Assembly (NCBI RefSeq): GCF_003001995.1
Contig: NZ_PVNB01000013.1
Coordinates: forward strand, 1 to 64,000
Length of the DNA stretch: 64,000 bases
Source of the DNA: Orenia metallireducens
GTDB taxonomy: Bacteria; Bacillota; Halanaerobiia; Halobacteroidales; Halobacteroidaceae
Reading direction: 5' to 3'
Shown: in pieces, positions 1 through 64,000 of the stretch
How positions within the stretch are numbered: position 1 is the first letter of the stretch
Layout: every line of letters begins with the position of its first letter
Program-made: the position numbers and the translations under genes
The notes under the pieces: generated by a model
The model's database searches: none
What the model was told of the DNA's origin: nothing
The model's input: the letters and a program-made list of their open reading frames with translations, nothing else

Positions 1-487
1 GATTTTTGTACTGGGCAGTACTTATCCATTTAATCAGAGGAGTTTTCTTTTTACAACAGGTATTTTATTGAAATATCTAGATGCAACGCTAGTGAGTTTT
101 TATAAAAAACTCTGCTTTATCATAGTTTAGATTTCGCCTAAAAGGCGACCTACCTTTTTTCCATAGATAAAAAAGTAGGCAAAAAATCACTCTAAAAACA
201 GGGAAAACGCTAACACTTATAACTAAAATTTGGGCAATTAAATTAATTACAGTAATTCTATGACAAACTAATTTCTTCTCAATAGACCGCTTACTTTCCC
301 AACGAAACACGCTATACTTATATGAGAAATATTTAATTTATTTTGAATTTCTGAGTTTAAAATAATATTAGATTATGACCAAATACCGCTTGCGTTTCTT
401 TAAAGGCAAGTTCTTAATTTTCAATTAAAAAAGTGTCGCAATATACCCATTAAATCACACTTTAGCCTTGGACAGTAAATTAAAGGT
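1..487. other. Intergenic region with hairpins, no credible gene
   Basis: No convincing coding sequence is seen. A hairpin GAGTTTTT-ATA-AAAAACTC lies at 94-112, and another (CTACcTTTTTT / AAAAAAGTAG) at about 149-178. A 73-codon open frame on the minus strand (89-310) runs through these inverted repeats and has no ribosome-binding site, so it is not called. The right edge carries a dispersed repeat end (427-450). A CRE-like GGGAAAACGCTAAC sits at 201-214 but has no gene to regulate inside the window. Confidence 0.6.
427..450 (+). repeat. Dispersed repeat end (TGTCGCAATA family)
   Basis: The stretch has the core AAGTGTCGCAATATACCCAT, nearly identical to the right end of the inverted-repeat element at 35219-35339, and related to the ends at 13881-13895 and 44350-44369. 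No matching left arm is visible within 120 bp, so this is a solo end or decayed copy. Function is unknown. Confidence 0.5.
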
Positions 488-1570
488 TTATTTATTCAAT
501 ACTTCTTCAGGATTCCAACCATCAAGGATATTTTCAATAGTATACTTCTTGGCTTCTTCAGCAGTTAATTGCTTTCTTGACGGATTGATTACTGCACCTG
601 GTCCACTGTTCTGATATTCATAAAACCTTGCCTCAGTGGCCTTAAAACCTGACATATCTGTCCAGGGTTCAGCCTTGATATGGGCTCCCAGATAAGAGTC
701 TCTAACTACAACATTTGCGATTGCATATTTATCTCCACCTGGATGCCATGGTCTACCTAAGTATACTGTCCCCTCTGGAGCATCACTTAAGAATCTAGAG
801 TTGATAAACAGATATCCATAGGGCTCTTTGATCGGTGTACTGGCAGCACTGACATAGCCATTATTGACAGAAGAACCTCTATCTAAGGAATAGATTTCAC
901 AGTTATTAAAGACTGCCTGAGCAGCACCAAAGATAAAGTCAACATCACCTTCAATATAGCAGTTTTTGAAATATTGTCTGCCTGCATTGGCATATAGGGT
1001 GTCCTGATTACCTATAAATCGAACATTTTCAAAGATCATCTTATCACCTTGACTCTTGATTGCTACTGCTTGCCTCCCATCATCTTCTATACTCGGGTCA
1101 TTAAATGAGTTTTCAAAGGTCAGATTCTTAGCTATGAAATTATCAGCATACAAGAAAGCAGTTGAACTACCTGTAGTTCCATAGGTTCCACCAGCGGGCT
1201 TTGGCTTACTATTGTAATTATCATAGGTCAAGATAGTACCCTCTTTACTCTCCCCTATCATTCTGATAAAAGGCTTGCTACTAGTAATATTAATTACCTC
1301 TTTATAGATACCATCTTTGATAAAAATCTCTACAGGATAGATATTATTTTCTGAAACTGCATCAATTGCAGCTTGCACTGTCTTATAGTCTCCACTATTA
1401 TCCTTAGCAACAACTATTTTTGTTAAAGTTTCCGATGAATCTACATCTAATCTCTCTACCAACTCTACATCACCAACCTCTAATTTTATTCCATTAATAT
1501 CCTTAGAGTTATTCGCTACAACTTTGGCATAAACTCTAACCTGACCATAATAACCTATAGAATTAACCAC
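488..1570 (-). CDS. Pectinesterase (CE8) module, severed from its PL10 partner
   Basis: The ORF encodes a complete CE8 pectin methylesterase domain, which removes methyl groups from homogalacturonan. All signature blocks are present: GIYKEV, FIGNQDTLY (acid/base Asp), VDFIFG (nucleophile Asp) and YLGRPW (substrate Arg). Its first ~45 residues are not CE8 but a second copy of the PL10 C-terminus (VNSIGYYGQVRVYAKVV), as also found between PL10 and CE8 in the fusion at 4862-8581. The frame is open back to a TGA near 1652 but has no ATG there. The assigned GTG at 1570 has no Shine-Dalgarno, and there is no signal peptide. It is therefore probably a stranded module, poorly translated or not secreted. 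Family call is firm; whether it is expressed is doubtful. Confidence 0.8.
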   Translation of the reverse strand: MVNSIGYYGQVRVYAKVVANNSKDINGIKLEVGDVELVERLDVDSSETLTKIVVAKDNSGDYKTVQAAIDAVSENNIYPVEIFIKDGIYKEVINITSSKPFIRMIGESKEGTILTYDNYNSKPKPAGGTYGTTGSSTAFLYADNFIAKNLTFENSFNDPSIEDDGRQAVAIKSQGDKMIFENVRFIGNQDTLYANAGRQYFKNCYIEGDVDFIFGAAQAVFNNCEIYSLDRGSSVNNGYVSAASTPIKEPYGYLFINSRFLSDAPEGTVYLGRPWHPGGDKYAIANVVVRDSYLGAHIKAEPWTDMSGFKATEARFYEYQNSGPGAVINPSRKQLTAEEAKKYTIENILDGWNPEEVLNK

Positions 1571-1867
1571 ATCAAGCAGTGCCTGCGGATAACTGCCAGC
1601 CCAAGAGTAACCATATTGTCCCTCTTCTATTTCCCTTGAATCATGTTTTCAAATTTATCTAAATCTAATTTGTTTAGTAACTTTACATCACCATCTTTTA
1701 ATTTTATACCATTCATATTCTCAGAATTAGTCTTCACAACTTTGGCATAGACTCTACCATTACCATAATAGCCTATAGAATTAACCACATCAAGCAGTGC
1801 CTGTGGATAACTACCAGCCCAAGAATAACCATATTGTCTTTCTTCTTCTATCTTCCTTAAATCATGT
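1426..1867 (-). repeat. Imperfect ~221-bp tandem duplication of the PL10 C-terminal segment
   Basis: Two diverged copies of the segment coding for HD-RKIEE-QYGYSWAG..VVNSIGYYG..RVYAKVV..LD stand head to tail, copy 1 about 1647-1867 and copy 2 about 1426-1646. Both begin with ACATGATT. The offset of 221 bp is not a multiple of three, so copy 2 is read one frame away from copy 1; the PL10 ORF then meets a TAG within copy 2. This arrangement separates the lyase and esterase modules. Confidence 0.8.
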
Positions 1868-4446
1868 CTAATAATTCCATCCATTCCTGAGAAAATAGGT
1901 TTCATAGTCTCAATATCATAAAATCTATACCAGGTATTGCTATTTGGATCTTCATAGAAAAATTTCTTTGCTGGATCATTTCTAATATATTTTACACCTT
2001 CTATTTTAGCTTCCTCAAACCACCTTAAAGCACCGTTGACAGCTCTTTGAATTTCAGGGGTCTGATTAGGTCTATCCATCAAGAATTTGACTATTCCTAC
2101 TGATTCAGATCCTGAAATAGATGTATGCTCAAAGACACGGGCAGGTAATGGTTCATAAGTCTTAGGATCATGCTGAGCACACCATGCTGTCAGCTTTCCA
2201 TCTATCTTGACTTGAGACTTAAGAATATAGTCAACACCTTTCTCCATAGATATACTTATCTTATCAAGGTAATCTTGATCAACTAAATCACTATCAAAAG
2301 GAAACTCATGATTCAAAATATCATCAAACATATTCAAGACATTAATCATCGCATTATCATTGTAAGTGACATAGTTTGAATAATATATTATTTCGTCTGG
2401 ACGAGCCCTTTTTGGATATACCTGCGGGAAACCACCGGTTTCATACTGCATCGTAAATAGGAAATCAAGACCTTTCAAAAAGCTCTTCTTTAACTTAGGT
2501 ATTTTAGTCTCTCTATAAACTTTAGCAATAAATCTCATCTGAGTAATGGTTGCACCATTATCAATTGAACCTAATTCTTCACCATTTGGACCAAATTGTT
2601 CAGTTCTTTCAGCTTTTCCATCCCAGCGTGTCTTATACTTCTCTTCCATATGCTTAGTCCATCCACCATGGTCCATCTGCCATGATACAATATTTAAGGC
2701 AGCTTCTTTAGCCATATCTTTATCCATAATAACTTCTGGAGCTAATTTTTTAGTATTAAGTCTAGCCTCTTGATCTAAATCATCTGCAAGCTTATAAACT
2801 ATAACAGTATTGCCCTCTTTATTTCTACCTACAGCAGCCTCTTTAATTACTAAATAATCTGTTAAATCAGGTTTTAAAGCTTGCCAGTCATTCTTAGGAG
2901 CTACTATTCTAATATCATTTACATCAAACTCTTTAAAAGCTCCATCTAATGTTACTAAAACTATATTAGCAGTTACTGCTTTAGCAGATTTAATAGTAAC
3001 TTCTTCTGCTCTTTTCTCAACTTGCGTCTGAGCAGGCTCTCCTTCTATAAGAAGCCCTTTTCTTGCTAATTCTTCTAACATAAACTTATTAACAATATCA
3101 GAAACTTCCACAACTTGAATTAATTTAGCAAGAGGATCAACGTTCTCTTGAATCATATTTGAAGAAAGGACTCTTAAATGATCTATATTAGCTCCACCAC
3201 TAGCTCCTGTTGCTGTTGCTCTAATTACATTCTTACCTGCTTTAAGCATTACTGTTGTTTTAGTTAGTTGCCAATTATCCCAGGCACCTGTTGGATTAAA
3301 AGCTAAATTAGACTTTATTACATCTCTATTGACCTTAATTTCAGCTGGTCTATTCTCTGCAGAACCATTTCCATATCTGAATTGAAGTGCATATCTGCCA
3401 GTATCTGGAACATCTACAGTCCATTCCAGATATCCTCCTGGCTGATTTGGCTTATAATCTACAAAACCTAGTCCTGTATAACCTACATGCTCAGTAGCTA
3501 CAATAGTTCCAGATGATGATACGACATCTTCTGCTTCAAATAACTCATCAAAAGCATAATAGACTCTTAAATTGTCTATATTAGCTCCACCACTAGATCC
3601 TGTAGCTGTAGCTCTTATGATATTTTTGCCTGCTTTTAAGCTAACTGCTGTTTGGGTTGTTAACCAATTATCCCAAGCACCTGTTGGATTAAAAGCTAAA
3701 TTAGGCTCTACTACATTCCCATTAACCTTAACTTCAGCTGCTCTATTCTCTGCAGAACCATTTCCATATCTAAATTGGAGTGCGTATTCCCCAGAAGCTG
3801 GAACATCTACAGTCCATTCAAGATATCCTCCTGGCTGATTTGGCTTATAATCTACAAAACCTAACCCTGTATATCCTACATGTTCAGTAGCTACAATAGT
3901 TCCAAAACCTTTAGCATCCTCACTCTCTAAAACTTCATCAAAGTAATTAGAATCATAATATAATTTGAGATGATCTATATTTGCACCACCACTAGAGCCT
4001 GTGGCTGTGGCTCTTATGACATTTTCACCTGCTTTTAGATTAGCAACTGTTTTAGTTTGCTCCCAATTGTTCCAAGCTCCCGTTGGGTTAAAGGCTAAAT
4101 TAGGCTCAACTGTATCACCGTTAACCTTAATTTCAGCTGGTCTATTCTCAGAAGCACCACTTGCATAATTAAATTCAAGTACATAATCACCAGCGATTGG
4201 AACATCTACAATCCATTCAATATATCCCCCTGGCTGATTTGGTTTGTAATCGACAAATCCTGTTCCTGTATATCCTACATGCTCAGTAGCTATAATAGCT
4301 GCTGATAATGTTGATGCATCTTCTGCTTCATAAATTTTCGCTCCATCTGTAGTAATAGCTTTAGATTGAGCTTCAACTATAGATACTGGAATTGTGGTCA
4401 AAAGTAAAAAACAGATAATTAATAACAAAATATTTCTTTTTTCCAT
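1627..4446 (-). CDS. Secreted pectate lyase, PL10, with three CBM35/CBM6-like modules
   Basis: The 939-residue protein starts with a signal peptide (ILLLIICFLLLTTIPVSIVEA). Three ~125-residue CBM35/CBM6-like repeats follow (about 36-420), each with YEAED, GYTG.GFVDY, GGY.EW.VD, FNPTGAW..W and GGANIDHL. A linker domain (~430-560) leads to a PL10 pectate lyase (~565-890) with GGW.KHMEE, IDNGATITQM, YNDNAMINV, TAWCAQHDPKTYEP and SGSESVGIVKF. PL10 enzymes cleave polygalacturonate by beta-elimination. The final ~50 residues match the PL10-CE8 junction of the paralogue at 4862-8581, and the ORF ends in the duplicated segment, so a CE8 module has been lost from the chain. The start is set by GAAAGGGTG upstream of ATG. 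Export then attachment to pectin by the CBMs is inferred. Confidence 0.92.
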   Translation of the reverse strand: MEKRNILLLIICFLLLTTIPVSIVEAQSKAITTDGAKIYEAEDASTLSAAIIATEHVGYTGTGFVDYKPNQPGGYIEWIVDVPIAGDYVLEFNYASGASENRPAEIKVNGDTVEPNLAFNPTGAWNNWEQTKTVANLKAGENVIRATATGSSGGANIDHLKLYYDSNYFDEVLESEDAKGFGTIVATEHVGYTGLGFVDYKPNQPGGYLEWTVDVPASGEYALQFRYGNGSAENRAAEVKVNGNVVEPNLAFNPTGAWDNWLTTQTAVSLKAGKNIIRATATGSSGGANIDNLRVYYAFDELFEAEDVVSSSGTIVATEHVGYTGLGFVDYKPNQPGGYLEWTVDVPDTGRYALQFRYGNGSAENRPAEIKVNRDVIKSNLAFNPTGAWDNWQLTKTTVMLKAGKNVIRATATGASGGANIDHLRVLSSNMIQENVDPLAKLIQVVEVSDIVNKFMLEELARKGLLIEGEPAQTQVEKRAEEVTIKSAKAVTANIVLVTLDGAFKEFDVNDIRIVAPKNDWQALKPDLTDYLVIKEAAVGRNKEGNTVIVYKLADDLDQEARLNTKKLAPEVIMDKDMAKEAALNIVSWQMDHGGWTKHMEEKYKTRWDGKAERTEQFGPNGEELGSIDNGATITQMRFIAKVYRETKIPKLKKSFLKGLDFLFTMQYETGGFPQVYPKRARPDEIIYYSNYVTYNDNAMINVLNMFDDILNHEFPFDSDLVDQDYLDKISISMEKGVDYILKSQVKIDGKLTAWCAQHDPKTYEPLPARVFEHTSISGSESVGIVKFLMDRPNQTPEIQRAVNGALRWFEEAKIEGVKYIRNDPAKKFFYEDPNSNTWYRFYDIETMKPIFSGMDGIIRHDLRKIEEERQYGYSWAGSYPQALLDVVNSIGYYGNGRVYAKVVKTNSENMNGIKLKDGDVKLLNKLDLDKFENMIQGK

Positions 4447-4451
4447 CTTTT

Positions 4452-4565
4452 CACCCTTTCAAATTCAAAATCATCAGATAAGCCATATACTTATCTGCTC
4501 TTCAAAAATCAATACAATACTATATCATAGAATTTTTACAGGGTTATCTTCTTATATTAATTATA
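4452..4565 (-). promoter_or_regulatory. -10 box and structured leader that can mask the ribosome-binding site
   Basis: A TATAAT is seen on the minus strand at 4560-4565; no good -35 is evident. Just downstream, 4530-4553 is a 24-nt element identical to 8694-8717 in front of the paralogue. Within it ACCCT and AAATTC can pair with GAATTT and AGGGT at 4453-4466, the latter being the Shine-Dalgarno. A separate hairpin AGATAAG/CTTATCT (4476-4496) lies inside the closed loop. Translational control by an RNA switch or binding protein is inference. Confidence 0.5.
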
Positions 4566-4704
4566 CTAGTGAAATTTTTATTTAATATTTTAAAATCAAA
4601 CAGAACAGATTTATTAATTCAAATCATTCCATTATTCCTTAAGATAATCATTATAAAAGGATATTCATAAATTTTCACAAATCATCTAAAAGATTTTTAT
4701 TCTA

Positions 4705-4734
4705 TATCTAGCTACTAATATTAGTAGCTAGATA
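4705..4734 (-). terminator. Perfect 30-bp palindrome, probable terminator of the PL10-CE8 gene
   Basis: TATCTAGCTACTAAT and its exact reverse complement are fused without a spacer. It lies ~130 bp past the stop codon at 4862. The flanks are AT-rich but no long T-run follows, so it could also be a 3' stabiliser. Confidence 0.5.
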
Positions 4735-4861
4735 ATTTTATAAATCTCTATTATCATCTGTTTTTCAGCTATGTCAATCCCTAGCTAAAAACTCAAACTA
4801 TTTCTTGTTTTATATAGTTGCTCTTATTGTTATATTAAATTTATAACCTTATATTTACATT

Positions 4862-7800
4862 CTATTGATTAGGGTTCCAGCCAGCAAGAACATTCTCAAT
4901 AGTATACTTCTGTGCTTCTTTGGCAGTTAATTGATTTCTGGATGAATTAACTACTGCACCTGGTCCACTATTATTATATTCATAGAATCTTGCATTCTCA
5001 GCTTTAAAGCCTGACATATCTGTCCATGGTCTAGCTTTAATATGAGCTCCAAGATAAGAATCTCTAAAGACAACACTTGCTATTGCATATTTATCGCCAC
5101 CTGGATGCCATGGTCGACCTAAATATACTGTACCATCTGGTGCATTGCTTAGCAGCGTTGAATTTATAAAGAGATATCCATAAGGCTCTTTGATCGATGT
5201 ACTTGCAGCAGTAACATATCCATTATTTGAAGATGAACCTCTATCTAGTGAATAAATCTGGCAATTATCAAATACTGCCTGAGCATCACCAAAGATAAAG
5301 TCAACATCTCCTTCAATATAACAATTATTAAAGTATTGTCTTCCTCCACTAGTATATAAAGTATCTTGGTTACCTATAAAACGAACATTTTCAAAATACA
5401 TCTTGTCACCTTGAGTCTTGACTGCTACTGCTTGAGTTCCTCCACCTGCTACACTTGCTTCATCAAAAGAATTTTCAAAAGTAAGGTTCTTAGCTACAAA
5501 ATTATCTGCATATAAGAAAGCACTTGCACTTCCTGTAGTTCCATAAGTTCCACCAGCAGGTTTCTTTTTCTTATTATAATTATCGTAAGTTAATACAGTA
5601 CCTTCCTTGCTCTCTCCTATCATTCTGATAAAAGGCTTACTACTAGGAATGTTAACTACCTCTTTATAGATACCATCCTTAATAAATATCTCTACTGGAT
5701 AGATATTATTTTCAGGAACTGCATCAATTGCAGCTTGCACTGTCTTATAGTCTCCACTATTATCCTTAGCAACAACTATTTTGGCTATAGCCTCAGCTTT
5801 AGCTAAATCTAATTTCTTTACTAACTCTACCTTGCCATCTTTTAGTTTTGTTACATCCTTATCTTTTGTATCATCATCCATAACTTTAGCATAAACTCTA
5901 CCTCGACCATAATAACCTATAGAATTTACTACATCAAGAAGTGCCTGTGCATAGTCTCCACCCCAAGAATAACCATATTGTCTCTCTTCTTCTACCTTTC
6001 TAAGGTCATGCTTAATTACTCCATCACGCCCTGAGAAAATAGGTTCCATAGTCTTTAAATCATAAAATCTATACCAAGTATTACTATTAGGAACATCATC
6101 ATAGAAGAATATTTTCAGTGGATCATTTCTAACATATTTTACATTTTCAAGTTTAACTTCCTCAAACCATTTTAAAGCACCATTTACAGCTCTTTTAATT
6201 TCAGGGGTCTGATTAGGTCTAGCCATTAGGAATTTAACTATTCCTACTGATTCCTTACCTGAAATAGATGGATGCTCATAAGAACGTGCATATCGTGGTT
6301 CATAAGTCTTAGGATCATGTTGGGCACACCATGCTGTCAGTTTTCCATCTACCTTAATTTGAGACTTAAGGATAAAGTCAACACCCTTTGCTAAAGAGTC
6401 CTCAACCTTAGCAATATTATCTCGATCAAGCAAATCACCATCAAAAGGATATTCTCTACTAGCAATATCATCAAGCAGATTCATTACATTAATCATAGCA
6501 CCATCATTAAATGTAACAAAATTTGAATAGTATATTCTCTGATCAGGTCTACCTCGTCTAGGATATACTTGTGCAAAACCACCAGTAGGATACTGTAATT
6601 TATACAAGAAGTCTAATCCTTTTAAGAAGCTTTTCTTTAATTCAGGCATCTTAGTCTCTCTATAAACCTTAGCAATAAAACGCATTTGAGTAATAGTCGC
6701 ATCATTATCAATTGTACCTAATTCTTCACCGTTTGTACCAAACCAGTGAGAACGTTTAGCTTTTCCATTCCAACGTGTTTTATATTCTTCTTCCATATGT
6801 TTATCCCAGCCACCATGGTCCATCTGCCATGACACAATATCTAAAGCAGCTTTTTTAGCAGCCTCTTTATCCATGGTAACTTGTGGTTCTTTTTTAGTAT
6901 TAAGTCTAGCATTTTCATCTAAATTTTCTGCTAACTGATAAATTATAGCAGTATTACCCTCTTTATTTGTACCTACAGCAGCCTGCTTGATTAATAAGTA
7001 ATCTGTCAAATCAGGATTTAAAGCATCCCAATCATTCTGTGGAGCTGCTATTCTAACATTATTTACATCAAAATCTTTAAAAGCTCCATCTAGTGTTACT
7101 AAAACTAAATTAGCAGACAATGCTTGAGCAGATTTAATAGTAACTGCTTCTGCTTTTTTCTCAACTTGTGCTTGAGAAGACTGTCCATCTACAAAAAGTC
7201 CTTTTCTTGATAATTCATCTAGCACAAGCTTATTAACTATATCAGAAGCTTCTACAACTTCAATTGATTTAGCAAGAGGATCAACATTCTGTTGAATCAT
7301 ATTTGCAGAAAGAATCCTTAAATGGTCTATATTAGCACCACCACTAGATCCTGTTCCTGTTGCTCTAATTACATTCTCACCTTTATTAAGAACTACTGTT
7401 GCTTGAGTTAATTGCCAATTATCCCAAGCTCCTGTGGAATCAAAGGCTAACTCAGGCTCTACTATATCACCATTAACCTTAATTTCAGCTGGTCTGTTTG
7501 CTGAAGCACCATTTCCATATCTGAATTGAAGCATATATTTTCCATCAACTGGAATATCAGCAGTCCACTCCAGATATCCTCCTGGCTGATTTGGCTTATA
7601 ATCTACAAAGCCTGTTCCAGTATATCCTTTATGCTGAGTAGCTACAATAGTTCCAGCAGATGAGGACACATCCTCTGCCTCAAGTAACTCATCAAAAGCA
7701 TAACAGACTCTTAAATGATCTATATTAGCACCACCACTAGCACCTGTTGCTGTTGCTCTAATTACATTCTTACCTGCCTGTAAGTTAACTGTTGTTTCTG

Positions 7801-8581
7801 TTGTTACCCAATTATCCCAAGCTCCTGTTGAATCAAAAGCTAAGTTAGGCTCTACTACATCACCATTAACCTTAATTTCAGCTGGTCTGTTGGCTGAAGC
7901 ACCATTTCCATATCTAAATTGAAGTGTATATTTACCAGCAGCTGGAATATCTACAGTCCATTCCAGATACCCTCCTGGCTGATTTGGCTTGTAATCTACA
8001 AAGCCTGTTCCAGTATAACCTTCATGCTCAGTACCTACAATAGTACCAGATCCTTTAGCCTTCTCAGCCTCTAAAATCTGATCAAAATAATTAGAATTAT
8101 ATTCTAATTTAAGATGATCTATATTAGCACCACCACTAGAACCTGTTGCTGTTGCTCTAATTACATTCTTACCTGCTCTTAAAGTAGTAACTGTTTGAGT
8201 TTGCTTCCAACTATCCCAAGCCCCTGTTGGATTAAAAGCTAAATTAGGCTCTACTACATGACCGTTAACCTTAATTTCAGCTGGTCTATTCTCTGAAGCA
8301 CCACTTGCATATCTAAATTGAAGTTCATACTCTCCAGCCTTTGGAACATCTACAATCCATTCCAGATATCCTCCTGGCTTATTTGGATTGTAATCTACAA
8401 AGCCTAGTCCTGTATACCCTTGATGTTCAGTAGCTACAATAGTTCCAGCTGATGAGGACGCATCTTCTGCTTCATAAATTTTTCCTCCATCCCCAGCAGC
8501 CAAAACCTCAACTGTAAATGCTGAAATCATAATAGAAAGTAACAAACATACAATTAACACCAAACTACTACTTTTTTTCAT
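4862..8581 (-). CDS. Secreted bifunctional pectate lyase (PL10) - pectinesterase (CE8) with three CBM35/CBM6-like modules
   Basis: This 1239-residue protein combines, in order: signal peptide (1-29), CBM35/CBM6-like modules at about 36-160, 168-293 and 299-423, a linker/beta domain (430-565), PL10 pectate lyase (570-900) and CE8 pectinesterase (933-1239). PL10 blocks include GGWDKHMEE, IDNDATITQM, FNDGAMINV and TAWCAQHD. CE8 residues are Asp1073 (NQDTLY), Asp1094 (VDFIFG) and Arg1156 (YLGRPW). De-esterification and beta-elimination in one chain would let it attack methylated pectin at the surface of plant debris. It is a tandem paralogue of 1627-4446, with closely similar CBM arrays and identical leader core. 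Start follows GAAAGGGTG. Domain calls are strong; exact CBM family (35 versus 6) is not settled by eye. Confidence 0.93.
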   Translation of the reverse strand: MKKSSSLVLIVCLLLSIMISAFTVEVLAAGDGGKIYEAEDASSSAGTIVATEHQGYTGLGFVDYNPNKPGGYLEWIVDVPKAGEYELQFRYASGASENRPAEIKVNGHVVEPNLAFNPTGAWDSWKQTQTVTTLRAGKNVIRATATGSSGGANIDHLKLEYNSNYFDQILEAEKAKGSGTIVGTEHEGYTGTGFVDYKPNQPGGYLEWTVDIPAAGKYTLQFRYGNGASANRPAEIKVNGDVVEPNLAFDSTGAWDNWVTTETTVNLQAGKNVIRATATGASGGANIDHLRVCYAFDELLEAEDVSSSAGTIVATQHKGYTGTGFVDYKPNQPGGYLEWTADIPVDGKYMLQFRYGNGASANRPAEIKVNGDIVEPELAFDSTGAWDNWQLTQATVVLNKGENVIRATGTGSSGGANIDHLRILSANMIQQNVDPLAKSIEVVEASDIVNKLVLDELSRKGLFVDGQSSQAQVEKKAEAVTIKSAQALSANLVLVTLDGAFKDFDVNNVRIAAPQNDWDALNPDLTDYLLIKQAAVGTNKEGNTAIIYQLAENLDENARLNTKKEPQVTMDKEAAKKAALDIVSWQMDHGGWDKHMEEEYKTRWNGKAKRSHWFGTNGEELGTIDNDATITQMRFIAKVYRETKMPELKKSFLKGLDFLYKLQYPTGGFAQVYPRRGRPDQRIYYSNFVTFNDGAMINVMNLLDDIASREYPFDGDLLDRDNIAKVEDSLAKGVDFILKSQIKVDGKLTAWCAQHDPKTYEPRYARSYEHPSISGKESVGIVKFLMARPNQTPEIKRAVNGALKWFEEVKLENVKYVRNDPLKIFFYDDVPNSNTWYRFYDLKTMEPIFSGRDGVIKHDLRKVEEERQYGYSWGGDYAQALLDVVNSIGYYGRGRVYAKVMDDDTKDKDVTKLKDGKVELVKKLDLAKAEAIAKIVVAKDNSGDYKTVQAAIDAVPENNIYPVEIFIKDGIYKEVVNIPSSKPFIRMIGESKEGTVLTYDNYNKKKKPAGGTYGTTGSASAFLYADNFVAKNLTFENSFDEASVAGGGTQAVAVKTQGDKMYFENVRFIGNQDTLYTSGGRQYFNNCYIEGDVDFIFGDAQAVFDNCQIYSLDRGSSSNNGYVTAASTSIKEPYGYLFINSTLLSNAPDGTVYLGRPWHPGGDKYAIASVVFRDSYLGAHIKARPWTDMSGFKAENARFYEYNNSGPGAVVNSSRNQLTAKEAQKYTIENVLAGWNPNQ

Positions 8582-8931
8582 ATTTTCACCCTTTCAAATT
8601 CAAATTAATTTGATCAACCTTGAAAATTACTAGATAAGTCATCAACTTAGTTTCAAGAAAAGCAATCTTAATTTAAAGAATGCTATATCATATGAATTTT
8701 TACAGGGTTATCTTCTTATATTGATTATAGATAGTAAGATTCTTATTTGATATTTTAAAATCAAGCAGAAAGTATTCATTAATCCAAACTCTTCTACTAT
8801 GCCTTATGATAATCACCATAATCTACTTTTTTCACACTTTAAAAAGATATAATCAAGATCACAATATTTTACAGCACCAACTCCATTAAGACCTAACTAC
8901 ATATTGACTTCTAGCTAGTAATAAATCTATT
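8582..8931. other. Intergenic region: leader of the PL10-CE8 gene
   Basis: The right-hand side of 4862-8581 is leader and promoter DNA (8582-8729) like that of its paralogue. The remainder (8730-8931) is AT-rich and shows no gene or clear terminator for the polygalacturonase that ends at 8932. Confidence 0.6.
8587..8729 (-). promoter_or_regulatory. -10 box and structured leader, second copy
   Basis: The TATAAT is at 8724-8729, followed by the 24-nt element at 8694-8717, identical to 4530-4553. ACCCT...AAATTC (8694-8708) can pair with GAATTT...AGGGT at 8588-8601, which contains the Shine-Dalgarno. The intervening sequence differs from the paralogue but also forms a hairpin (CTTGAAA/TTTCAAG, 8619-8657). 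Conserved ends with a variable interior suggest a functional RNA fold; this is inference. Confidence 0.5.
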
Positions 8932-10260
8932 CTATTTTAAATTGCTTATATTTGCTTTTTTGATGTTGAGATCAGTGACATTTGAAAAGACAAAACTCTC
9001 ATTAGACTCACTATTTATCTCTACATTATTTAAAGTAAGTCCATCAATATCGTCAGTTACTAAGCCCTTATTTCCACTTATACTTATATCCTCTAAAACT
9101 ATGTTCTTCATAGGTACTTCTGGTAAACCTTTCAATTCAACTGCCCTCTCTATGCCTTCACCTTTAATCCCCTTTATCTTAATATTCTCAAACTTTGGTG
9201 GAAGGTCAGTGTTTGGGTTGACAGTAGTAGAACCATAATACATATTGATTACAATAGCCTGTTCTCTAAGATTAGAGAGGTCTATATCTTCAAAGAGAAT
9301 ATTTTCAACATATCCACCTCTACCACGCATTGACTTTAGTCTAATACCACGCTCTCCCCCATTGAAGGTACAGTCATGTACATGAATATTTTTCACTCCA
9401 CCAGACATTTCACTACCTATAACTACTCCTCCATGACCTTCTTTGGCAGTACAATTTCTAATCAGAAGATTCTCACAGGGCCTATTTACCCTTCTACCAT
9501 CCTCATTTATTCCAGATTTGATGGCTATACAGTCATCTCCTGTTTCAAAATCACAATCTTCAATCAACATATTCTTACAAGAATCAGGGTTTATTCCATC
9601 GGTATTAGGACCATTGGTTATAATTTTGATATCTCTAACAATCATATTCTCACAATAAACAGGATGTATCGTCCACATCGGACCATCTACAATAGTAACA
9701 CCCTCTATTAAGATATTCTTACTATTTATCGGCTGGATAAATTGGGGTCTTAAGCCTTCTTCTATGCCAAAAACTCTATCTTCAACTGGTATACCATTAT
9801 ATTCAGCATTATATAATCTTTCAGCTGCTTGCTGCTGAGTCTGCTTCCATGACCACCAAGCTTGACCATTACCTTCTAATCTACCTGCTCCTGTGATTGC
9901 AATATTTTCACAATCTGGTGCATAAATCAGAGGAGAGTAATTATAACATTCATTTCCTTCCCAGCGAGTAAAAACTACTGGTAAATAATCATCAAATTTA
10001 TTACTAAAACGAAGTATTGCCCTCTCTTCTAACTTTAGATGTATATTACTTTTAAGATGAATTGGTCCAGTCAGCCAAACCCCTTCTGGAACAATTATTG
10101 TTCCTCCACCTGCTTGAAAACAGGTGTCTATTACTTCTTTAAATACTTCTGTATTTAAAGTCTTAGCATCATTTATTCCTCCAAAATCTGCTAAGTTATA
10201 TTTATTATCTGGAAATGAAGGTCTAGATACCTCGATTTTAAATTTATTTTCTGACATCAT
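8932..10260 (-). CDS. Intracellular polygalacturonase, glycoside hydrolase family 28
   Basis: The 442-residue right-handed beta-helix enzyme hydrolyses alpha-1,4-galacturonosyl bonds. Hallmarks are NTDGINPDSCKN, ETGDDCIAIKSG (the two catalytic Asp plus general acid), GHGGVVIGSE and RGIRLKS. The N-terminus (MMSENKFKIEVSRPSFPDNK) is hydrophilic, so there is no signal peptide and the enzyme should act on imported oligogalacturonides as an exo-acting enzyme. It lies downstream of a chemoreceptor and the KDG genes on the same strand. The start follows GGGAGGCAG. Exo-mode is inferred from location, not from residues. Confidence 0.9.
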   Translation of the reverse strand: MMSENKFKIEVSRPSFPDNKYNLADFGGINDAKTLNTEVFKEVIDTCFQAGGGTIIVPEGVWLTGPIHLKSNIHLKLEERAILRFSNKFDDYLPVVFTRWEGNECYNYSPLIYAPDCENIAITGAGRLEGNGQAWWSWKQTQQQAAERLYNAEYNGIPVEDRVFGIEEGLRPQFIQPINSKNILIEGVTIVDGPMWTIHPVYCENMIVRDIKIITNGPNTDGINPDSCKNMLIEDCDFETGDDCIAIKSGINEDGRRVNRPCENLLIRNCTAKEGHGGVVIGSEMSGGVKNIHVHDCTFNGGERGIRLKSMRGRGGYVENILFEDIDLSNLREQAIVINMYYGSTTVNPNTDLPPKFENIKIKGIKGEGIERAVELKGLPEVPMKNIVLEDISISGNKGLVTDDIDGLTLNNVEINSESNESFVFSNVTDLNIKKANISNLK

Positions 10261-10301
10261 CTGCCTCCCTATCTAACTAGAATTAGAACCTTTAAAGATT
10301 C

Positions 10302-12017
10302 CTAACTATTTTTAAGATTAGCATTGGCTTTAATTACCCGTTCAATTAAATCCATCTGCTTGTTAGTACTCTCAACCTGCTGATTTATCTTGGAATATAA
10401 ATCACTATTATAGCTATTTACTTCTTCCATGGAATCATTGATCTCTCCAGTAAAAGCTGCTGCCTGCTGCATTTGAGCTGCAACCTCTTGACTAGATGCT
10501 GCAATATCCTGGGTCAATCGGTCAACTCTTTCACTAGAAACCACCTGCTGAGCAGCTGCATTCTTAACCTCTTCCATTTTTACAGTGACATCACTAGATA
10601 AGTCATTAATCTCATTAAAAATATTAATGATACTATTCTTATCACCTGTATTACTTATCAACACTGCTGATACCTCTTGAACTGCAGATTCTATCTCCCT
10701 ACCAATTTTTTGGACCTCTTTAGTTGCTTCTATGCTCTTATTAGCTAGCTCTTTAATCTCATAAGCCACTACTCCAAATCCTTTACCGTGCTCACCTGCC
10801 CTAGCAGCTTCAATTGAAGCATTTAATGATAATAAATTGGTCTGGTCTGTCAGCCCCATAATCTTTTCAGAGATGGTATTAATTTGAACAATACTATTTT
10901 GCAGATGCTTCATTGTATTAAGCGTATTCTGTACAAATTCATTCCCATCTTCAATCCTCTGGTCAGTCTCTTTAACCAATCTATAGGCTTCATCACCTAA
11001 TTGTGAAATAAAGTTGGCCTTATGAGACAATTCCTCAATCTTTGCTGAAACCTCTTGAATCGATAATGAAAATTCTTCTACTACCAGAGATATGTCATTG
11101 TTCCCACTTACTAGCTCTTTAACTGCACCGAAGGTATTATTCAATTTCTCATCTACACTATCAGCAACCTCTTTAATTGAATTACCAATATCGGTTATAG
11201 AATTAGCCTTAGCCGCTAATCGGTTAGTTTCACCCTTAATTTTAGAAACAACATCATTGACACCTCTAATAATTATATATCCTAAGCAGATCACTAAAAT
11301 AAAGATAATTAATCCCAATATCACAATAGTAATCATCATCTGCTTACTATTATCAACTATCTGCTTTACATTATTATTAAGCTGTTCATCATTAGAAGCA
11401 TTTAAAGCAATAATATTTAGCCTCATCTTGCTTCCAATTTTATTCATCTGCTGTAAGAGCAGTCTTCTAGAATAGCTATCCTTATCGGACTTCTTTAATT
11501 GATCATAATTGAGCCATAAATCATGATTCAATGCTTCTAAACTATCTAATTCTTCAGCCTGATCATCTTTTGTTAAATATTTTTTAAGAGAGTCTATATT
11601 GCTACTAACTGCATTATTACCATTAGCAGAAGTCAGACCTTTTACCCCAGCATGCCAACGATAGACCTCTAATAATCTATTATCAATATTCTGCAATAGA
11701 CTTTGGCTATAGTTAACTGACGGTACTATTCTCTGATTAACAACTTCAATCTTTTTAGTGATTTGAGATGTGTTATTAAAGACTATTGCTATCACTATTA
11801 TGATTCCAATCAAAATCAGGCTAAAACCAATCTCTAACCTTCTAATAATACTAATCTTATTCGATTTAAAGCCTTTATTTAATCCTCTGTGTGAGACCCT
11901 CTTCAAGATGCCAAGTTGACTTGTTTTCTCCTTTAATTGATTTAAGTTCAAGATAGGATCACTCCTTAATACTTTGATTTTTACTAGCAATTCCATCTTA
12001 TAGTCTAACTCAAACAT
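10302..12017 (-). CDS. Methyl-accepting chemotaxis protein, 4HB type
   Basis: The 571-residue transmembrane receptor has a first membrane helix (~65-83, [14 protein letters not shown]), a periplasmic four-helix-bundle-like sensor (~85-225), a second membrane helix ([20 protein letters not shown]) and a cytoplasmic MCP signalling domain with the hairpin tip [20 protein letters not shown]. It relays ligand binding to CheA/CheW. It sits between the polygalacturonase and KDPG aldolase genes, so it may sense pectin breakdown products; that is inference. The N-terminal ~55 residues before the first helix are long for the family and the upstream ATG has no clear ribosome-binding site, so the true start may be further in. 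Confidence 0.88.
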
Positions 12018-12097
12018 CTTATATTTAAATTATTATGGATAGTTAGCTTATTCTTCTTAATCTTATCTATAATTAATTCTATCTTTATCAAAAATAT

Positions 12098-12745
12098 TTA
12101 TCCTCTCGCCTCTTGTACTATCTCTATAAACTGCTTAGCCTTTTTAGTTAACTCTTCATAATTTTCATTATTTATCGCTTCTTTATCTACTAAAGAGCCT
12201 CCAGCGCCTATACCCTCTACACCTGCTTTAATAAAGTCAGCTGCATTATCAAGGTTGATTCCTCCAGTTGAAATAATGGAGATATGTGGCAATGGCCCCT
12301 TGATACTTTTAATATATTTTGGTCCTAAAACTCCTGCTGGAAATACCTTGACTAAATCTGCTCCAGCTTGATAAGCATTGATCGCTTCCGTTGGAGTCAT
12401 TACCCCTGGAATTACTACCTTAGCATAACGATTACAAACATCAATTACATCTTTATTGAAGGTAGGACAGAAGATAAATTCTGCTCCTGCTAAGATAGCA
12501 GCTCGAGCTGTTTCACCATCTAAGACTGTTCCTGCACCTACTAACACATCTGTATCCTTCATTCTAATAGACAGCTCTTTAATTACATCTAAAGCAGCTG
12601 GATTATCTAAGGTAATCTCAAAAACGTCAATGCCCCCTTTATTTAAAGCCTCAATTGCTTTAAACATCTTCTCAGTATCCATAGTTCTTAATACTGGAAC
12701 TACACCTTTATCAAGAATCTTTTTTAATTTGATCTGTTTATCCAC
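12098..12745 (-). CDS. eda: 2-keto-3-deoxy-6-phosphogluconate (KDPG) aldolase
   Basis: The 215-residue class I aldolase splits KDPG into pyruvate and glyceraldehyde-3-phosphate, the last step of galacturonate breakdown. Family marks are FEITLDNP, VGAGTVLDG, FCPTFNKDV and DLVKVFPAG, in which the Lys forms the Schiff base, and ISTGGI. Length is normal (E. coli Eda 213). KDG kinase lies 16 bp upstream on the same strand, so the two are co-transcribed. Confidence 0.95.
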   Translation of the reverse strand: MDKQIKLKKILDKGVVPVLRTMDTEKMFKAIEALNKGGIDVFEITLDNPAALDVIKELSIRMKDTDVLVGAGTVLDGETARAAILAGAEFIFCPTFNKDVIDVCNRYAKVVIPGVMTPTEAINAYQAGADLVKVFPAGVLGPKYIKSIKGPLPHISIISTGGINLDNAADFIKAGVEGIGAGGSLVDKEAINNENYEELTKKAKQFIEIVQEARG

Positions 12746-12761
12746 TGTTATTCCCCCTTAA

Positions 12762-13724
12762 TTATCTAGTAACTACCTTCTTATCACCTGTAAATATTTC
12801 AACCTCTTCCATAGTCGGTAAGCCTTCCATATCACCAAGTACTGTGATAGCATAAGCACCTACTGCATTAGCCAATTTAGTAGATTCTACTAAGTCATAG
12901 CCCTTGAGCTGTCCTGCAATAAAGCCTGCTGCAAAGCCATCACCTGCTCCTACAGTGTCAACAACCTTCTCTACTTTATAGCCTGCAACTCTTTTCATAC
13001 TATCTTGATCAGCTACTAAAGCACCCTCTGCTCCCAGCTTAACTATTACAATCTCGGCACCTAAATTGAGAATCTCTTGAGCAATCTCTTCAGGGTCAGT
13101 AGTTCCTAATAACAGCTCCCCCTCTTCAATCCCTGGCAAGACAATATCAGACTTACTAAATAAATCCAACATCACTTCCTTCATCTCTTCTTGACTATCC
13201 CATAATTTCAAACGTAAGTTAGGATCAAAGGAGACTTTAACATCATTCTCTTTGGCTACCTTAATTGCTTCAAGTGCAGCCTCATAGCATGATTGGCTTA
13301 GAGCTGGAGTGATCCCTGTTAAATGTAGATACTTAGCTTGAGCAATATACTCTTGATCTAAATCCTCTGGTGTTAGCTTACTTGCAGCAGAACCATGACG
13401 ATAATAATAGACCTTACTTTCATTTAAAACACTTCTCTCCTTAAACATCAGACCTGTTGGGGCTTTATCAGTAAAGATAACTCTAGAAGTATCTACACCC
13501 TCTCCCTGGATAAAGGCTTTAATATATTGACCATGGGGATCAGCACCTAATTTACTAATCCAAGCTGAATGGTGACCTAATCTTGCTAGCCCGATTGCAA
13601 AGTTGCTCTCTGCCCCACCTAACTGCTTCTTATAATCATAAATATACTTTAAATTCCCTGTCTCTCGTGGGTTCATTAATATCATTGTTTCACCTAATGT
13701 CACTACTTCAACCACATAATACAT
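12762..13724 (-). CDS. kdgK: 2-keto-3-deoxygluconate (KDG) kinase, PfkB family
   Basis: The 320-residue ribokinase-fold enzyme phosphorylates KDG to KDPG. It shows the PfkB N-terminal block GGAESNFAIGLARLG and the C-terminal block DTVGAGDGFAAGF, with the catalytic Asp in GAGD. Start ATG follows AAAGGGG. It is followed after 16 bp by the aldolase gene, and preceded by a hairpin repeat that separates it from uxaA. Function as KDG kinase is well supported by this neighbourhood; the PfkB family also includes fructokinases. Confidence 0.92.
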   Translation of the reverse strand: MYYVVEVVTLGETMILMNPRETGNLKYIYDYKKQLGGAESNFAIGLARLGHHSAWISKLGADPHGQYIKAFIQGEGVDTSRVIFTDKAPTGLMFKERSVLNESKVYYYRHGSAASKLTPEDLDQEYIAQAKYLHLTGITPALSQSCYEAALEAIKVAKENDVKVSFDPNLRLKLWDSQEEMKEVMLDLFSKSDIVLPGIEEGELLLGTTDPEEIAQEILNLGAEIVIVKLGAEGALVADQDSMKRVAGYKVEKVVDTVGAGDGFAAGFIAGQLKGYDLVESTKLANAVGAYAITVLGDMEGLPTMEEVEIFTGDKKVVTR

Positions 13725-13800
13725 CCCCTTTCTGTTAACGTTGTAGAATAATTGAATCTATATAGATCTGTGATTTTAAAACTAAAGTTCATATAGAAAA

Positions 13801-13896
13801 AGCGATATTCAGGAGGTAGGTGGGTAGGGGTTAGAAAATCAAACTACCTAACCACCCAACCCCTAGCTGTCTAATAAAAAAAGTATCACAATATCT
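13801..13896. repeat. Intergenic inverted repeat with dispersed-repeat end
   Basis: A G-rich arm (AGGTGGGTAGGGGTTAG around 13816-13833) faces a C-rich arm (CTAACCACCCAACCCC around 13848-13863), forming an imperfect, comparatively GC-rich hairpin in AT-rich surroundings. Its right side ends in AAGTATCACAATAT (13881-13894), resembling the TGTCGCAATA repeat family. It lies between uxaA and kdgK and could act as a partial terminator or be a non-autonomous element. Confidence 0.4.
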
Positions 13897-13928
13897 ACAA
13901 GTTAAAATCATATTCTAGAACCACGTCT

Positions 13929-15434
13929 TTATAAAGTCACACCATCTTTAAAGATAGCAATCTCTCGATAATCATTGAGTTCATTCTTAGTTCTGACCTT
14001 TTTAGAGGCTAAATCGATAATATATGCAAAGAAGTCATCTGCTAGCTCTTCCATGCTAGCCCCTTCCAATAATTTACCTGCATTGTAATCGATCCAATTA
14101 TTCTTCTTATTATATAAATTAGTATTAGTTGAGATTTTAACTGTCGGTACTGGTCCGCCAAAGGGAGTTCCTCGACCAGTAGTAAATAATACAATATGAG
14201 CCCCTGCTACCGTTAAAGCAGTAGTAGCTACCAAGTCATTTCCTGGACTCTCTAACAGATTCAATCCACTTCCAGTTACCTGTTCTCCATAGAAGAATAC
14301 ATCCTGTACTATACTAGTTCCACCCTTTTGAGTACAGCCTAAAGACTTCTCTTCTAGGGTAGTAATTCCACCCTTTTTGTTACCTGGTGAGGGATTTTCA
14401 TAGATCTCTTGGTCATGGGAGATAAAGTAATCTTTAAATCCATTTATCAGCTCTATTATCTTTTCAAAAGTAGCTTGATCTTTAGCTCTATTCATTAAGA
14501 TGGTCTCAGCTCCAAACATCTCTGGCACCTCTGTTAAAATAGTCGTACCTCCATAAGCAGATAACTTATCAGAGATTCTACCTACTAAAGGATTAGCAGT
14601 TATTCCAGAGAAGCTATCTGACCCACCACATTTAAGTCCAATTTTTAACTTGGAAACTGGAATTTCTTCTGGCTTAAACTCTTTGGCATAAGCTACTAAC
14701 TCATCTATTATTTTAGAGCACTCTTCTATCTCATCCTCCACCTCTTGGAGGTTAATAAACTTGACTCTATCTTGGTCATAATCACCAATAAACTCCTTAA
14801 AATCACCAATTAAATTATTTTCACATCCTAAGCCAACTACTAATACTCCTGCAGCATTAGGATGTTTGACCAATCCAGCCAAAGCCTTTTGAGTCTTCTC
14901 TAAATCTCCACCTAATTGGGAACATCCATAGGGATGGGGAAAGGCATGAATAGCATCAATCTCTCCTGCTTCTATCTCTGCGCTATACTTCTGTTCAGCC
15001 ACCATCGCCATCTTCTCTACAGGTTTGTTAATACAGCCTACAGTATTGATAATCCAGATCTCATTTCTAATCCCTACATCTCCATTCTTTCGTCGATAAC
15101 CAATAAAGTTAGGGATCTCATCTTGCTTAGCTAATTCAGTCAATTGTGGTTGATAATCATACTCTAGCTTTCCTTCTAAATTGGTCTTTAAGTTATGGGT
15201 ATGAACCCACTGACCTTGCTTTATATCTTCAGTCAATACCCCAATAGGATATCCATATCTGATAATATTCTCACCTTTAGAGATATCCCTTAAAGCTACC
15301 TTATGCCCTGTAGGTATATCATCTCTAGCTTTAAATACCTCATCATCTATATTCACATTCATACCTTCTTTAATATCATCTAAAGCAATAGCAATATTAT
15401 CTTGCTCATTGATTACTAGTACATTGGCTTCCAT
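13929..15434 (-). CDS. uxaA: Altronate dehydratase, UxaA family
   Basis: The 501-residue protein has an N-terminal SAF-type domain (~1-95, IALDDIKEGMNV, IPTGHKVALRDI) fused to the large C-terminal dehydratase domain (GYRRKNGDVGIRNEIW, HPYGCSQLGGD, GLKCGGSDSFSGITANP, GAHIVLFTTGRGTPFG). It converts D-altronate to 2-keto-3-deoxygluconate in an iron-dependent reaction. Length matches full-length UxaA. The start is supported by AAAGGAGG. With uxaB and uxaC in the same island it completes the isomerase pathway. A galactarate/altronate relative with another sugar acid as substrate is possible but less likely here. Confidence 0.93.
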   Translation of the reverse strand: MEANVLVINEQDNIAIALDDIKEGMNVNIDDEVFKARDDIPTGHKVALRDISKGENIIRYGYPIGVLTEDIKQGQWVHTHNLKTNLEGKLEYDYQPQLTELAKQDEIPNFIGYRRKNGDVGIRNEIWIINTVGCINKPVEKMAMVAEQKYSAEIEAGEIDAIHAFPHPYGCSQLGGDLEKTQKALAGLVKHPNAAGVLVVGLGCENNLIGDFKEFIGDYDQDRVKFINLQEVEDEIEECSKIIDELVAYAKEFKPEEIPVSKLKIGLKCGGSDSFSGITANPLVGRISDKLSAYGGTTILTEVPEMFGAETILMNRAKDQATFEKIIELINGFKDYFISHDQEIYENPSPGNKKGGITTLEEKSLGCTQKGGTSIVQDVFFYGEQVTGSGLNLLESPGNDLVATTALTVAGAHIVLFTTGRGTPFGGPVPTVKISTNTNLYNKKNNWIDYNAGKLLEGASMEELADDFFAYIIDLASKKVRTKNELNDYREIAIFKDGVTL

Positions 15435-15455
15435 GTGCTTAGCCTCCTTTATATA

Positions 15456-15499
15456 ATCATCAATTTAACTTTAAATATATTTAAAGTTAAATTGATGAT
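15456..15499. promoter_or_regulatory. Perfect 44-bp palindrome upstream of uxaA
   Basis: The half ATCATCAATTTAACTTTAAA TA is followed by its exact reverse complement with no spacer, ending 22 bp before the uxaA ATG. It lies between the oxidoreductase gene end (15530) and uxaA. It may be a terminator or mRNA processing/stabilising hairpin, or an operator. There is no adjacent T-run. Confidence 0.6.
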
Positions 15500-15529
15500 A
15501 GTAATTAGTAACTAGTCCCTTTTATCAAA

Positions 15530-16786
15530 CTAAAACTTAACTAAATCATTAATCTTAATAAGCTGTTCCTTTTCAATAGATCTTCTAGCAGCAATTCCAG
15601 TCAAAATAGACATAGCACCATCTATTCCGCCTGCTTTCCGATTAAGAGGATCTTCTTGATCTGTATCAAGGAAGATATCCTTAAGCAAGCGAATATCTCC
15701 ACCTCCATGCCCTCCTTTAGAGACCTCTACTTCTACCTCATAGGATTCAGCAAAGAGAGGGAATACTTCTAAGCGAACATTATTATCAAGGGTTCTTCTC
15801 TCTAACTTACCATCATGTCCGCTAATATATGAAGCTTCAATAACATCCTGTTCAATTCTACCTTTTGTACCAACAAAAGCAACCTTATAGCCTTCATAAG
15901 GAGCATAATTGTTCAAAGAATAGCTCAATAATGCTGAGTTATCATACTTAACAGTAAGAGCTCTTGTATCCCAGATATTAATCTCTGGTGAGAAGACACA
16001 CCTATCACGGAAATAACCATCCTCTGCTTCAGCCTCTAGATAAAGACCAGTTAGTTTCTTAGAAGAGCTCATATCTAAATAGAACTTACAGTCATCAGCT
16101 ACATCACAAGTCTTACATCTTAATCGATATTGGAAGGTCTCAGGCTTATAAAATCTCTTTTCCCCAAAAGCAAAGACCTCTTCTGGCTTGGCATCTAACC
16201 ACCAATTTACTAAATCAAAATGATGGGTTGACTTATGTACCCACAAAGAACCTGAATTTCTCTTTTCACCATGCCACCTACGATAATAATCTGCTCCATG
16301 AGTAGTGTCTAAGAACCAATGGAACTCTACCAAGGTTAAATCTCCAATAACCCCATCTTGGATCAACTCTTTAACCTTAGAACGATAAGGAGAATAGCGA
16401 TAATTAAAGGTTACGATCAAATCATTACCTGTCTCTTCCATGGTATCGATTATCTCTTGACACTTCTCTTCATTGGTGGTCATCGGCTTTTCTGTAATTA
16501 CCTTTAGCCCTTTCTTTAGCCCCTTAATGATATATTCATGATGATGAGAATCTTTAGTAGTAACAACAATTCCTTCAATCTTTTCTGTTTCAAGCATCTC
16601 TTCAAACTGATAAGGTTGATAGGTAGGTAAATTCAATCCTAAAGTCTTGTTTACATAATCCATTCTACTTTGGTTCAAATCCATCAACGCCACTAATTCA
16701 TTCTCTTTACTGATCTCTTCATTCTTTACAAGTGCTTCATAATACATTGAAGATCTCGATCCTGTACCAATAATTGCATATCTCAT
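15530..16786 (-). CDS. Gfo/Idh/MocA family oxidoreductase
   Basis: The 418-residue NAD(P)-dependent enzyme has the Rossmann start RYAIIGTGSRSSMYYEAL and the family motif TEKPMTTNEE (EKP), with HKSTHHFDLVNWW in the C-terminal domain. A cysteine cluster, C-KTCDVADDC near residue 225, is unusual for the fold and could bind metal. Substrate cannot be read from sequence; position next to uxaA suggests a uronic acid or derivative. It is divergent from an AraC regulator, which may control it. Confidence 0.85.
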   Translation of the reverse strand: MRYAIIGTGSRSSMYYEALVKNEEISKENELVALMDLNQSRMDYVNKTLGLNLPTYQPYQFEEMLETEKIEGIVVTTKDSHHHEYIIKGLKKGLKVITEKPMTTNEEKCQEIIDTMEETGNDLIVTFNYRYSPYRSKVKELIQDGVIGDLTLVEFHWFLDTTHGADYYRRWHGEKRNSGSLWVHKSTHHFDLVNWWLDAKPEEVFAFGEKRFYKPETFQYRLRCKTCDVADDCKFYLDMSSSKKLTGLYLEAEAEDGYFRDRCVFSPEINIWDTRALTVKYDNSALLSYSLNNYAPYEGYKVAFVGTKGRIEQDVIEASYISGHDGKLERRTLDNNVRLEVFPLFAESYEVEVEVSKGGHGGGDIRLLKDIFLDTDQEDPLNRKAGGIDGAMSILTGIAARRSIEKEQLIKINDLVKF

Positions 16787-16816
16787 AAATTTATCCCCCT
16801 ATATCTTTTTAAAGAG

Positions 16817-16845
16817 ATTTTATATAAAAAAACGAATAAAAACAA
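16817..16845 (-). promoter_or_regulatory. Promoter of the Gfo/Idh/MocA-uxaA direction
   Basis: TTGTTT (16840-16845) and TAAAAT (16817-16822) are separated by 17 bp on the minus strand, about 30 bp before the oxidoreductase ATG. Its -35 lies 20 bp from the -35 of the divergent AraC promoter. Confidence 0.6.
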
Positions 16846-16865
16846 GACATATATTGTTTATTTCA

Positions 16866-16894
16866 TTGTTCTTCTACATTTTTTGTGGTAGAAT
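16866..16894 (+). promoter_or_regulatory. Promoter of the AraC-type regulator
   Basis: TTGTTC (16866-16871) and TAGAAT (16889-16894) are spaced by 17 bp. The repeated ATTGTT (around 16853 and 16865) between the two divergent promoters is a candidate binding site for the regulator. Confidence 0.55.
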
Positions 16895-16925
16895 AATAAA
16901 CAATTACTATTTAGGAGGAATATTA

Positions 16926-17741
16926 ATGGCAAGTTATTTAATCAATCATATCAAAAGAACTGGTGGACCTCATACTATGTCTGCAAAACATTATCATAAT
17001 AGCTATGAATTATATTACTTATTGAATGGAGAAAGATATTATTTTATTAAAGATCAGAGATATCATATTAAGAAAGGAAATATTGTTATTATCAATAAAA
17101 ATATTCTCCATAAAACTATTGATACTGATAACCCTAACCATGAAAGAATATTAATTGAATTTAACGAAAAATTATTAGAATCACTTGACCAAAATATAAC
17201 TGATATAAATTTATATAAATGCTTTAATAATGATAATACTGTATTATCACTAGATATTGAAGAGCAATTATGGCTAGAAGAAAAACTCTTTAAAGTCTTA
17301 AAAGAAAAGAAGCATAAACAAAAAGGCTATAATACTTATATAAAAATTCTTATCACTGAAATATTGATCTTTTTAAATAGAATATCACTAAAATATAAAA
17401 AAGAAGCTACCTATTCTGATCCTATCAATACAAGAATATTAAATATTGTAACATATATTAATAAACACTATAATGACAATCTAACTCTAGAAAAAATCAG
17501 CAATAAATATCACTTAAGTAGTTCTTATCTATGCAAGACCTTTAAAGAAGTAACTGGCTTTAATTTTGTAGAGTATAAGAATCATATTCGTGTTAAAGAA
17601 GCTCAGAGGTTATTACAACAGACTAATTTAAATATTACAGATATAGCTAGCAAAGTAGGTTATAATAATCTAACTCATTTTGGACGTGTATTTAAAAGTA
17701 TTACTGGTTATTCTCCTATGAAATATAGAAATTTAAACTAG
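16926..17741 (+). CDS. AraC family transcriptional regulator
   Basis: The 271-residue protein has a cupin-type sensor domain (~1-140, HYHNSYELYYLLNGE) and a C-terminal double helix-turn-helix AraC domain (~170-270, YLCKTFKEVTGFNFVEYKNH and DIASKVGYNNLTHFGRVFK). The ATG at 16926 is chosen because GGAGGAATATTA precedes it; the longer frame to 16854 would include the promoter. It is the only plus-strand gene in the sugar island and diverges from the Gfo/Idh/MocA gene, so it probably activates that operon when a pectin-derived sugar binds the cupin. Effector is unknown. Confidence 0.92.
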   Translation: MASYLINHIKRTGGPHTMSAKHYHNSYELYYLLNGERYYFIKDQRYHIKKGNIVIINKNILHKTIDTDNPNHERILIEFNEKLLESLDQNITDINLYKCFNNDNTVLSLDIEEQLWLEEKLFKVLKEKKHKQKGYNTYIKILITEILIFLNRISLKYKKEATYSDPINTRILNIVTYINKHYNDNLTLEKISNKYHLSSSYLCKTFKEVTGFNFVEYKNHIRVKEAQRLLQQTNLNITDIASKVGYNNLTHFGRVFKSITGYSPMKYRNLN

Positions 17742-17794
17742 CGTCATCTTTAATTTAAATTTCTATTTATTTGCTTTGATTAATTAATAAAATA

Positions 17795-17868
17795 GCCTCT
17801 CCCAATCATAGTATTATAGGTCGTTGTGGAATTTTACCTATTCATCAAAATAAATCAATAAGAGAGGC
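17795..17868. repeat. Short element with 7-bp inverted ends
   Basis: GCCTCTC (17795-17801) and GAGAGGC (17862-17868) bound a 74-bp segment between the converging araC-type and uxaC genes. It may be a decayed insertion-element end pair, or simply part of a bidirectional terminator; evidence is weak. Confidence 0.25.
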
Positions 17869-17915
17869 CAAACTTCTACAATCTATAGTACATCAAGATT
17901 TCTATAAGATAAATC

Positions 17916-19280
17916 TTATTTAAAAAATAAATTCAAAGGTCTATAGTAACTGACATTTGCTACTAAATCTGCAGCTACCTGATAAGGCATCTGACCTTTA
18001 TCTACCATCTTCCCTATTACATTGGATAAAGTTCTTCTAAACATCTCATTTCTAGAGTCATAAGACATTAACTTTCTAGAATCTGATACCATTCCTGCAT
18101 GATTATTTAATAAATCAACGGTACCTACATATCTTAATTGCTCTTCCATCCCATAAGGGCTATCAGTTAACCACCAGGCAGACCCCAAGCTAATATTAGG
18201 AAAAGCACGAGAAATAGTTGCTACAGTAGACCAATGGGTTGATTCCATAGTATAAAGTACAATCTTTAGACTATTATCAAATTCATTGACAAAATATTTG
18301 AGATTTTCAGCTATCTCAATATTACTAGTAGAGATATCTCCTCCAACATCTGCACCTAAAGTTTCATATAAGCTATCACGATAATCTCTAACAGCACCAA
18401 TATGAAGCTGAGTTACCCAGTTACTTGCTTCATTCATCTTGCCAAATTTAACAAGCATAAATGCCTTATAATCTCTAATCTCCTCTTCACTCAACTCTTC
18501 ACCACTTAATGCTTTTTCATAAATATCACTAGCTCTACTTTCTTCTACAAAATAAGATATTGGCTCTACAATACCATGATCACTGGCTACACAGCCCATT
18601 TCTTCAAAAAAGTCATGAGACTTCTGTAAAGCAACTAACAATCCCTCAAAAGTATCAACTTTCTGCTCTGTTGCCTCTGCTAATTTTTCAACAGATTCCT
18701 TCCAGATTGCTTGATCAATATTCATAATCTTATCAGGTCGCCAGGTTGGTAAAATTTTAACCCCTTCAACCTCTTCTTTAGCTTGTTGATGCTCTTCTAG
18801 CTTAGAATAAGGCTCATCAGTTGTACACATAATCTGTACATTCATATCCTTTAATATCCTCTGTGGCTTCATATCATCATCTGCTAATCTAGCCTTGGTC
18901 TTCTCCCAAATCATCTCAGCAGTATGCTCAGAAATAACCTCTTCAATCCCAAATCTACGTTTCAAATCTAGGTGAATCCACTCATAAGTTGGATTTCCTG
19001 CAAATTCAGGAAAAACTTTGGCTAATGCCATCCATTTCTCCTTATTAGAAGCATCCCCAGTTATCTTATCTTCAGATACTCCTCTCTTTCTCATCAGCTC
19101 CCACACATAATGATCTGTTGCAGCTTCTACCTCCCAAATATCACTCCAACCCTCATTGTCTAAAATCTCTTTGACATCACCATGGTTATGGGCATCTAAG
19201 ATAGGTAGGTTCTTAACCTCCTCATAAAGCTTTTTAGCTGTTTCACTCTCTAATAAATAATTTTCATCTAAAAAAGCCAT
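17916..19280 (-). CDS. uxaC: Glucuronate/galacturonate isomerase
   Basis: The 454-residue amidohydrolase-fold enzyme interconverts D-galacturonate and D-tagaturonate (and glucuronate/fructuronate), first step of the isomerase pathway. Visible marks are LPILDAHNHGD (metal-binding His pair), CTTDEP, and SLGSAWWLTDSPYGME near the end. The start is placed at ATG 19280 after AGGAGGTAATTTA; an in-frame ATG eight codons upstream would overlap that ribosome-binding site. It follows uxaB after 43 bp and is the last gene of the isomerase-uxaB-uxaC unit. Confidence 0.95.
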   Translation of the reverse strand: MAFLDENYLLESETAKKLYEEVKNLPILDAHNHGDVKEILDNEGWSDIWEVEAATDHYVWELMRKRGVSEDKITGDASNKEKWMALAKVFPEFAGNPTYEWIHLDLKRRFGIEEVISEHTAEMIWEKTKARLADDDMKPQRILKDMNVQIMCTTDEPYSKLEEHQQAKEEVEGVKILPTWRPDKIMNIDQAIWKESVEKLAEATEQKVDTFEGLLVALQKSHDFFEEMGCVASDHGIVEPISYFVEESRASDIYEKALSGEELSEEEIRDYKAFMLVKFGKMNEASNWVTQLHIGAVRDYRDSLYETLGADVGGDISTSNIEIAENLKYFVNEFDNSLKIVLYTMESTHWSTVATISRAFPNISLGSAWWLTDSPYGMEEQLRYVGTVDLLNNHAGMVSDSRKLMSYDSRNEMFRRTLSNVIGKMVDKGQMPYQVAADLVANVSYYRPLNLFFK

Positions 19281-19323
19281 TAAATTACCTCCTGTTAAAA
19301 TCAATTTTATTTAATTATCTAAC

Positions 19324-20859
19324 TTATAGAAGTACTTTTAAACTATTGACCATCCCATTAGAGATAATCTGTAATAAGTAACTTTCAACCTGTTCCGTTA
19401 GATTAGCTAAGTCATTTAAATCTCTACCCCAGAAATCCTGATTAGCCAATACTCTCTTAACTAACCCTTCTAAATCAATCTCTTCTCCTTCATAGTCAGT
19501 CCATAGCTGACAGAAGAATTCTAGAGCTTCTTTATTATCTCTAATCAAATATTCCTTATCATCTCTTGTTGCTACCAATTTATTATCCCTAATCTCTGTA
19601 CCCTGATAAAAAGCAATCAATGCCGCTAAAGCAAAGACTAGCCTTTTTGGCAGTTCATCCTTGATTTCAATATACTTAACTAATGATGGTAAGACTCTAG
19701 TCTTAAACTTAGAAGTGGAATTCAAAGAGATATCCAGCCATTTATGATCAATATAAGGGTTCTTAAATCTATCAAAGATCTTATTAGCAAAGGACTCTAA
19801 CTCTTGCTCGTCAGCATCTAAGGTTGGAATGATATCCTCAAATACTGCTTGCTTGATAAACTCTCCCACTAATTCATCATTGACTGCATCCCTTACTAGA
19901 TCAATCCCTGCCAAATAAGAGACTGGTACAGTCGAAGTATGTGCCCCATTTAAGATTCTGACCTTTGTTGTTCGATAAGGTGTTAAGTCATCTACCCACT
20001 TTACATTTAAACCAACTTTATGGAAAGGTAACCTCTCCTTTAACTGTTCATCACCTTCTATTACCCATAAGTGGAATATCTCACCTGTATCTAAATTTTG
20101 ATCATGATATCCCAATTCTTCCTCTAACTCTTCAACCTCATTAAAAGGATAGCCTGTAACTATTCTATCTACCAATGTATTTAAGAAGTAGTTAGCCTCT
20201 TCTATCCAAGCTATAAACTCTTCTGGCAAATCCCAATCTTTAGCTAATTTAATGATAATCTCCTTAAGCTTATCACCATTACGGTCAATCAACTCTACTG
20301 GAATAATTACCATTCCTTTATCTTTAGCTCCATCAAAACATTCAAAGCGCCGATAAAGATAAGCTGCTAACTTAGCAGGATAAGACTTTGGAGGAGTATC
20401 AGTCAGCTTATCCTCTTGGTCATAGACAATTCCAGCCTCAGTGGTATTAGAGACTACAAACTCCATTTCAGGCTTTTCAGCAAGCTTTAGTACCTCTTCC
20501 CAGTCAGTATTAGCTTCTAGCCCTCTACTTATAGAAGATATAATCTCTTTTTGATTAATGACCTCTCCATCTTCTATACCCCTTAAATATAATGTATATA
20601 AAGAGTCTTGCTTATTTAGATTACTTACCCTTCCCTCTTTGATCGGTTGCACTACAACTGCTCTACCTTTAAAGACACCCTCTTTATTCATCTCATGGAA
20701 CATCCAATTGACAAAAGCCCGCAAGAAGTTTCCTTCACCAATCTGTAATACCCTCTCAGAATAATTTAAAACTTCTGCTGAATAATCAGCAATTTCAGTT
20801 CCCAACAACTCTTCTTCTAATAGCTTCTTATCTAACATAGGTAAAGCTGTATCAATCAT
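19324..20859 (-). CDS. uxaB: Tagaturonate reductase (altronate oxidoreductase)
   Basis: The 511-residue member of the mannitol dehydrogenase family reduces tagaturonate to altronate with NADH. The N-terminal nucleotide-binding region contains RVLQIGEGNFLRAFVNW and the C-terminal domain the catalytic KVRILNGAHTSTVPVSYLAG, with Lys and the NGAH motif. Length and motifs match UxaB rather than UxuB. ATG follows AAAGGAGGAG. Upstream by 70 bp is a sugar isomerase; downstream is uxaC. Confidence 0.94.
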   Translation of the reverse strand: MIDTALPMLDKKLLEEELLGTEIADYSAEVLNYSERVLQIGEGNFLRAFVNWMFHEMNKEGVFKGRAVVVQPIKEGRVSNLNKQDSLYTLYLRGIEDGEVINQKEIISSISRGLEANTDWEEVLKLAEKPEMEFVVSNTTEAGIVYDQEDKLTDTPPKSYPAKLAAYLYRRFECFDGAKDKGMVIIPVELIDRNGDKLKEIIIKLAKDWDLPEEFIAWIEEANYFLNTLVDRIVTGYPFNEVEELEEELGYHDQNLDTGEIFHLWVIEGDEQLKERLPFHKVGLNVKWVDDLTPYRTTKVRILNGAHTSTVPVSYLAGIDLVRDAVNDELVGEFIKQAVFEDIIPTLDADEQELESFANKIFDRFKNPYIDHKWLDISLNSTSKFKTRVLPSLVKYIEIKDELPKRLVFALAALIAFYQGTEIRDNKLVATRDDKEYLIRDNKEALEFFCQLWTDYEGEEIDLEGLVKRVLANQDFWGRDLNDLANLTEQVESYLLQIISNGMVNSLKVLL

Positions 20860-20929
20860 CGTACTCCTCCTTTAATTCAAAATTTATTAAAGTTTTAGTA
20901 TTATAAACAAGCATCATCGATTAGTAAGA

Positions 20930-21724
20930 CTATTTATTTAGTAGTTTATTTAAAATTTCAAAATCAATCTTAGTCTTTTCTATCCGTGGCTTGCAATGAG
21001 TTTCAATTGAGATATTACCCTGGTAGCCATCAGCTTTTAAGGCCTCTATCTGCCCAGCCCAATCTATCTCGCCTTCATCAATAGTGCAGCATTCATATCC
21101 TCCATCTACCCTTTTAGCATCCTTAAAATGTACATTTCCTACATAATCTTTAAGTAGCTCATACTCGTCAGGATAAGGAATTACATCTGTTCGAATTGAA
21201 TTACCAGGGTCCCAATTAAGCTTAAAATTAGGACTGTTAACCCCTTCTAATATCCTTAAAGTATTCTCTGCTGTATCAGCCCACCAACCAGGTTCATTTT
21301 CCAACAAAATTTCAAAGCCCTCTTCTTGGGCACGATCAACTAACTCTTTGATATACTTAATTACTAGCTCCATATCTTCTGGGTTATCCTTCTGTTCATC
21401 TCTTTTGATTCCAAAGATAACAATCTTATTTACTCCTAATCGCTTCCCTAAGCTAAGAGTCTTCTCTAAAAGTTCACCTTTATGAAGCTCTAGTTGAGAG
21501 TCATGTAAAGAGACTTTAAATATACCAGGTGATAAAGCAGTGATATTAGCATCATATTCAGCAATCAAAGTCTCTACCTGCTTTAGCTCTTCTTCTGACA
21601 AATTGGGAACTCTCTTCTCTCCAATCCTTCTTAGCTCATAATCCTTAATGCCCAACTCTCTTCCAACTTGAAAGGCCTTTTCTAAATCTCTACTGATTTC
21701 ATCTGTAACAACTCCAATTTGCAC
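20930..21724 (-). CDS. Sugar phosphate isomerase/epimerase, xylose isomerase-like TIM barrel
   Basis: The 264-residue protein belongs to the AP endonuclease 2-like family. Metal ligands are visible in LLENEPGWW (Glu), NWDPGN (Asp), NVHFKDAKR (His) and SIETHCKP (Glu). A GTG start follows AAAAGGAGG. It heads the unit with uxaB and uxaC, just after a terminator-like hairpin, so it probably acts on a sugar acid of this route, for example an epimer or phosphorylated ketose. The actual substrate is not readable from sequence. Confidence 0.85.
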   Translation of the reverse strand: MQIGVVTDEISRDLEKAFQVGRELGIKDYELRRIGEKRVPNLSEEELKQVETLIAEYDANITALSPGIFKVSLHDSQLELHKGELLEKTLSLGKRLGVNKIVIFGIKRDEQKDNPEDMELVIKYIKELVDRAQEEGFEILLENEPGWWADTAENTLRILEGVNSPNFKLNWDPGNSIRTDVIPYPDEYELLKDYVGNVHFKDAKRVDGGYECCTIDEGEIDWAGQIEALKADGYQGNISIETHCKPRIEKTKIDFEILNKLLNK

Positions 21725-21825
21725 CTCTATACCTCCTTTTAGCTATTATCAAATGTTGCTTTTATCAATTAAACTCAACTGATAAATCATCTATAATTAA
21801 CTTAACTATTAAAATTATTTACAAG

Positions 21826-21887
21826 AGAAAAAGGGGCTATAACTCTATTTTGATATCATCTGCTAGATATTATTAATTATACCCCTT
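21826..21887 (-). terminator. Terminator after the ene-reductase gene
   Basis: AAGGGG-TATAA (21876-21887 read on the minus strand) pairs with TTATAgCCCCTT (21831-21842), followed by TTTCTCTT. The loop is long (~33 nt). It lies downstream of the gene ending at 21911. Confidence 0.5.
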
Positions 21888-21910
21888 CACAATAATCCAA
21901 TCTTCTCTAC

Positions 21911-23242
21911 CTATTTGGCAAGTCCATCTAAATTCTCTATCATTAACTTTCTATAAATCGCCAAATATATCTCCTGGTCTCTAATCACACAACCTGAATT
22001 CATCTTTGCCGCCTTTAATTCTGCACACTTGCTGCAAGAAATACATACCTTTTGAGGATCTAATCCATTATTATAGAGGATATCATAAGCAAAATCAGGA
22101 TAAGCAAAAGCCTGGCGACCAAATCCAACTAGTGTTGTCCAGCCCTCTTTAATCATTCCTGCCGCTATATTAGGAGCAAATTGCCTTAGCCAAGTAAAGC
22201 CAGTTCCTACTACTACACCATCTTTAAGCTCTTGTTGAATTACTTTAGTCAGATATAATAGCCTATAAACACCCTGTAGAGGGTGCTCTGGTGGTTTTGG
22301 CTTTCCTTGATCATAGGGTCTATTAACATAAGGCTTTAGATATGGGGTGCTTGCTGTAATATTAAATAATTTAACACCCATCTCTTCTAACTCTTTGACC
22401 AATCGCTTTGGTTCACTTAAATCCATCTCACCGTTCTTATCAGTAGCCCAACCATAAGGATAAGGGATAGCATCATAGATATTTAATCTAATGGCTAAAT
22501 CTATATCAACCTCTGCTTTAACCTCTCTGATAACCTCTTTAAGAAAACGAGTTCTACTTTCGTAATCTCCACCATATTTACCATCTCTAGTATGGGCTGC
22601 TAGCATTTCAGATAATAAATATCTATGGCATGCTTTGATATCTACTGCATCAAAACCAGCTTTTTTTGCCAATTTAGCAGAATTAACATAATCCTTCTTT
22701 AATTCTTCAAGCTGTTGATCACTCATAATTTGGAAATCGTTTTCCCCCGAAGAAACTGGATCCAGAATTTCATCCTCAAATATAATATTCTTATTATCAC
22801 CAAACCTCCCTGAATGGGTCAACTGTGCCACCAAATAAGGGTTAAAATCTGCTGAATACTTCTGATGTGCCTCTCTTCTAATTAAATCTATTAACTGGAT
22901 AAAAGAGTCTATATTCTCTTCATTCATAAATAACTGTTTTGAGTTAGCTCTACCACTCTCATTGACAGCTATTGCTTCAAGCCAGATTAATCCAGCTCCA
23001 CCTGTAGCAAATCTTTTATACCTTCTTTTAGTCAATTCACTAGGAGTACCATCACTATTAGCATCAGCCCCCTCCATTGGGTGAACTACTAAGCTATTAG
23101 GTATAATAGAGCCTTTATCTAAAACAACTCTATTTTTTAAGATATCAATCTCTTTAGAAATAGGAAGATCTAAATTGAATTTTTCTATATCCTCCCTTAA
23201 TTCTTCCAAAGAGCTATAGTTAAATCTATACCCTTTGCTCAT
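21911..23242 (-). CDS. NADH:flavin oxidoreductase / Old Yellow Enzyme family with Fe-S cysteines
   Basis: The 443-residue FMN-binding TIM barrel shows VVHPMEGADANSDG, LVAQLTHSGRFGD, GFDAVDIKACHRYLLSEMLA and AHTRDGKYGG, typical of this family. The end carries CISCSKC and, later, SGCVIRD, a cluster like the 4Fe-4S ligands of 2,4-dienoyl-CoA reductase, but the FAD/NAD domain of that enzyme is absent. It may reduce an activated C=C bond, conceivably in an unsaturated uronate product; this is inference. Neighbours are a Gfo/Idh oxidoreductase 20 bp upstream and the sugar importer. A LacI-like operator lies inside the gene. Confidence 0.87.
   Translation of the reverse strand: MSKGYRFNYSSLEELREDIEKFNLDLPISKEIDILKNRVVLDKGSIIPNSLVVHPMEGADANSDGTPSELTKRRYKRFATGGAGLIWLEAIAVNESGRANSKQLFMNEENIDSFIQLIDLIRREAHQKYSADFNPYLVAQLTHSGRFGDNKNIIFEDEILDPVSSGENDFQIMSDQQLEELKKDYVNSAKLAKKAGFDAVDIKACHRYLLSEMLAAHTRDGKYGGDYESRTRFLKEVIREVKAEVDIDLAIRLNIYDAIPYPYGWATDKNGEMDLSEPKRLVKELEEMGVKLFNITASTPYLKPYVNRPYDQGKPKPPEHPLQGVYRLLYLTKVIQQELKDGVVVGTGFTWLRQFAPNIAAGMIKEGWTTLVGFGRQAFAYPDFAYDILYNNGLDPQKVCISCSKCAELKAAKMNSGCVIRDQEIYLAIYRKLMIENLDGLAK
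22732..22745. promoter_or_regulatory. Intragenic LacI-type operator candidate
   Basis: GGAAATCGTTTTCC differs by one base from the GGAAATTGTTTTCC sites upstream of the sugar-binding protein (28256-28269 and 28446-28459). It lies within the coding sequence of the Old Yellow Enzyme-type gene. It could be a roadblock site or chance. Confidence 0.4.
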
Positions 23243-23262
23243 ATTATCAAATCCTTTCTTAT

Positions 23263-24486
23263 CTACTTAAATGGGTTAAACCCCTTATAGTCTTCTACAT
23301 TCACCCATTCAGTCTTCTCAGCCCAATCTATATCCAAATCAGAAAATAGTTTGCGTTCTTCAAAGGCCTGATCTATCATCTCATCTATACCCTCTAAAAC
23401 ACTTTGGAACTCACCATCATCATTTGTAAACTCTTCTACACAACCTGTAGGAATAGCTTTGATCTTTTTGGCAGAGTCATAAGCCCCATTTATTGCTACT
23501 ACAAAATTTCTAGTATTTGTAGGGGTTGAATAAAGCTCTTCAATCTCACCTTTATGCTTTTTAGCAGCAATTCTAAAGACCTCTTCTTTAGGAAGAATTC
23601 CTTCATTATCAAACTCTATTACTTCACCATTATCCAAAGAAATCTTAGTAGTCTCATCAAAATACCAAGCAACCTTTCCTTTACTACCTACTATCTCAAT
23701 ATAAGGATCACGCCTTACTTTAGGAACATGAGTTACATAAAAGTATATTTTAGTACCAGCCTCAGTCTCTACTTCCATACAAGAATTGTCATCTGCTTCT
23801 ATATAAGTATGTGCTCTATATAGCTCTGCTCTTACTCTCTTTGGCTTAGCTGATTGATTCATACTCTCTCCAGCCAAAAATAGCATATTGTTTAAATAAT
23901 GGGCAAAGGCATTATGCATTGGTCCATCTAAGATTATTTTGCCATTATGAATACTCTTACCAGCCCAATCATTACGAGTATAGTAGGACTTATATCTTGG
24001 CCAAAATCCCTTGCAGGCTATCTCTTTAATCTCACCTAACTTGCCATCAAGAATATACTTTTTGATCTTTCTGATTGTATGGGAATGAATAAATTGAAAA
24101 CCAATAGAACAGAACTTACCTGTCTCTTTTTCTGCTTTTATAATCTCATCTACCTCTTCTACAGTAGGTGCAGGTGGTTTTTCTAATAAGACATTATATC
24201 CTGCTTTCATCCCTTTAATAGCCATTTCTGCGTGACTAGCAATAGAGACTGGAAGTCCAATAACATCAACACACCCATTTCCTTCTTGAAGCAATTGCTC
24301 ATATGAGCCAAATATCTTTATCCCTTCATTTCTCAGCTCTCTTACTCGATCAGCATTATTGACTTGATCTGTAACGACTACAGCCGTTAATTTAACAAGC
24401 CCCTCTTTTTCTATCTTTTTGATATTCTTTATATAGTTATTAGCAAAGTTTCTAACTCCTACTACAGCAAATCCTACTTTTGACAT
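23263..24486 (-). CDS. Gfo/Idh/MocA family oxidoreductase
   Basis: The 407-residue protein starts with a Rossmann fold (VGFAVVGVRNFANNYIKNI) and carries LLEKPPAPTVEEVDEI, the EKP motif whose Lys is catalytic in the family. The C-terminal part (GPMHNAFAHYLNNMLFL) fits the substrate-binding domain. It is co-directional with the ABC permeases and separated from the ene-reductase by 20 bp, so the two probably act in sequence on the imported sugar. Substrate unknown; it is only distantly similar to the other family member at 15530-16786. Confidence 0.87.
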   Translation of the reverse strand: MSKVGFAVVGVRNFANNYIKNIKKIEKEGLVKLTAVVVTDQVNNADRVRELRNEGIKIFGSYEQLLQEGNGCVDVIGLPVSIASHAEMAIKGMKAGYNVLLEKPPAPTVEEVDEIIKAEKETGKFCSIGFQFIHSHTIRKIKKYILDGKLGEIKEIACKGFWPRYKSYYTRNDWAGKSIHNGKIILDGPMHNAFAHYLNNMLFLAGESMNQSAKPKRVRAELYRAHTYIEADDNSCMEVETEAGTKIYFYVTHVPKVRRDPYIEIVGSKGKVAWYFDETTKISLDNGEVIEFDNEGILPKEEVFRIAAKKHKGEIEELYSTPTNTRNFVVAINGAYDSAKKIKAIPTGCVEEFTNDDGEFQSVLEGIDEMIDQAFEERKLFSDLDIDWAEKTEWVNVEDYKGFNPFK

Positions 24487-24557
24487 AAACTAACCCTCCT
24501 TAAAATCAATCAATTAATTCTAAAGACAAAGATTAAACATAATGTTAATTTTAAAAT

Positions 24558-25406
24558 CTATCCTTTCAATCCAGAAGATGCTGCACCTTCAACTAAATGC
24601 TTCTGTAAGAAGATAAAGATTATAAAGGTTGGCAAGATAGACAATACTGTCATAGCAAACATAGCTCCCCAGTTGGTAACTGCATTTGGATCAGAGAACA
24701 TCTTCAAAGCTATTGATACTGGATATTTCTTGACATCTTGTAAGTAAAGTAATGGTGTCATAAAATCATTCCATGACCAGTAAAATCTAAAGATTCCTGC
24801 TGTAACTAGTACAGGTTTTAAATTAGGTAAGATAATTCTAAAGAAGATTTGAAATTGGTTACAGCCATCTATCTTTGCTGCTTCATCTAGCTCTTTAGGA
24901 ATACCTCTCATAAACTGTACCATTAAGAATGTAAAGAAAGGTACTGGAAGCATCTGTGGAAGTATTACTGGTAAATATGAACCTACCCAACCCCACTTAT
25001 TAAACATGATATATTGTGGAATTCTTAGTACCTGCATCGGTAGCAATACTGTAGCTATCATTATAGCAAACAGAATCTTCTGCCCTACAAATTTTGTTCT
25101 TGTAAAGCCATAAGCTGAAAATGATGCTAGAAGAAGCTGTCCAGCTGTAGCTGTTCCAGCAATAAAGAAAGAGTTTTTAAAGAAGGTAGCAAAAGAAATC
25201 CCTCCAAAGCCTCTCCATCCTTCTACAAAATTACTGAAATTTAATCCATCTGGAATTAATGTTGCAGTTAGGGCATTACCCGATGATTTTAATGAGCCTG
25301 CTAACATCCAAAGAAGAGGATAAATCATTATAAAACAGAATACCCCAACAAATAATTGAAATAATATTGCCTCTAATTTCTCTTTTTGACTAAAAGAAAG
25401 TTTCAT
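24558..25406 (-). CDS. Sugar ABC transporter permease, MalG/LplC type
   Basis: The 282-residue membrane protein has about six hydrophobic helices and the EAA loop DEAAKIDGCNQFQIFFRIILP, which contacts the ATPase. It is the second permease of a CUT1 carbohydrate importer, 3 bp downstream of the first. The importer probably takes up oligogalacturonides, given the surrounding genes. Confidence 0.93.
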   Translation of the reverse strand: MKLSFSQKEKLEAILFQLFVGVFCFIMIYPLLWMLAGSLKSSGNALTATLIPDGLNFSNFVEGWRGFGGISFATFFKNSFFIAGTATAGQLLLASFSAYGFTRTKFVGQKILFAIMIATVLLPMQVLRIPQYIMFNKWGWVGSYLPVILPQMLPVPFFTFLMVQFMRGIPKELDEAAKIDGCNQFQIFFRIILPNLKPVLVTAGIFRFYWSWNDFMTPLLYLQDVKKYPVSIALKMFSDPNAVTNWGAMFAMTVLSILPTFIIFIFLQKHLVEGAASSGLKG

Positions 25407-25409
25407 TGA

Positions 25410-26360
25410 CTAGTCTCCTTTCGTTTCATAGTAAACCCACTTATTAGATGTTTTAAAGATAATAACTGTAGCTAAAGTTAATATAATTAATATTATCCAA
25501 GCCAAAGCCGATCCATAGCCTAAGTGACCATAACCAATACCCTTTTGGAATAAATACATAGCATATACTAATGTACTATTTAAAGGTCCACCTTTAGTAA
25601 TAACATATGCTTGGGTAAAGACCATAAACATCTTAACCATTTGCATAAGCAAATTAAAGAATATAACAGGAGTCAATAAAGGAATTGTCACCTGAGTGAA
25701 TTGTTGCCATTTGTTAGCCCCATCAATCTTAGCAGCTTCATAAAGACTTTGAGGAATCTGCTTTAAACCAGCTAAAAAGATTATCATTGGAGAACCAAAC
25801 TGCCATGCTGCCAGAATAATCAAGGTCCAAATCGCTGTATCTGGATGACCTATCCAGGATATACGTTCATTCATCAGCCCTAATGCTATTAAAATATCAT
25901 TAAAAGCTCCCTCTGATGCAAATAATTGTCTCCAGACTACAGAGATAGCTACACTACCTCCCAAGATAGAAGGAACATAATAAGCCGCTCTATAAAAATT
26001 AGTCATTGGTCTTGTCTTTCTAAATACCATTGCTAAAGCCAATGCACAAGTAAGCCTTAAGGGGACAGCAAAGATTACATAATAAAAGGTAACTTTTAGT
26101 GATGTCCAAAACTTTTCATCTGATGTAAAGATAGTTATATAATTTTTTAACCCAATCCAGTGTGGAGTTCCTACTATATTATATTTAGTAAAAGAGTAAT
26201 ATAATGAACTCAATACTGGATATAAAATGAATGCTAGAAAGCCAATCAGCCAAGGAAGAATAAAGGTATAACCTATTAAATTCTCTTTTAACCACTTCTT
26301 CCTATCCATTCCAGTATCTAGTGAAGTAACAGTACTCAGTGCCTCAAACTTATTTTTCAA
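25410..26360 (-). CDS. Sugar ABC transporter permease, MalF/LplB type
   Basis: The 316-residue permease has six predicted membrane helices starting at about residue 30 (LIGYTFILPWLIGFLAFILY) and the EAA loop YEAAKIDGANKWQQFTQVTIP. It follows the binding-protein gene after a 42-bp perfect palindrome. No ATP-binding subunit is encoded nearby, so a shared MsmX-like ATPase elsewhere is likely. Confidence 0.93.
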   Translation of the reverse strand: MKNKFEALSTVTSLDTGMDRKKWLKENLIGYTFILPWLIGFLAFILYPVLSSLYYSFTKYNIVGTPHWIGLKNYITIFTSDEKFWTSLKVTFYYVIFAVPLRLTCALALAMVFRKTRPMTNFYRAAYYVPSILGGSVAISVVWRQLFASEGAFNDILIALGLMNERISWIGHPDTAIWTLIILAAWQFGSPMIIFLAGLKQIPQSLYEAAKIDGANKWQQFTQVTIPLLTPVIFFNLLMQMVKMFMVFTQAYVITKGGPLNSTLVYAMYLFQKGIGYGHLGYGSALAWIILIILTLATVIIFKTSNKWVYYETKGD

Positions 26361-26387
26361 TTATTTCCCCTCCTTGAATCAATAATC

Positions 26388-26429
26388 AATTCCATAAGCT
26401 AGTATTTTAAAATACTAGCTTATGGAATT
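26388..26429 (-). terminator. Perfect 42-bp palindrome between binding-protein and permease genes
   Basis: AATTCCATAAGCTAGTATTT and its exact complement meet without spacer. In this position it probably stabilises the 3' end of the binding-protein mRNA or ends most transcripts, giving more binding protein than permease, as in many ABC operons. No T-run follows. Confidence 0.6.
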
Positions 26430-26459
26430 TAATTTAAAAATAATTTCTAAAGTATATTA

Positions 26460-27779
26460 TTATCTGCCAAGTATACTATTTGCTTCTTTTCTAAACAATT
26501 TTGCTCCTTCTTGCGGACTGATCTGCTTATAAATAACCTTCCAATAAACCTCTTCATAGGCTTTGACCACTTCTTGATATGCAGGTGGTTGAGGTGGAAG
26601 CACAGAACCAGCATTTGCCGCAGCTTTATCAATAAAGCCAAATACCATCTGATCATACTTACCTGCATCCATCTTCACTGCTGATTTAACCTTACTCTCA
26701 ACTGGAGTTCCTCTATCTGTTCCTAAAATCTTACCAGCCTCTACATTATGGAACCAGAAGTTAAGGAATTTCATTACTTCTTCTGGATGCTCTGTATTAC
26801 TACTTACTGTAAGTAACATTGCCGGCTTTAAGAATCTACCCTCTTGAGTTTGGTCTTTAGCTGTAGGGTATAGGAATGGAGTTAACATCTTACCAGCACC
26901 TGTTGAAATTGCAGCAAGCTGATTACTCCAGTAATTTGTTGCAGTTGCAGCCTTTTGTTTAGTTACTAAATCCTCCTCAATAGCACGTGCAGACTCTTGT
27001 CTTTGTGATGCATTCTGTACAGCACCTGATTTCATAAGGTCTAAATCCATCTTCATAAAGTCTACAAATAACTGATCATTGTCATAGCCTAAGCTCTTAC
27101 CATCTTCAGCAAAGAAATCTGCTCCATGCTGTCTTAAATAAACTGTAAAACCTGTACCATCTTGTTGAGCCGTTGGTGTTGAAGCACCAAAGATACCTAG
27201 TCTGTCATGAAGCTTTTTAAACATCTCTGCTCTATCTTCCCAAGTATCATCTGAACTTGGATAAGCAACACCAGCCTTATCAAATAATTCTTTGTCATAA
27301 TAACCTGCTGGAGCATTAACTCCTGTAGCCAATCCTATTTGCTTACCATAAACCTGACCCATTTGAAGATATACATCAGCAATATTAGTAGTATCCAAAC
27401 TACCATCCTTTATATAAGGGCTTAAATCTAGTAACTGACCATTTTCAGCATAGCCACTAATATATTTACGAACATGTTGAATAACATCAGGTAAGTTCTT
27501 TCCTGCAGCCTGAGCATTCATCTTATCCCAATATCCACCCCAACCTGTATATTCAGGTTGAACTTTAATGTTAGGATATTTCTGCTCAAATAACTTGATT
27601 ACCTTTAAGGTTCTCTCATGTCTACTTTGAGAACCCCACCAAGCAAAACGGATTGTTACGGTACCATCATCTTCTTTCTTATCTCCTCCGCCAAAGATCC
27701 ACCAAGCACCTGCAGTCATCGATAAAGAAAAAACTAATACCAAAGCCAAAGTTGTTATAATGGTTTTCTTCTTCAACAT
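26460..27779 (-). CDS. Extracellular/periplasmic solute-binding protein for sugars (family 1)
   Basis: The 439-residue protein has an N-terminal signal segment (LALVLVFSLSMTAGA) and binding-protein motifs such as VTIRFAWWGSQSRHERTLKV and EQKYPNIKVQPEYTGWGGYW. There is no cysteine at the end of the signal segment, so it is not a lipoprotein. A soluble binding protein implies a periplasm, in line with the outer membrane of Halanaerobiales. It should deliver oligogalacturonide or a similar sugar to the permeases downstream. ATG follows AAAGGGGGAAG. Upstream is a 1.45-kb non-coding stretch with operators. Confidence 0.92.
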   Translation of the reverse strand: MLKKKTIITTLALVLVFSLSMTAGAWWIFGGGDKKEDDGTVTIRFAWWGSQSRHERTLKVIKLFEQKYPNIKVQPEYTGWGGYWDKMNAQAAGKNLPDVIQHVRKYISGYAENGQLLDLSPYIKDGSLDTTNIADVYLQMGQVYGKQIGLATGVNAPAGYYDKELFDKAGVAYPSSDDTWEDRAEMFKKLHDRLGIFGASTPTAQQDGTGFTVYLRQHGADFFAEDGKSLGYDNDQLFVDFMKMDLDLMKSGAVQNASQRQESARAIEEDLVTKQKAATATNYWSNQLAAISTGAGKMLTPFLYPTAKDQTQEGRFLKPAMLLTVSSNTEHPEEVMKFLNFWFHNVEAGKILGTDRGTPVESKVKSAVKMDAGKYDQMVFGFIDKAAANAGSVLPPQPPAYQEVVKAYEEVYWKVIYKQISPQEGAKLFRKEANSILGR

Positions 27780-27844
27780 TTATCTTCCCCCTTTATTTTT
27801 GCTATTACTTATGATACAATAATTTTTGATTGTTTTTTATTCAA

Positions 27845-27872
27845 GAGGTTAAAAGTTCTCTCTTTTAACCTC
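27845..27872. other. Leader hairpin before the binding-protein gene
   Basis: GAGGTTAAAAG and CTTTTAACCTC pair around a TTCTCT loop. The right-hand gene's leader would contain it ~65 nt before the start codon. No T-run follows in that direction, so it is a stabilising or regulatory hairpin rather than a terminator. Confidence 0.5.
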
Positions 27873-27987
27873 TCTTCTTATAATCTTATTATTAATCCAC
27901 TTAAATAACTGATTGAATTATATTATACCCTTATAATCTTATTAATTCCTTCTAAATATTTATCCTTAATCCCCCCCTCTTAAATGT

Positions 27988-28014
27988 TCTTAAAACTTCA
28001 ACTAAAAATATAAT
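27988..28014. repeat. Dispersed 27-bp repeat, copy A
   Basis: The core CTTCAACTAAAAATATAAT preceded by TCTTAAAA recurs at 40954-40979 with one A fewer. No function is apparent. Confidence 0.5.
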
Positions 28015-28121
28015 CTTATAAACTTATTAAAAATTATTATATATAATTTTATACTAAAAATGGCCTTATATGTTTTTATTTAGCCACTTTTATCACTAAA
28101 GAGTACTTTTAAGTCATAAAC

Positions 28122-28173
28122 AAAAAATCCCGCTAAACTTATACTAATAAATAGCATAAGTTTTCACAGGATT
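28122..28173 (-). terminator. Terminator-like hairpin inside the long leader
   Basis: On the minus strand AATCCtgtgAAAACTTATgC folds back on GtATAAGTTTagCGGGATT and is followed by TTTTTTGTTT. The 5' arm overlaps a diverged copy (28158-28181; 18 of 24 identical) of the leader element found before both pectinase genes. It lies ~450 nt after the promoter and ~340 nt before the binding-protein ATG, so it could end a small RNA or act as an attenuator. Confidence 0.55.
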
Positions 28174-28251
28174 ATAATCTTATATCACTTATTCTGCACT
28201 ATCACTTATAAAATCTCATGTTTTCTTATCTCTTTAAACCTTATAGGTATG

Positions 28252-28273
28252 CTATGGAAATTGTTTTCCATAG
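28252..28273. promoter_or_regulatory. LacI-type operator 1
   Basis: CTATGGAAA-TTGT-TTTCCATAG has perfect 9-bp arms. The core GGAAATTGTTTTCC is shared with 28446-28459 and resembles the site before the LacI gene at 30286. Confidence 0.6.
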
Positions 28274-28444
28274 TCTCTAAAAAATGTTTTTGAGTATACT
28301 TATACAAGTTATTGTAAATCATTATAAAAATTCATTATTATACTAATTTTTTAGTTTTAAAGATACCTAGCAGATCATTTTTTATCTTGATTTTATCTTT
28401 AATAGGGACAAGCACTTAATTATATTAGCTAGAATCAAAGTTTA

Positions 28445-28463
28445 CGGAAATTGTTTTCCATAG
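28445..28463. promoter_or_regulatory. LacI-type operator 2
   Basis: CGGAAATTGTTTTCCATAG contains the same 14-bp core as operator 1. The two sites are 190 bp apart, downstream of the promoter at 28623-28651, allowing looping or roadblock repression. Confidence 0.6.
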
Positions 28464-28622
28464 ATTTTAAAAAAATATTTTTGTGTTTGACTAATTCACT
28501 TCCTACAAATTAATTATACCACTTTCTCATCAAATAATCAACAAATTTTTACTTCTTTTATCTAAGAATCTTTTTGGGAAAATGTTTTAAGTATAGGAAA
28601 ATATTTGTGTCTGACTATTTAA

Positions 28623-28651
28623 AGTATAACTTACAATCTCATAATTGTCAA
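28623..28651 (-). promoter_or_regulatory. Sigma-A promoter directed at the sugar importer
   Basis: TTGACA (28646-28651) and TATACT (28623-28628) are spaced by exactly 17 bp. The predicted leader to the binding-protein ATG is about 840 nt, which is exceptionally long. Additional weaker promoters nearer the gene are possible. Confidence 0.65.
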
Positions 28652-28912
28652 ATTATTTTGTATTTATATAAAATTTCATTGATTAAAAATTAATAGTTTA
28701 GTCAGCAACACGCCCTAAGAGTAGTCTTCTCAAGAAAATAATCTTGGGGTAAATTTAAACCAGATTAATTTTAAGGTATTAATTTATTCTTTTTACCTTT
28801 AATTCATTGCAAAAATTTCTAATTTTTTTAAAAAACATTAGTTTAAGTCATATATATAACATGAAAAAGAATTTCAATTTATTTAGAAACAAATTGAAAT
28901 CAAAACCTATCT

Positions 28913-28994
28913 CGACACTGATTTTCACAGACTAAGTTCAGACTTAAACCTTTAATAATTTTAAATCTTTTTATGCTTTAGTCTGTGTCTAATA
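28913..28994. repeat. REP-like degenerate hairpin repeat, copy 1
   Basis: CGACACTGATTTTCACAGAC at the left and TTAGTCTGTGTC at the right form a long imperfect hairpin. It is a diverged version of copy 2 at 29028-29120, and of the class of GACGCTGATTnnCGCTGATT hairpins common between genes of many bacteria. Confidence 0.6.
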
Positions 28995-29027
28995 TGTTTG
29001 TATCTTTAACTTTTTAAAAACCTTTTT

Positions 29028-29120
29028 TGACGCTGATTCTCGCTGATTAAGTTCCGATTTAAAACCTTAATAATCTTTTATTCTTTAATCCGCTTTTGTC
29101 TGCGTACATCTGCGTCTAAT
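29028..29120. repeat. REP-like degenerate hairpin repeat, copy 2
   Basis: TGACGCTGATTCTCGCTGAT at the left and CTGCGTACATCTGCGTC at the right are complementary. Same order as copy 1, 115 bp away, so the pair is a tandem array downstream of the LacI gene. Confidence 0.6.
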
Positions 29121-29227
29121 AATTCTTCTAATTTTTAGTCCTTAAAGAATTATAAAAATTTAAATTCTAGGTATATAATATGAAATCTTTATCGGTTTCT
29201 ATATAGCAAAAAGGCTCTGCTATTTTA

Positions 29228-30262
29228 TTAAAGTAAATCCCTTACAGAACCTCTTTCAATCAAGCTAATCTGAACATTGGCAGGATCGTCTACAATTTTA
29301 TTGCCATGTAATTTATTAATTAAATATTCTCCAATCTGCTTTCCTAATTTATATACTGGTAAGGAGATTGTTGTTAAAGGAGGATAAGAGTATTTGGCTT
29401 CAGGAAGATCATCAACCCCAACCACCGATACATCTTGGGGAACTTTAATTCCTTGATTATTCAACTCCCACATCAAACCTAAAGCAGTGGCATCATTGGC
29501 AGCCACTACAGCCGTTACTTCATCTATATTATCTAATAGTTCTAAAGCCGCTTTTCTTCCACCTTCAAAGCTAAAGTCACTTCGAATTATGAGCCTATTA
29601 TCAACCTCTATACCTCTACATTTCAAGGCCTTTTTAAAACCTTCTGATCTCTGCTGGCTAGTATTTAAAATCTTTGGACCAGCAACATAGGCTATCTTTC
29701 GGTGACCTTTATTCAATACATAATCAGTAATAGTCTGGGCAGCTAACTCATTGCCAAGCTCTATATTCACTATTTCAAAAGGATGTGGTGTTACTCCTAC
29801 AATAACTGTCCCCTGCTTCTTTAAATTCTGAACATACTCCCCCATTATTTTTCGATATTCCTCATCTAAGAGAGTACTTCCTGCAAAGACAACTGCATCT
29901 GCTCTATTGACCTTGAGCATATTGACTGAATGTAGCTCCTTCTCTATACCCCGATTAGTATTATAGATATTAATGATATAGTCATAGTCAGAAATGAATT
30001 CTTCAATCCCCTTAACCATTTGAGCAAAATAGGAATCACATATATCATGGACAATTACCCCTATAATATGGGACTTATCACTCTTTAATCCTTGAGCAAT
30101 TCTATTAGGCCTAAAATTTAACTCTTTGATAGCCTCCTTAACTAAAGCCTTGGTCTTACTGCTTACTGGATGGTCACTATTATTAATAACTCTTGATACT
30201 GTCGTTGGAGAGCATCCAGCTAATTTAGCAACATCTTTAATGGTTATTTCACTCTTCTCCAT
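29228..30262 (-). CDS. LacI family transcriptional regulator
   Basis: The 344-residue protein starts with a classical LacI helix-turn-helix (ITIKDVAKLAGCSPTTVSRV) and hinge helix (RPNRIAQGLKS), then a periplasmic-binding-protein-like sugar sensor (ending GVDDLPEAKYSYPPLTTISL). Its own promoter carries AGAAAACGTTTTCT, similar to operators before the sugar importer, so it probably represses itself and the importer, and may be a KdgR-like regulator answering to KDG or oligogalacturonides. The specific effector is inferred from context only. Confidence 0.92.
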   Translation of the reverse strand: MEKSEITIKDVAKLAGCSPTTVSRVINNSDHPVSSKTKALVKEAIKELNFRPNRIAQGLKSDKSHIIGVIVHDICDSYFAQMVKGIEEFISDYDYIINIYNTNRGIEKELHSVNMLKVNRADAVVFAGSTLLDEEYRKIMGEYVQNLKKQGTVIVGVTPHPFEIVNIELGNELAAQTITDYVLNKGHRKIAYVAGPKILNTSQQRSEGFKKALKCRGIEVDNRLIIRSDFSFEGGRKAALELLDNIDEVTAVVAANDATALGLMWELNNQGIKVPQDVSVVGVDDLPEAKYSYPPLTTISLPVYKLGKQIGEYLINKLHGNKIVDDPANVQISLIERGSVRDLL

Positions 30263-30285
30263 GACCTTACCCCTTTCATAGTTTA

Positions 30286-30299
30286 AGAAAACGTTTTCT
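30286..30299. promoter_or_regulatory. LacI-type operator before the LacI gene
   Basis: AGAAAACGTTTTCT is a perfect 14-bp palindrome, 23 bp before the start codon and just downstream of the promoter. Autoregulation is the natural reading; CcpA-type control is the alternative. Confidence 0.65.
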
Positions 30300-30308
30300 G
30301 GTGTACTT

Positions 30309-30337
30309 ATTTTATCACATCATATGTCAATAATCAA
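30309..30337 (-). promoter_or_regulatory. Promoter of the LacI-type regulator gene
   Basis: TTGATT (30332-30337) and TAAAAT (30309-30314) are spaced by 17 bp on the minus strand, directly upstream of the operator palindrome. Confidence 0.6.
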
Positions 30338-30428
30338 TCAGTAAAATTCTAAACTATAGATTTATTGATACTTAATTTCAAAAAAAGACAAACATTTTAC
30401 AAAAATCATGGAAGAGCCAATATTAAAT

Positions 30429-30454
30429 ATCCCCACTGATTTTTCAGTAGGGAT
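30429..30454 (-). terminator. Terminator of the DUF2339-DUF3999 pair
   Basis: ATCCCtACTGA pairs with TCAGTgGGGAT around a short A-rich loop, 5 bp past the stop codon at 30459. T residues after it are few. Confidence 0.6.
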
Positions 30455-30458
30455 TTGC

Positions 30459-31718
30459 TTAATTATCTTTAAACCTCAATCTCTTTAACAATAAAAAGAT
30501 CAGTAATAATGAAACTAATGTGACTACAATATTTAATATCATCTCTAAATTTATTTCTTCTTTCTCTTTAACCCTGCTTTCTTGTTTCTTTACTTCTAAC
30601 GCTAATAGTTTTCCTTCTTCCTGCTCTTTATTCTCTATATATTTTCTAAACTCCTCAATATCATAAATAGGTCTTCTAGCCTTTGGATTTCCAAAGCAGA
30701 GATAATAAGCTTGACCTTTATTGGTCTTAAAGACAACTTTATCGATAGTATAGTTAAGCTCTATATCATCAATTTTAATTGGCTTATTATCACCATCATA
30801 AATCTCAATTTTGATGACTTCGGAATTTAAATAATTAGAGTTGCTGCTCTTAAGTCCGATAGTATTTTCTTTTATTTTAAAGTCATCAAAAAGTAGCTGA
30901 TAAATCTTAGCATGGCTTCCAGATTGAAAATCAGCTTCATCTCTGTTTTTATAAAAAACTCTATAACTTCTTCTAAAGTTATCCTTACTGCTAACTCTAA
31001 GCTGCTCTATTTTAAGTGAATCATCATTGTTAATCTCAATAATAGTCTTTCTATCCTGCTGAATAATTTGATAGTCAGCACTTTTGCTTCTCTGATAGCT
31101 TCTAGCTTTTATCATTCGATTATCATAGAGAGCCTGTAATTGATCTATCTCTGTCTTTTCAATATCCTTGAGCATTAGAACTCTATAATAATTAAATTTA
31201 TAATTCTGAACTAAAGATATTTTTAACTTCTGTGAATCTTTAGTTCTATAAATATTATCCTCTTTTATGAATTCCCACTCTTTGTTATCATAACTCCCAT
31301 AAATTTTTATCTTTTTTAAGAAGTAATCATCACTTATTTCAAAGGAGATCTTATTAGCTATTATATCTTGATTATTAGCAGGAGAAGTTATCTTAAAATC
31401 CTGAATGTAATTGCTCTTATCATCTACAAAATCTAATATCCTCCTTGAATCATATTCTAGCTGAGTGGCTTGTTTAATCACTAAATTTCCATTACTTATA
31501 TAATAAGGAATAAACTCTCCCCTACCATTGATAACTCTAATATCTGCTAAGTCCTGCTGCCCATACCTATAGACATCTTCATCCAAGAAAACACTTATAT
31601 ATTCGCTTTTAGCCTTAAAGTCTATCCTTTTTTGATAGCCCCACTCATCAATATCATCAGCAAATACTCCTAGACTAAAAAGTAATAAGCTTAAGATAGT
31701 TATTAATGTTCTTTTCAT
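30459..31718 (-). CDS. DUF3999 family membrane-anchored protein
   Basis: The 419-residue protein has a signal peptide (LITILSLLLFSLGVFA), a large extracytoplasmic beta-rich part with a coagulation-factor-like fold hint (ISFEISDDYFLKKIKIYGSYDNKEWEFI), and a C-terminal membrane helix (ILNIVVTLVSLLLIFLLLK) followed by a basic tail. Its start overlaps the stop of the DUF2339 gene by 4 bp (ATGA), so both are translationally coupled. The two families are known to co-occur; function unknown, envelope-related by location. Confidence 0.8.
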   Translation of the reverse strand: MKRTLITILSLLLFSLGVFADDIDEWGYQKRIDFKAKSEYISVFLDEDVYRYGQQDLADIRVINGRGEFIPYYISNGNLVIKQATQLEYDSRRILDFVDDKSNYIQDFKITSPANNQDIIANKISFEISDDYFLKKIKIYGSYDNKEWEFIKEDNIYRTKDSQKLKISLVQNYKFNYYRVLMLKDIEKTEIDQLQALYDNRMIKARSYQRSKSADYQIIQQDRKTIIEINNDDSLKIEQLRVSSKDNFRRSYRVFYKNRDEADFQSGSHAKIYQLLFDDFKIKENTIGLKSSNSNYLNSEVIKIEIYDGDNKPIKIDDIELNYTIDKVVFKTNKGQAYYLCFGNPKARRPIYDIEEFRKYIENKEQEEGKLLALEVKKQESRVKEKEEINLEMILNIVVTLVSLLLIFLLLKRLRFKDN

Positions 31719-34216
31719 CTTCCTTCCACCTCCTCAAAGCTATTGCTGAGCTTTTGATAGATAAAGGAGATCCCTATTAAGACTAATCCAAAGCAGAAAT
31801 AAGCTATCACCCTACCAGTAGTATCTAAAAAGTTCAAATCAAATATAAATAACTTTCCTGTAGAGATAATAGCTAAAGCTAAGCCCAGCCTTCTAATAGA
31901 AATATAGGCCTTCTTAAAACCATAAATAATATAAATAAAGGATAAAATTAAGATAAATAAGCTGATAATTAAGTTAATATTTGCTAAATTAAATTGATTG
32001 GTTATAAGGATAATAGGTGTAGCCAATAAATAGATGGCTAAACTCATTAAATATCCTTCTAGACTGAATCTGCCAGCTTTAATCAATCTAAATAATAACT
32101 GTTTTAAATTGAGGAAGATAAAGATATTATAAAACAAGAGTATAACAATAGCTAACACCTTATATTCAAAGCTAGCCCCTTGCCCATAGTCAATAAAGTT
32201 AAGAATAAAACCACATATATCTGCTAGTAAGTAGAAGAATATAATCATAATCTCTACTATCTTATCCTGTATCACTTTTATTTTACTTAGTAGATAAGAA
32301 AAAGAGATAGTCACCGTTAAAATTAAAATAATATTATAAAAATCTAGATACCTCCCTGCTTGAATAGCTACATAATCATTATAGAGGGTATCTGCCATTC
32401 TAATAGCAAAAAACCAGCTTGTAATTATGGTAAAGTATTTATAACAACTCAATAGTTTCCCCTTAAGAGAGTATTTAAAGAGATGATCATCATTAAAGCT
32501 CTTAAGATATAAAGAGAGTACATAAATTGAGCCTAAAGTCATTAAGGTATATTTCAACTTGAAGAATGAAATATGCCAAAAACTAATTAAATCTAAGAGA
32601 TAAAAAGTAGCCAAACATAAGATAAATATTACCCAAGCACCAAACTCCATTTTCTTCTCCTTATACCTAACTCCATAGGTCAAAAGAATCAAGGCTTCAA
32701 TTAGCCAGCCAAGGGCAGCCCATTCAAAACCAAACTGAAAGGGAATCATTAAGATACTGAAGGTCAATGCTGTTATATAGAACAATGCCTGCACCTTCTT
32801 TTCTAAAGAAAGCGACTTCTGCATATAATATCCTAATCCAAAGTAGATTAAAGCATAAACCAATGCCAAAACCCCTAAAATAGAATCATAACCCGCCTCT
32901 TTAAAGAGTCCAAAGACCAATAAGCAGTTGGTAGCTGTATTGATTCCTAGTAAGATTATATCTGCTAACTTTAGATTTTTCTTCTTTCTAAGTGGGTAAC
33001 TTAAAGTGATTAGTAAATACATTACAAAGACTATAATGCTATAAATTATAGCTATTAATTCACTCTCTACCCTAAAACTTAAGTATACTAAGCAAGGGAT
33101 ATTTAAAATAAAGCTTAAGTAATTGATATAGATCCACTTCTGCTCTAAAGAAATTAACAGCACCAATATATTTAAAATTAATAAATAAGCCATAGCTATA
33201 TAAACCTGAGTAACTGTTAAGCCCCCCATAAATACATAGGTAAAGAAGGGTAAGTAACCACCGATTAAAGATATTCCACAGATAGTCATCGACTTATAAC
33301 GCTGTGATAAGACCAAAGATAGAGCAGTAATTAAGATAGCAACTAAGATGCTGATAAATAAACTGACTATATTCAAAATAAAATAAGAACTAAAGACAGT
33401 AAAGTAAAGAATTCCTATCCCTCCACCTGCTAATCCTAAGGCAAATAGGTTCTTCCCCTTTCTATTTAACCACTCTCCTGCTCCAATTAAGGTAGCACCA
33501 AGTAAGAATCCAGCAATCCCTTTCATATATTCATTAAACCAAGTACTATAGGTATACTTCATAGCTGTTGCAACCCCAAATAATAAGAGGATAACCCCTA
33601 TCTTATTAACCACATTAAGACCGATTTTGACTTCAATATCATTATATCTCTTCTTTTTTTCTAAAATCTTCTCATCAACCTCTTCATCTCTAAGCTGATC
33701 ATACTCCCTTGTTAATCCAGCTAGAAGCTCTTCTTCATCCTCTTTTAAGCTGTTTTTTCTCTCTTCAATTCTGTGAGCTAATTCAGTCTTCAGTTCTTCT
33801 ATCTCTTTTAAGAACTCCTCTTTTTCTGCATTTAATTCCTTATTAGCAACTGCTCTTAATTTACTCAGTCTATCATCTGCCAAACTTTCCAATAAAGTTA
33901 GCTGATTGAGCTGTTTGTGCACAGTATCTTTAAAATAAATCTCCTTCTTTCTTTTAGAAGCATACAAAATTTCTATCCGTTCATTAATCATCTGCTCCCC
34001 TAAAGATACCTTTAAATCACCATTCTCCTTTCTTAATTGATTTAACTCTTCCTGCAAAACTCTAATTTCATCTCTGTAATCCTCTACTTCTTCTTTTAAT
34101 TCAATATTTTCATTAATTATATTATCCATATCAATCTCTTCAATAAGCTCTTGATATTCTGTCAATACTTCTTCTTGCTTAGCCAATAATTGATCTAATC
34201 TCCTCTTAATTTCCAT
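31715..34216 (-). CDS. DUF2339 polytopic membrane protein
   Basis: The 833-residue protein starts with a cytoplasmic coiled coil (~1-190; KEEVEDYRDEIRVLQEELNQ) and continues with about twenty hydrophobic helices (~205-830), the signature of DUF2339. ATG 34216 is used because GGAGGTGAATTA precedes it; an in-frame ATG 11 codons upstream has no such site. It pairs with the DUF3999 gene. Role is not established; envelope assembly or stress are guesses. Confidence 0.82.
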   Translation of the reverse strand: MEIKRRLDQLLAKQEEVLTEYQELIEEIDMDNIINENIELKEEVEDYRDEIRVLQEELNQLRKENGDLKVSLGEQMINERIEILYASKRKKEIYFKDTVHKQLNQLTLLESLADDRLSKLRAVANKELNAEKEEFLKEIEELKTELAHRIEERKNSLKEDEEELLAGLTREYDQLRDEEVDEKILEKKKRYNDIEVKIGLNVVNKIGVILLLFGVATAMKYTYSTWFNEYMKGIAGFLLGATLIGAGEWLNRKGKNLFALGLAGGGIGILYFTVFSSYFILNIVSLFISILVAILITALSLVLSQRYKSMTICGISLIGGYLPFFTYVFMGGLTVTQVYIAMAYLLILNILVLLISLEQKWIYINYLSFILNIPCLVYLSFRVESELIAIIYSIIVFVMYLLITLSYPLRKKKNLKLADIILLGINTATNCLLVFGLFKEAGYDSILGVLALVYALIYFGLGYYMQKSLSLEKKVQALFYITALTFSILMIPFQFGFEWAALGWLIEALILLTYGVRYKEKKMEFGAWVIFILCLATFYLLDLISFWHISFFKLKYTLMTLGSIYVLSLYLKSFNDDHLFKYSLKGKLLSCYKYFTIITSWFFAIRMADTLYNDYVAIQAGRYLDFYNIILILTVTISFSYLLSKIKVIQDKIVEIMIIFFYLLADICGFILNFIDYGQGASFEYKVLAIVILLFYNIFIFLNLKQLLFRLIKAGRFSLEGYLMSLAIYLLATPIILITNQFNLANINLIISLFILILSFIYIIYGFKKAYISIRRLGLALAIISTGKLFIFDLNFLDTTGRVIAYFCFGLVLIGISFIYQKLSNSFEEVEGR

Positions 34217-34312
34217 TAATTCACCTCCATAGACAACCTTATCTATCAACCTATTTCGCCAAATATAATAATTATCCTTGCATAATATCAGCTTGATAAT
34301 CTTGATAATACT

Positions 34313-34362
34313 GAAAATAACTCAAAGACCATCCATTAATGGATGGTCTTTGAGTTATTTTC
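34313..34362 (-). terminator. Perfect 50-bp palindrome, terminator of the peroxiredoxin gene
   Basis: GAAAATAACTCAAAGACCAT and onward is followed by its exact reverse complement with no spacer, so both strands give the same hairpin ending in TTATTTT. It begins inside the last codons of the peroxiredoxin gene (stop at 34355). Confidence 0.8.
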
Positions 34363-35077
34363 TTCTATCCCTCTTATATAAATCTCGATAGCAAAGGTAC
34401 CAATCCTTACAATCATAGCCCTGTTTTAACCTCTGTTCAGCCTCCTTAGTAGTCTTAGGTGGTGGAACAATCACCGGATCTCCTGACCTCCAATTGGCTG
34501 GTGTAGCTACATTATACTTATCAGCTGTCTGTAATGCTTTAATCAACCTCAATAATTCATTGGTATTTCTACCTACCTGTGGTGGATAATAAACTATTGC
34601 CCTAATTATCTGCTCTGGGTCAATGATAAAGACTGCCCTAACTGCACTGGTATCACTAACACCTGACTGAATCATGCCATACTTATTGGCTACTTTAAAA
34701 CCTAAATCATCAATAATAGGAAAAGGTACTTTAACTCCAAATAACTCCTCAATACTTCTTACCCAGCCAATATGAGAGTAAACACTATCGATGCTTAAAC
34801 CAATTAATGCTGTATTCAACTCCTGAAACTTGCCATAATTTCTCGAAAATGAGACAAATTCAGTGGTACAAACTGGAGTGAAGTCAGAAGGATGAGAAAA
34901 CAGCATCACCCATTGCCCCCGATAATCTGACAAAGAGATCTCTCCTTGAGTAGTTGGAGTAGTAAAATCTGGTGCAGGTTGATTTATTGTAGGAATTGTA
35001 GCTTCTCTACTTTCCACTTCCTTATCATTTACAGCAGAATCTAATTTAAAACTTTCACCTGTTAAGAGCTTAGCCAT
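34355..35077 (-). CDS. Peroxiredoxin, AhpC/TSA family, Prx6-like
   Basis: The 240-residue enzyme reduces hydrogen and organic peroxides in the cytoplasm. The peroxidatic Cys is in HPSDFTPVCTTEF and the conserved Arg in SAVRAVFIIDP. A C-terminal CKDWYLC pair resembles the resolving cysteines of archaeal-type thioredoxin peroxidases. The first ~30 residues (before INQPAPDF) are an extension to the usual start. ATG lies just after AAAGGAGT. It is a single-gene unit ended by a palindromic terminator. Confidence 0.92.
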   Translation of the reverse strand: MAKLLTGESFKLDSAVNDKEVESREATIPTINQPAPDFTTPTTQGEISLSDYRGQWVMLFSHPSDFTPVCTTEFVSFSRNYGKFQELNTALIGLSIDSVYSHIGWVRSIEELFGVKVPFPIIDDLGFKVANKYGMIQSGVSDTSAVRAVFIIDPEQIIRAIVYYPPQVGRNTNELLRLIKALQTADKYNVATPANWRSGDPVIVPPPKTTKEAEQRLKQGYDCKDWYLCYRDLYKRDRRK

Positions 35078-35218
35078 ATACTTTTCAACTCCTTTTAAAA
35101 ATATCTATCTAAAACTTATTCAATTCAAAGGAGCTTTATATCTAATCTCTAGTTATAATCTCTTATTAACTACTCAATAGTATCTCTTTATGATAGTAAA
35201 AAAGTAACACAATAGAAT

Positions 35219-35339
35219 GATATTGCGACACTTTTTATAATGATAAATTTACTAGCCACAGGTTTCAACCTGTGGAGATGATGACATGTTACACTACGGG
35301 TTAAAACCCGTAGCTAAAACTTAAACTGTCGCAATATAC
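35219..35339. repeat. Non-autonomous inverted-repeat element with two internal REP hairpins
   Basis: TATTGCGACA (35221-35230) and TGTCGCAATA (35327-35336) are perfect inverted ends. Inside lie two palindromes, CCACAGGTTTCAACCTGTGG (35257-35276) and CTACGGGTTAAAACCCGTAG (35293-35312). The ends recur at 427-450 and in altered form at 44262-44369. No transposase is present; it could be mobilised in trans. Confidence 0.65.
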
Positions 35340-35418
35340 CCATAAAGAAACATTACTTATATTGAAATTGAATCATAAATATTGATAATCAAATAAGACA
35401 AATCCCTTCTTTAGAACA

Positions 35419-35450
35419 AAAACTTCCTAGTAATATTACTAGGAAGTTTT
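35419..35450 (-). terminator. Perfect 32-bp palindrome, terminator of the chemoreceptor gene
   Basis: AAAACTTCCTAGTAAT and its exact complement, ending in TTTT, lie just past the stop codon at 35455 of the minus-strand gene. Confidence 0.8.
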
Positions 35451-35454
35451 AATA

Positions 35455-37308
35455 TTATATTTTAAATCTATCTATCTCTTGTTGTAAAATCTGAGCAATA
35501 TCAGCCAAATCTTGAGAAGAATCACTGACCTGCTGTGACATGGTATTAATCTCATTAGAACCACTTTTTACTTGCTCACTATTCTCTGCTAAACTCTGTG
35601 TAGAGTGCGCTACTTCCTCAATATAAGCTGATGTTTCTTGAATTGAAGCTTTGATTTGAGAAAAGAATTGCCCAGTCTCTTCAACAATATTCTTGCCTAT
35701 TTCTGTCTTATTCTCTACCTGCTTAACTGACTTTAGTCCATCCTTTGAACTCTTTTGTGTATTTTTGATTAAATTACTGATTTCATCAGTAGCCTTCGAT
35801 GTATCTTCTGCTAGGCTTCTAATCTCATCTGCTACTACAGCAAAACCACGGCCATGTTCTCCCGCTCTAGCTGCCTCAATAGCTGCATTTAATGCTAATA
35901 GATTGGTCTGTTCTGCTATATTATTAATCAGCTCTACAATCTTTCCTATCTCTTGAGAGTTAGAGTCTAGGTTATTGATAAGCTTGACAGTACTTTTTAC
36001 CATCTGATTGATCTCATTCATACTATTTATAGTATCTTCAACATTCTTGTTTCCTAAATCTATCTTAGAGTCAACCTCTTGAATATGTCCAGCAACTTCC
36101 TGACTACCTGCAGAAATCTGCTGAACACTGCTTGTCATCTCTCTGATACCATCATTATTATTGTCAATAGTTGCATTGGTCTCTTCAGCACTTGCAGATA
36201 ACTCTTGACTATAGCTAGATATCCGCTCTACCATATTTGCTAGACCACCAAAAAACTCCTGCTGTTGCGAGGTTGTTTGATTGAAGGTCTTTGCTAGCTC
36301 ACCTAATTCATCACTACGATCAATATTTATTCTGGTAGTAAAATCACCACTGGCAACTGACTTAATCCCTTCTGCAACTTGGATAATTGGCTGACTAAAG
36401 TTATCAGCTAACCACCAAGCTATTAAACTTGCTAGAATGCCAGCTATTAGAATCATTAATAAATTTTTATAGATAATACTCTTTAAAGGTTTAAAGGCTT
36501 CTTCTGTAGGCTGTTGAGCTACCAAAGCCCACCCTAAACCCTCTAGATACTGATATGCTCCTAACATCTCTTCACCAAAAGAATTCTGATAGATGGCATA
36601 ACCATCTTCACCAGCAAGAGCCTTATCAACTGCTAAGGTACCTTTTCCGCTCTTCTGAGCTAAAACTACATCTTCAAATTGCGGATGAGCAATTGCCACT
36701 CCTTTCTTATCAGTAATAAAGGCATAACCTGATTTACCTAGCTTTACCTCACCAATCATAGCTTGTAGAATTTGGAGATTAATATCAGCCCCTAATACCC
36801 CTATAATTTTACTCCCTTTTCTAATTGGTCTAGCTATTGTAATACAGGGCTCTCCAGTTCCCTGAGATATATATGAATCTGAAATATAAGCAAAGCCCTT
36901 CATCGCCCCTTTAAACCAGTCTCTATGGCTAAAATCCTCTCCTATATATTCAGTATTCTGATTTAAACTGATTAATCTACCTTCTTGATCAGCAACAAAG
37001 AGCATCTCAAAGATAGGGTTCTTATCTAAGTACTTCTTGAATATCTTCTGATGTTCTTCAAGCTGCATCGACTGAATCTCATCTAACTCAGCCATTAAAT
37101 CAACAATAGTAATCTTCTCTCGAATTCTCTCTCTAACACGACTAGCCAACTGTTCTACCAAGATATTATTCTGGGTAATGATCCCATTCTTAATCGCCTC
37201 TCTTTGATTAAGATAACTGAAAGTCCCATAAATCATTACTGGAATAATAGCCAATAATACCATCGCTAAGATCAACTTCTGTTTTAACTTCAAATTAAAT
37301 AATAACAT
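35455..37308 (-). CDS. Methyl-accepting chemotaxis protein with Cache sensor
   Basis: The 617-residue receptor has a membrane helix (~9-31, [19 protein letters not shown]), a double-Cache extracytoplasmic domain (~35-285; [22 protein letters not shown]), a second helix ([19 protein letters not shown]), HAMP, and the MCP signalling domain with [23 protein letters not shown] 37308 is preferred since GGGGAGGAGAGTT precedes it; the longer frame has no ribosome-binding site. Cache sensors commonly bind amino acids or small organic acids. Ligand unknown. Confidence 0.92.
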
Positions 37309-37492
37309 AACTCTCCTCCCCATATACTTATACCACAATGGCTCTTGTTTTTTAGATATTGTTTTATAATTTCTATAATTAAATACCATATTCCTTCTTT
37401 TTTCTAATATTTCCAATAGATAAATATTTAGCTATTATATCATCAATATCTTTCAAGCCTAGTTTAACTATATTTTTAATTGATGCAATTAG

Positions 37493-37542
37493 TAGCAATC
37501 TATTTTTGATGACAAACAAAAGTCATTAAAAATAGATTGCTA
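37493..37542. other. Strong hairpin upstream of the chemoreceptor
   Basis: TAGCAATCTATTTTTgATGAC pairs with GTCATtAAAAATAGATTGCTA (about 20 bp, one mismatch) around AAACAAAA. It is 185 bp before the chemoreceptor ATG and has no T-run, so a leader structure or small RNA is possible. Confidence 0.45.
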
Positions 37543-37574
37543 TACTCTCTAATAACAAGTAGTTTCCTTAATGA

Positions 37575-37620
37575 AAAAAGTTAGTCTATATTGTTAGCTA
37601 ACAATATAGACTAACTTTTT
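37575..37620 (-). terminator. Perfect 46-bp palindrome, terminator of lepB
   Basis: AAAAAGTTAGTCTATATTGT with its exact complement, ending in TTTTT, starts at the lepB stop codon (37619). Confidence 0.8.
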
Positions 37621-38224
37621 AATTAAATTCAGGATAGGAAACCTCATCTAAGACTTTCATTTCAGTTATCGGCCAATAGACCCAAAATGCCTTACCACTA
37701 ATATTACCATAGGGCACATATCCTACAGCCATCATATTCCTACTATCAGAACTATTGTTACGGTTATCTCCCATAGCAAAAACATGACCTTCTGGTACAT
37801 AAAACGGACCAGCAGTACTATGGATTTCATATTCCTGATTTTCCTCATTATACATCCGATAGAGACGGGTTCTAATATAGGATTCATTGATATAATCCTC
37901 TTCAACCTTCTTATCATTAATATATAAAGACCCCTCTTTAACCTCTAGCTTATCACCTGGTAGTCCCATTACCCTTTTAATATACTTTCGCTTAGGGTCT
38001 CCTTTAGGCTTTAAGACTATTATATCACCTCTTTGAGGGGGATTAAATCTATAAACGAATTTATTAACAAATAATCGTTCACCATCTGCTAAAGTAGGAT
38101 CCATGGAATGTCCATGGACTACAAAGGATTGTACTACAAAAGTTATAATAAAAAATGCCAAAACTCCTGCTATCAATACAGATTCAATCAGTTCCTTAAT
38201 TTCATCTTTAATAGCTAACATCAT
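37619..38224 (-). CDS. lepB: Signal peptidase I
   Basis: The 201-residue membrane enzyme removes signal peptides from exported proteins. It has one N-terminal helix (SVLIAGVLAFFIITFVVQSF), the catalytic Ser block HGHSMDPTLADGER, the catalytic Lys block KRKYIKRVMGLPGD and the box GHVFAMGDNRNNSSDSR. Two adjacent ATGs stand after AGGAGG; the second (38221) has the better spacing. It is 29 bp downstream of yajC, an export-linked neighbour. Confidence 0.95.
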   Translation of the reverse strand: MMLAIKDEIKELIESVLIAGVLAFFIITFVVQSFVVHGHSMDPTLADGERLFVNKFVYRFNPPQRGDIIVLKPKGDPKRKYIKRVMGLPGDKLEVKEGSLYINDKKVEEDYINESYIRTRLYRMYNEENQEYEIHSTAGPFYVPEGHVFAMGDNRNNSSDSRNMMAVGYVPYGNISGKAFWVYWPITEMKVLDEVSYPEFN

Positions 38225-38253
38225 GCTCCTCCTATCTTATTCTCTACCTGTAA

Positions 38254-38511
38254 TTAATCATCTATTCTACCAACAGCCATCCTGCTGACCTTAATCTCTA
38301 CCTCTGGAGCAATCTCTAAACTTAGCTCATCATCTTTAATTTCAGTAATTTTACCTTTAATTCCGCCGATAGTAACTATATCAGTACCTACAGCTAAACT
38401 ATCTAACATCTCTTGGCGTTCTTGTTGCCTCTTCTTCTGTGGTTTAATGAATAAAAACCAAAAAAGACCTGTCATTACCACAAAAGGTAATAGACCTCCT
38501 AAAATCTGCAT
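38254..38511 (-). CDS. yajC: Preprotein translocase accessory subunit YajC
   Basis: The 85-residue protein has one N-terminal helix (LLPFVVMTGLFWFLFIKPQ), a basic QKKRQQERQEML stretch and the domain VGTDIVTIGGIKGKITEI. It associates with SecDF-SecYEG. Usual neighbours secD/secF are absent; instead lepB follows. tgt lies 184 bp upstream, the common Firmicute order. Confidence 0.94.
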   Translation of the reverse strand: MQILGGLLPFVVMTGLFWFLFIKPQKKRQQERQEMLDSLAVGTDIVTIGGIKGKITEIKDDELSLEIAPEVEIKVSRMAVGRIDD

Positions 38512-38694
38512 CTAAACTCCTCCTTAAGTATCAAAGGGCTATCTATATATGAATAAATTTAATATAACCCTATCAACTACCAAAATATTTTTATTTTCTC
38601 TATCTATATTCAAGATTTTAAGGTTAAAACCCTTTTATAAGAAATATCTTTTTTTAAGCAATGTATCAATAGCAGTAATTAGTAACCAATAAAC

Positions 38695-39810
<1,116 letters not shown>

Positions 39811-39833
39811 TTAATTTCCTCCTATATTATTAA

Positions 39834-40856
39834 TTATAAAATTAGCATCCCATCACCAAAGCTATAGAATCTATAATTTTGCTCAACTGCCTGCTCATAA
39901 GCCTTCATCGTCAACTCTTGACCTGCAAAGGCACTAACTAGCATTACTAAAGTAGATTGGGGTAAATGAAAGTTGGTAATTAGAGCATCTACTGCTTTAA
40001 ACTCATAACCTGGGTAGATAAAGATATCAGTCCATCCTTTACCAGCTTTGATTCTACCATCTTTAGTAGCTACAGTTTCCAAAGTTCTAGTAGAGGTTGT
40101 ACCTACAGAGAAGACTCTATTGCCCTGTTTCTTGGTCTCATTGATTATCTGAGCTGCTTCTTCTGAGACTTCATAGTATTCAGAGTGCATATCATGCTCT
40201 TCTATAGTATCAACACTGACAGGTCTAAAGGTACCTAAGCCAACATGTAAGGTGATATCTACTATATTAACACCTTTGGCTTCTATCTTAGCTAAAAGCT
40301 CATCAGTAAAATGTAGTCCAGCCGTTGGAGCTGCTGCTGCCCCCCGCTTTTTAGCATAGACAGTCTGATACTTTTCACTCTTATCCAACTCCTTAGTTAT
40401 ATATGGTGGTAGAGGCATCTCCCCTAATTTATCTAATACTGCTTCAAAGGTACCTTCATATTCAAATTTAATCACCCGTCCACCAAAATCTGTTCTACCT
40501 TTAATCTCTCCAACCAACTCCCCATTACCGAAAATAACTCTAGTCCCAAGCTTTAACTTACGCCCTGGGCGAACTAGAGCTTCCCATACTCCTAATTCAG
40601 CTTGAGTCAATAACAGAACCTCCACCTTGGCTCCAGTCTCCTTCTGTCCAAATAAGCGAGCAGGTATCACCTTAGTATTATTTCTTACCAAGGTATCTCC
40701 TGGTTGAAAATAATCTACAATCTCTTTAAATATTTTTCCTTCTATCCTCTCCTCAGCCCGATTAATAACCATTAACCTTGATTCATCCCTTGGTTCCATC
40801 GGCTCTTGAGCAATTAGTTCTTCTGGTAGTTCAAAATCAAAATCTTTAACCTTCAT
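39834..40856 (-). CDS. queA: S-adenosylmethionine:tRNA ribosyltransferase-isomerase
   Basis: The 340-residue enzyme converts preQ1 to epoxyqueuosine on tRNA. Typical blocks are [40 protein letters not shown] and [19 protein letters not shown]. Length is normal. It precedes tgt. Confidence 0.96.
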
Positions 40857-40882
40857 CTAATATTCCTCCAAATTCTGCAAAA

Positions 40883-40978
40883 TTAAGTATAAGTCTAAGA
40901 TTAAGATTAAGCTTAAGTAAGTTATAAAAAATAAATACTTTCCTTAAACTAAATCTTAAACTTCAACTAAAAATATAA
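40883..40978. repeat. Intergenic TTAAG-rich imperfect inverted repeat with dispersed repeat copy B
   Basis: AAGTATAAGTCTAAGATTAAG on the left faces CTTAAACTAAATCTTAAACTT on the right as an imperfect hairpin. The right part (40954-40979) is the second copy of the repeat at 27988-28014. A similar arm set occurs in 44262-44369. Confidence 0.45.
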
Positions 40979-42181
40979 TTACCACTCAATAATATCTATA
41001 CCTTGATAATAATGCTTTAATATCTCTTGGTAAGTATAACCATCTTTAGCCATCTGATAAGCTCCCCATTGGCTCATACCTACTCCATGGCCCCAGCCAT
41101 ATCCTACAAATTGATAGCTATCATCTTTAGCTGTTGTAAAAGCATTCTCTACTCCTAAAGTTGCTAAGTCAAAGGTGAAGTTGTTATCTAAATTGCTTAA
41201 CCTTAAGGAAGTACTATTATCAATGATAAAGCGAGTACTCTTTAAACCTAGCCAGAATCTAAAAGTAGAGCTATCAACATCATAGATTTTCCCATTGCCA
41301 TCAAAGATTCTAATAAAGCTAGCTCTTCCTGAAGGTCCTACATCCTCTAGAGTAATTCCTTTCAATCCAGTAATAGGAACCCCTTTTTTTATTAGTATCC
41401 TCTCTATCTCAGCCTTAGAATATTCCTTCCGCCAGCTATAATGGGGTGAAACATCATCAGGAGAACTGACACTTTGGAGATATGGCGTATCACTACTCCA
41501 GATAGTTGCCCCCTTGGCTGTCTGTCCTCCTGCTGTAGAGTGATAAACTGAGGCAATCAACTTACCTTGATAAGTAGCCACCTCATTACGGGTCTCCTTC
41601 ACCGCTGTTAATGTTCTTGGATGTTCAAAGCTATAACCTTTATAGGCTTGAGATCTAACAGTCGCTGATAGATTATACCCTTTACTTGCATGGGATTTCA
41701 TATTCCTTAAGGCATAGGTTCTAGCCACAATCGCTTGAGCCTTTAAAGACTCCATAGGCCACTTAGCACTAATTTCACTACCTACTACACTGGCTAGATA
41801 ATAATCAAAATCTACATGGTTAACCACTGTTAAACCTTTATCATGATTCAAAACCTCTAAATAGCCTCTATATTTTCTACCATTGGCACTGATTAAACTG
41901 TTAGAGTCAACAGGATATATCAATATCTTATCCTCTTGGAAGATATTCTTCCCAAAATAAATCAAATCATTATTCTTACTGACATTAAATCCATCTGCTA
42001 AGGTCAAGCTAAATTCTACTCCATTATCCAATACCACCTTAACTCCCTTATCTGCTCCAATCAAGAACTCTTCAACATCATCTAATATACCTACTTTTAC
42101 TGTGTCAATACTGGCATTACTAATAGATGTCATTGTAAACAACAAGACTAAAATCACTAGTAAATTTAATTTTATTTTCAT
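40979..42181 (-). CDS. SpoIID/LytB domain protein
   Basis: The 400-residue exported protein has a signal peptide (LLVILVLLFTMTSISNA), the domain start HDKGLTVVNHVDFDYYLASV, ALKAQAIVARTYALRNM-like KAQAIVARTYALRN and the end GYGWGHGVGMSQWGAYQMA. SpoIID-type proteins are lytic transglycosylases acting on denuded peptidoglycan during spore engulfment. The position in the ruv-queA-tgt block is the usual Clostridia one. Sporulation versus vegetative role is not decided by sequence. Confidence 0.9.
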   Translation of the reverse strand: MKIKLNLLVILVLLFTMTSISNASIDTVKVGILDDVEEFLIGADKGVKVVLDNGVEFSLTLADGFNVSKNNDLIYFGKNIFQEDKILIYPVDSNSLISANGRKYRGYLEVLNHDKGLTVVNHVDFDYYLASVVGSEISAKWPMESLKAQAIVARTYALRNMKSHASKGYNLSATVRSQAYKGYSFEHPRTLTAVKETRNEVATYQGKLIASVYHSTAGGQTAKGATIWSSDTPYLQSVSSPDDVSPHYSWRKEYSKAEIERILIKKGVPITGLKGITLEDVGPSGRASFIRIFDGNGKIYDVDSSTFRFWLGLKSTRFIIDNSTSLRLSNLDNNFTFDLATLGVENAFTTAKDDSYQFVGYGWGHGVGMSQWGAYQMAKDGYTYQEILKHYYQGIDIIEW

Positions 42182-42198
42182 TTTATCCTGCCTCTCTG

Positions 42199-42241
42199 AT
42201 TTAGTGATAAGTGACGGGTGACAAATAATAAGTGATGAGTA
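42199..42241. repeat. Degenerate AGTGA(T/C)AAGTGA repeat
   Basis: TTAGTGATAAGTGACGGGTG, then ACAAATAATAAGTGATGAGT, form short degenerate tandem repeats between the spoIID-like and DUF2905 genes. The pattern resembles small intergenic repeats seen in many genomes; no role is evident. Confidence 0.45.
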
Positions 42242-42244
42242 GTA

Positions 42245-42448
42245 TTATCTAAATAACCTTAGAATTAATGATAAGATCAGACTGACCAATATCCCTGTTG
42301 TTAGTGGAAAATAAAAGCTAAAGTTCTCCTTTTTAATATAGATATCTCCTGGCAAACGCCCCAGGGGAAAACCTAATTTGATGATTATTCCTATAACAAT
42401 TAAGAGTATCCCTATTAAAATGATCTGTCCACCAAATAAATCTTTCAT
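42245..42448 (-). CDS. DUF2905 family small membrane protein
   Basis: The 67-residue protein has two helices (IILIGILLIVIGIIIKL and ITTGILVSLILSLIL-like C-terminus) around FPLGRLPGDIYIKKEN, the DUF2905 signature. It abuts ruvB directly, as in many Firmicutes. Function unknown. Confidence 0.88.
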   Translation of the reverse strand: MKDLFGGQIILIGILLIVIGIIIKLGFPLGRLPGDIYIKKENFSFYFPLTTGILVSLILSLILRLFR

Positions 42449-43441
42449 CTAGCTTCCCAGCTCGAGATTAAAATGCTTATAAGCCAAATCTGTTACCTTT
42501 CTTCCCCGTGGTGTCCTGTTTAAGTATCCAATCTGTAATAAATAAGGCTCGTAAACATCTTCAATGGTCTCTCGTTCTTCATTGATGGCAGCAGCTAAAG
42601 TTCCTAAGCCCACTGGTCCACCTTTAAATTTCTCGATAATCATCTTCAGCATCTTTCTATCGACTCTATCTAGACCTAATTTATCAACATTCAACCTATC
42701 TAAGGCATCATGGGCAATCTCTTCAGTAATAATCCCATCACCCTCAATCTGAGCAAAGTCTCTAACCCTTTTCAAAAAACGATTGGCAATTCTTGGTGTG
42801 CCTCTAGAACGTAGAGCAATCTGCTTAGCTCCATCCTTCTCAATCCCTACCTGTAAGACCTTGGCAGTTCTTAAAATAATCTGAGTCAATTCACCCTCAG
42901 TATAGAACTGTAATCGATTAATCACTCCAAATCTATCACGTAAGGGTGAAGTCAAGCTTCCTGCCTTAGTAGTAGCACCAATTAAGGTAAAGGGTGGTAA
43001 ATCTAAACGAATAGAACGAGCTTGAGGTCCTGTACCGATTACAATATCTAAGGCAAAGTCCTCCATTGCAGGATATAAGGTCTCTTCTATTACCCGATTT
43101 AAACGGTGAATCTCATCTATAAAGAGAATATCATTTGGTTGTAACTTGGTTAAAACAGCTGCTAAATCCCCAGGTTTTTCGATAGCTGGACCTGAAGTTG
43201 TCTTAATATCAGCCCCCATCTCATTAGCAATAATATTTGCTAATGTAGTCTTCCCTAATCCTGGAGGTCCATATAATAGAACATGATCTAAAGAATCTCC
43301 CCGCTCTAAAGCTGCTTGAATAAATATCTTCAAATTCTTCTTTATCTCCTCTTGTCCGATATAATTATCGAACTTATTAGGGCGTAAATTAAAGTCTATA
43401 TCCTCTTGCTTCTTAGTTGCTGACACAAATCTATCTCTCAT
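42449..43441 (-). CDS. ruvB: Holliday junction branch migration ATPase RuvB
   Basis: The 330-residue AAA+ motor has Walker [11 protein letters not shown], Walker [10 protein letters not shown], sensor [19 protein letters not shown] and a winged-helix end ([13 protein letters not shown]). It drives branch migration with RuvA, encoded 17 bp upstream. Confidence 0.97.
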
Positions 43442-43458
43442 CTTCTCTTCCTCCTACC

Positions 43459-44052
43459 CTAGCTCAAATGAAGTAGAGCATTCTTGATAATATCTTCTAC
43501 AACCATCTCTTTGTCCTCTCTAATTACCTTAGCTACTGCTTTAGTAGCATCACCTTGCTTGTAGCCTAAACTGATTAGTGCCTGAACAGCATCTTCCATT
43601 CTACTATCACCGCTAACCACATCTATAGAGTCATTATCTAATATATTATCAAGGTCTATCTTCTCTTGCAACTCTAAAATTAACCTCTTAGCAGTCTTGT
43701 TACCGATACCCTTAATCTCTTTTAAGGTATTTATCTGACTATTAACGATAGCCAGCTTAAACTCCTTTGCTGGCATAGTAGATAAAATACTTAAAGCAAC
43801 CTTTGGTCCTATCTTTGAAACATCTAGTAACTGCTCAAAAAGCTCTAGAGTCTCTACATTATTAAAACCATATAATGATATATTATCTTCCCGTACATAG
43901 TGATAGGTATGTAATTCAACCTCTCCACCTATCTGTGGTAGAGTCTGCTGTAGGCTACTTGGAATATAGACCTTATATCCTATTCCACCTACTTGAATAA
44001 CTATGTATTCTATATTATTTCTGATTAATTTTCCCTGCAAATAAGCTATCAT
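43459..44052 (-). CDS. ruvA: Holliday junction branch migration protein RuvA
   Basis: The 197-residue protein has the OB fold (MIAYLQGKLI..YIVIQVGGIGYKVYIP), helix-hairpin-helix motifs (LLDVSKIGPKVALSIL and LKEIKGIGNKTAKRLILEL) and the C-terminal RuvB-binding domain. ruvC, often next door, is not present; a non-coding region and an amino-acid transporter lie upstream instead. Confidence 0.97.
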   Translation of the reverse strand: MIAYLQGKLIRNNIEYIVIQVGGIGYKVYIPSSLQQTLPQIGGEVELHTYHYVREDNISLYGFNNVETLELFEQLLDVSKIGPKVALSILSTMPAKEFKLAIVNSQINTLKEIKGIGNKTAKRLILELQEKIDLDNILDNDSIDVVSGDSRMEDAVQALISLGYKQGDATKAVAKVIREDKEMVVEDIIKNALLHLS

Positions 44053-44379
44053 ACATTCCCCTCCCTAACCCTTTAATTTCAATAACTTTTACTAAAATCC
44101 TGTTTAAAAAGAAAAAAACAGCCTAGTAATGACTGCTTATAATGGATATTTATTATTATAGAGTATCCTGCTGTTATAGATATCAATCTTCTAAAAATCG
44201 TTATTTATATAATCTCGAAATTATATTTTATCCTAATTTAATGATTGATATACTATATAGAGATAATGAGACACTTTAAGTTTAAGGTTAAGATTGAACA
44301 GACAATAAAACACTACTTTAATCATTTACTTAAACTTACAATTAATCTAAAAGTATCTCAATATCCCCATTAACAAATA
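44053..44379. other. Intergenic region upstream of ruvA with hairpins
   Basis: It holds a hairpin AACAGC/GCTGTT with inner GGATA/TATCC (about 44128-44187) and the inverted-repeat element 44262-44369. No gene, in particular no ruvC remnant, is seen. Confidence 0.6.
44262..44369. repeat. Inverted-repeat element, TGAGACACTTT ends
   Basis: TGAGACACTTT (44267-44277) and AAAGTATCTCA (44350-44360) are inverted ends with one mismatch, flanked by ATA / ATATCCCCAT like the ends of 35219-35339. Interior arms AAGTTTAAGG and CTTAAACTTA add a second stem. Likely a diverged family member. Confidence 0.5.
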
Positions 44380-45126
44380 TTAAAGAATCTGAGAAAGAAA
44401 TTCCTGAGCTCTTTTGTGATTTGGATTATTAAAGAAGTCCTCTGGTGTAGTCTTTTCTATTAATACTCCATCATCTAAAAATATTACCTCATCAGCAACT
44501 TCACGGGCAAAGCCCATTTCATGAGTAACCACAATCATTGTCATACCATCATCTGCTAAATCTCTCATAACACTCAATACCTCTCCTACCATTTCAGGAT
44601 CTAAAGCAGAGGTAGGCTCATCGAATAAAATTAGTTCTGGCTGCATGGCTAAAGATCTCGCAATAGCCACTCTCTGTTTTTGACCTCCCGACAAAGAAGA
44701 TGGGTATTGGTCAGCCTTGTCCAAAATTCCTACTCTTTCTAAAAGCTTAGTGGCTATAGCTTTAGCCTCTTTTAATTTTAGCTTTTTGACCTTAACTGGT
44801 GCAAAAGTGATATTTTTCAGCACCGTCATATGGGGAAATAAATTAAAATCCTGAAATACCATCCCTATATTTTTAGAAATATCTACTATTTTAGTCTTAG
44901 GGTTTTGGATAGAAATATCATCAACAATTATTTCACCACTATTAATTTTTTCTAAGCGGTTAATACATCTAATCAATGTACTCTTCCCTGAACCACTAGG
45001 CCCACAAATAACAACAACCTCTCCCTTAGCAACGCTGAAATTAATATCCTTTAATACCTCTAATTGACCATAACTTTTACAGACATTATTTATATTGACC
45101 ATAATATCTTGATTAATACCAGACAT
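44380..45126 (-). CDS. Polar amino-acid ABC transporter ATP-binding protein, GlnQ type
   Basis: The 248-residue ATPase has Walker [11 protein letters not shown], signature [15 protein letters not shown], Walker [13 protein letters not shown] and the His switch [14 protein letters not shown]. It energises uptake through the two permeases encoded 2 and ~680 bp upstream. ATG follows AAAGGAGTG with ten-base spacing. Substrate is a polar amino acid; which one is not visible. Confidence 0.95.
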
Positions 45127-45128
45127 CT

Positions 45129-45767
45129 TTAGACACTCCTTTCTAAACGATCAGAAATATTAATAATTGGATAACAAATAACAAAATAGAATATACCTAC
45201 AATAAAAAATATTAAAAAAGGATTCTCACCACGTTGAGTCAACTGCCTACCCACTCTAGTTAAGTCTGTTAATCCTATTAAAGAGATTAAAGCTGTAGAC
45301 TTAATCAACAGAACAAATTGACCAGCTAATGGTGGTAGGGTTATTTTAATAGCTTGAGGTAAAATTATATACCTCATCTTCTGAAAATAATTTAACCCTA
45401 AAGAATGAGCAGCTTCATGCTGACCCTTCTCAACTGATTCTATTCCACTACGTATAATTTCAGTCATATATGCTCCTTCATGAATTACCAAACTTAACAC
45501 TCCTGCTATAAATGGAGATAATCTGATATTGAAAAAAGGTAGGACATAATAAATTATAAAGAGTAATAATAAAAATGGTACTCCTCTAACTATATAAGTA
45601 TAGAAGTTAACTACATAAGTAATAATAGGCACATGAATACTTTTAATTAACCCAGCCACAAAACCAACAATTAAGGACAGAATACTTGCTGCCATAGAAA
45701 GACATAGTGTCCAATAAAGCCCTGTCACTAATTGCATAATGATCCGATCAAATATTCCACTCTCCAT
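45129..45767 (-). CDS. Polar amino-acid ABC transporter permease, HisM/GlnP type
   Basis: The 212-residue protein has about five helices and the EAA motif [20 protein letters not shown]. It is one of two permeases that should form a heterodimer with the product of 45806-46471. Only 2 bp separate it from the ATPase gene. Confidence 0.93.
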
Positions 45768-45805
45768 CTATTTCACTCCTTAATATACATAATATAAAGC
45801 AAAAC

Positions 45806-46471
45806 TTAATAACCTGATAAGGAAAATTTCTTCTTTAATATATTAGCAGAAATCATCAAAATAGTAACTATAATAATATATCCCAATAAAGCTACCACAA
45901 AAGGTTCAATCGGTTTAAAAGTCCTAGCATGAACTACATTAGCTGTATTAGTAAGTTCATAAATACCTATTGCCGCTAAGATACTACTATCCTTTATCAA
46001 ATAAGTAAATTGACCAATTAACGGTGGTATAATCTTTCTTAGCGCTTGTGGTAAAATGATATATATATAAGTCTGTCTTTTATCAATACCAAGAGACTGT
46101 GCAGCTTCAACTTGACCATTAGGAATAGACTCTAAGCCAGCACGAACAATCTCCGAAATATAGGCTCCACTATTCAAAACCAAAGCAATAACTCCACACC
46201 AATAACCAGAAATATTTATATTGATATATGGAAGTCCAAAATAAACAAAATAAACTTGAACTAATAAGGGTGTAGACCTAATTAAATTAATATAACCACC
46301 ACTAAGCCAAGATAGCCCCTTTATTTCAGACCTCTTCAATATAGCAAGAATAATCCCGAATATTAAAGCAAGCGAAATACTAATTGCAGATATGCTTAAA
46401 GTATTAAAAAACCCTCGATAAAAATAATCTGAATACTTCTCTATTATTCTCCATTGAAAAAAATAATTCAA
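45806..46471 (-). CDS. Polar amino-acid ABC transporter permease, HisQ/GlnP type
   Basis: The 221-residue protein carries the permease loop PNGQVEAAQSLGIDKRQTYI and five helices. It lies between a hairpin after the binding-protein gene and the second permease (38 bp). Confidence 0.93.
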   Translation of the reverse strand: MNYFFQWRIIEKYSDYFYRGFFNTLSISAISISLALIFGIILAILKRSEIKGLSWLSGGYINLIRSTPLLVQVYFVYFGLPYININISGYWCGVIALVLNSGAYISEIVRAGLESIPNGQVEAAQSLGIDKRQTYIYIILPQALRKIIPPLIGQFTYLIKDSSILAAIGIYELTNTANVVHARTFKPIEPFVVALLGYIIIVTILMISANILKKKFSLSGY

Positions 46472-46493
46472 TTAAATCCCTCCTTATTAAATT

Positions 46494-46530
46494 AGTAAAG
46501 GACAAGAAAGTCCATATCTTGTCCTTTACT
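46494..46530 (-). terminator. Hairpin between binding-protein and permease genes
   Basis: AGTAAAGGACAAGA and TCTTGTCCTTTACT form a perfect 14-bp stem with a 9-nt loop, 12 bp past the binding-protein stop. As in the sugar importer, it probably raises binding-protein over permease levels by partial termination or 3' protection. Confidence 0.65.
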
Positions 46531-46542
46531 GATTTTATTAGA

Positions 46543-47388
46543 TTACAATTGTTTTTGAGCCTCTGGATTCCATTCTTTACCTAACCATTTCTTATATATT
46601 TTTGCAAATTCCCCTTCTCTTTTTATCTTTTCAAAGAATAGGTTTACCCACAAACGTAAGTCATTATCTTCATGGCGTACTGCAAAAGAATAAGTATCTA
46701 CTACTAGAAATCCAGGTAAGATTTTTAATTTATCTGGAGCTTGTTGAACTTGTTCATAAGCAATAATTTCATCATCCAAAGCAACTTCTACACGATTACT
46801 TAATAAAGCTGATTTAATATCTGGATTGGTTTGAAGAGGTACTATCTCTGCTTTAGGCAACTGATCAGTAGCAACCTCTTCCTGAATTGACCCTAATAAC
46901 ACTCCAACCTTTAAATCTTTTCCTCTCACATCGTCAGCACTGCTTAAAGAAGAAGTATTTCTTACATAAGCTACTGTTCCAGTCTTTAAATATGAATCAG
47001 TAAAGGCAACACTTTTAGCTCTTTCCAAAGTATTTGACATTCTATCTCCTATCAAATCAATTCTTTTAGATAATAAAGATGGTATTAAGCCAGCCCAGTC
47101 CATATCGATAAATTCAACTTCAACTCCCATCCTTTCACCAATCAATCTTCCTAATTCTACAGTCATGCCAGTTAATTCTCCATTATTATCTCTAAAAGTA
47201 AAGGGTGGTGCACTTGCATTAATTCCTATTATAATTTTACCTCGAGATTGAATCTTATCTAATATTCTCTTTTCATCTACAGCCTTACTACTTGTTACCT
47301 GCTCATTGCTTGGACTAGAGCAAGCAACACCCATAACCATCAAAACCATTATTAAAAATGACATTAAAACTACTCTTATCTTATTCAA
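46543..47388 (-). CDS. Amino-acid ABC transporter substrate-binding lipoprotein
   Basis: The 281-residue protein has a lipoprotein signal (FLIMVLMVMGVAC, lipobox Cys ~23) and a family 3 binding-protein fold (KIIIGINASAPPFTFRDNNG, MTVELGRLIGERMGVEVEF, GDRMSNTLERAK). It delivers a polar amino acid to the permeases. A strong promoter lies 115 bp upstream. Confidence 0.94.
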   Translation of the reverse strand: MNKIRVVLMSFLIMVLMVMGVACSSPSNEQVTSSKAVDEKRILDKIQSRGKIIIGINASAPPFTFRDNNGELTGMTVELGRLIGERMGVEVEFIDMDWAGLIPSLLSKRIDLIGDRMSNTLERAKSVAFTDSYLKTGTVAYVRNTSSLSSADDVRGKDLKVGVLLGSIQEEVATDQLPKAEIVPLQTNPDIKSALLSNRVEVALDDEIIAYEQVQQAPDKLKILPGFLVVDTYSFAVRHEDNDLRLWVNLFFEKIKREGEFAKIYKKWLGKEWNPEAQKQL

Positions 47389-47480
47389 TTTGACTCCTCC
47401 TCAAATTTATGTTTTAACTAATAATCTCTAATTTTAAAATATCCCCCTTCTTTTTTATTATTCTAAATAGCTTTGTGTAA

Positions 47481-47490
47481 ACTATATGTT
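47481..47490. promoter_or_regulatory. Operator half-pair, proximal
   Basis: ACTATATGTT here and its reverse complement AACATATAGT at 47561-47570 flank the promoter at 47503-47532, with the proximal site at about +13 to +22. A repressor acting by looping is a plausible reading. Confidence 0.4.
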
Positions 47491-47502
47491 AATTACATGT
47501 CA

Positions 47503-47532
47503 ATTATATACCTTGGCTACTTGTTGTGTCAA
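47503..47532 (-). promoter_or_regulatory. Promoter of the amino-acid importer operon
   Basis: TTGACA (47527-47532) and TATAAT (47503-47508) are spaced by 18 bp; both boxes match the consensus fully. Confidence 0.75.
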
Positions 47533-47560
47533 GATTTTTATCAAAATAACTTCTTAAAAC

Positions 47561-47570
47561 AACATATAGT
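47561..47570. promoter_or_regulatory. Operator half-pair, distal
   Basis: AACATATAGT is the exact reverse complement of the proximal site at 47481-47490 and lies upstream of the -35 box. Confidence 0.4.
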
Positions 47571-47599
47571 TAACATTAAATTGAAAGGTTTAGAGATAA

Positions 47600-47640
47600 G
47601 AAAAGGTAAAAGAGCAGCAATGCTGCTCTTTTACCTTTTC
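47600..47640 (-). terminator. Terminator of the BofC-like gene
   Basis: GAAAAGGTAAAAGAGCAGCA and its reverse complement are separated by one base, ending in CTTTTC/CTTTTACC. It overlaps the stop codon at 47639. Confidence 0.75.
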
Positions 47641-48634
47641 ATTCATTTATAATACTAACTAAACCCTCTAAAACAGTTAGTAGCTCTTCTTGATTTGCCA
47701 CCTCTATCCCTTTAAGCAGTTCCTTCTTATCCTTTTCCGATAGCTTCTTGACTGGAATATCCTTTCTTAATTCAACTAACTCCTTAGCTTCTAAGCTATC
47801 CCCTTTATAGATTGCTACATATCCATCCTTAACACCTAAAAACAACTTATTCTTTATCTCTAGTTGCTCTTTATCTTCACTATTATCCTCTTGACTCTCT
47901 GATTCTAAACTATCATCACCTTGTTTCTTCAATTCCTGCTCTTTATCCTCATTGTCTGTATCGTCTTCATCTAAAGCTTGATTATTATCTATTCTCTCTT
48001 TATCTTTATCCTGCTCTGAACTATCCTCATTTATATCATCTAAAATCGACTGATTATTGCTATCTTCATTCAACCAAGAGAAGAAGTCATCTGTATCTGA
48101 TGTTGAATCTTCTATCTTAGTCTCTTCTTCTTTAGCTGATCTCTTCTGCTGATTCTTCACAAGATCTTCTTCATTGATTTCGATAATTATCTCATCTGAT
48201 TTTGTCTTATTCTTGTTATCCTCCATCTTCTCCTTAGCAACCTCTAAGATTGATTCTAGCAATCGGTTCTCTTGCTTAGTATTTTTAGAAGAATGATTTA
48301 ATCTCTCTAAAAGATATTTAAGCCCTTCACTTAACTTGATATTAGTAGCTGCCTCTAGCTTCTGATTTATCCTCTTCTCTTCTTTTTTAACCAACTCTAA
48401 GATGGTTAAATTCTTTTCAATCTCCTCTTCAACCTCTGAAACCTTAGCAACATCCTCCTGCTTTTCATCTCCTAAATTATCCTCTTGCTGTTGATAAAAG
48501 TCCTCCTCCACTAGTTCTTCTCTATTTTTGTTAGGCTTCTTATTATTTATAGTTGTATCTAAAATTAGATAAGTTAGACCTGCAATCATCCCAATTATAA
48601 TAGGAATTATCATCAGCTTGTTTAGGTGCTTCAA
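47639..48634 (-). CDS. Membrane-anchored acidic protein with BofC-like C-terminal domain
   Basis: The 331-residue protein has an N-terminal membrane helix (LMIIPIIIGMIAGLTYLIL), a long acidic and low-complexity middle (~40-255, rich in Glu, Asp, Ser and Asn) and a C-terminal domain (~265-331) with LFLGVKDGYVAIYKGD, KLSEKDKKELLKGIEV and LLTVLEGL. This end resembles the BofC C-terminal domain of spore-formers. TTG start follows AAAGGAGG, which is fully masked by a 16-bp hairpin. Function not known; a sporulation or envelope signalling role is inference. Confidence 0.75.
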   Translation of the reverse strand: MKHLNKLMIIPIIIGMIAGLTYLILDTTINNKKPNKNREELVEEDFYQQQEDNLGDEKQEDVAKVSEVEEEIEKNLTILELVKKEEKRINQKLEAATNIKLSEGLKYLLERLNHSSKNTKQENRLLESILEVAKEKMEDNKNKTKSDEIIIEINEEDLVKNQQKRSAKEEETKIEDSTSDTDDFFSWLNEDSNNQSILDDINEDSSEQDKDKERIDNNQALDEDDTDNEDKEQELKKQGDDSLESESQEDNSEDKEQLEIKNKLFLGVKDGYVAIYKGDSLEAKELVELRKDIPVKKLSEKDKKELLKGIEVANQEELLTVLEGLVSIINE

Positions 48635-48694
48635 ATCAAATCCTCCTTTAGTATTAAAGTGCTAAAGTTATTATCTCCAAAGAAGGATTTGATT
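48634..48694 (-). promoter_or_regulatory. Shine-Dalgarno-masking leader hairpin
   Basis: On the transcript AATCAAATCCTTCTTT (48694-48679) pairs over all 16 bases (one G-U) with AAAGGAGGATTTGATT (48649-48634), which contains the ribosome-binding site and the first base of the TTG start. No T-run follows, so this is not a terminator. Translation would need melting or a helper. Confidence 0.65.
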
Positions 48695-48762
48695 ATAATT
48701 AGTAAAGCAAGTAAATCAAGCCTTGTTGCTGATTAAGTAGTTATAATATTTAACAACTTTAA

Positions 48763-49425
48763 TTAGAATAAGTTTTTTAATAATTTAGCATCTATTTCTC
48801 CAATTGAATCAACAGTAATATCTGCTAGTGACAGATCTTGATTTCCTGAGTTGATATTCTGAAATCCAATACACTTCATCATAGCAGCTTTGGCAGCCTT
48901 TACACCATTAGTTGAATCTTCAATAACAACACAATCATTGGGGTTAAGGTCCAATCTATAAGCTGCTTCTGTAAAGATATCAGGGGCTGGTTTGCCCTTT
49001 TCTACCTCTTCTCCACTAATAATCAAATCAAATGAATCCTGTAAATTAAACTTAGCAAGAATAATCTCAATTAGCTTCTTGGGAGATGAAGAAGCCACTG
49101 CTATCTTGATTTCTTTACCTCTTAATCCTTCTATCAGCTCTCTAATATACCCCACTATTGGTAATTCTTCAGCTTCTGACATGTATTGAAAGACACTATC
49201 TTTATGTAACCTTGTCAAATCTTCAATAGTCTCTTTTAGCTGATATTGATCTGTAATCTTCTCCCATAGTCCTTCCATTGTCATTCCGACAAAGGACTCA
49301 TGTTCTTTTTGGGAGATATCCAAGCCTAGCTCATCAAATAAATCTCTTTCTATTTTAAAATATATCGGCTCACTATCAATAATTACCCCATCCATATCAA
49401 AGATAACCGCTTTTAACTTAGCCAT
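48763..49425 (-). CDS. HAD superfamily hydrolase, beta-phosphoglucomutase-like
   Basis: The 220-residue protein has motif I VIFDMDGVIIDSE, motif II VASSSPKK, the Lys block GEEVEKGKPAPDIF and motif III VIEDSTNGVKAAK. Such proteins are phosphatases or phosphosugar mutases; without a cap-domain check the substrate is open. Upstream by 23 bp is the PhzF gene. Confidence 0.9.
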   Translation of the reverse strand: MAKLKAVIFDMDGVIIDSEPIYFKIERDLFDELGLDISQKEHESFVGMTMEGLWEKITDQYQLKETIEDLTRLHKDSVFQYMSEAEELPIVGYIRELIEGLRGKEIKIAVASSSPKKLIEIILAKFNLQDSFDLIISGEEVEKGKPAPDIFTEAAYRLDLNPNDCVVIEDSTNGVKAAKAAMMKCIGFQNINSGNQDLSLADITVDSIGEIDAKLLKNLF

Positions 49426-49448
49426 TTAATCGCCTCCTATAACTATAA

Positions 49449-50234
49449 TTATTTCAGTAAACTTCCTTTTAATATCATTACAGCTTGCCCACCTAAATAA
49501 ACTCTATCTTGCTCTACCCTAACCTTGATAACTCCTCCACGTTTTGAAGCTTGATAAGCTAAAAATTCATCCTTATTCAACCTCTCTTGCCAAAACGGAC
49601 CCAAACAGCAATGTGCAGAACCAGTAACTGGATCTTCATTTACTCCAACTCCTGGGGCAAAGAATCTTGAAATAAAATCATACTCTTTAGAATCAGATTT
49701 GCTAGTTACAATAACACCTCTAGCTTTAAGATCTTTTAATGCTTTAAAATCAGGACTAATTCCTCTAAGAAGCTCTTCAGATTCAAGCTCCACTAAATAA
49801 TCAAGGCGATTTCTCCCAACATATCTAGGCTCTACTCCTAAGGAATTAATAATTATATTAGATGCTTCAGCTTTCTTCTCTGGCTCAGCTGGAAAATTCA
49901 GTTCTATCCACTCACCATTCTTTCTTGCTGTTAGTAAACCACTTCTTGTATAAAAATTTATCTCCTTATCCTCTTTTACCCTTTTAGTCTCCCATAACAC
50001 ATATGCACTAGCAAGAGTAGCATGACCACATAGCTCTTCTTCATGTTCTGGAGTAAACCAACGTAAATTATAACCATCACCTTCTTTATACAAAAATGCT
50101 GTCTCTGATAAGTTCATTTCAGCTGCTACATTCTGCATCCAACTATCTTCTTTTAATTCTGATAATAGACAGACAGCTGCTGGATTACCTTTAAAAGCTT
50201 TAGCTGTAAACGCATCTACTTGATATATCTCCAT
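49449..50234 (-). CDS. PhzF family isomerase/epimerase
   Basis: The 261-residue protein shows YQVDAFTAKAFKGNPAAVCLL, the catalytic Glu in NLSETAFL, CGHATLASAYVLWE and NEDPVTGSAHCCLGPFW. The family catalyses proton shifts in small metabolites; the exact substrate is unknown. Start ATG follows AAGGAGGAAG. Confidence 0.92.
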   Translation of the reverse strand: MEIYQVDAFTAKAFKGNPAAVCLLSELKEDSWMQNVAAEMNLSETAFLYKEGDGYNLRWFTPEHEEELCGHATLASAYVLWETKRVKEDKEINFYTRSGLLTARKNGEWIELNFPAEPEKKAEASNIIINSLGVEPRYVGRNRLDYLVELESEELLRGISPDFKALKDLKARGVIVTSKSDSKEYDFISRFFAPGVGVNEDPVTGSAHCCLGPFWQERLNKDEFLAYQASKRGGVIKVRVEQDRVYLGGQAVMILKGSLLK

Positions 50235-50292
50235 TTTTTCTTCCTCCTTAAATATTCTTGATATTTATTTTTAATGAAATAGTTTAATCTTT

Positions 50293-50578
50293 TTAACATC
50301 TATTCAAAAAATTATCAATCTCTTCTTTATCTTCATTCTTAAAAGTATATCTAAACTTATTATTAAATTCCATCCCTAACAATTTTGCTTTGGTATTAAA
50401 CTCAATAAACTCATTATCTTCTGACCATTTATAACCCTCTATATTTTTAAATTTCAAATTCACTCCAGAGATGATAATACCACTATCAGTAACCCCTTGC
50501 TTTACACAATCCAGTTAATAGACTAGCTAAAATAATAATAAATACACTGAATTTATAAATATTATTTGTACCTTTCAT
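50293..50578 (-). pseudogene. Frameshifted small lipoprotein gene
   Basis: ATG 50578 follows AGAGGTGAAAAATAT and opens MKGTNNIYKFSVFIIILASL, a lipoprotein signal, then hits TGA after 30 codons. One frame over the reading continues CVKQGVTDSGIIISGVNLKF to a TAA at 50293. Removing one T in GGATTGTG restores LLTGC, a perfect lipobox, and a ~94-residue product. The single-base shift is either a recent loss of function or a sequencing error. No family is recognised. The rest of 50235-50773 holds only its promoter and AT-rich DNA. Confidence 0.7.
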
Positions 50579-50773
50579 ATATTTTTCACCTCTAAACTCT
50601 CACAACCAAATAAGATTAAGAACAAAGTTGCTGTCGAAACTTAAATCTTGTCCCATAAGCTGCTCAATTACTATTTAATAATTATATTCTGTAGATATGA
50701 ATATTTTTGAATTTATCCTCAACTTATATCAGCTGATTTATCCGAAGTACGGCTTTACTTTTATCCTAACTTC

Positions 50774-51832
50774 TTACTCAATAATTTCTTTTAAAGTTTT
50801 TATTAAAAGATCCATCTCTTCATCTGTTCCTATGCTTACACGTAAAAAATTCTCTATTCTCGGTTGATTAAAATAGCGAACCAGAATCCCTTTTTCTTTT
50901 AACTGATTGAATAAATTTTCTGCCTGCACTCTTAAGTGACTAACAAAAATAAAGTTTGCCTTTGACTCTATCACTTTAAAGCCTATTTTTCTTAATTCTT
51001 CTGATACTCGTTCTCTAGTTTTTATAATTTTTGACCTTGTTTCTTGAAAATACTCTTCATCTTTAATTGCTTCTTTTGCTCCAACTAATGCTAGTCTATC
51101 AAGAGTATAAGAATTAAATGAATTTTTAATCCTGTCCAGTCCTTCCATTAAATCTTCTTGACCAAAAACAAACCCTACCCTAAGTCCTGCTAAGGCTCTT
51201 GATTTGGAAAGGGTTTGTACAACTAATAAATTAGGATATTTATCAATAAGTTTTACTGCTGACTCTCCACCAAAATCAATATAAGCCTCATCTATAATTA
51301 CAACTTCATCAATATTCTTCTTTAAAATCTCTTCTATAAATTCAAGAGACAGATATTTTCCAGTTGGTGCATTTGGATTTGGGAGGATAATTCCCTCATT
51401 TGGTTCAGAGAATCCATCCAATGATAATGAAAAATCTTTATCTAACTGCACAAGATTATAATTGATATTAAATAGATTGGCATATACAGGATAAAAACTA
51501 TATGTAATCTCAGGTAAAAGTATAGAATCATCAGCATCAAAAAAAGCCATGAATAATAATGCTAACACTTCATCAGAACCATTCCCTACAAAAACTTGAC
51601 TTTTCTTCAAACCATAATAATCTGCAAGAGTTGCTTTGAGTTCTTCACAAGTAGGATCAGGATATAGCTTCAAATCTTCATTTGTTGCTTGCTTAATAGC
51701 TTTCATAACTTTTGGTGATGGTGGATATGGATTTTCATTAGTATTTAATTTAATGTATTTCTTATCTTGTGGTTGCTCCCCTGGAACATATGGTTCCACT
51801 TTTTTAGCAAGTTTGCTCCAATATTTACTCAT
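50774..51832 (-). CDS. hisC: Histidinol-phosphate aminotransferase
   Basis: The 352-residue PLP enzyme transfers the amino group between histidinol phosphate and 2-oxoglutarate. Marks are LNTNENPYPPSPKV, FVGNGSDEVLALLF, VVIIDEAYIDFGG and the PLP Lys block TLSKSRALAGLRVGF. ATG follows AAAGGAG. It stands alone, not in a his operon, and some members of this family act on aromatic amino acids, which would fit the nearby pheA. Confidence 0.92.
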   Translation of the reverse strand: MSKYWSKLAKKVEPYVPGEQPQDKKYIKLNTNENPYPPSPKVMKAIKQATNEDLKLYPDPTCEELKATLADYYGLKKSQVFVGNGSDEVLALLFMAFFDADDSILLPEITYSFYPVYANLFNINYNLVQLDKDFSLSLDGFSEPNEGIILPNPNAPTGKYLSLEFIEEILKKNIDEVVIIDEAYIDFGGESAVKLIDKYPNLLVVQTLSKSRALAGLRVGFVFGQEDLMEGLDRIKNSFNSYTLDRLALVGAKEAIKDEEYFQETRSKIIKTRERVSEELRKIGFKVIESKANFIFVSHLRVQAENLFNQLKEKGILVRYFNQPRIENFLRVSIGTDEEMDLLIKTLKEIIE

Positions 51833-51928
51833 ATATAATTCTCCTTTCTTAAAATAATCTTATTAATAGTCAAACACTTATTTTAAGCTGTATTTCTGAT
51901 AATATCCTTAGAGTTAGCGACGTCCTTG

Positions 51929-51956
51929 ATAATACTTATAATCTTACATAAGTCAA
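51929..51956 (-). promoter_or_regulatory. Promoter of hisC
   Basis: TTGACT (51951-51956) and TATTAT (51929-51934) are spaced by 16 bp on the minus strand, giving a leader of about 90 nt. No T-box elements are seen in it. Confidence 0.55.
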
Positions 51957-52054
51957 TCTCACTTTCATTTACACTCACAACTGGGATGTCACTAATATAT
52001 CATTAGACAACGTTTCCCTTTCTATTTATTTACTTGTATATTTTTAAATATTCT

Positions 52055-52510
52055 TTAATTATCAATCTTTCTATGTAATATATCTAATAGCTCTTTTTGC
52101 CTTTCTATATTGTCTAAAGAAACAGCTTTAAGACTATCTTTTACTTCAACTTTTATTTTTTGATCATCAATCACTTTAATTGATGATATCTCATCCCATT
52201 TGATAAATTTACCATAATATGAAATTCCATTTTGATATATGTATATCTTTTTCCTTATTTTAAAAATTTGAGATATTATATAAAATTGAAGCATAATAAA
52301 ATTACTTATAATAAACGACTCTAGAAATATTAAAATATTAGCAATAGAGCCAATTATTGAAATGACAATAATAATATTTTTTAAAGATGATTTATGTTTA
52401 AAACTTTCTATTTTATTTCCACCATATTCTTTTATTTTATAGTAATTTATCGTTATTGATATTAATTCATAAATAAAAACAAGCAATATAACAATATTTA
52501 TATTTCCCAC
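52055..52510 (-). CDS. Hypothetical membrane protein, 151 residues
   Basis: Three hydrophobic segments (IVILLVFIYELISITIN, NIIIVISIIGSIANILIFLE and a neighbouring IISNFIMLQFYIISQIF) precede a C-terminal basic/beta part (IYIYQNGISYYGKFIKWDEI, IKVEVKDSLKAVSL) that resembles PH-like tails of bacterial YcxB/DUF5673-type proteins. GTG start follows GAGGGGG. The resemblance is weak, so no function is given. Confidence 0.65.
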   Translation of the reverse strand: MGNINIVILLVFIYELISITINYYKIKEYGGNKIESFKHKSSLKNIIIVISIIGSIANILIFLESFIISNFIMLQFYIISQIFKIRKKIYIYQNGISYYGKFIKWDEISSIKVIDDQKIKVEVKDSLKAVSLDNIERQKELLDILHRKIDN

Positions 52511-52549
52511 TTTATATGCCCCCTCTATAGATTTTTATTCTACTTATCA

Positions 52550-53022
52550 TTACAATTCTATTTGCAACCTTATCATATCTAAACACTGTATGCCATTCTC
52601 ATATATTGGTTCATCATAATGTTTTAAAAAGAAATCTTTATCAATTCCAGTAATTCTAAAACCCAATTTTTGATATAATGCTAGCTGAAATATACTTGAA
52701 TTTGCTGTTCCAATCTCTAAAATTTTTGCACCATATGCCAATGCCTTTTTAATAGCATCTTTTAGTAACAATTTACCTAATCCTTTACTTTGGTAATCTT
52801 CTTTTATAGCAATATTTACAATTTCAATAGTTTCTGGACGCGTATGTATCAAAACATACTCCCCAACAATAACATCACAATAACTTGCAGTAAATACTCT
52901 ACCTCTACTAACATAATCATTAACCAGTTTCTCTGATGGGTCTGCTAATAATAGTAACTCATATATTAAATCATTAATATCACCCTCTTTTTTATAACAA
53001 CATTCTTATTTAAATCCTTCAA
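52550..53022 (-). pseudogene. GNAT acetyltransferase, apparently frameshifted near the start
   Basis: The frame ending at 52550 codes EGDINDLIYELLLLADPSEK, TRPETIEIVNIAIKEDYQSK, acetyl-CoA loop SKGLGKLLL and ANSSIFQLALYQKLGFRI, the full GNAT core of YvbK-like proteins. It has no start codon upstream of TTG 52852, which would remove the first helix. The preceding MKDLNKNVVIKK lies one frame over, from TTG 53022 with a G-rich ribosome-binding site. The frames meet at a run of six A (52988-52993); seven A would join them. Either the gene is broken, slips, or the run is misread. Confidence 0.65.
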
Positions 53023-53238
53023 TAACAACCCCCCTATTTTTACTATTTAGAACATAGTTTTTATATATCTAATATACTATATCTCTCAACTCCAAACTTC
53101 TACTAAATTCATTTCTCTAATAGACCTTAATAGTTTGGCAACCAATTAATAACTTATCTACATTAAATAATCTATTTATACCATTATAATACTCTATATT
53201 AGCTATATATTCAAATATAAATACTATCCAAAATAAAA

Positions 53239-53271
53239 AAACACTTAAGCACATCTTGTACTTAAGTGTTT
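53239..53271 (-). terminator. Terminator of yebC
   Basis: AAACACTTAAG and CTTAAGTGTTT form a perfect 11-bp stem around an 11-nt loop, followed by seven T on the minus strand, 7 bp past the stop codon. Confidence 0.8.
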
Positions 53272-53277
53272 AAAATC

Positions 53278-54042
53278 TTATAATTCATCTTCAATTTCTA
53301 CCATTACATCATCAGGGATATTAAAGTTAGCATATACCTCTTGTATATCATCTTGATCTTCTAAGGCATCTATTAATCTTAATACCTTCTTAGCATCATT
53401 AGGATCAGTTATATCCAGTACATTCTCTGGAACCATTGCTATATCTCCAGAATCAAACTTGTATCCTGCTTCTTCCATAGCAGTTCTAACTTCTTTTAGA
53501 TCTGATGGATCAGTTATAATCTCTACACTATCTGCTTCGATAGTAATATCCTCTGCTCCAGATTCTAAAGCAGCCATCATAATCTCATCCTCATCAATCT
53601 CATTTTCACTACGATCGATGATTAATTGACCCTTTCTTTCAAACATCCAAGCTACACAACCGCTCTCTCCTAAATTTCCACCATTCTTAGATAGAACATG
53701 CCTTACATCAGAAGCTGCACGATTACGGTTATCTGTCATGATTTCCATATATAAAGCAACTCCAGCTGGAGCATAACCCTCATATACGAACTCTTCATAA
53801 TTGACCCCTTCTAAATCACCAGTTCCTCTTTTAATAGCTCGTTCGATATTATCTTTAGGCATATTAGCATCCTTAGCCTTTTGAACAGCTAAAGCTAAAT
53901 CATTATTAGTTTCAAGATCACCACCACCATTTCTAGCAGCAACGGTAATCTTTTTAACTAATTTGGAGAACAGCTTACCCCTTGCTTTATCCTCTTTCGC
54001 TTTCTTATGTTTAATGTTGGCCCACTTAGAATGTCCAGCCAT
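53278..54042 (-). CDS. yebC: YebC/PmpR family (TACO1-like) protein
   Basis: The 254-residue protein begins MAGHSKWANIKHKKAKED and contains NNDLALAVQKAKDANMPKD, EFVYEGYAPAGVALYMEIMT and FERKGQL, typical of the family of ribosome-associated or transcriptional regulators that ease translation of polyproline. ATG follows AAGGAGGT. In relatives it often sits next to ruvC-ruvA-ruvB; here it is 9 kb from ruvA. Confidence 0.95.
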   Translation of the reverse strand: MAGHSKWANIKHKKAKEDKARGKLFSKLVKKITVAARNGGGDLETNNDLALAVQKAKDANMPKDNIERAIKRGTGDLEGVNYEEFVYEGYAPAGVALYMEIMTDNRNRAASDVRHVLSKNGGNLGESGCVAWMFERKGQLIIDRSENEIDEDEIMMAALESGAEDITIEADSVEIITDPSDLKEVRTAMEEAGYKFDSGDIAMVPENVLDITDPNDAKKVLRLIDALEDQDDIQEVYANFNIPDDVMVEIEDEL

Positions 54043-54198
54043 TTTAATACCTCCTTATCGATAGATACAATTCACCTAAATATTCTAACATAAATCAGTT
54101 AACTTTTCAATTTGATTTTAGATACCCTTATAATATTAGTCTACTACTTTACTAACATTTTATAAATATTTCTTCATTATTACTTACCACTATCCCAA

Positions 54199-55035
54199 TT
54201 AAAACTCTACAATACCGACTGCCTTCTCATATGATCCTAAGAGCTTGTACCAAGAACTCTTATACCTTACTAACTCTAAAGCTGTTTTGACCCTCTCATC
54301 TTGATAATGACCTTCAAAGTCTATAAAGAAGATATACTCCCCTAACATTCTCTTAGCAGGTCTAGACTCTATCTTAGTCAAGTTAATCCCTCTAATGGCA
54401 AATTCGTGTAAAATATCATATAAAAAACCTGGATGATCCTCTACCACCGAACAGATAATTGAGGTCTTATTATTCTGACTCTTTATCCCTTCTTCCTTGG
54501 ATAAAACTATAAATCTAGTACAATTATCACGATTATCCTGTATCCCTTGAGCCAAAACCTCTAAATCATAATGATCAACTGCTCTACTATTTCCAATAGC
54601 TACCCAACTATCATCTAAGGTCGTAAGCTGTTGAATCGCTTCAGAAGTACTATTACTGATATGAGTTTCATAATTACTTAAATTTTCTTCCAAAAAAGAA
54701 CGGCATTGAGCTAAGGCCTGAGGGTGTGAGATAACATGTCTAATCTCAGCTAAATCCATCTTCTTCTTAGCCACTAAGCTCTGCTCAATAACCAGAACTA
54801 CCTCACCAACAATATTCAGATCAAACTCTGCCAATAAATCTAAAGTCAGAGTAACTCCACCCTGTATCGAATTCTCAATTGGAACAACCGCTCTATCAAT
54901 ATCATCTTTAACAATTCCCAATACCAAGCTCTTAATATCATTATAAGGGATAAACTCTCCTACTTGATGCTCATATTCTCTAGCCGCTACTTCTGTAAAA
55001 CTTCCTTGTGGTCCTAAAAATCCTAATCTACTCAC
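54199..55035 (-). CDS. pheA: Prephenate dehydratase
   Basis: The 278-residue monofunctional enzyme makes phenylpyruvate from prephenate in phenylalanine biosynthesis. It shows LGFLGPQGSFTEVAA, AVVPIENSIQGGV, the catalytic NCTRFIVLS and a C-terminal ACT domain with ESRPAKRMLGEYIFFIDF for feedback by phenylalanine. GTG 55035 is preferred since TTAGGAG stands eight bases before it; a GTG three codons upstream overlaps that site. Confidence 0.93.
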   Translation of the reverse strand: MSRLGFLGPQGSFTEVAAREYEHQVGEFIPYNDIKSLVLGIVKDDIDRAVVPIENSIQGGVTLTLDLLAEFDLNIVGEVVLVIEQSLVAKKKMDLAEIRHVISHPQALAQCRSFLEENLSNYETHISNSTSEAIQQLTTLDDSWVAIGNSRAVDHYDLEVLAQGIQDNRDNCTRFIVLSKEEGIKSQNNKTSIICSVVEDHPGFLYDILHEFAIRGINLTKIESRPAKRMLGEYIFFIDFEGHYQDERVKTALELVRYKSSWYKLLGSYEKAVGIVEF

Positions 55036-55180
55036 TACTTCCACTCCTAACTTATAGCAATTTTAAAATCAAATAAATAATTGAATTAAAACCAACCTAA
55101 CTCTTTCTTTCCAATCTATGTTAACATAAAAAAGATTTACAACATAATATATAATAAATTAATTATAAGGAGGTCTAATT

Positions 55181-55372
55181 ATGTTCAAATTCAAAAATGA
55201 TGATGACTCTTCACAAGAGCCTATAGATGATAGTCAGAAAAGTAATTATAATCCCTTTACATTATTTTTAATTTTAATCTTATTAATACTAGCCGATCCT
55301 AATGCCTACTCCTTAGATTTCTTAACAGATTTTCAAAATAAACTCCAACAGCTTTATAGAAAAAAGAAATAA
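55181..55372 (+). CDS. Small membrane protein, 63 residues
   Basis: The protein has an acidic N-terminus (KNDDDSSQEPIDDSQ), one central helix (PFTLFLILILLILADPNAY) and a basic tail ending YRKKK. ATG follows AAGGAGGTCTAATT, an excellent ribosome-binding site, and the gene is the only plus-strand coding unit in its surroundings. It diverges from pheA. No family is recognised; small spore or envelope proteins can look like this. Confidence 0.75.
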   Translation: MFKFKNDDDSSQEPIDDSQKSNYNPFTLFLILILLILADPNAYSLDFLTDFQNKLQQLYRKKK

Positions 55373-55393
55373 CCCCTCTAAAGCCAATTATTT

Positions 55394-55447
55394 AGGTATT
55401 GGGAATTGAACTTCAGAAGATACCAAATCATGGAGAACCCAATACCT
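55394..55447 (+). terminator. Possible terminator of the small plus-strand gene
   Basis: AGGTATTGGG and CCCAATACCT pair around a 34-nt loop, followed by TTTAAT. A long loop lowers confidence. Confidence 0.4.
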
Positions 55448-55505
55448 TTAATATTAGAATCCTAAAATAAGTTATTAAAACACTAGAATAATTCTATAAA
55501 TACAA

Positions 55506-56348
55506 TTATTGAAAGAATAAAGCTACAGTCCCTGGTCCTGCATGACTTCCTACAGCAGCTCCAATATCTGTAATGATAATATCTTTAATACTATACTCTT
55601 GCTTAAGCTTAGTTGCTATCTTATTAGCAAGTTCACTATTATCAGCATGCCCAATTCCAATTAGCTCCTCTTGTAATAACTCCACTCTCTCTTTAAAGGT
55701 ATCGAGTATATATTTAATAGAACGCTTCTCACCTCTGACCTTGGCTAAAGGGACAAGCTTTCCTTCAGAATCCACCTCTGCCATAGGAATGATATTTAAC
55801 AATGATCCTATAAATGCCTGAGTAGATGAGATTCTCCCCCCTTTTTTTAGCATCTCCAAAGAACCAATAGCCACTATATGCTTCATCTTACTGATAGTTT
55901 CCTCAACTTTAGAGATAATCATATCCGTAGACTCGCCTTCCTCCAGTAACCTAGCTGCCTTTAAAACTATTAATCCTAAACCTAAAGAGGCAGCCTTAGA
56001 ATCGATTACAGTAACTTTATCCTCTCCCAAAACCTTCTGTGCCATCTTAGCAGAGTTATAAATTCCACTTAGTTGCGAAGAGAAGCTAATATAAACAAGC
56101 TCTTGATACTCCTCTAATATTCTTTTGAATTCTTCTTCAAAGGTATAAGGATTAATCATAGAAGTCAACGGACTGAGATCCTCTGTTTTCAATTTGTTAT
56201 AAAACTCTAATGGAGTAATATCTTCTCCATCCTTATAATTTTTATCCCCCAATTTGACAGGAATAGGTATTACCTTTATATCATAGCGCTCAATTAATTC
56301 CTTACTCAAATCAGCACCACTGTCTGTTACAAGCTTAATACTCTTCAT
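55506..56348 (-). CDS. DegV family fatty-acid-binding protein
   Basis: The 280-residue protein shows LVTDSGADLSKELI, TSMINPYTFEEEF, ISFSSQLSGIYNSA, VTVIDSKAASLGLG and GAAVGSHAGPGTVALFF, the full DegV pattern. DegV proteins bind fatty acids and act as FakB-type subunits that present them to the kinase FakA. No fakA is nearby. ATG follows AAGGAGGATG. Confidence 0.93.
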   Translation of the reverse strand: MKSIKLVTDSGADLSKELIERYDIKVIPIPVKLGDKNYKDGEDITPLEFYNKLKTEDLSPLTSMINPYTFEEEFKRILEEYQELVYISFSSQLSGIYNSAKMAQKVLGEDKVTVIDSKAASLGLGLIVLKAARLLEEGESTDMIISKVEETISKMKHIVAIGSLEMLKKGGRISSTQAFIGSLLNIIPMAEVDSEGKLVPLAKVRGEKRSIKYILDTFKERVELLQEELIGIGHADNSELANKIATKLKQEYSIKDIIITDIGAAVGSHAGPGTVALFFQ

Positions 56349-56518
56349 ATCATCCTCCTTACAAAACCTTGAAAAATGACTTATTATTAATTATACACTC
56401 AAAGATTGACTAGTACAAATATTAGCTTATACTTTAATTTTATCCGATATAATTTAATATATTCTACATTACTCTTAAACTTTTACTCATATGTAGCTAA
56501 TTAATTTTAATATATAAC

Positions 56519-56547
56519 AAAACCTCCGCTAGATAGCGGAGGTTTTT
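56519..56547 (-). terminator. Terminator of rnpB
   Basis: AACCTCCGCT and AGCGGAGGTT form a 10-bp GC-rich stem around AGAT, flanked by T residues on both strands. It lies ~20 bp past the RNase P RNA 3' end. Confidence 0.8.
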
Positions 56548-56565
56548 AGATAATATTTAACAAAT

Positions 56566-56927
<362 letters not shown>

Positions 56928-56945
56928 ATTTAATTATCGTTTTAG

Positions 56946-56974
56946 ATTATAACATCTTTAATGATGGTTGTCAA
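56946..56974 (-). promoter_or_regulatory. Promoter of rnpB
   Basis: TTGACA (56969-56974) and TATAAT (56946-56951) are perfect consensus boxes with 17-bp spacing, about 19 bp before the RNA 5' end. Confidence 0.85.
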
Positions 56975-57072
56975 TAAAGAGAAATGCTTTTATCTCCTTG
57001 ACGACAAGTTATATAATATCACTTAGTATCTATGAAGTCAATAGTTTTATAGATACATTTTTTTACAATTAA

Positions 57073-57369
57073 CCTACGAGTTCTTTGAACTCGACCTGAT
57101 GGAAAAACCCCCGACCGAGTTTTTATCAATATTTATAACATTTTATTAATTAGAACTTTTTAACCTTATATTCTGCTTCTCTCTATATTATGACCCTACG
57201 AGTTCTTTGAACTCTTCGTGATGGAAAAACTCCCGACCGAGTTTTTATCAATATTTATAACATTTTATTAATTAGAACTTTTTAACCTTATATTCTGCTT
57301 CTCTCTATATTATGACCCTACGAGTTCTTTGAACTCTTCGTGATGGAAAAACTCCCGACCGAGTTTTTC
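57073..57369. repeat. 122-bp tandem repeat with three terminator-like hairpins
   Basis: Units start at 57073, 57195 and 57317 (period 122 bp). Each has CCTACGAGTTCTTTGAACTC, which includes GAGTTC/GAACTC, then AAAACTCCCGACCGAGTTTT (a hairpin followed by T). The first two are followed by the same 72-bp spacer. Copies 2 and 3 are almost identical, copy 1 has a few changes. Copy 3 abuts the stop of the zinc-ribbon gene, so the original terminator has been triplicated. Confidence 0.85.
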
Positions 57370-58083
57370 CTATCTTCTCCAGTAAAGTATCCTACCACAG
57401 TTTTCACAGTAGACTATCTCTTCACTAGACTTGACCTCTTCTACTAGATTGACCGGTAATAACATCCTACAGCCCATACAATAACCATCAGATACCTCTA
57501 CAACTACCCGCCCCCTCTTCCTACGATATAAGTCCTCATATTTCGAGATCATTTCATCCTCTAACTTATCAAATATATCTTCTTTAGCCGAATTCACTCT
57601 ATCAAGCTCTTGATTTATTTTAGTATTACCTTCTTGGTAATCTTCCTCTAGCTTTATCAACTCTTCTTGCTTACTATCTAAATTCTCTCTTAAAGATAAT
57701 AATTCATCCTCTTTTGCTTCTAACTCTAGCATCAACTCTAATAATTCATCCTCTAGCTCTTTCTTACTCTCCAATGTAGTATCTAATTTTTCTTGCAACT
57801 TCTGTAGCTCTTTGGGATTAGAAGTAGCTCCACTATAAAGCTGTTGTTGATAGTCTTTCTCTTTTCTTATCAAACGGGCATCTTTAAATTCCTCTTCCTT
57901 AATCTGATGCTTTAAATCCTCCACTTCTTTATTCTTCTGACTCCAATCTTTTTTTATACTAAGTACAGCCTCTTTTAAAATGTTAATCTCTCCAACGATA
58001 TCATCTTCCTCAATACTCTTTTTCAACCCTTTATCCTCTTTATCTAATTTTTCTAATTGATATAATAGTTCCAAAGTAGCCAT
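57370..58083 (-). CDS. C4-type zinc ribbon / coiled-coil protein (DUF164, CdsZ-like)
   Basis: The 237-residue protein is a long coiled coil (~10-185; EEDELLSLRENLDSKQEELI) ending in a zinc ribbon, CMGCRMLL and CENCGRIL, with four cysteines. ATG 58083 is chosen since GGGAGGGGTAAGA precedes it; five codons upstream another in-frame start is poorer. It follows nif3, as in most Firmicutes. Role is not established, possibly RNA or ribosome related. Confidence 0.88.
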   Translation of the reverse strand: MATLELLYQLEKLDKEDKGLKKSIEEDDIVGEINILKEAVLSIKKDWSQKNKEVEDLKHQIKEEEFKDARLIRKEKDYQQQLYSGATSNPKELQKLQEKLDTTLESKKELEDELLELMLELEAKEDELLSLRENLDSKQEELIKLEEDYQEGNTKINQELDRVNSAKEDIFDKLEDEMISKYEDLYRRKRGRVVVEVSDGYCMGCRMLLPVNLVEEVKSSEEIVYCENCGRILYWRR

Positions 58084-58147
58084 TCTTACCCCTCCCAATT
58101 TATAATATAAATCAGCCTTAATCTAAAAATATCTTTATCATATAGAA

Positions 58148-58177
58148 AAAAGTAGGTCGCTAAAACGACCTACTTTT
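58148..58177 (-). terminator. Terminator of nif3
   Basis: AAAAGTAGGTCG and CGACCTACTTTT form a perfect 12-bp stem around six bases, followed by TT on the minus strand. It overlaps the stop codon at 58176. Confidence 0.75.
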
Positions 58178-59294
58178 AAACTATTCTAACAGGATTAGTA
58201 TTAATTTGTGACTTTACAATCTCCACATCTAAATTATCATTAGCTGTCTTTTCTACTAAATATGATACTACAGCATCTCTCATAATCTGCTCAGTTTCAT
58301 AATGACCAGCATCTATCAATGTTAATCCCTCTTCTAATACTAGCTGAGCATCATGGTATTTAACATCTCCAGTTACCAATACATCTGCACCTTTAAAGGA
58401 TGCAGTTTTAATCAAATCAGCTCCACTACCACTACAGATGGCAACCTTTTTAATTTCAGTATTATCTTCACCTACTACCTTAACACTATCTATATTTAGA
58501 GCATCTTTAACACCTTGCACATAATCTTTTAATAAGATACTCTCCTCTAAATATCCAATTCTACCTATTCCAAAAGCTTGACCTTTATTATCTACAGGAT
58601 AGATATCATAGGCTACCTCTTCATAAGGGTGAGCCTTAACCATTTTATTGATAACCCTACTTAAAATCTTAGCTGGTACAATAGTCTCTAAGCGATATTC
58701 TTCAACCTCACTTAACTCATCTTTAGTCCCTATATAAGGATTGCTACCTGCTAAAGGTCTATAGCTACCAGTACCTTTTTGCTCAAAGAAACAGTCACTA
58801 TAATTACCAATCCAACCTGCTCCTGCTCTACCCATAGCCTCCTTGACCTCAGATATAGAATCCTCTGGTACAAAAACAACTACCTTCTTTAAGTCTTCAA
58901 CTTCAGTCACCTTTAAAATCTCGGTATTAACTAAGCCTAATCTCTTAGCCAACAAATCATTTAACCCATCTCCTGCTATATCATAATTGGTGTGGGCTAC
59001 ATAAATAGCAATATCATGCTTAATTGCTTTTTGAATTATCTTACCTAAAGGAGTATTGAATCTAATATTAGAAATCCCTTTAAAGATAACAGGATGATGA
59101 GCAACAATTAAATCCACATCAGAATCTATAGCCTCTTTAACTACTTCTTCAGTTACATCTAAAGTAACCAAGACCCTACTTACATCCTGATTATAATCAC
59201 CAAGCTGTAAACCTATATTATCCCAATCATAGGCTAAGTGCTTAGGTGCTAAGTTATTTATTAAATTAGTTATTTGTTGTAGTTTTACAGACAT
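58176..59294 (-). CDS. Nif3-like dinuclear metal center protein (DUF34)
   Basis: The 372-residue protein has the metal motifs VDLIVAHHPVIFKG, VAHTNYDIAGDGLN and TGDVKYHDAQ with DAGHYETE near the end, and the central insertion domain of the long bacterial form. It is called GTP cyclohydrolase 1 type 2 in some databases; true function is unsettled. It begins 39 bp past trmK. Confidence 0.93.
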   Translation of the reverse strand: MSVKLQQITNLINNLAPKHLAYDWDNIGLQLGDYNQDVSRVLVTLDVTEEVVKEAIDSDVDLIVAHHPVIFKGISNIRFNTPLGKIIQKAIKHDIAIYVAHTNYDIAGDGLNDLLAKRLGLVNTEILKVTEVEDLKKVVVFVPEDSISEVKEAMGRAGAGWIGNYSDCFFEQKGTGSYRPLAGSNPYIGTKDELSEVEEYRLETIVPAKILSRVINKMVKAHPYEEVAYDIYPVDNKGQAFGIGRIGYLEESILLKDYVQGVKDALNIDSVKVVGEDNTEIKKVAICSGSGADLIKTASFKGADVLVTGDVKYHDAQLVLEEGLTLIDAGHYETEQIMRDAVVSYLVEKTANDNLDVEIVKSQINTNPVRIV

Positions 59295-59333
59295 CCTATA
59301 CCTCCTTAATAGAGAAACTATTAAATCACTTAT

Positions 59334-60023
59334 TTATCTCTCCATCTTTAACTCTATTTCTTCTAATCTCTTAATTCTCCTCTTTAAAATTTCAATTTTT
59401 TGATTATCAGGAGAATTATCAGCAATTTTACTGATTATCTGCTGCCATTGATCCTTCAATTCAGTGAAATACTCTTCTAATAAACTATCCTTATTCTTAA
59501 GTAAAACAGGTCCTATCTCTAATACAAAATCATCCTTTATCTCCATCTTACCCGGCTGAGCTACAATAATCTGATAAAGCTTATCATCCTCTTTGACCAA
59601 AGTCTCATCAACAATTTTAAAATTATTCTCTACCAACCATTTCCGTAAAGATGATGAACCAGCCATCGGTTGCAAGACCAATCTCTCTAACCTCTGAGCT
59701 AAATCATAATCATCCTCTAAAATACCAATAATAGTCCTACTACCCATCCCTGCAATCACAACTTGGTCAACTTCATCTTTGTCTAGAACCGATAAGCCTG
59801 AACCCTGCCTAACCTCAACTCTATCTTCAACTCCAGCCTGCTGAATATGCTTTAAAGCAGCCTGACAGGGCTGTTTGTTATAATCACTTGCTATGATCTT
59901 ATTAGAACTTGTATTTTCTGCAAGATAGATTGGTAAATATCCATGGTCAGTCCCTACATCAATTACTCTAGTTGGTAAAATCAATAAATCTACTATCTTA
60001 GCTAATCTCGGTGATAATCTCAT
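59334..60023 (-). CDS. trmK: tRNA (adenine22-N1)-methyltransferase
   Basis: The 229-residue SAM enzyme methylates A22 of some tRNAs. It shows motif I VIDVGTDHGYLPIYLAEN and VVIAGMGSRTIIGIL. The sigma factor-trmK-nif3 order is the Firmicute standard. Here a tRNA-Asn gene stands just upstream. Confidence 0.94.
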   Translation of the reverse strand: MRLSPRLAKIVDLLILPTRVIDVGTDHGYLPIYLAENTSSNKIIASDYNKQPCQAALKHIQQAGVEDRVEVRQGSGLSVLDKDEVDQVVIAGMGSRTIIGILEDDYDLAQRLERLVLQPMAGSSSLRKWLVENNFKIVDETLVKEDDKLYQIIVAQPGKMEIKDDFVLEIGPVLLKNKDSLLEEYFTELKDQWQQIISKIADNSPDNQKIEILKRRIKRLEEIELKMER

Positions 60024-60086
60024 AATTTACTCCTTATATGTAATCTATTCTTTATTCTTCCTAAAGTTTACTATAATTATTAAAAA

Positions 60087-60110
60087 ACCTTACTACAAAT
60101 GTAGTAAGGT
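60087..60110 (-). terminator. Terminator of tRNA-Asn
   Basis: ACCTTACTACA and TGTAGTAAGGT form an 11-bp stem with almost no loop, followed by TTTTTTAA on the minus strand, ~80 bp past the tRNA. Confidence 0.75.
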
Positions 60111-60191
60111 AGAGATTTTTAACTTATTAGAGGTTTTATATGCTTTAAAAATCTTCAATTCTAATTTATGTAAATCATTGTAAAAAAATAA

Positions 60192-60267
60192 TGGCTCCCC
60201 GAGCAGGACTCGAACCTGCGACTCGATGGTTAACAGCCATCTGCTCTACCAACTGAGCTATCGGGGA
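60192..60267 (-). tRNA. tRNA-Asn (anticodon GTT)
   Basis: The 76-nt gene runs from TCCCCGA through D-loop AGCTCAGTTGGTAGAGC, anticodon arm ATGGCTGTTAACCAT and T-arm GCAGGTTCGAGTCCTGC to TCGGGGAG and an encoded CCA. Acceptor pairs TCCCCGA/TCGGGGA are perfect. Confidence 0.97.
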
Positions 60268-60381
60268 ACATCAACAATTAGAATTATATATCAAAGATAT
60301 CTAAATTTCAACTTCCATTTAAAGCAAATGGAAATAATAATCCATAATTAATGATTAATCTCTAATTATATCTCTTATTAT

Positions 60382-61467
60382 CTATGTTAAATAATCTTTA
60401 AGTTTCTTACTTCTACTTGGATGTCTCAGCTTTCTTAAGGCTTTAGCTTCAATTTGTCGAATTCTCTCTCTAGTAACCCCGAATTCCTTTCCTACTTCCT
60501 CTAAGGTACGAGAACGTCCATCCTCAATACCAAATCTCAATTCTAGAACCCTCTTTTCACGATCTGTTAAAGTATCCAATACACCATCTAATTGCTCTTG
60601 TAATAACATAAATGATGCTGCTACAGATGGTTCTGGAGCATCCTCATCTTCAATAAAGTCACCCAAATAGCTGTCCTCTTCTTCACCAATTGGAGTCTCT
60701 AAAGATACAGGCTCTTGAGCAATCTTCTTAATTTCACGTACCTTATCCTCAGTAATATCCATCTCATTAGCAATTTCCTCTACAGTTGGCTCACGGCCCA
60801 ACTCTTGTACTAAGTGACGAGATACTCTAATTAATTTATTGATTGTCTCTACCATATGAACAGGGACTCTAATTGTTCTAGCTTGGTCAGCAATAGAGCG
60901 GGTAATAGCCTGTCTAATCCACCAAGTAGCATAGGTACTGAACTTATATCCTTTTCTATAATCAAACTTCTCTACAGCTTTAATCAAACCTAAATTACCT
61001 TCTTGGATTAAATCTAAAAACAACATTCCTCTACCAACATACTTTTTAGCAATACTTACTACTAATCTTAAGTTAGCAGCAGCTAATCTCTGCTTAGCAT
61101 ATTCTTCGCCCTCTTCCATCCTTTTAGCCAAGTCCTTCTCTTCGTCAGCAGTTAATAGTGGAACCTTTCCTATCTCCTTAAGATACATCTTTACTGGATC
61201 ATCTAATGATACTCCACTTGGAATACTTAAATCCAATTCTACCTCATCATTGTCATCTTCATCATCATCTATATTATCATTATCATCATCTTTAACTTCA
61301 ATCCCCATTGAGGAGAAACTTTCATAAATCTCTTCGATTTGATCAGTGTCCAAATCTACTTCAGATAACGCATCCATTATCTCTTGATAGCTTATTTCAC
61401 CTTCTTTTTTACCTTTAGCAATCAAAGTTCTAACTTTTTCTTGAACTGCACTCTTATCTACAGACAT
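60382..61467 (-). CDS. rpoD: RNA polymerase primary sigma factor
   Basis: The 361-residue sigma-70 (SigA) has an acidic linker (~55-75), region 1.2 ([17 protein letters not shown]), region 2 ([19 protein letters not shown]), region 3 and region 4.2 ([20 protein letters not shown]). It directs the housekeeping promoters of TTGACA/TATAAT type seen in this window. The ATG shares one base with the dnaG stop codon (TAATG). Confidence 0.97.
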
Positions 61468-63287
61468 TAATTCCCCTCCCTTCTCAACAATTGTACCTCT
61501 TTCATCAATTCCATCTGTTTAGTAAAATTTCCACTCTTTTCTGCTTTTTTTATTTCTGCATTTAGCCTTTCTATTCTCATTTCTCTTTGATACCCCTTTA
61601 TTGTTTCAATATAATCACTTATAGTCTTCTCAGTATCATCTAAAAAATCATTATCTTTTATGGATAACTCCAATAATAAATTCTTAGCATCATTATTGGT
61701 TATAGTCTGTAAAATTTGATTAATCTCTAAAGTATTATGTTCATGATAAAATTCAAAAATTCTAGTAAACAACTCCCTATGCTCCTTCTTAGCTAAATCA
61801 TCAATCTCTAATTGAGACTTTAAGCTGCTAATAAGATTGGGATTTTTAAAGATAATACTTAATAGCTCTTTAATAGCTTTTAAGTATTTAATTAATCTAG
61901 AATCATTTAAAGCATCGGCTAATTCTCTCTCAGTATTTATATTATTCCTATAATTACTCTTTCTATCCTGACCCCTCATCTTAAATTTATATTTATCAAT
62001 CTCTTTTCTTAGTACACCTTCACTTGTTCTTAATCTTTCTGAAATTTTCTTACAATATTCATCTAATTCAACCTTATTTTTGACCTTTGCTAAAACAGCT
62101 ACAATTTCTTTAACTGCTATTATCTTATCATCAACATCCTCTAAGCTTCTTCCTCTTAAAATATTACTGATTTTAAAATCTATTAATGTTTCTGCCTGTG
62201 ACTGACTTTTAGCAAAGCCTTCTTTTCCTTCAGCCTTAATAAATTCGTCAGGGTCTAAATCTTTGGGTAATATGATTACTTTTACTTCTAATCCCTCTTC
62301 TTTTAAGATATCTAAGCCTCTTAAAGTAGCTTTAGCTCCTGCAGTATCTGAATCATATGCTATATAAACCGTATTAGCATATCTTTTTAATAATTTAGCT
62401 TGCTCACTGGTCAATGAAGTACCCAAAGAAGCTACCACATTCTTGATTCCATATTGGTAAGCTGTAATCACATCGGTATAGCCTTCTACTATAATTGCTT
62501 GATTACTCTGCTGTATGAATTTTTTAGCTAAATTGAGTCCATATAAATTTTTACTCTTATCAAAGATAATTGTATCAGGAGAATTTAAGTACTTGGGTTG
62601 ATTAACATCCTCTATAATTCTACCACCAAATCCGATAACTTGTCCTTGATGATTGCTGATAGTAAAGATAACACGGTTACGAAACCGATCATAATAACCA
62701 GTGTTATTTTTCCTTGCTAAAATCAGACCCGACTCTAGTAATAATTTATCAGAATACCCCTTATTCTTTAAAAACCTATATAAAGCCTCCCAACGATCAG
62801 GCGCAAAACCTAGCTGAAATTCCTCAACAATATCATTCCCAAAACCACGTTGCTTTAAATAATTATTGCCATTTTCCCCTATATCAGAGCTTGTCAAAAG
62901 GTAATTATAAAAACGGGCAGTTAATTCATGTATCTGCAGCAACTTCTTTTTCTTATCAAACTTCTCCTTAGCTTGGGGATTGGCTTTGTGTTCAGGAAGG
63001 CTCAATCCAGCTCTATTAGCTAAAGACTTAACGGCTTCTCTAAAATCAATTCCTTCCACACCCATTATAAAGTTGAAGATATCTCCTCCAACTCCACAAC
63101 CAAAGCAATAGTATAGCTGTTGCTCAGGATTTACAAAGAAAGAAGGAGTATTTTCATCATGAAAAGGACATAATCCTTTGTAACTCTTTCCTGAATGTTC
63201 CAATCTAGTATAATCCGATATAATATCGATTATGTCATTATTAAAACGAACCTGCTCTATAAAATCCTCACTATAAGCAAAACTCAA
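61467..63287 (-). CDS. dnaG: DNA primase
   Basis: The 606-residue primase makes RNA primers at the replication fork. It has a CHC2 zinc finger ([14 protein letters not shown] and CFGCGVGGD), the Toprim domain ([33 protein letters not shown]) and a C-terminal helicase-binding region. Start follows AAAAGAG. It overlaps rpoD by one base, the standard macromolecular-synthesis operon. Confidence 0.97.
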
Positions 63288-63528
63288 CTCTTTTCACCCT
63301 CTAGCTTAAATGATATCTTCTAATTTCATGTAGCATATAACTTGATAAAGTAGCTGCTCTAGACTACTTAAGCTCAGCTATATTCACCCAATAAACAAAA
63401 TTAAACTCAGCACTGAACAAATTCCCTTAACCTATCTATAATAGAGAATGTGTAATAAATAGTTCTACACTTATTATGAAGATTATACTAAACATAGAGT
63501 CTAATAATAATTAGAAAAGCTATATTTT

Positions 63529-63969
63529 CTATCCTAATTTAGTTATTAATTCGATTAAATTAGTTTTAAAGCTTTCTCTATCCTCTTTAGAGTATTTACT
63601 CTGCTTTGAGATATAACTTCCCTGTCGTCTTAATTTGGCAGCTAAATGCCTTTTAGCTAATAGGTAATCTATCTTATCTCTAGTAAAGACTCTGCCATCA
63701 AAGGAGAGTGCAGATGCCCTCTTAGCTAAAATTAAAGAAGCTAAACCATAATCATTAGTTATAACTATATCTCCAGCTTTAACTTGATTAACTATCTTCA
63801 TATCCACTTCTTGATAGTTACTGTCAACAGTTATATATTCAACATCTTCTCTATTGTCAGTCCAATGGGCAGTGCTTATAAAAATTATCACCTTAACCTT
63901 ATACCTTGCTGAAACTTCAGAAATAGTCTCTTTGACTGGACATGCATCTCCATCAACTAAAATTTTCAT
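63529..63969 (-). CDS. YaiI/YqxD family (DUF188) protein
   Basis: The 146-residue protein starts MKILVDGDACPVKETI and has DIVITNDYGLASLIL and SFDGRVFTRDKIDYLLAKRH. The fold is PIN-like; function is unknown. ATG follows AAGGAG. It is the usual neighbour upstream of dnaG; 241 bp of AT-rich DNA between them hold nothing recognised. Confidence 0.92.
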   Translation of the reverse strand: MKILVDGDACPVKETISEVSARYKVKVIIFISTAHWTDNREDVEYITVDSNYQEVDMKIVNQVKAGDIVITNDYGLASLILAKRASALSFDGRVFTRDKIDYLLAKRHLAAKLRRQGSYISKQSKYSKEDRESFKTNLIELITKLG

Positions 63970-64000
63970 CCTATACTCCTTATGATTATACTTGACAGCA

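Follow-up and report, generated by a model that had tools for sequence, protein, structure and literature searches.

Gene fission can result when part of a gene is duplicated or when tandem paralogues recombine. The locus of Orenia metallireducens described here resembles such fissions in general, in that one multidomain gene appears as two open reading frames (ORFs) with a repeated boundary, but departs from them in that the second ORF has no evident start signals and may be a pseudogene in the making. The modules concerned are a PL10 pectate lyase and a CE8 pectinesterase. A search of the open-licence literature by title and start of abstract returned no paper on the fusion or fission of PL10 and CE8. 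A described counterpart of the detached esterase is Pem of Paenibacillus amylolyticus 27C64, presented in the available portion of its report as a cytoplasmic CE8 enzyme and the sole pectin methylesterase (PMC7267202). As described in that portion, Pem is like the split CE8 in being leaderless and in occurring beside secreted pectate lyases, including a PL10; it differs in having its own gene and in its size (51.0 kDa), and the two are likened here by description (PMC7267202).

Results

The window, the whole 64,000-base stretch analyzed, forms the start of a 104,120-base contig (C13) in a genome of 95 contigs and 4.1 Mb. From position 8581 downward, its minus strand carries the intact fusion gene, the lyase gene, and the CE8 ORF in that order, with about 400 bases between the two pectinase genes (Table 1). 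The sequence-only reading had taken the lyase and esterase ORFs together to match the architecture of the intact fusion, and this was borne out: all three ORFs lie where it had placed them, the CE8 frame is open from 1648, and Pfam domains are complete on both sides of the break (domain-level statements here are Pfam profile matches). The intact fusion shares module order, three CBM6/35 modules, leader, and linker with the split pair, and differs in being unbroken. Both PL10 matches of the genome fall in the window, with no third PL10 present, and the one remaining CE8 of the genome occupies a 452-aa frame on contig C8.

Table 1. Features of the split pectinase locus (window coordinates)
Feature	Position	Strand	Basis or remark
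Dispersed repeat sequence at the contig end, downstream of CE8	1..487	.	Window 1 = base 1 of contig C13
CE8 pectinesterase ORF, 360 aa from first listed start GTG 1570, leaderless	488..1570	-	Pfam and start inspection
66-nt tract identical to intact fusion (5717-5782)	1355..1420	-	5' end of CE8 domain, beside copy 2 end
Copy 2: PL10 domain end and linker, frame of CE8, 85% identical to copy 1	1426..1646	-	Alignment, repeat tool, Tandem Repeats Finder
Upstream extension of open CE8 frame, encodes PL10 domain end (HDSREIEEGQYGYSW...)	1571..1648	-	Preceded by TGA 1649-1651
PL10 pectate lyase, 939 aa	1627..4446	-	Translation and Pfam profiles
Overlap of the two open frames	1630..1648	-	Between CE8-frame stop (1649-1651) and lyase stop TAG (1627-1629)
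Copy 1: PL10 domain end and linker, lyase frame	1647..1867	-	Alignment, repeat tool, Tandem Repeats Finder
Intact paralogue, one ORF of 1239 aa: leader, three CBM6/35, PL10, CE8	4862..8581	-	Translation and Pfam profiles

A pectin and uronate catabolic cluster lies upstream (8932-27779), with matches to GH28, KDPG aldolase, PfkB kinase, altronate dehydratase, UxaC, a mannitol-type dehydrogenase, and an ABC sugar transporter; it also holds an AraC-type regulator, and a methyl-accepting-type protein assigned by reading. The GH28 (8932-10260) has no evident leader. Between the two pectinase genes, a thirteen-pair palindrome followed by T-rich sequence (4705-4734) is terminator-like on the plus strand. 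At the other end of the locus, bases 1-487 match the genome 42 times, counting the self-match; one of these matches is 91% over 93-439 on contig C12, and the first bases of contig C13 nearly equal the start of contig C40. A short piece at about 428-474 is present many times across the genome.

The split-off lyase retains a complete Pec_lyase domain (PF09492 1-291/292, residues 590-884, E 2.8e-104) behind a signal-peptide-like N-terminus and three CBM6/35 modules (CBM_6 and CBM_35, three stretches each). It has AAAGGGTGAAAA upstream of its ATG in common with the intact fusion, and the CBM6/35 triplets of the two genes (3169-4334 and 7317-8478) form an array with a 393-bp period. Truncation follows the linker, the final residues, MIQGK, being translated out of copy 2 of the repeat described below. 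Judged by its leader, binding modules, and full PL10 domain, this is presumably a normal secreted enzyme.

The split CE8 domain is likewise complete (PF01095 2-297/298, E 4.8e-57). Alignment with eight other sequences shows that it retains QDTL, DFIFG, and LGRPW, which we take to be the sites of the catalytic Asp, Asp, and Arg. With 310 codons free of stops and a replacement rate that is not raised, the module does not present as a pseudogene. The esterase had been read as lacking both a start codon with ribosome-binding site and a signal peptide. The latter holds: by a crude rule, the maximal 12-residue hydropathy within the N-terminal 40 residues of the split CE8 (L051) is 0.79. The former needs amending, as two candidate starts exist, and only these: GTG 1570, with AGG 11 nt upstream, and TTG 1462, with GAGGT 13 nt upstream. 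Compared with those of the lyase and fusion genes, their ribosome-binding sites are weak and their codons less usual. Promoter-like sites in the region scanned near CE8 number 54, against 44.1 in shuffles; no convincing promoter for full-length CE8 was found there, the best nearby minus-strand match (1426-1397) lying at the start of the domain. A separate promoter for full-length CE8 was rejected, the sites being little above shuffles. By eye, an out-of-frame ATG after the lyase stop, preceded by GAGGG, opens a short ORF (within 1559-1630) that stops just beyond GTG 1570, a possible coupling relay.

The junction of the two genes is marked by a head-to-tail repeat, so that a segment of the gene is present in two adjacent direct copies, as in a partial tandem duplication. 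The duplicated segment of about 221 bp reported from sequence alone was confirmed by DNA-level alignment: the copies have diverged (177 identities, 31 mismatches, one 3-nt gap), and their local alignment scores 252 against a maximum of 29 in 500 shuffles. Tandem Repeats Finder independently detects the pair (1439-1867, period 218, 2.0 copies). Counted from the start side, the copies lie 221 apart as far as the 3-nt gap and 218 apart beyond it (218 by the repeat tool); neither number is divisible by three, and the gap itself is in frame. Against the intact fusion, copy 1 matches at 172/211 aligned bases and copy 2 at 156/194. The second copy had been described as read in another frame. This is correct for the lyase, whose frame enters copy 2 out of register and stops about 20 nt inside it, but not for copy 2 itself, which keeps the original fusion frame with CE8.

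Synonymous divergence was obtained from Nei-Gojobori counts by our own script, without codon-bias correction. The dS between copies 1 and 2 is 0.31, and the dS to the intact fusion is 0.455 for copy 1 and 0.70 for copy 2; between the two genes it is 0.70 for PL10 and 0.73 for CE8. Since the copies are closer to each other than either is to the intact fusion, they separated after the two paralogues did. Divergence is uneven along the genes, being about half as great in the CBM half as in PL10 and CE8 (chi-square 32.9, p 1e-8), a pattern that suggests gene conversion or exchange between the paralogues. The 66-nt identical tract, whose left border is the authors' choice, is of a length reached in 1/5000 codon shuffles, while a run as long as the 27 consecutive same-residue codons arose in 13/20000; these values point to probable recombination between the two paralogues.

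Within the repeat, four of the six base differences between copy 2 and copy 1 across the 26 codons of the PL10 end are synonymous, the remaining two both lying in the final codon; the 25 codons from QYGYSW on show no residue change. The chance of this under neutrality is 0.068 with only the two changes assignable to copy 2 and 0.005 when two unplaced changes are added, the one changed codon corresponding to two of the unplaced or copy-1 differences. Across the repeat as a whole, differences fall 16, 12, and 8 times at third, first, and second codon positions, a bias that is not significant (p 0.26). Together these patterns weakly indicate that copy 2 may have been under constraint before the break.

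The detached esterase has evolved no faster than its intact counterpart. In a maximum-likelihood tree of 28 CE8s, branch lengths are 0.092 for the split and 0.096 for the intact module, and dN/dS for the pair is 0.128. Simulated neutral decay since the copies parted gives 54-70 amino-acid changes (80-100 under a faster clock) on the split branch alone, with a mean of 3.3 (4.5) stops and stop-free runs in 3.2% (1%) of cases. The actual count, with the two branches combined, is 49 differences and not a single stop. Equal branches and few changes relative to the neutral expectation argue that CE8 was under selection for most of that time. Polarized against outgroups L018, L019, and L025 only, 17 replacements fall on the split branch and nine on the intact branch, with 26 assigned to neither (p 0.17). 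Departures from residues conserved in at least 5/7 outgroups number five in the split CE8 and one in the intact. This surplus in the split CE8 would fit the onset of decay or chance. The event had been proposed to be old or a product of recombination between paralogues. Recombination is plausible in view of the identical tract and the uneven synonymous divergence, while an old, long-dead esterase was rejected, the domain being full, free of stops, and without an increase in rate. A recent rather than an old break is favored.

A survey of relatives for an intact fusion at this position, proposed with the sequence-only reading, offered no direct comparison: neither of two congeners has a PL10 or a CE8 domain (0/2), and the relatives surveyed included no second genome carrying this locus. 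CE8 matches occur in 3/60 relatives searched, the own genome apart. The PL10-CE8 protein as query matches 3/58 other class members, all over the CE8 part only, and 26/397 other genomes of the phylum sample. Among the phylum-sample loci fetched (best matches only, about 4 kb each), both modules occur in one locus only in the own genome. A further scan of genome contigs yielded six loci, two of which hold both modules. One, from a Cellulosilyticum MAG (L018; 6021-10025, 1334 aa), has the unbroken CBM-PL10-CE8 order of the intact fusion and is 50% identical to it in PL10 and 61% in CE8; unlike the window genes with their three CBM6/35 modules, it has two CBM-like stretches, by reading of the translation. 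The other, from Metabacillus niabensis (L021; 3249-8492, 1747 aa), likewise has both modules in a single protein whose N-terminus is leader-like, but in the reversed order CE8-PL10 and with other accessory stretches.

By identity, the closest stand-alone CE8s are L025 (63%), from a class-level relative, and L019 (62%), from Paenibacillus silviterrae; both are leaderless. By reading, the former has as neighbors a GH28-like ORF and one resembling an AraC-type regulator. In the CE8 tree, the two stand next to the window's pair, and the fused Cellulosilyticum CE8 falls outside them. The inner forks have support of 82/71 and 95/84, and the five sequences group together at 97/94. As the fused Cellulosilyticum CE8 is nearly as close, a leaderless ancestor does not follow. 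The leaderless label is given by a crude hydropathy rule set by eye; under it, eight of 24 CE8 rows from other genomes, duplicates L058-L067 excluded, are leaderless (L019, L025, L026, L034, L045, L046, L052, and L053). L038, at 1.27, would qualify as well; L040 lacks a start codon ahead of its domain, and L050 is fragmentary. The tree labels L040 as leaderless and L038 as not, and omits L047 and L050.

Discussion

What is new at this locus is that both modules are complete, that CE8 shows no faster evolution in the split copy than in the intact gene, and that a 66-nt identity tract lies beside the junction. We see an about even chance that one of two tandem fusion genes was recently broken by recombination between paralogues, with CE8 now a poorly expressed or unexpressed remnant. 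Two tandem genes, each for a secreted CBM-PL10-CE8 pectinase, would have been the starting point. In the downstream gene, recombination between paralogous copies would have produced two diverged copies of the PL10 tail and linker with a net frame shift, most simply through a deletion that brought the linker of one fusion gene up against the PL10 end of another such gene, since lost, or alternatively through partial tandem duplication. The lyase would then end in the linker and remain a complete secreted enzyme; the CE8 module, having lost its leader and own start, would probably be made poorly or not at all. The recency of the break, together with an intact neighbor that covers the function, would explain why CE8 has not yet decayed.

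As to the origin of the repeat, deletion between tandem paralogues and duplication in place yield an identical structure. Partial tandem duplication of the 221-bp segment within a single fusion gene, with later divergence, is a possible origin, if somewhat short of an even chance, given that a tandem duplication would look exactly like this and that the third fusion gene needed by the deletion model is absent from the assembly. Such a course would, however, require either that CE8 was selected through a dS of 0.31 while disconnected or that the copies began in frame with each other and fell out of frame only afterward, and the PL10 end of copy 2, which it would make redundant, has no replacement in its first 25 codons. 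This unchanged end, the 66-nt tract, and the uneven synonymous divergence make us lean toward a deletion between tandem fusion genes, or at least exchange between the paralogues. It is very unlikely that the break is an error of sequencing or assembly, in which case the gene would really be a single ORF whose tail is duplicated, or the junction would be a false join. The assembly is a draft of a single genome, the junction lies about 1.4 kb from the contig end with dispersed repeat sequence directly downstream of CE8, and a net one-base difference within the 19-base overlap of the frames would join them; against this, the copies are only 85% identical, and the junction falls outside any stretch that they share. 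Repeat-driven misassembly was rejected as the likeliest source, the longest shared stretch being 32 nt.

A different question is whether the esterase is still made. It is rather unlikely in our estimate, though a serious rival reading, that the break is a functional fission in which CE8 is produced as a separate leaderless protein acting in the cytoplasm on imported methylated oligogalacturonides, with translation from GTG 1570 or TTG 1462 that relies on weak initiation or is coupled to the lyase stop, which precedes the GTG by 56 nt. An intact CE8 without rate increase would agree with this, as would the leaderless state of the two nearest stand-alone CE8s, among which the window's CE8s fall in the tree, the GH28 without evident leader and uronate pathway in the window, and the cytoplasmic precedent in P. 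amylolyticus 27C64, as far as the available part of its report describes it (PMC7267202). Poor ribosome-binding sites, less usual start codons, and the lack of a convincing promoter speak against it, and some 15 to 50 residues derived from the linker and PL10 end would be attached to the protein. That such a break would be adaptive, the lyase staying outside, the esterase becoming cytoplasmic, and the intact tandem paralogue keeping the secreted form, we hold to be unlikely. Programmed frameshifting at the overlap, giving the full fusion at a low level, is extremely improbable: the CE8 frame is -1 relative to the lyase frame over a 19-nt overlap, but no X-XXY-YYZ heptamer occurs in the last 30 lyase codons, and a canonical -1 slippery site was rejected.

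We regard this as an ordinary kind of gene break and a clear case of a multimodular polysaccharide-degrading enzyme taken apart at a linker, with an intact paralogue as a nearby control. If the esterase is still made, a secreted module can turn intracellular in one step; if it is not, the locus represents the first stage in the loss of a redundant module. Were the break adaptive, it would be a gene fission moving one catalytic module to another compartment, caught early.

Elsewhere in the window, a 122-bp tandem repeat of 2.4 copies with 97% match (57073-57368) lies near the RNase P RNA gene (56561-56928).

Follow-up and report, generated by a model that had tools for sequence, protein, structure and literature searches.

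TATAAG-like repeats and hairpins in the leaders of carbohydrate-utilisation genes of Orenia metallireducens: a candidate transcript-level element

The sequence block shared by the leaders of two tandem pectinase genes of O. metallireducens is, with a probability that we put at about one half, a member of a transcript-level leader-RNA element of carbohydrate-utilisation genes, composed of a factor-bound repeat array and an output hairpin. Action at the RNA level, a trans-acting factor, the direction of its effect and the signal are the parts of this reading that we infer. Judging by the sequences compared, the array of TATAAG-like repeats, which lies 5' of the hairpin and was absent from the initial annotation of this DNA, seems to be the more conserved part. 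That annotation had tied the element to pectinases, a restriction that has to be dropped: members or repeats also precede sugar-uptake, porin and other carbohydrate genes.

The pectin locus and the leaders of its paired pectinase genes

The window, meaning the whole stretch of DNA analysed, is 64 kb long and lies on contig C13 (104 kb) of a 4.1-Mb genome assembled in 95 contigs. It holds a pectin-utilisation locus with a pectinesterase, two CBM-pectate lyases, a GH28, KDPG aldolase and kinase, uronate enzymes, a sugar ABC transporter, and LacI and AraC regulators. Gene A (1627–4446, minus strand) encodes a CBM35/CBM6-pectate lyase of 939 aa (Pfam Pec_lyase, CBM_6 and CBM_35), and its tandem paralogue, gene B (4862–8581, minus strand), a CBM-pectate lyase-pectinesterase of 1,239 aa. 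The two are identical at 73% of amino acids, 81% of nucleotides and 71% of four-fold sites. Since they are tandem paralogues whose conservation reaches about 130 nt further upstream of the leaders, the identity of the leaders is by itself little proof. The start region of the pectinesterase ORF (488–1570) resembles a pectate-lyase C-terminus (69% to residues 857–935, with stops; 1424–1657), and positions 488–4446 have the appearance of the fused gene at 4862–8581 in split form. A 13-bp palindromic hairpin with a T-run on the plus-strand side lies between the stop of gene B and leader A (4705–4734) and is probably a terminator separating the paralogues.

The 24-nt block AAGAAGATAACCCTGTAAAAATTC reported as common to both leaders is indeed identical at 4530–4553 (leader A) and 8694–8717 (leader B) on the minus strand; the identity actually spans 29 nt (AATATAAGAAGATAACCCTGTAAAAATTC) and is followed by a 1-nt indel and then by TATGATATAG. 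The leaders also share a 22-nt block (TTTGAATTTGAAAGGGTGAAAA), again identical, that spans the Shine-Dalgarno (SD) sequence. Allowing up to three mismatches, the 4.1-Mb genome holds no copy of AAGAAGATAACCCTGTAAAAATTC besides those of leaders A and B, and a genome search for the SD block likewise gave these two leaders only. Across 84,980 species genomes, a 21-nt core taken from the 24-nt block also matched only A and B. The blocks upstream of these leaders (the −130 region) have no motif in common with other intergenic DNA of the window (p 0.81–0.99).

The pairing proposed in the initial annotation, of ACCCU and AAAUUC with AGGGU and GAAUUU of the SD region, is present in both minimum-energy folds, and the resulting helix (P1) encloses different inner hairpins, the interiors of the two leaders differing as described. 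In the fold of leader A, the 5' strand of P1 is ACCCTGTAAAAATTC (4530–4544), the 3' strand, which holds the SD sequence, is GAATTTGAAAGGGT (4453–4466), and the inner hairpin is CAGATAAG..CTTATCTG (4475–4497), all on the minus strand. The corresponding strands of P1 in leader B are at 8694–8708 and, with the SD sequence, at 8588–8601 (minus strand). Folding energies are better than those of most shuffled sequences, with z-scores of −3.4 and −2.1 (1/200 and 6/200 shuffles equal them). P1 is still formed in transcripts of 244 and 265 nt, the total energies of which are close to those of shuffles (z −0.9 and 0.0). A shuffled 5' block matches the observed pairing with the SD block in 2 out of 5,000 cases, and shuffled whole leaders pair equally well in 50 (A) and 124 (B) out of 5,000. 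Among 43 window genes, A and B rank 4th and 5th for the strength of leader–SD pairing, and about 10% of window genes have a pairing this strong. The evidence for selection that these two leaders provide on their own is moderate, as far as sequence comparison can tell. The strongest pairing of the 43 is that of a BofC_C-domain ORF (47639–48634), whose SD region forms a 17-bp helix with upstream sequence (−22.9 kcal/mol); its start codon may be misplaced.

Further members of the element

The initial annotation held that a lack of homologues outside the two paralogues would speak against a functional leader. We built a covariance model from A and B, then from A, B and C, and then from A–D, and such homologues exist: members C and D, in which the helix is kept, member E, and repeats in relatives. 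Member C (28121–28194, minus strand) was detected with the A+B model at an E-value of 0.0047 in the window; it was also the best match of an unfiltered scan (0.0036, the next being 0.19). The gene downstream encodes an ABC sugar-binding protein (26460–27779, minus strand; Pfam SBP_bac_1), homologues of which in relatives likewise carry repeats. Member C folds, with compensatory pairs, into a terminator-like hairpin AATCCTGTGAAAACTTATGC..GTATAAGTTTAGCGGGATT followed by a T-run (28122–28173, minus strand; z −6.4, 0/200 shuffles as good), in which the 5' strand is AAUCCUGUGAAAACUU and the 3' strand AAGUUUAGCGGGAUU. All 11 P1 pairs are retained, three of them via changes on both sides.

Member D (L185:3375–3462, contig C24) was found with the A+B+C model, at E-values of 0.00037 over the loci examined and 0.0115 genome-wide. 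The member precedes a porin gene in a second pectin locus, which also holds two further copies of the sugar-binding protein encoded downstream of C, and it ends in a T-run (fold z −5.8). Both C and D have the features of a terminator-attenuator, i.e., a stable stem with a T-run (tails TTTTTT/TTTTT) between a promoter-like sequence and a gene, and both have CCTGTNAAAAYT in common with A and B in addition to the repeats and the helix. The alignment of A–D has 43 of 44 P1 cells paired, with three pairs changed on both sides (5 cells), in four sequences that include two recent paralogues and were aligned by fitting to the model. Its pairing score exceeds those of all 500 shuffles, and shifting the partner by ±1 leaves 59–62% of the cells paired. 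In the hairpin, CCUGUNAAAA is retained on the 5' strand whereas the partner sequence on the 3' strand changes, which suggests a second partner for the 5' strand.

Member E (L298:~13110–13201), which lies 5' of an ABC permease gene, consists of four repeats followed by UUCCUGUAU...AUACAGGAA and a tail rich in U; its hairpin resembles the terminators of C and D, but the T-run is broken. A terminator-like hairpin at L224:7121–7185 (minus strand), after TTAATATAAGATAAT, is a possible weak member (E 0.49). Between a consensus promoter and member D, we observed a GC-richer and apparently structured non-coding stretch (L185:2930–3130; GGGTAGTCTTC...GAGTACCC...GGGGTGAAACC) with no Rfam match. Intergenic elements with inverted ends of the type (A)GTGACACTTT / AAAGTGTCG, at L185:10850–10990 and L298:13340–13460, perhaps form a small MITE-like repeat family.

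The repeat array and the genes that carry it

In A–D, three TATAAG-like hexamers with a period of 8–9 nt lie directly 5' of the helix and are followed by CCTGT. They read TATAAT-TAA-TATAAG-AA-GATAAC in leader A (4543–4565, minus strand), AATAAG-TGA-TATAAG-AT-TATAAT in member C (28171–28193, minus strand) and TATAAG-TC-TATAAG-CC-TATAAG in member D; the three repeats of leader B are similar to those of A (8707–8729, minus strand). Leader C has further copies of AATAAGNNTATAAG at 28015–28028, 27930–27943 and 27877–27890 (minus strand). Across sites, arrays comprise 2–5 copies of the hexamer. A possible short stem around the repeats can be recognised by eye in three relatives' leaders (UACAG/CUGUA; L188, L190 and L192) and in C (UGCAG/CUGUG); in A, B and D it is weak or missing.

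Four genomes from another family within the class have homologous sugar-binding-protein genes whose leaders contain TATAAG-like pairs with NCTGTA after them; a further pair lies closer to the start codon. A fifth leader of this kind (L192), that of a more distant binding protein, is a pattern match only. The pattern NATAA-N2/3-NATAA-N-CTGT occurs 9 times in 705 kb (0.25 expected), and all 9 matches are in sense orientation; they lie 92–387 nt upstream of the genes of A–D and of five ABC sugar-binding-protein genes in relatives.

The pair TATAAG-N2-TATAAG was found 19 times against 1.2 expected (about 16-fold) in 1.49 Mb of this genome, a sample of about a third that is not random, since it consists of pectin loci, contig starts and early contigs; in relatives the counts are 5 and 0.2 (0.72 Mb). 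Pairs separated by 0, 1, 3, 4 or 5 nt are at background level, so that the enrichment is restricted to a spacer of 2. These patterns were set after the first examples had been seen, and ORFs stand in for genes. A slightly wider form of the pair has 43 sites in this genome, which are not independent because overlapping repeats of one array were counted separately; 37 of them lie 5' of the next gene in sense orientation, one is antisense and two fall inside ORFs. Pattern matches at L297:18816 and in L318, L326 and L340 were discounted because they lie inside genes. A looser pair pattern in codirectional intergenic DNA gave 62 sense and 13 antisense matches, and the single hexamer is likewise sense-biased (318 versus 149).

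Sites lie at anything from about 10 nt to several hundred nt from the start codon. Arrays reach into the SD sequence at five loci (L334, L301, L305, L267 and L336; e.g., L334:12244, L301:5832 and L305:17583), and sites that abut the SD cannot be promoters. A hairpin is missing from many repeat sites, among them ones that touch the SD, and array and hairpin may therefore be separable features. Among the 16 further genes with a site (those outside the window and member D), 11 are carbohydrate genes, compared with 2 of 20 random control genes with comparable upstream space (Fisher 4e-4). The 11 encode a CBM35 protein, a GH4, PTS IIB and IIC components, a GH5-CBM35, an ABC permease, a GH130, a GntP, two sugar-binding proteins and a LacI; the two controls are an amylase and, on a generous count, a DeoC/LacD-type aldolase.

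Promoters and LacI-like operators

The TATAAT that precedes the identical block, a possible promoter −10 box, is probably repeat 1 of the array. We rejected a role as −10 box because it has no −35 box in register and because the strand of the hairpin adjoins the repeats or overlaps them. Better candidates lie about 85 nt upstream. These are, by consensus match only, GTGAAA-17-TATAAT for A (4678–4650, minus strand) and GTGAAA-18-TATCAT for B (8835–8806, minus strand). Promoter-like TTGACA-17-TATAAT/TATACT sequences lie upstream of members C and D, the candidate for C (TTGACA-17-TATACT; consensus match) being at 28623–28651 on the minus strand, about 430 nt 5' of the member. Where the sequence of the relatives' leaders reaches far enough, they have TTGACA-17-TATAAT promoters 287–395 nt and LacI-like operators 212–352 nt upstream of the start codon; if these promoters are used, the relatives' repeats are transcribed.

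In the window, a LacI-like operator, GGAAAACAATTTCC, is found at 28446–28459, with a second copy at 28256–28269 (minus strand), and it and its variants also occur at L185:3332 and in leaders L186, L188, L190 and L192. Operators of this type lie downstream of the promoters of sugar-binding-protein and porin genes, and a LacI gene lies just upstream of the operator-bearing genes in the window (29228–30262) and in L190. On this sequence evidence, the LacI encoded beside the GGAAAACAATTTCC operators is a probable repressor of the pectin locus.

Searches in other genomes, Rfam and the literature

Scans of 59 genomes with the A+B model gave weak AT-rich matches only, which we judged to be chance. 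The A+B+C and A–D models returned the same four members over 13 and 28 genomes, the remaining matches being judged chance as well; in the latter search, this genome had A–D only and the 27 others no convincing member. We found no comparable leader outside this genome among Pec_lyase relatives in the order and the class, and the leader of a pectate lyase relative in Gracilibacillus suaedae (47% identity) did not match. Hence the pattern that emerges from these sequences is one of repeats beyond this genome and a hairpin seen within it. Members A, B and C in the window had no Rfam match at the gathering score, and neither did the locus of D. A permissive Rfam search of region C and of the relative L188 gave none at a family threshold (the best, PreQ1, had 19 bits for a cut-off of 39). 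Our search of the literature on pectin or galacturonate riboswitches, UAUAAG leaders and carbohydrate regulons in the class found nothing matching.

Proposed mechanism

The element would have two parts. The first is an array of UAUAAG-like hexamers with a period of 8–9 nt, ending in N-CUGU. It probably serves as a single-stranded RNA site to which a trans-acting factor binds; an oligomeric RNA-binding protein that reports the carbon source is the most likely candidate. The second part, in hairpin-bearing members only, is a hairpin whose 5' strand starts at CCUGU straight after the array. In leaders A and B the 3' strand of the hairpin is the SD region, and the folded form would switch translation off; members C, D and E have a hairpin of this kind with U-rich sequence after it, and there the folded form would stop transcription. 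A factor bound to the array and CUGU would hold the hairpin open and the gene on. The UACAG/CUGUA or UGCAG/CUGUG stem around the repeats could be a competing structure, and at hairpin-less sites beside the SD the factor could directly affect ribosome access.

If this reading is correct, it describes a regulon-wide layer of post-initiation control for the use of plant polysaccharides in this class, in which one repeat code feeds both transcriptional and translational outputs; the literature that we searched describes no such post-initiation system for the class. Sense-strand TATAAG-N2-TATAAG in leaders would then be a sequence handle for finding both the RNA-binding factor and the genes that it controls. 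A broader proposal is more tentative, and we hold it somewhat doubtful: that the class has a so far undescribed RNA-level carbon control, a counterpart of Crc/Hfq or TRAP, in which a UAUAAG code marks dozens of sugar genes for an RNA-binding protein acting through terminator or ribosome-masking hairpins.

Alternative explanations

We regard it as unlikely that the direct repeats are a DNA operator, bound by a carbohydrate regulator (an activator or a roadblock repressor) in the transcribed leader, with hairpins that are incidental or separate. Such a model would suit the LacI-like operators in the same leaders, the AraC and LacI genes within the window and the second repeat sites of relatives, which have no obvious hairpin. 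However, it does not account well for the nearly uniform orientation of sites relative to the gene (37 to 1), for sites placed immediately before or overlapping the SD, for a spacing of 8–9 nt that is not a helical turn, or for repeats that abut or overlap the 5' strand of the hairpin in A–E.

We give little credence to a general translation or stability element of AT-rich leaders, such as a standby site, an S1-type A/U-rich enhancer or a 5' stabiliser. Some sites do touch the SD (those at L334:12244, L301:5832 and L305:17583), and the single hexamer is itself sense-biased, but enrichment at one spacing only, the bias towards carbohydrate genes and the terminators in C, D and E argue against it. 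Equally improbable is an ordinary tandem duplication, in which a 3.9-kb unit was copied with its promoter and the SD pairs by chance with an ACCCT resembling an anti-SD. The divergence of A and B, their similar upstream DNA and the frequency of equally strong leader–SD pairing in the window agree with it; yet C and D, which lie outside the duplication, have the repeats and CCTGTNAAAAYT and preserve the helix by compensatory changes, and together with E and the relatives' leaders they largely refute it. A small-molecule riboswitch, in which a sugar acid or an oligosaccharide would be sensed directly by the leader, is very improbable in spite of the pectin context of A–D and of the terminator and SD-masking outputs from one element type that are typical of riboswitches, because there is no structured aptamer between the ends, the interiors are unrelated, Rfam gives no match, and the functions of the genes with sites range over mannan, beta-glucoside and gluconate, which makes a single ligand unlikely.

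Returning to the transcript-level element, the initial annotation had left the choice between a functional RNA switch and a protein-binding leader. The data support a transcript-level element with a conserved outer helix, and the more conserved array 5' of the hairpin fits a protein-binding leader better than a riboswitch; a switch responding to galacturonate or KDG, having neither an aptamer-like core nor an Rfam match, is not supported, nor is it needed to explain the data.

Comparison with known systems

Like riboswitch leaders of Rfam, the element feeds a terminator or an SD-masking helix from one element type; unlike them, it has no aptamer core or Rfam match. The ribonucleic antiterminator (RAT) of BglG/SacY/LicT is a hairpin of about 30 nt with its own consensus that overlaps the 5' strand of a terminator. 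The proposed element resembles it in placing a protein-binding RNA over the 5' strand of a terminator for sugar-gene antitermination, but the part that would be recognised looks like unstructured repeats, and the proteins scanned in the loci include no BglG-type protein.

The Crc/Hfq motif, AAnAAnAA, is a short repeated A-rich single-stranded RNA, often near the ribosome-binding site. We know of no Crc in this bacterium. Crc/Hfq and its catabolite-activity motif are a control system of Pseudomonas (e.g., PMC4063720, PMC8266614). The similarity lies in short repeats in the leaders of many genes for carbon uptake and catabolism (here, 11/16 versus 2/20 controls), whereas our sites have UAUAAG with fixed 2-nt (sometimes 3-nt) spacers, and some copies are coupled to terminator or SD-masking hairpins. 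The repeats are TATAAG-N2-TATAAG at a variable distance from the start codon, not AAnAAnAA in the translation initiation region.

TRAP (MtrB) binds GAG/UAG repeats, about 5 nt apart and in around 11 copies, in the trp leaders of Bacillus. Our arrays share with these leaders short, apparently single-stranded RNA repeats that have 2–3-nt spacers and overlap, or lie immediately 5' of, a helix that would act as terminator or SD mask. They are not tandem NAG triplets at about 5 nt in around 11 copies, but UAUAAG hexamers with a period of 8–9 nt, in 2–5 copies and with sugar genes as targets.
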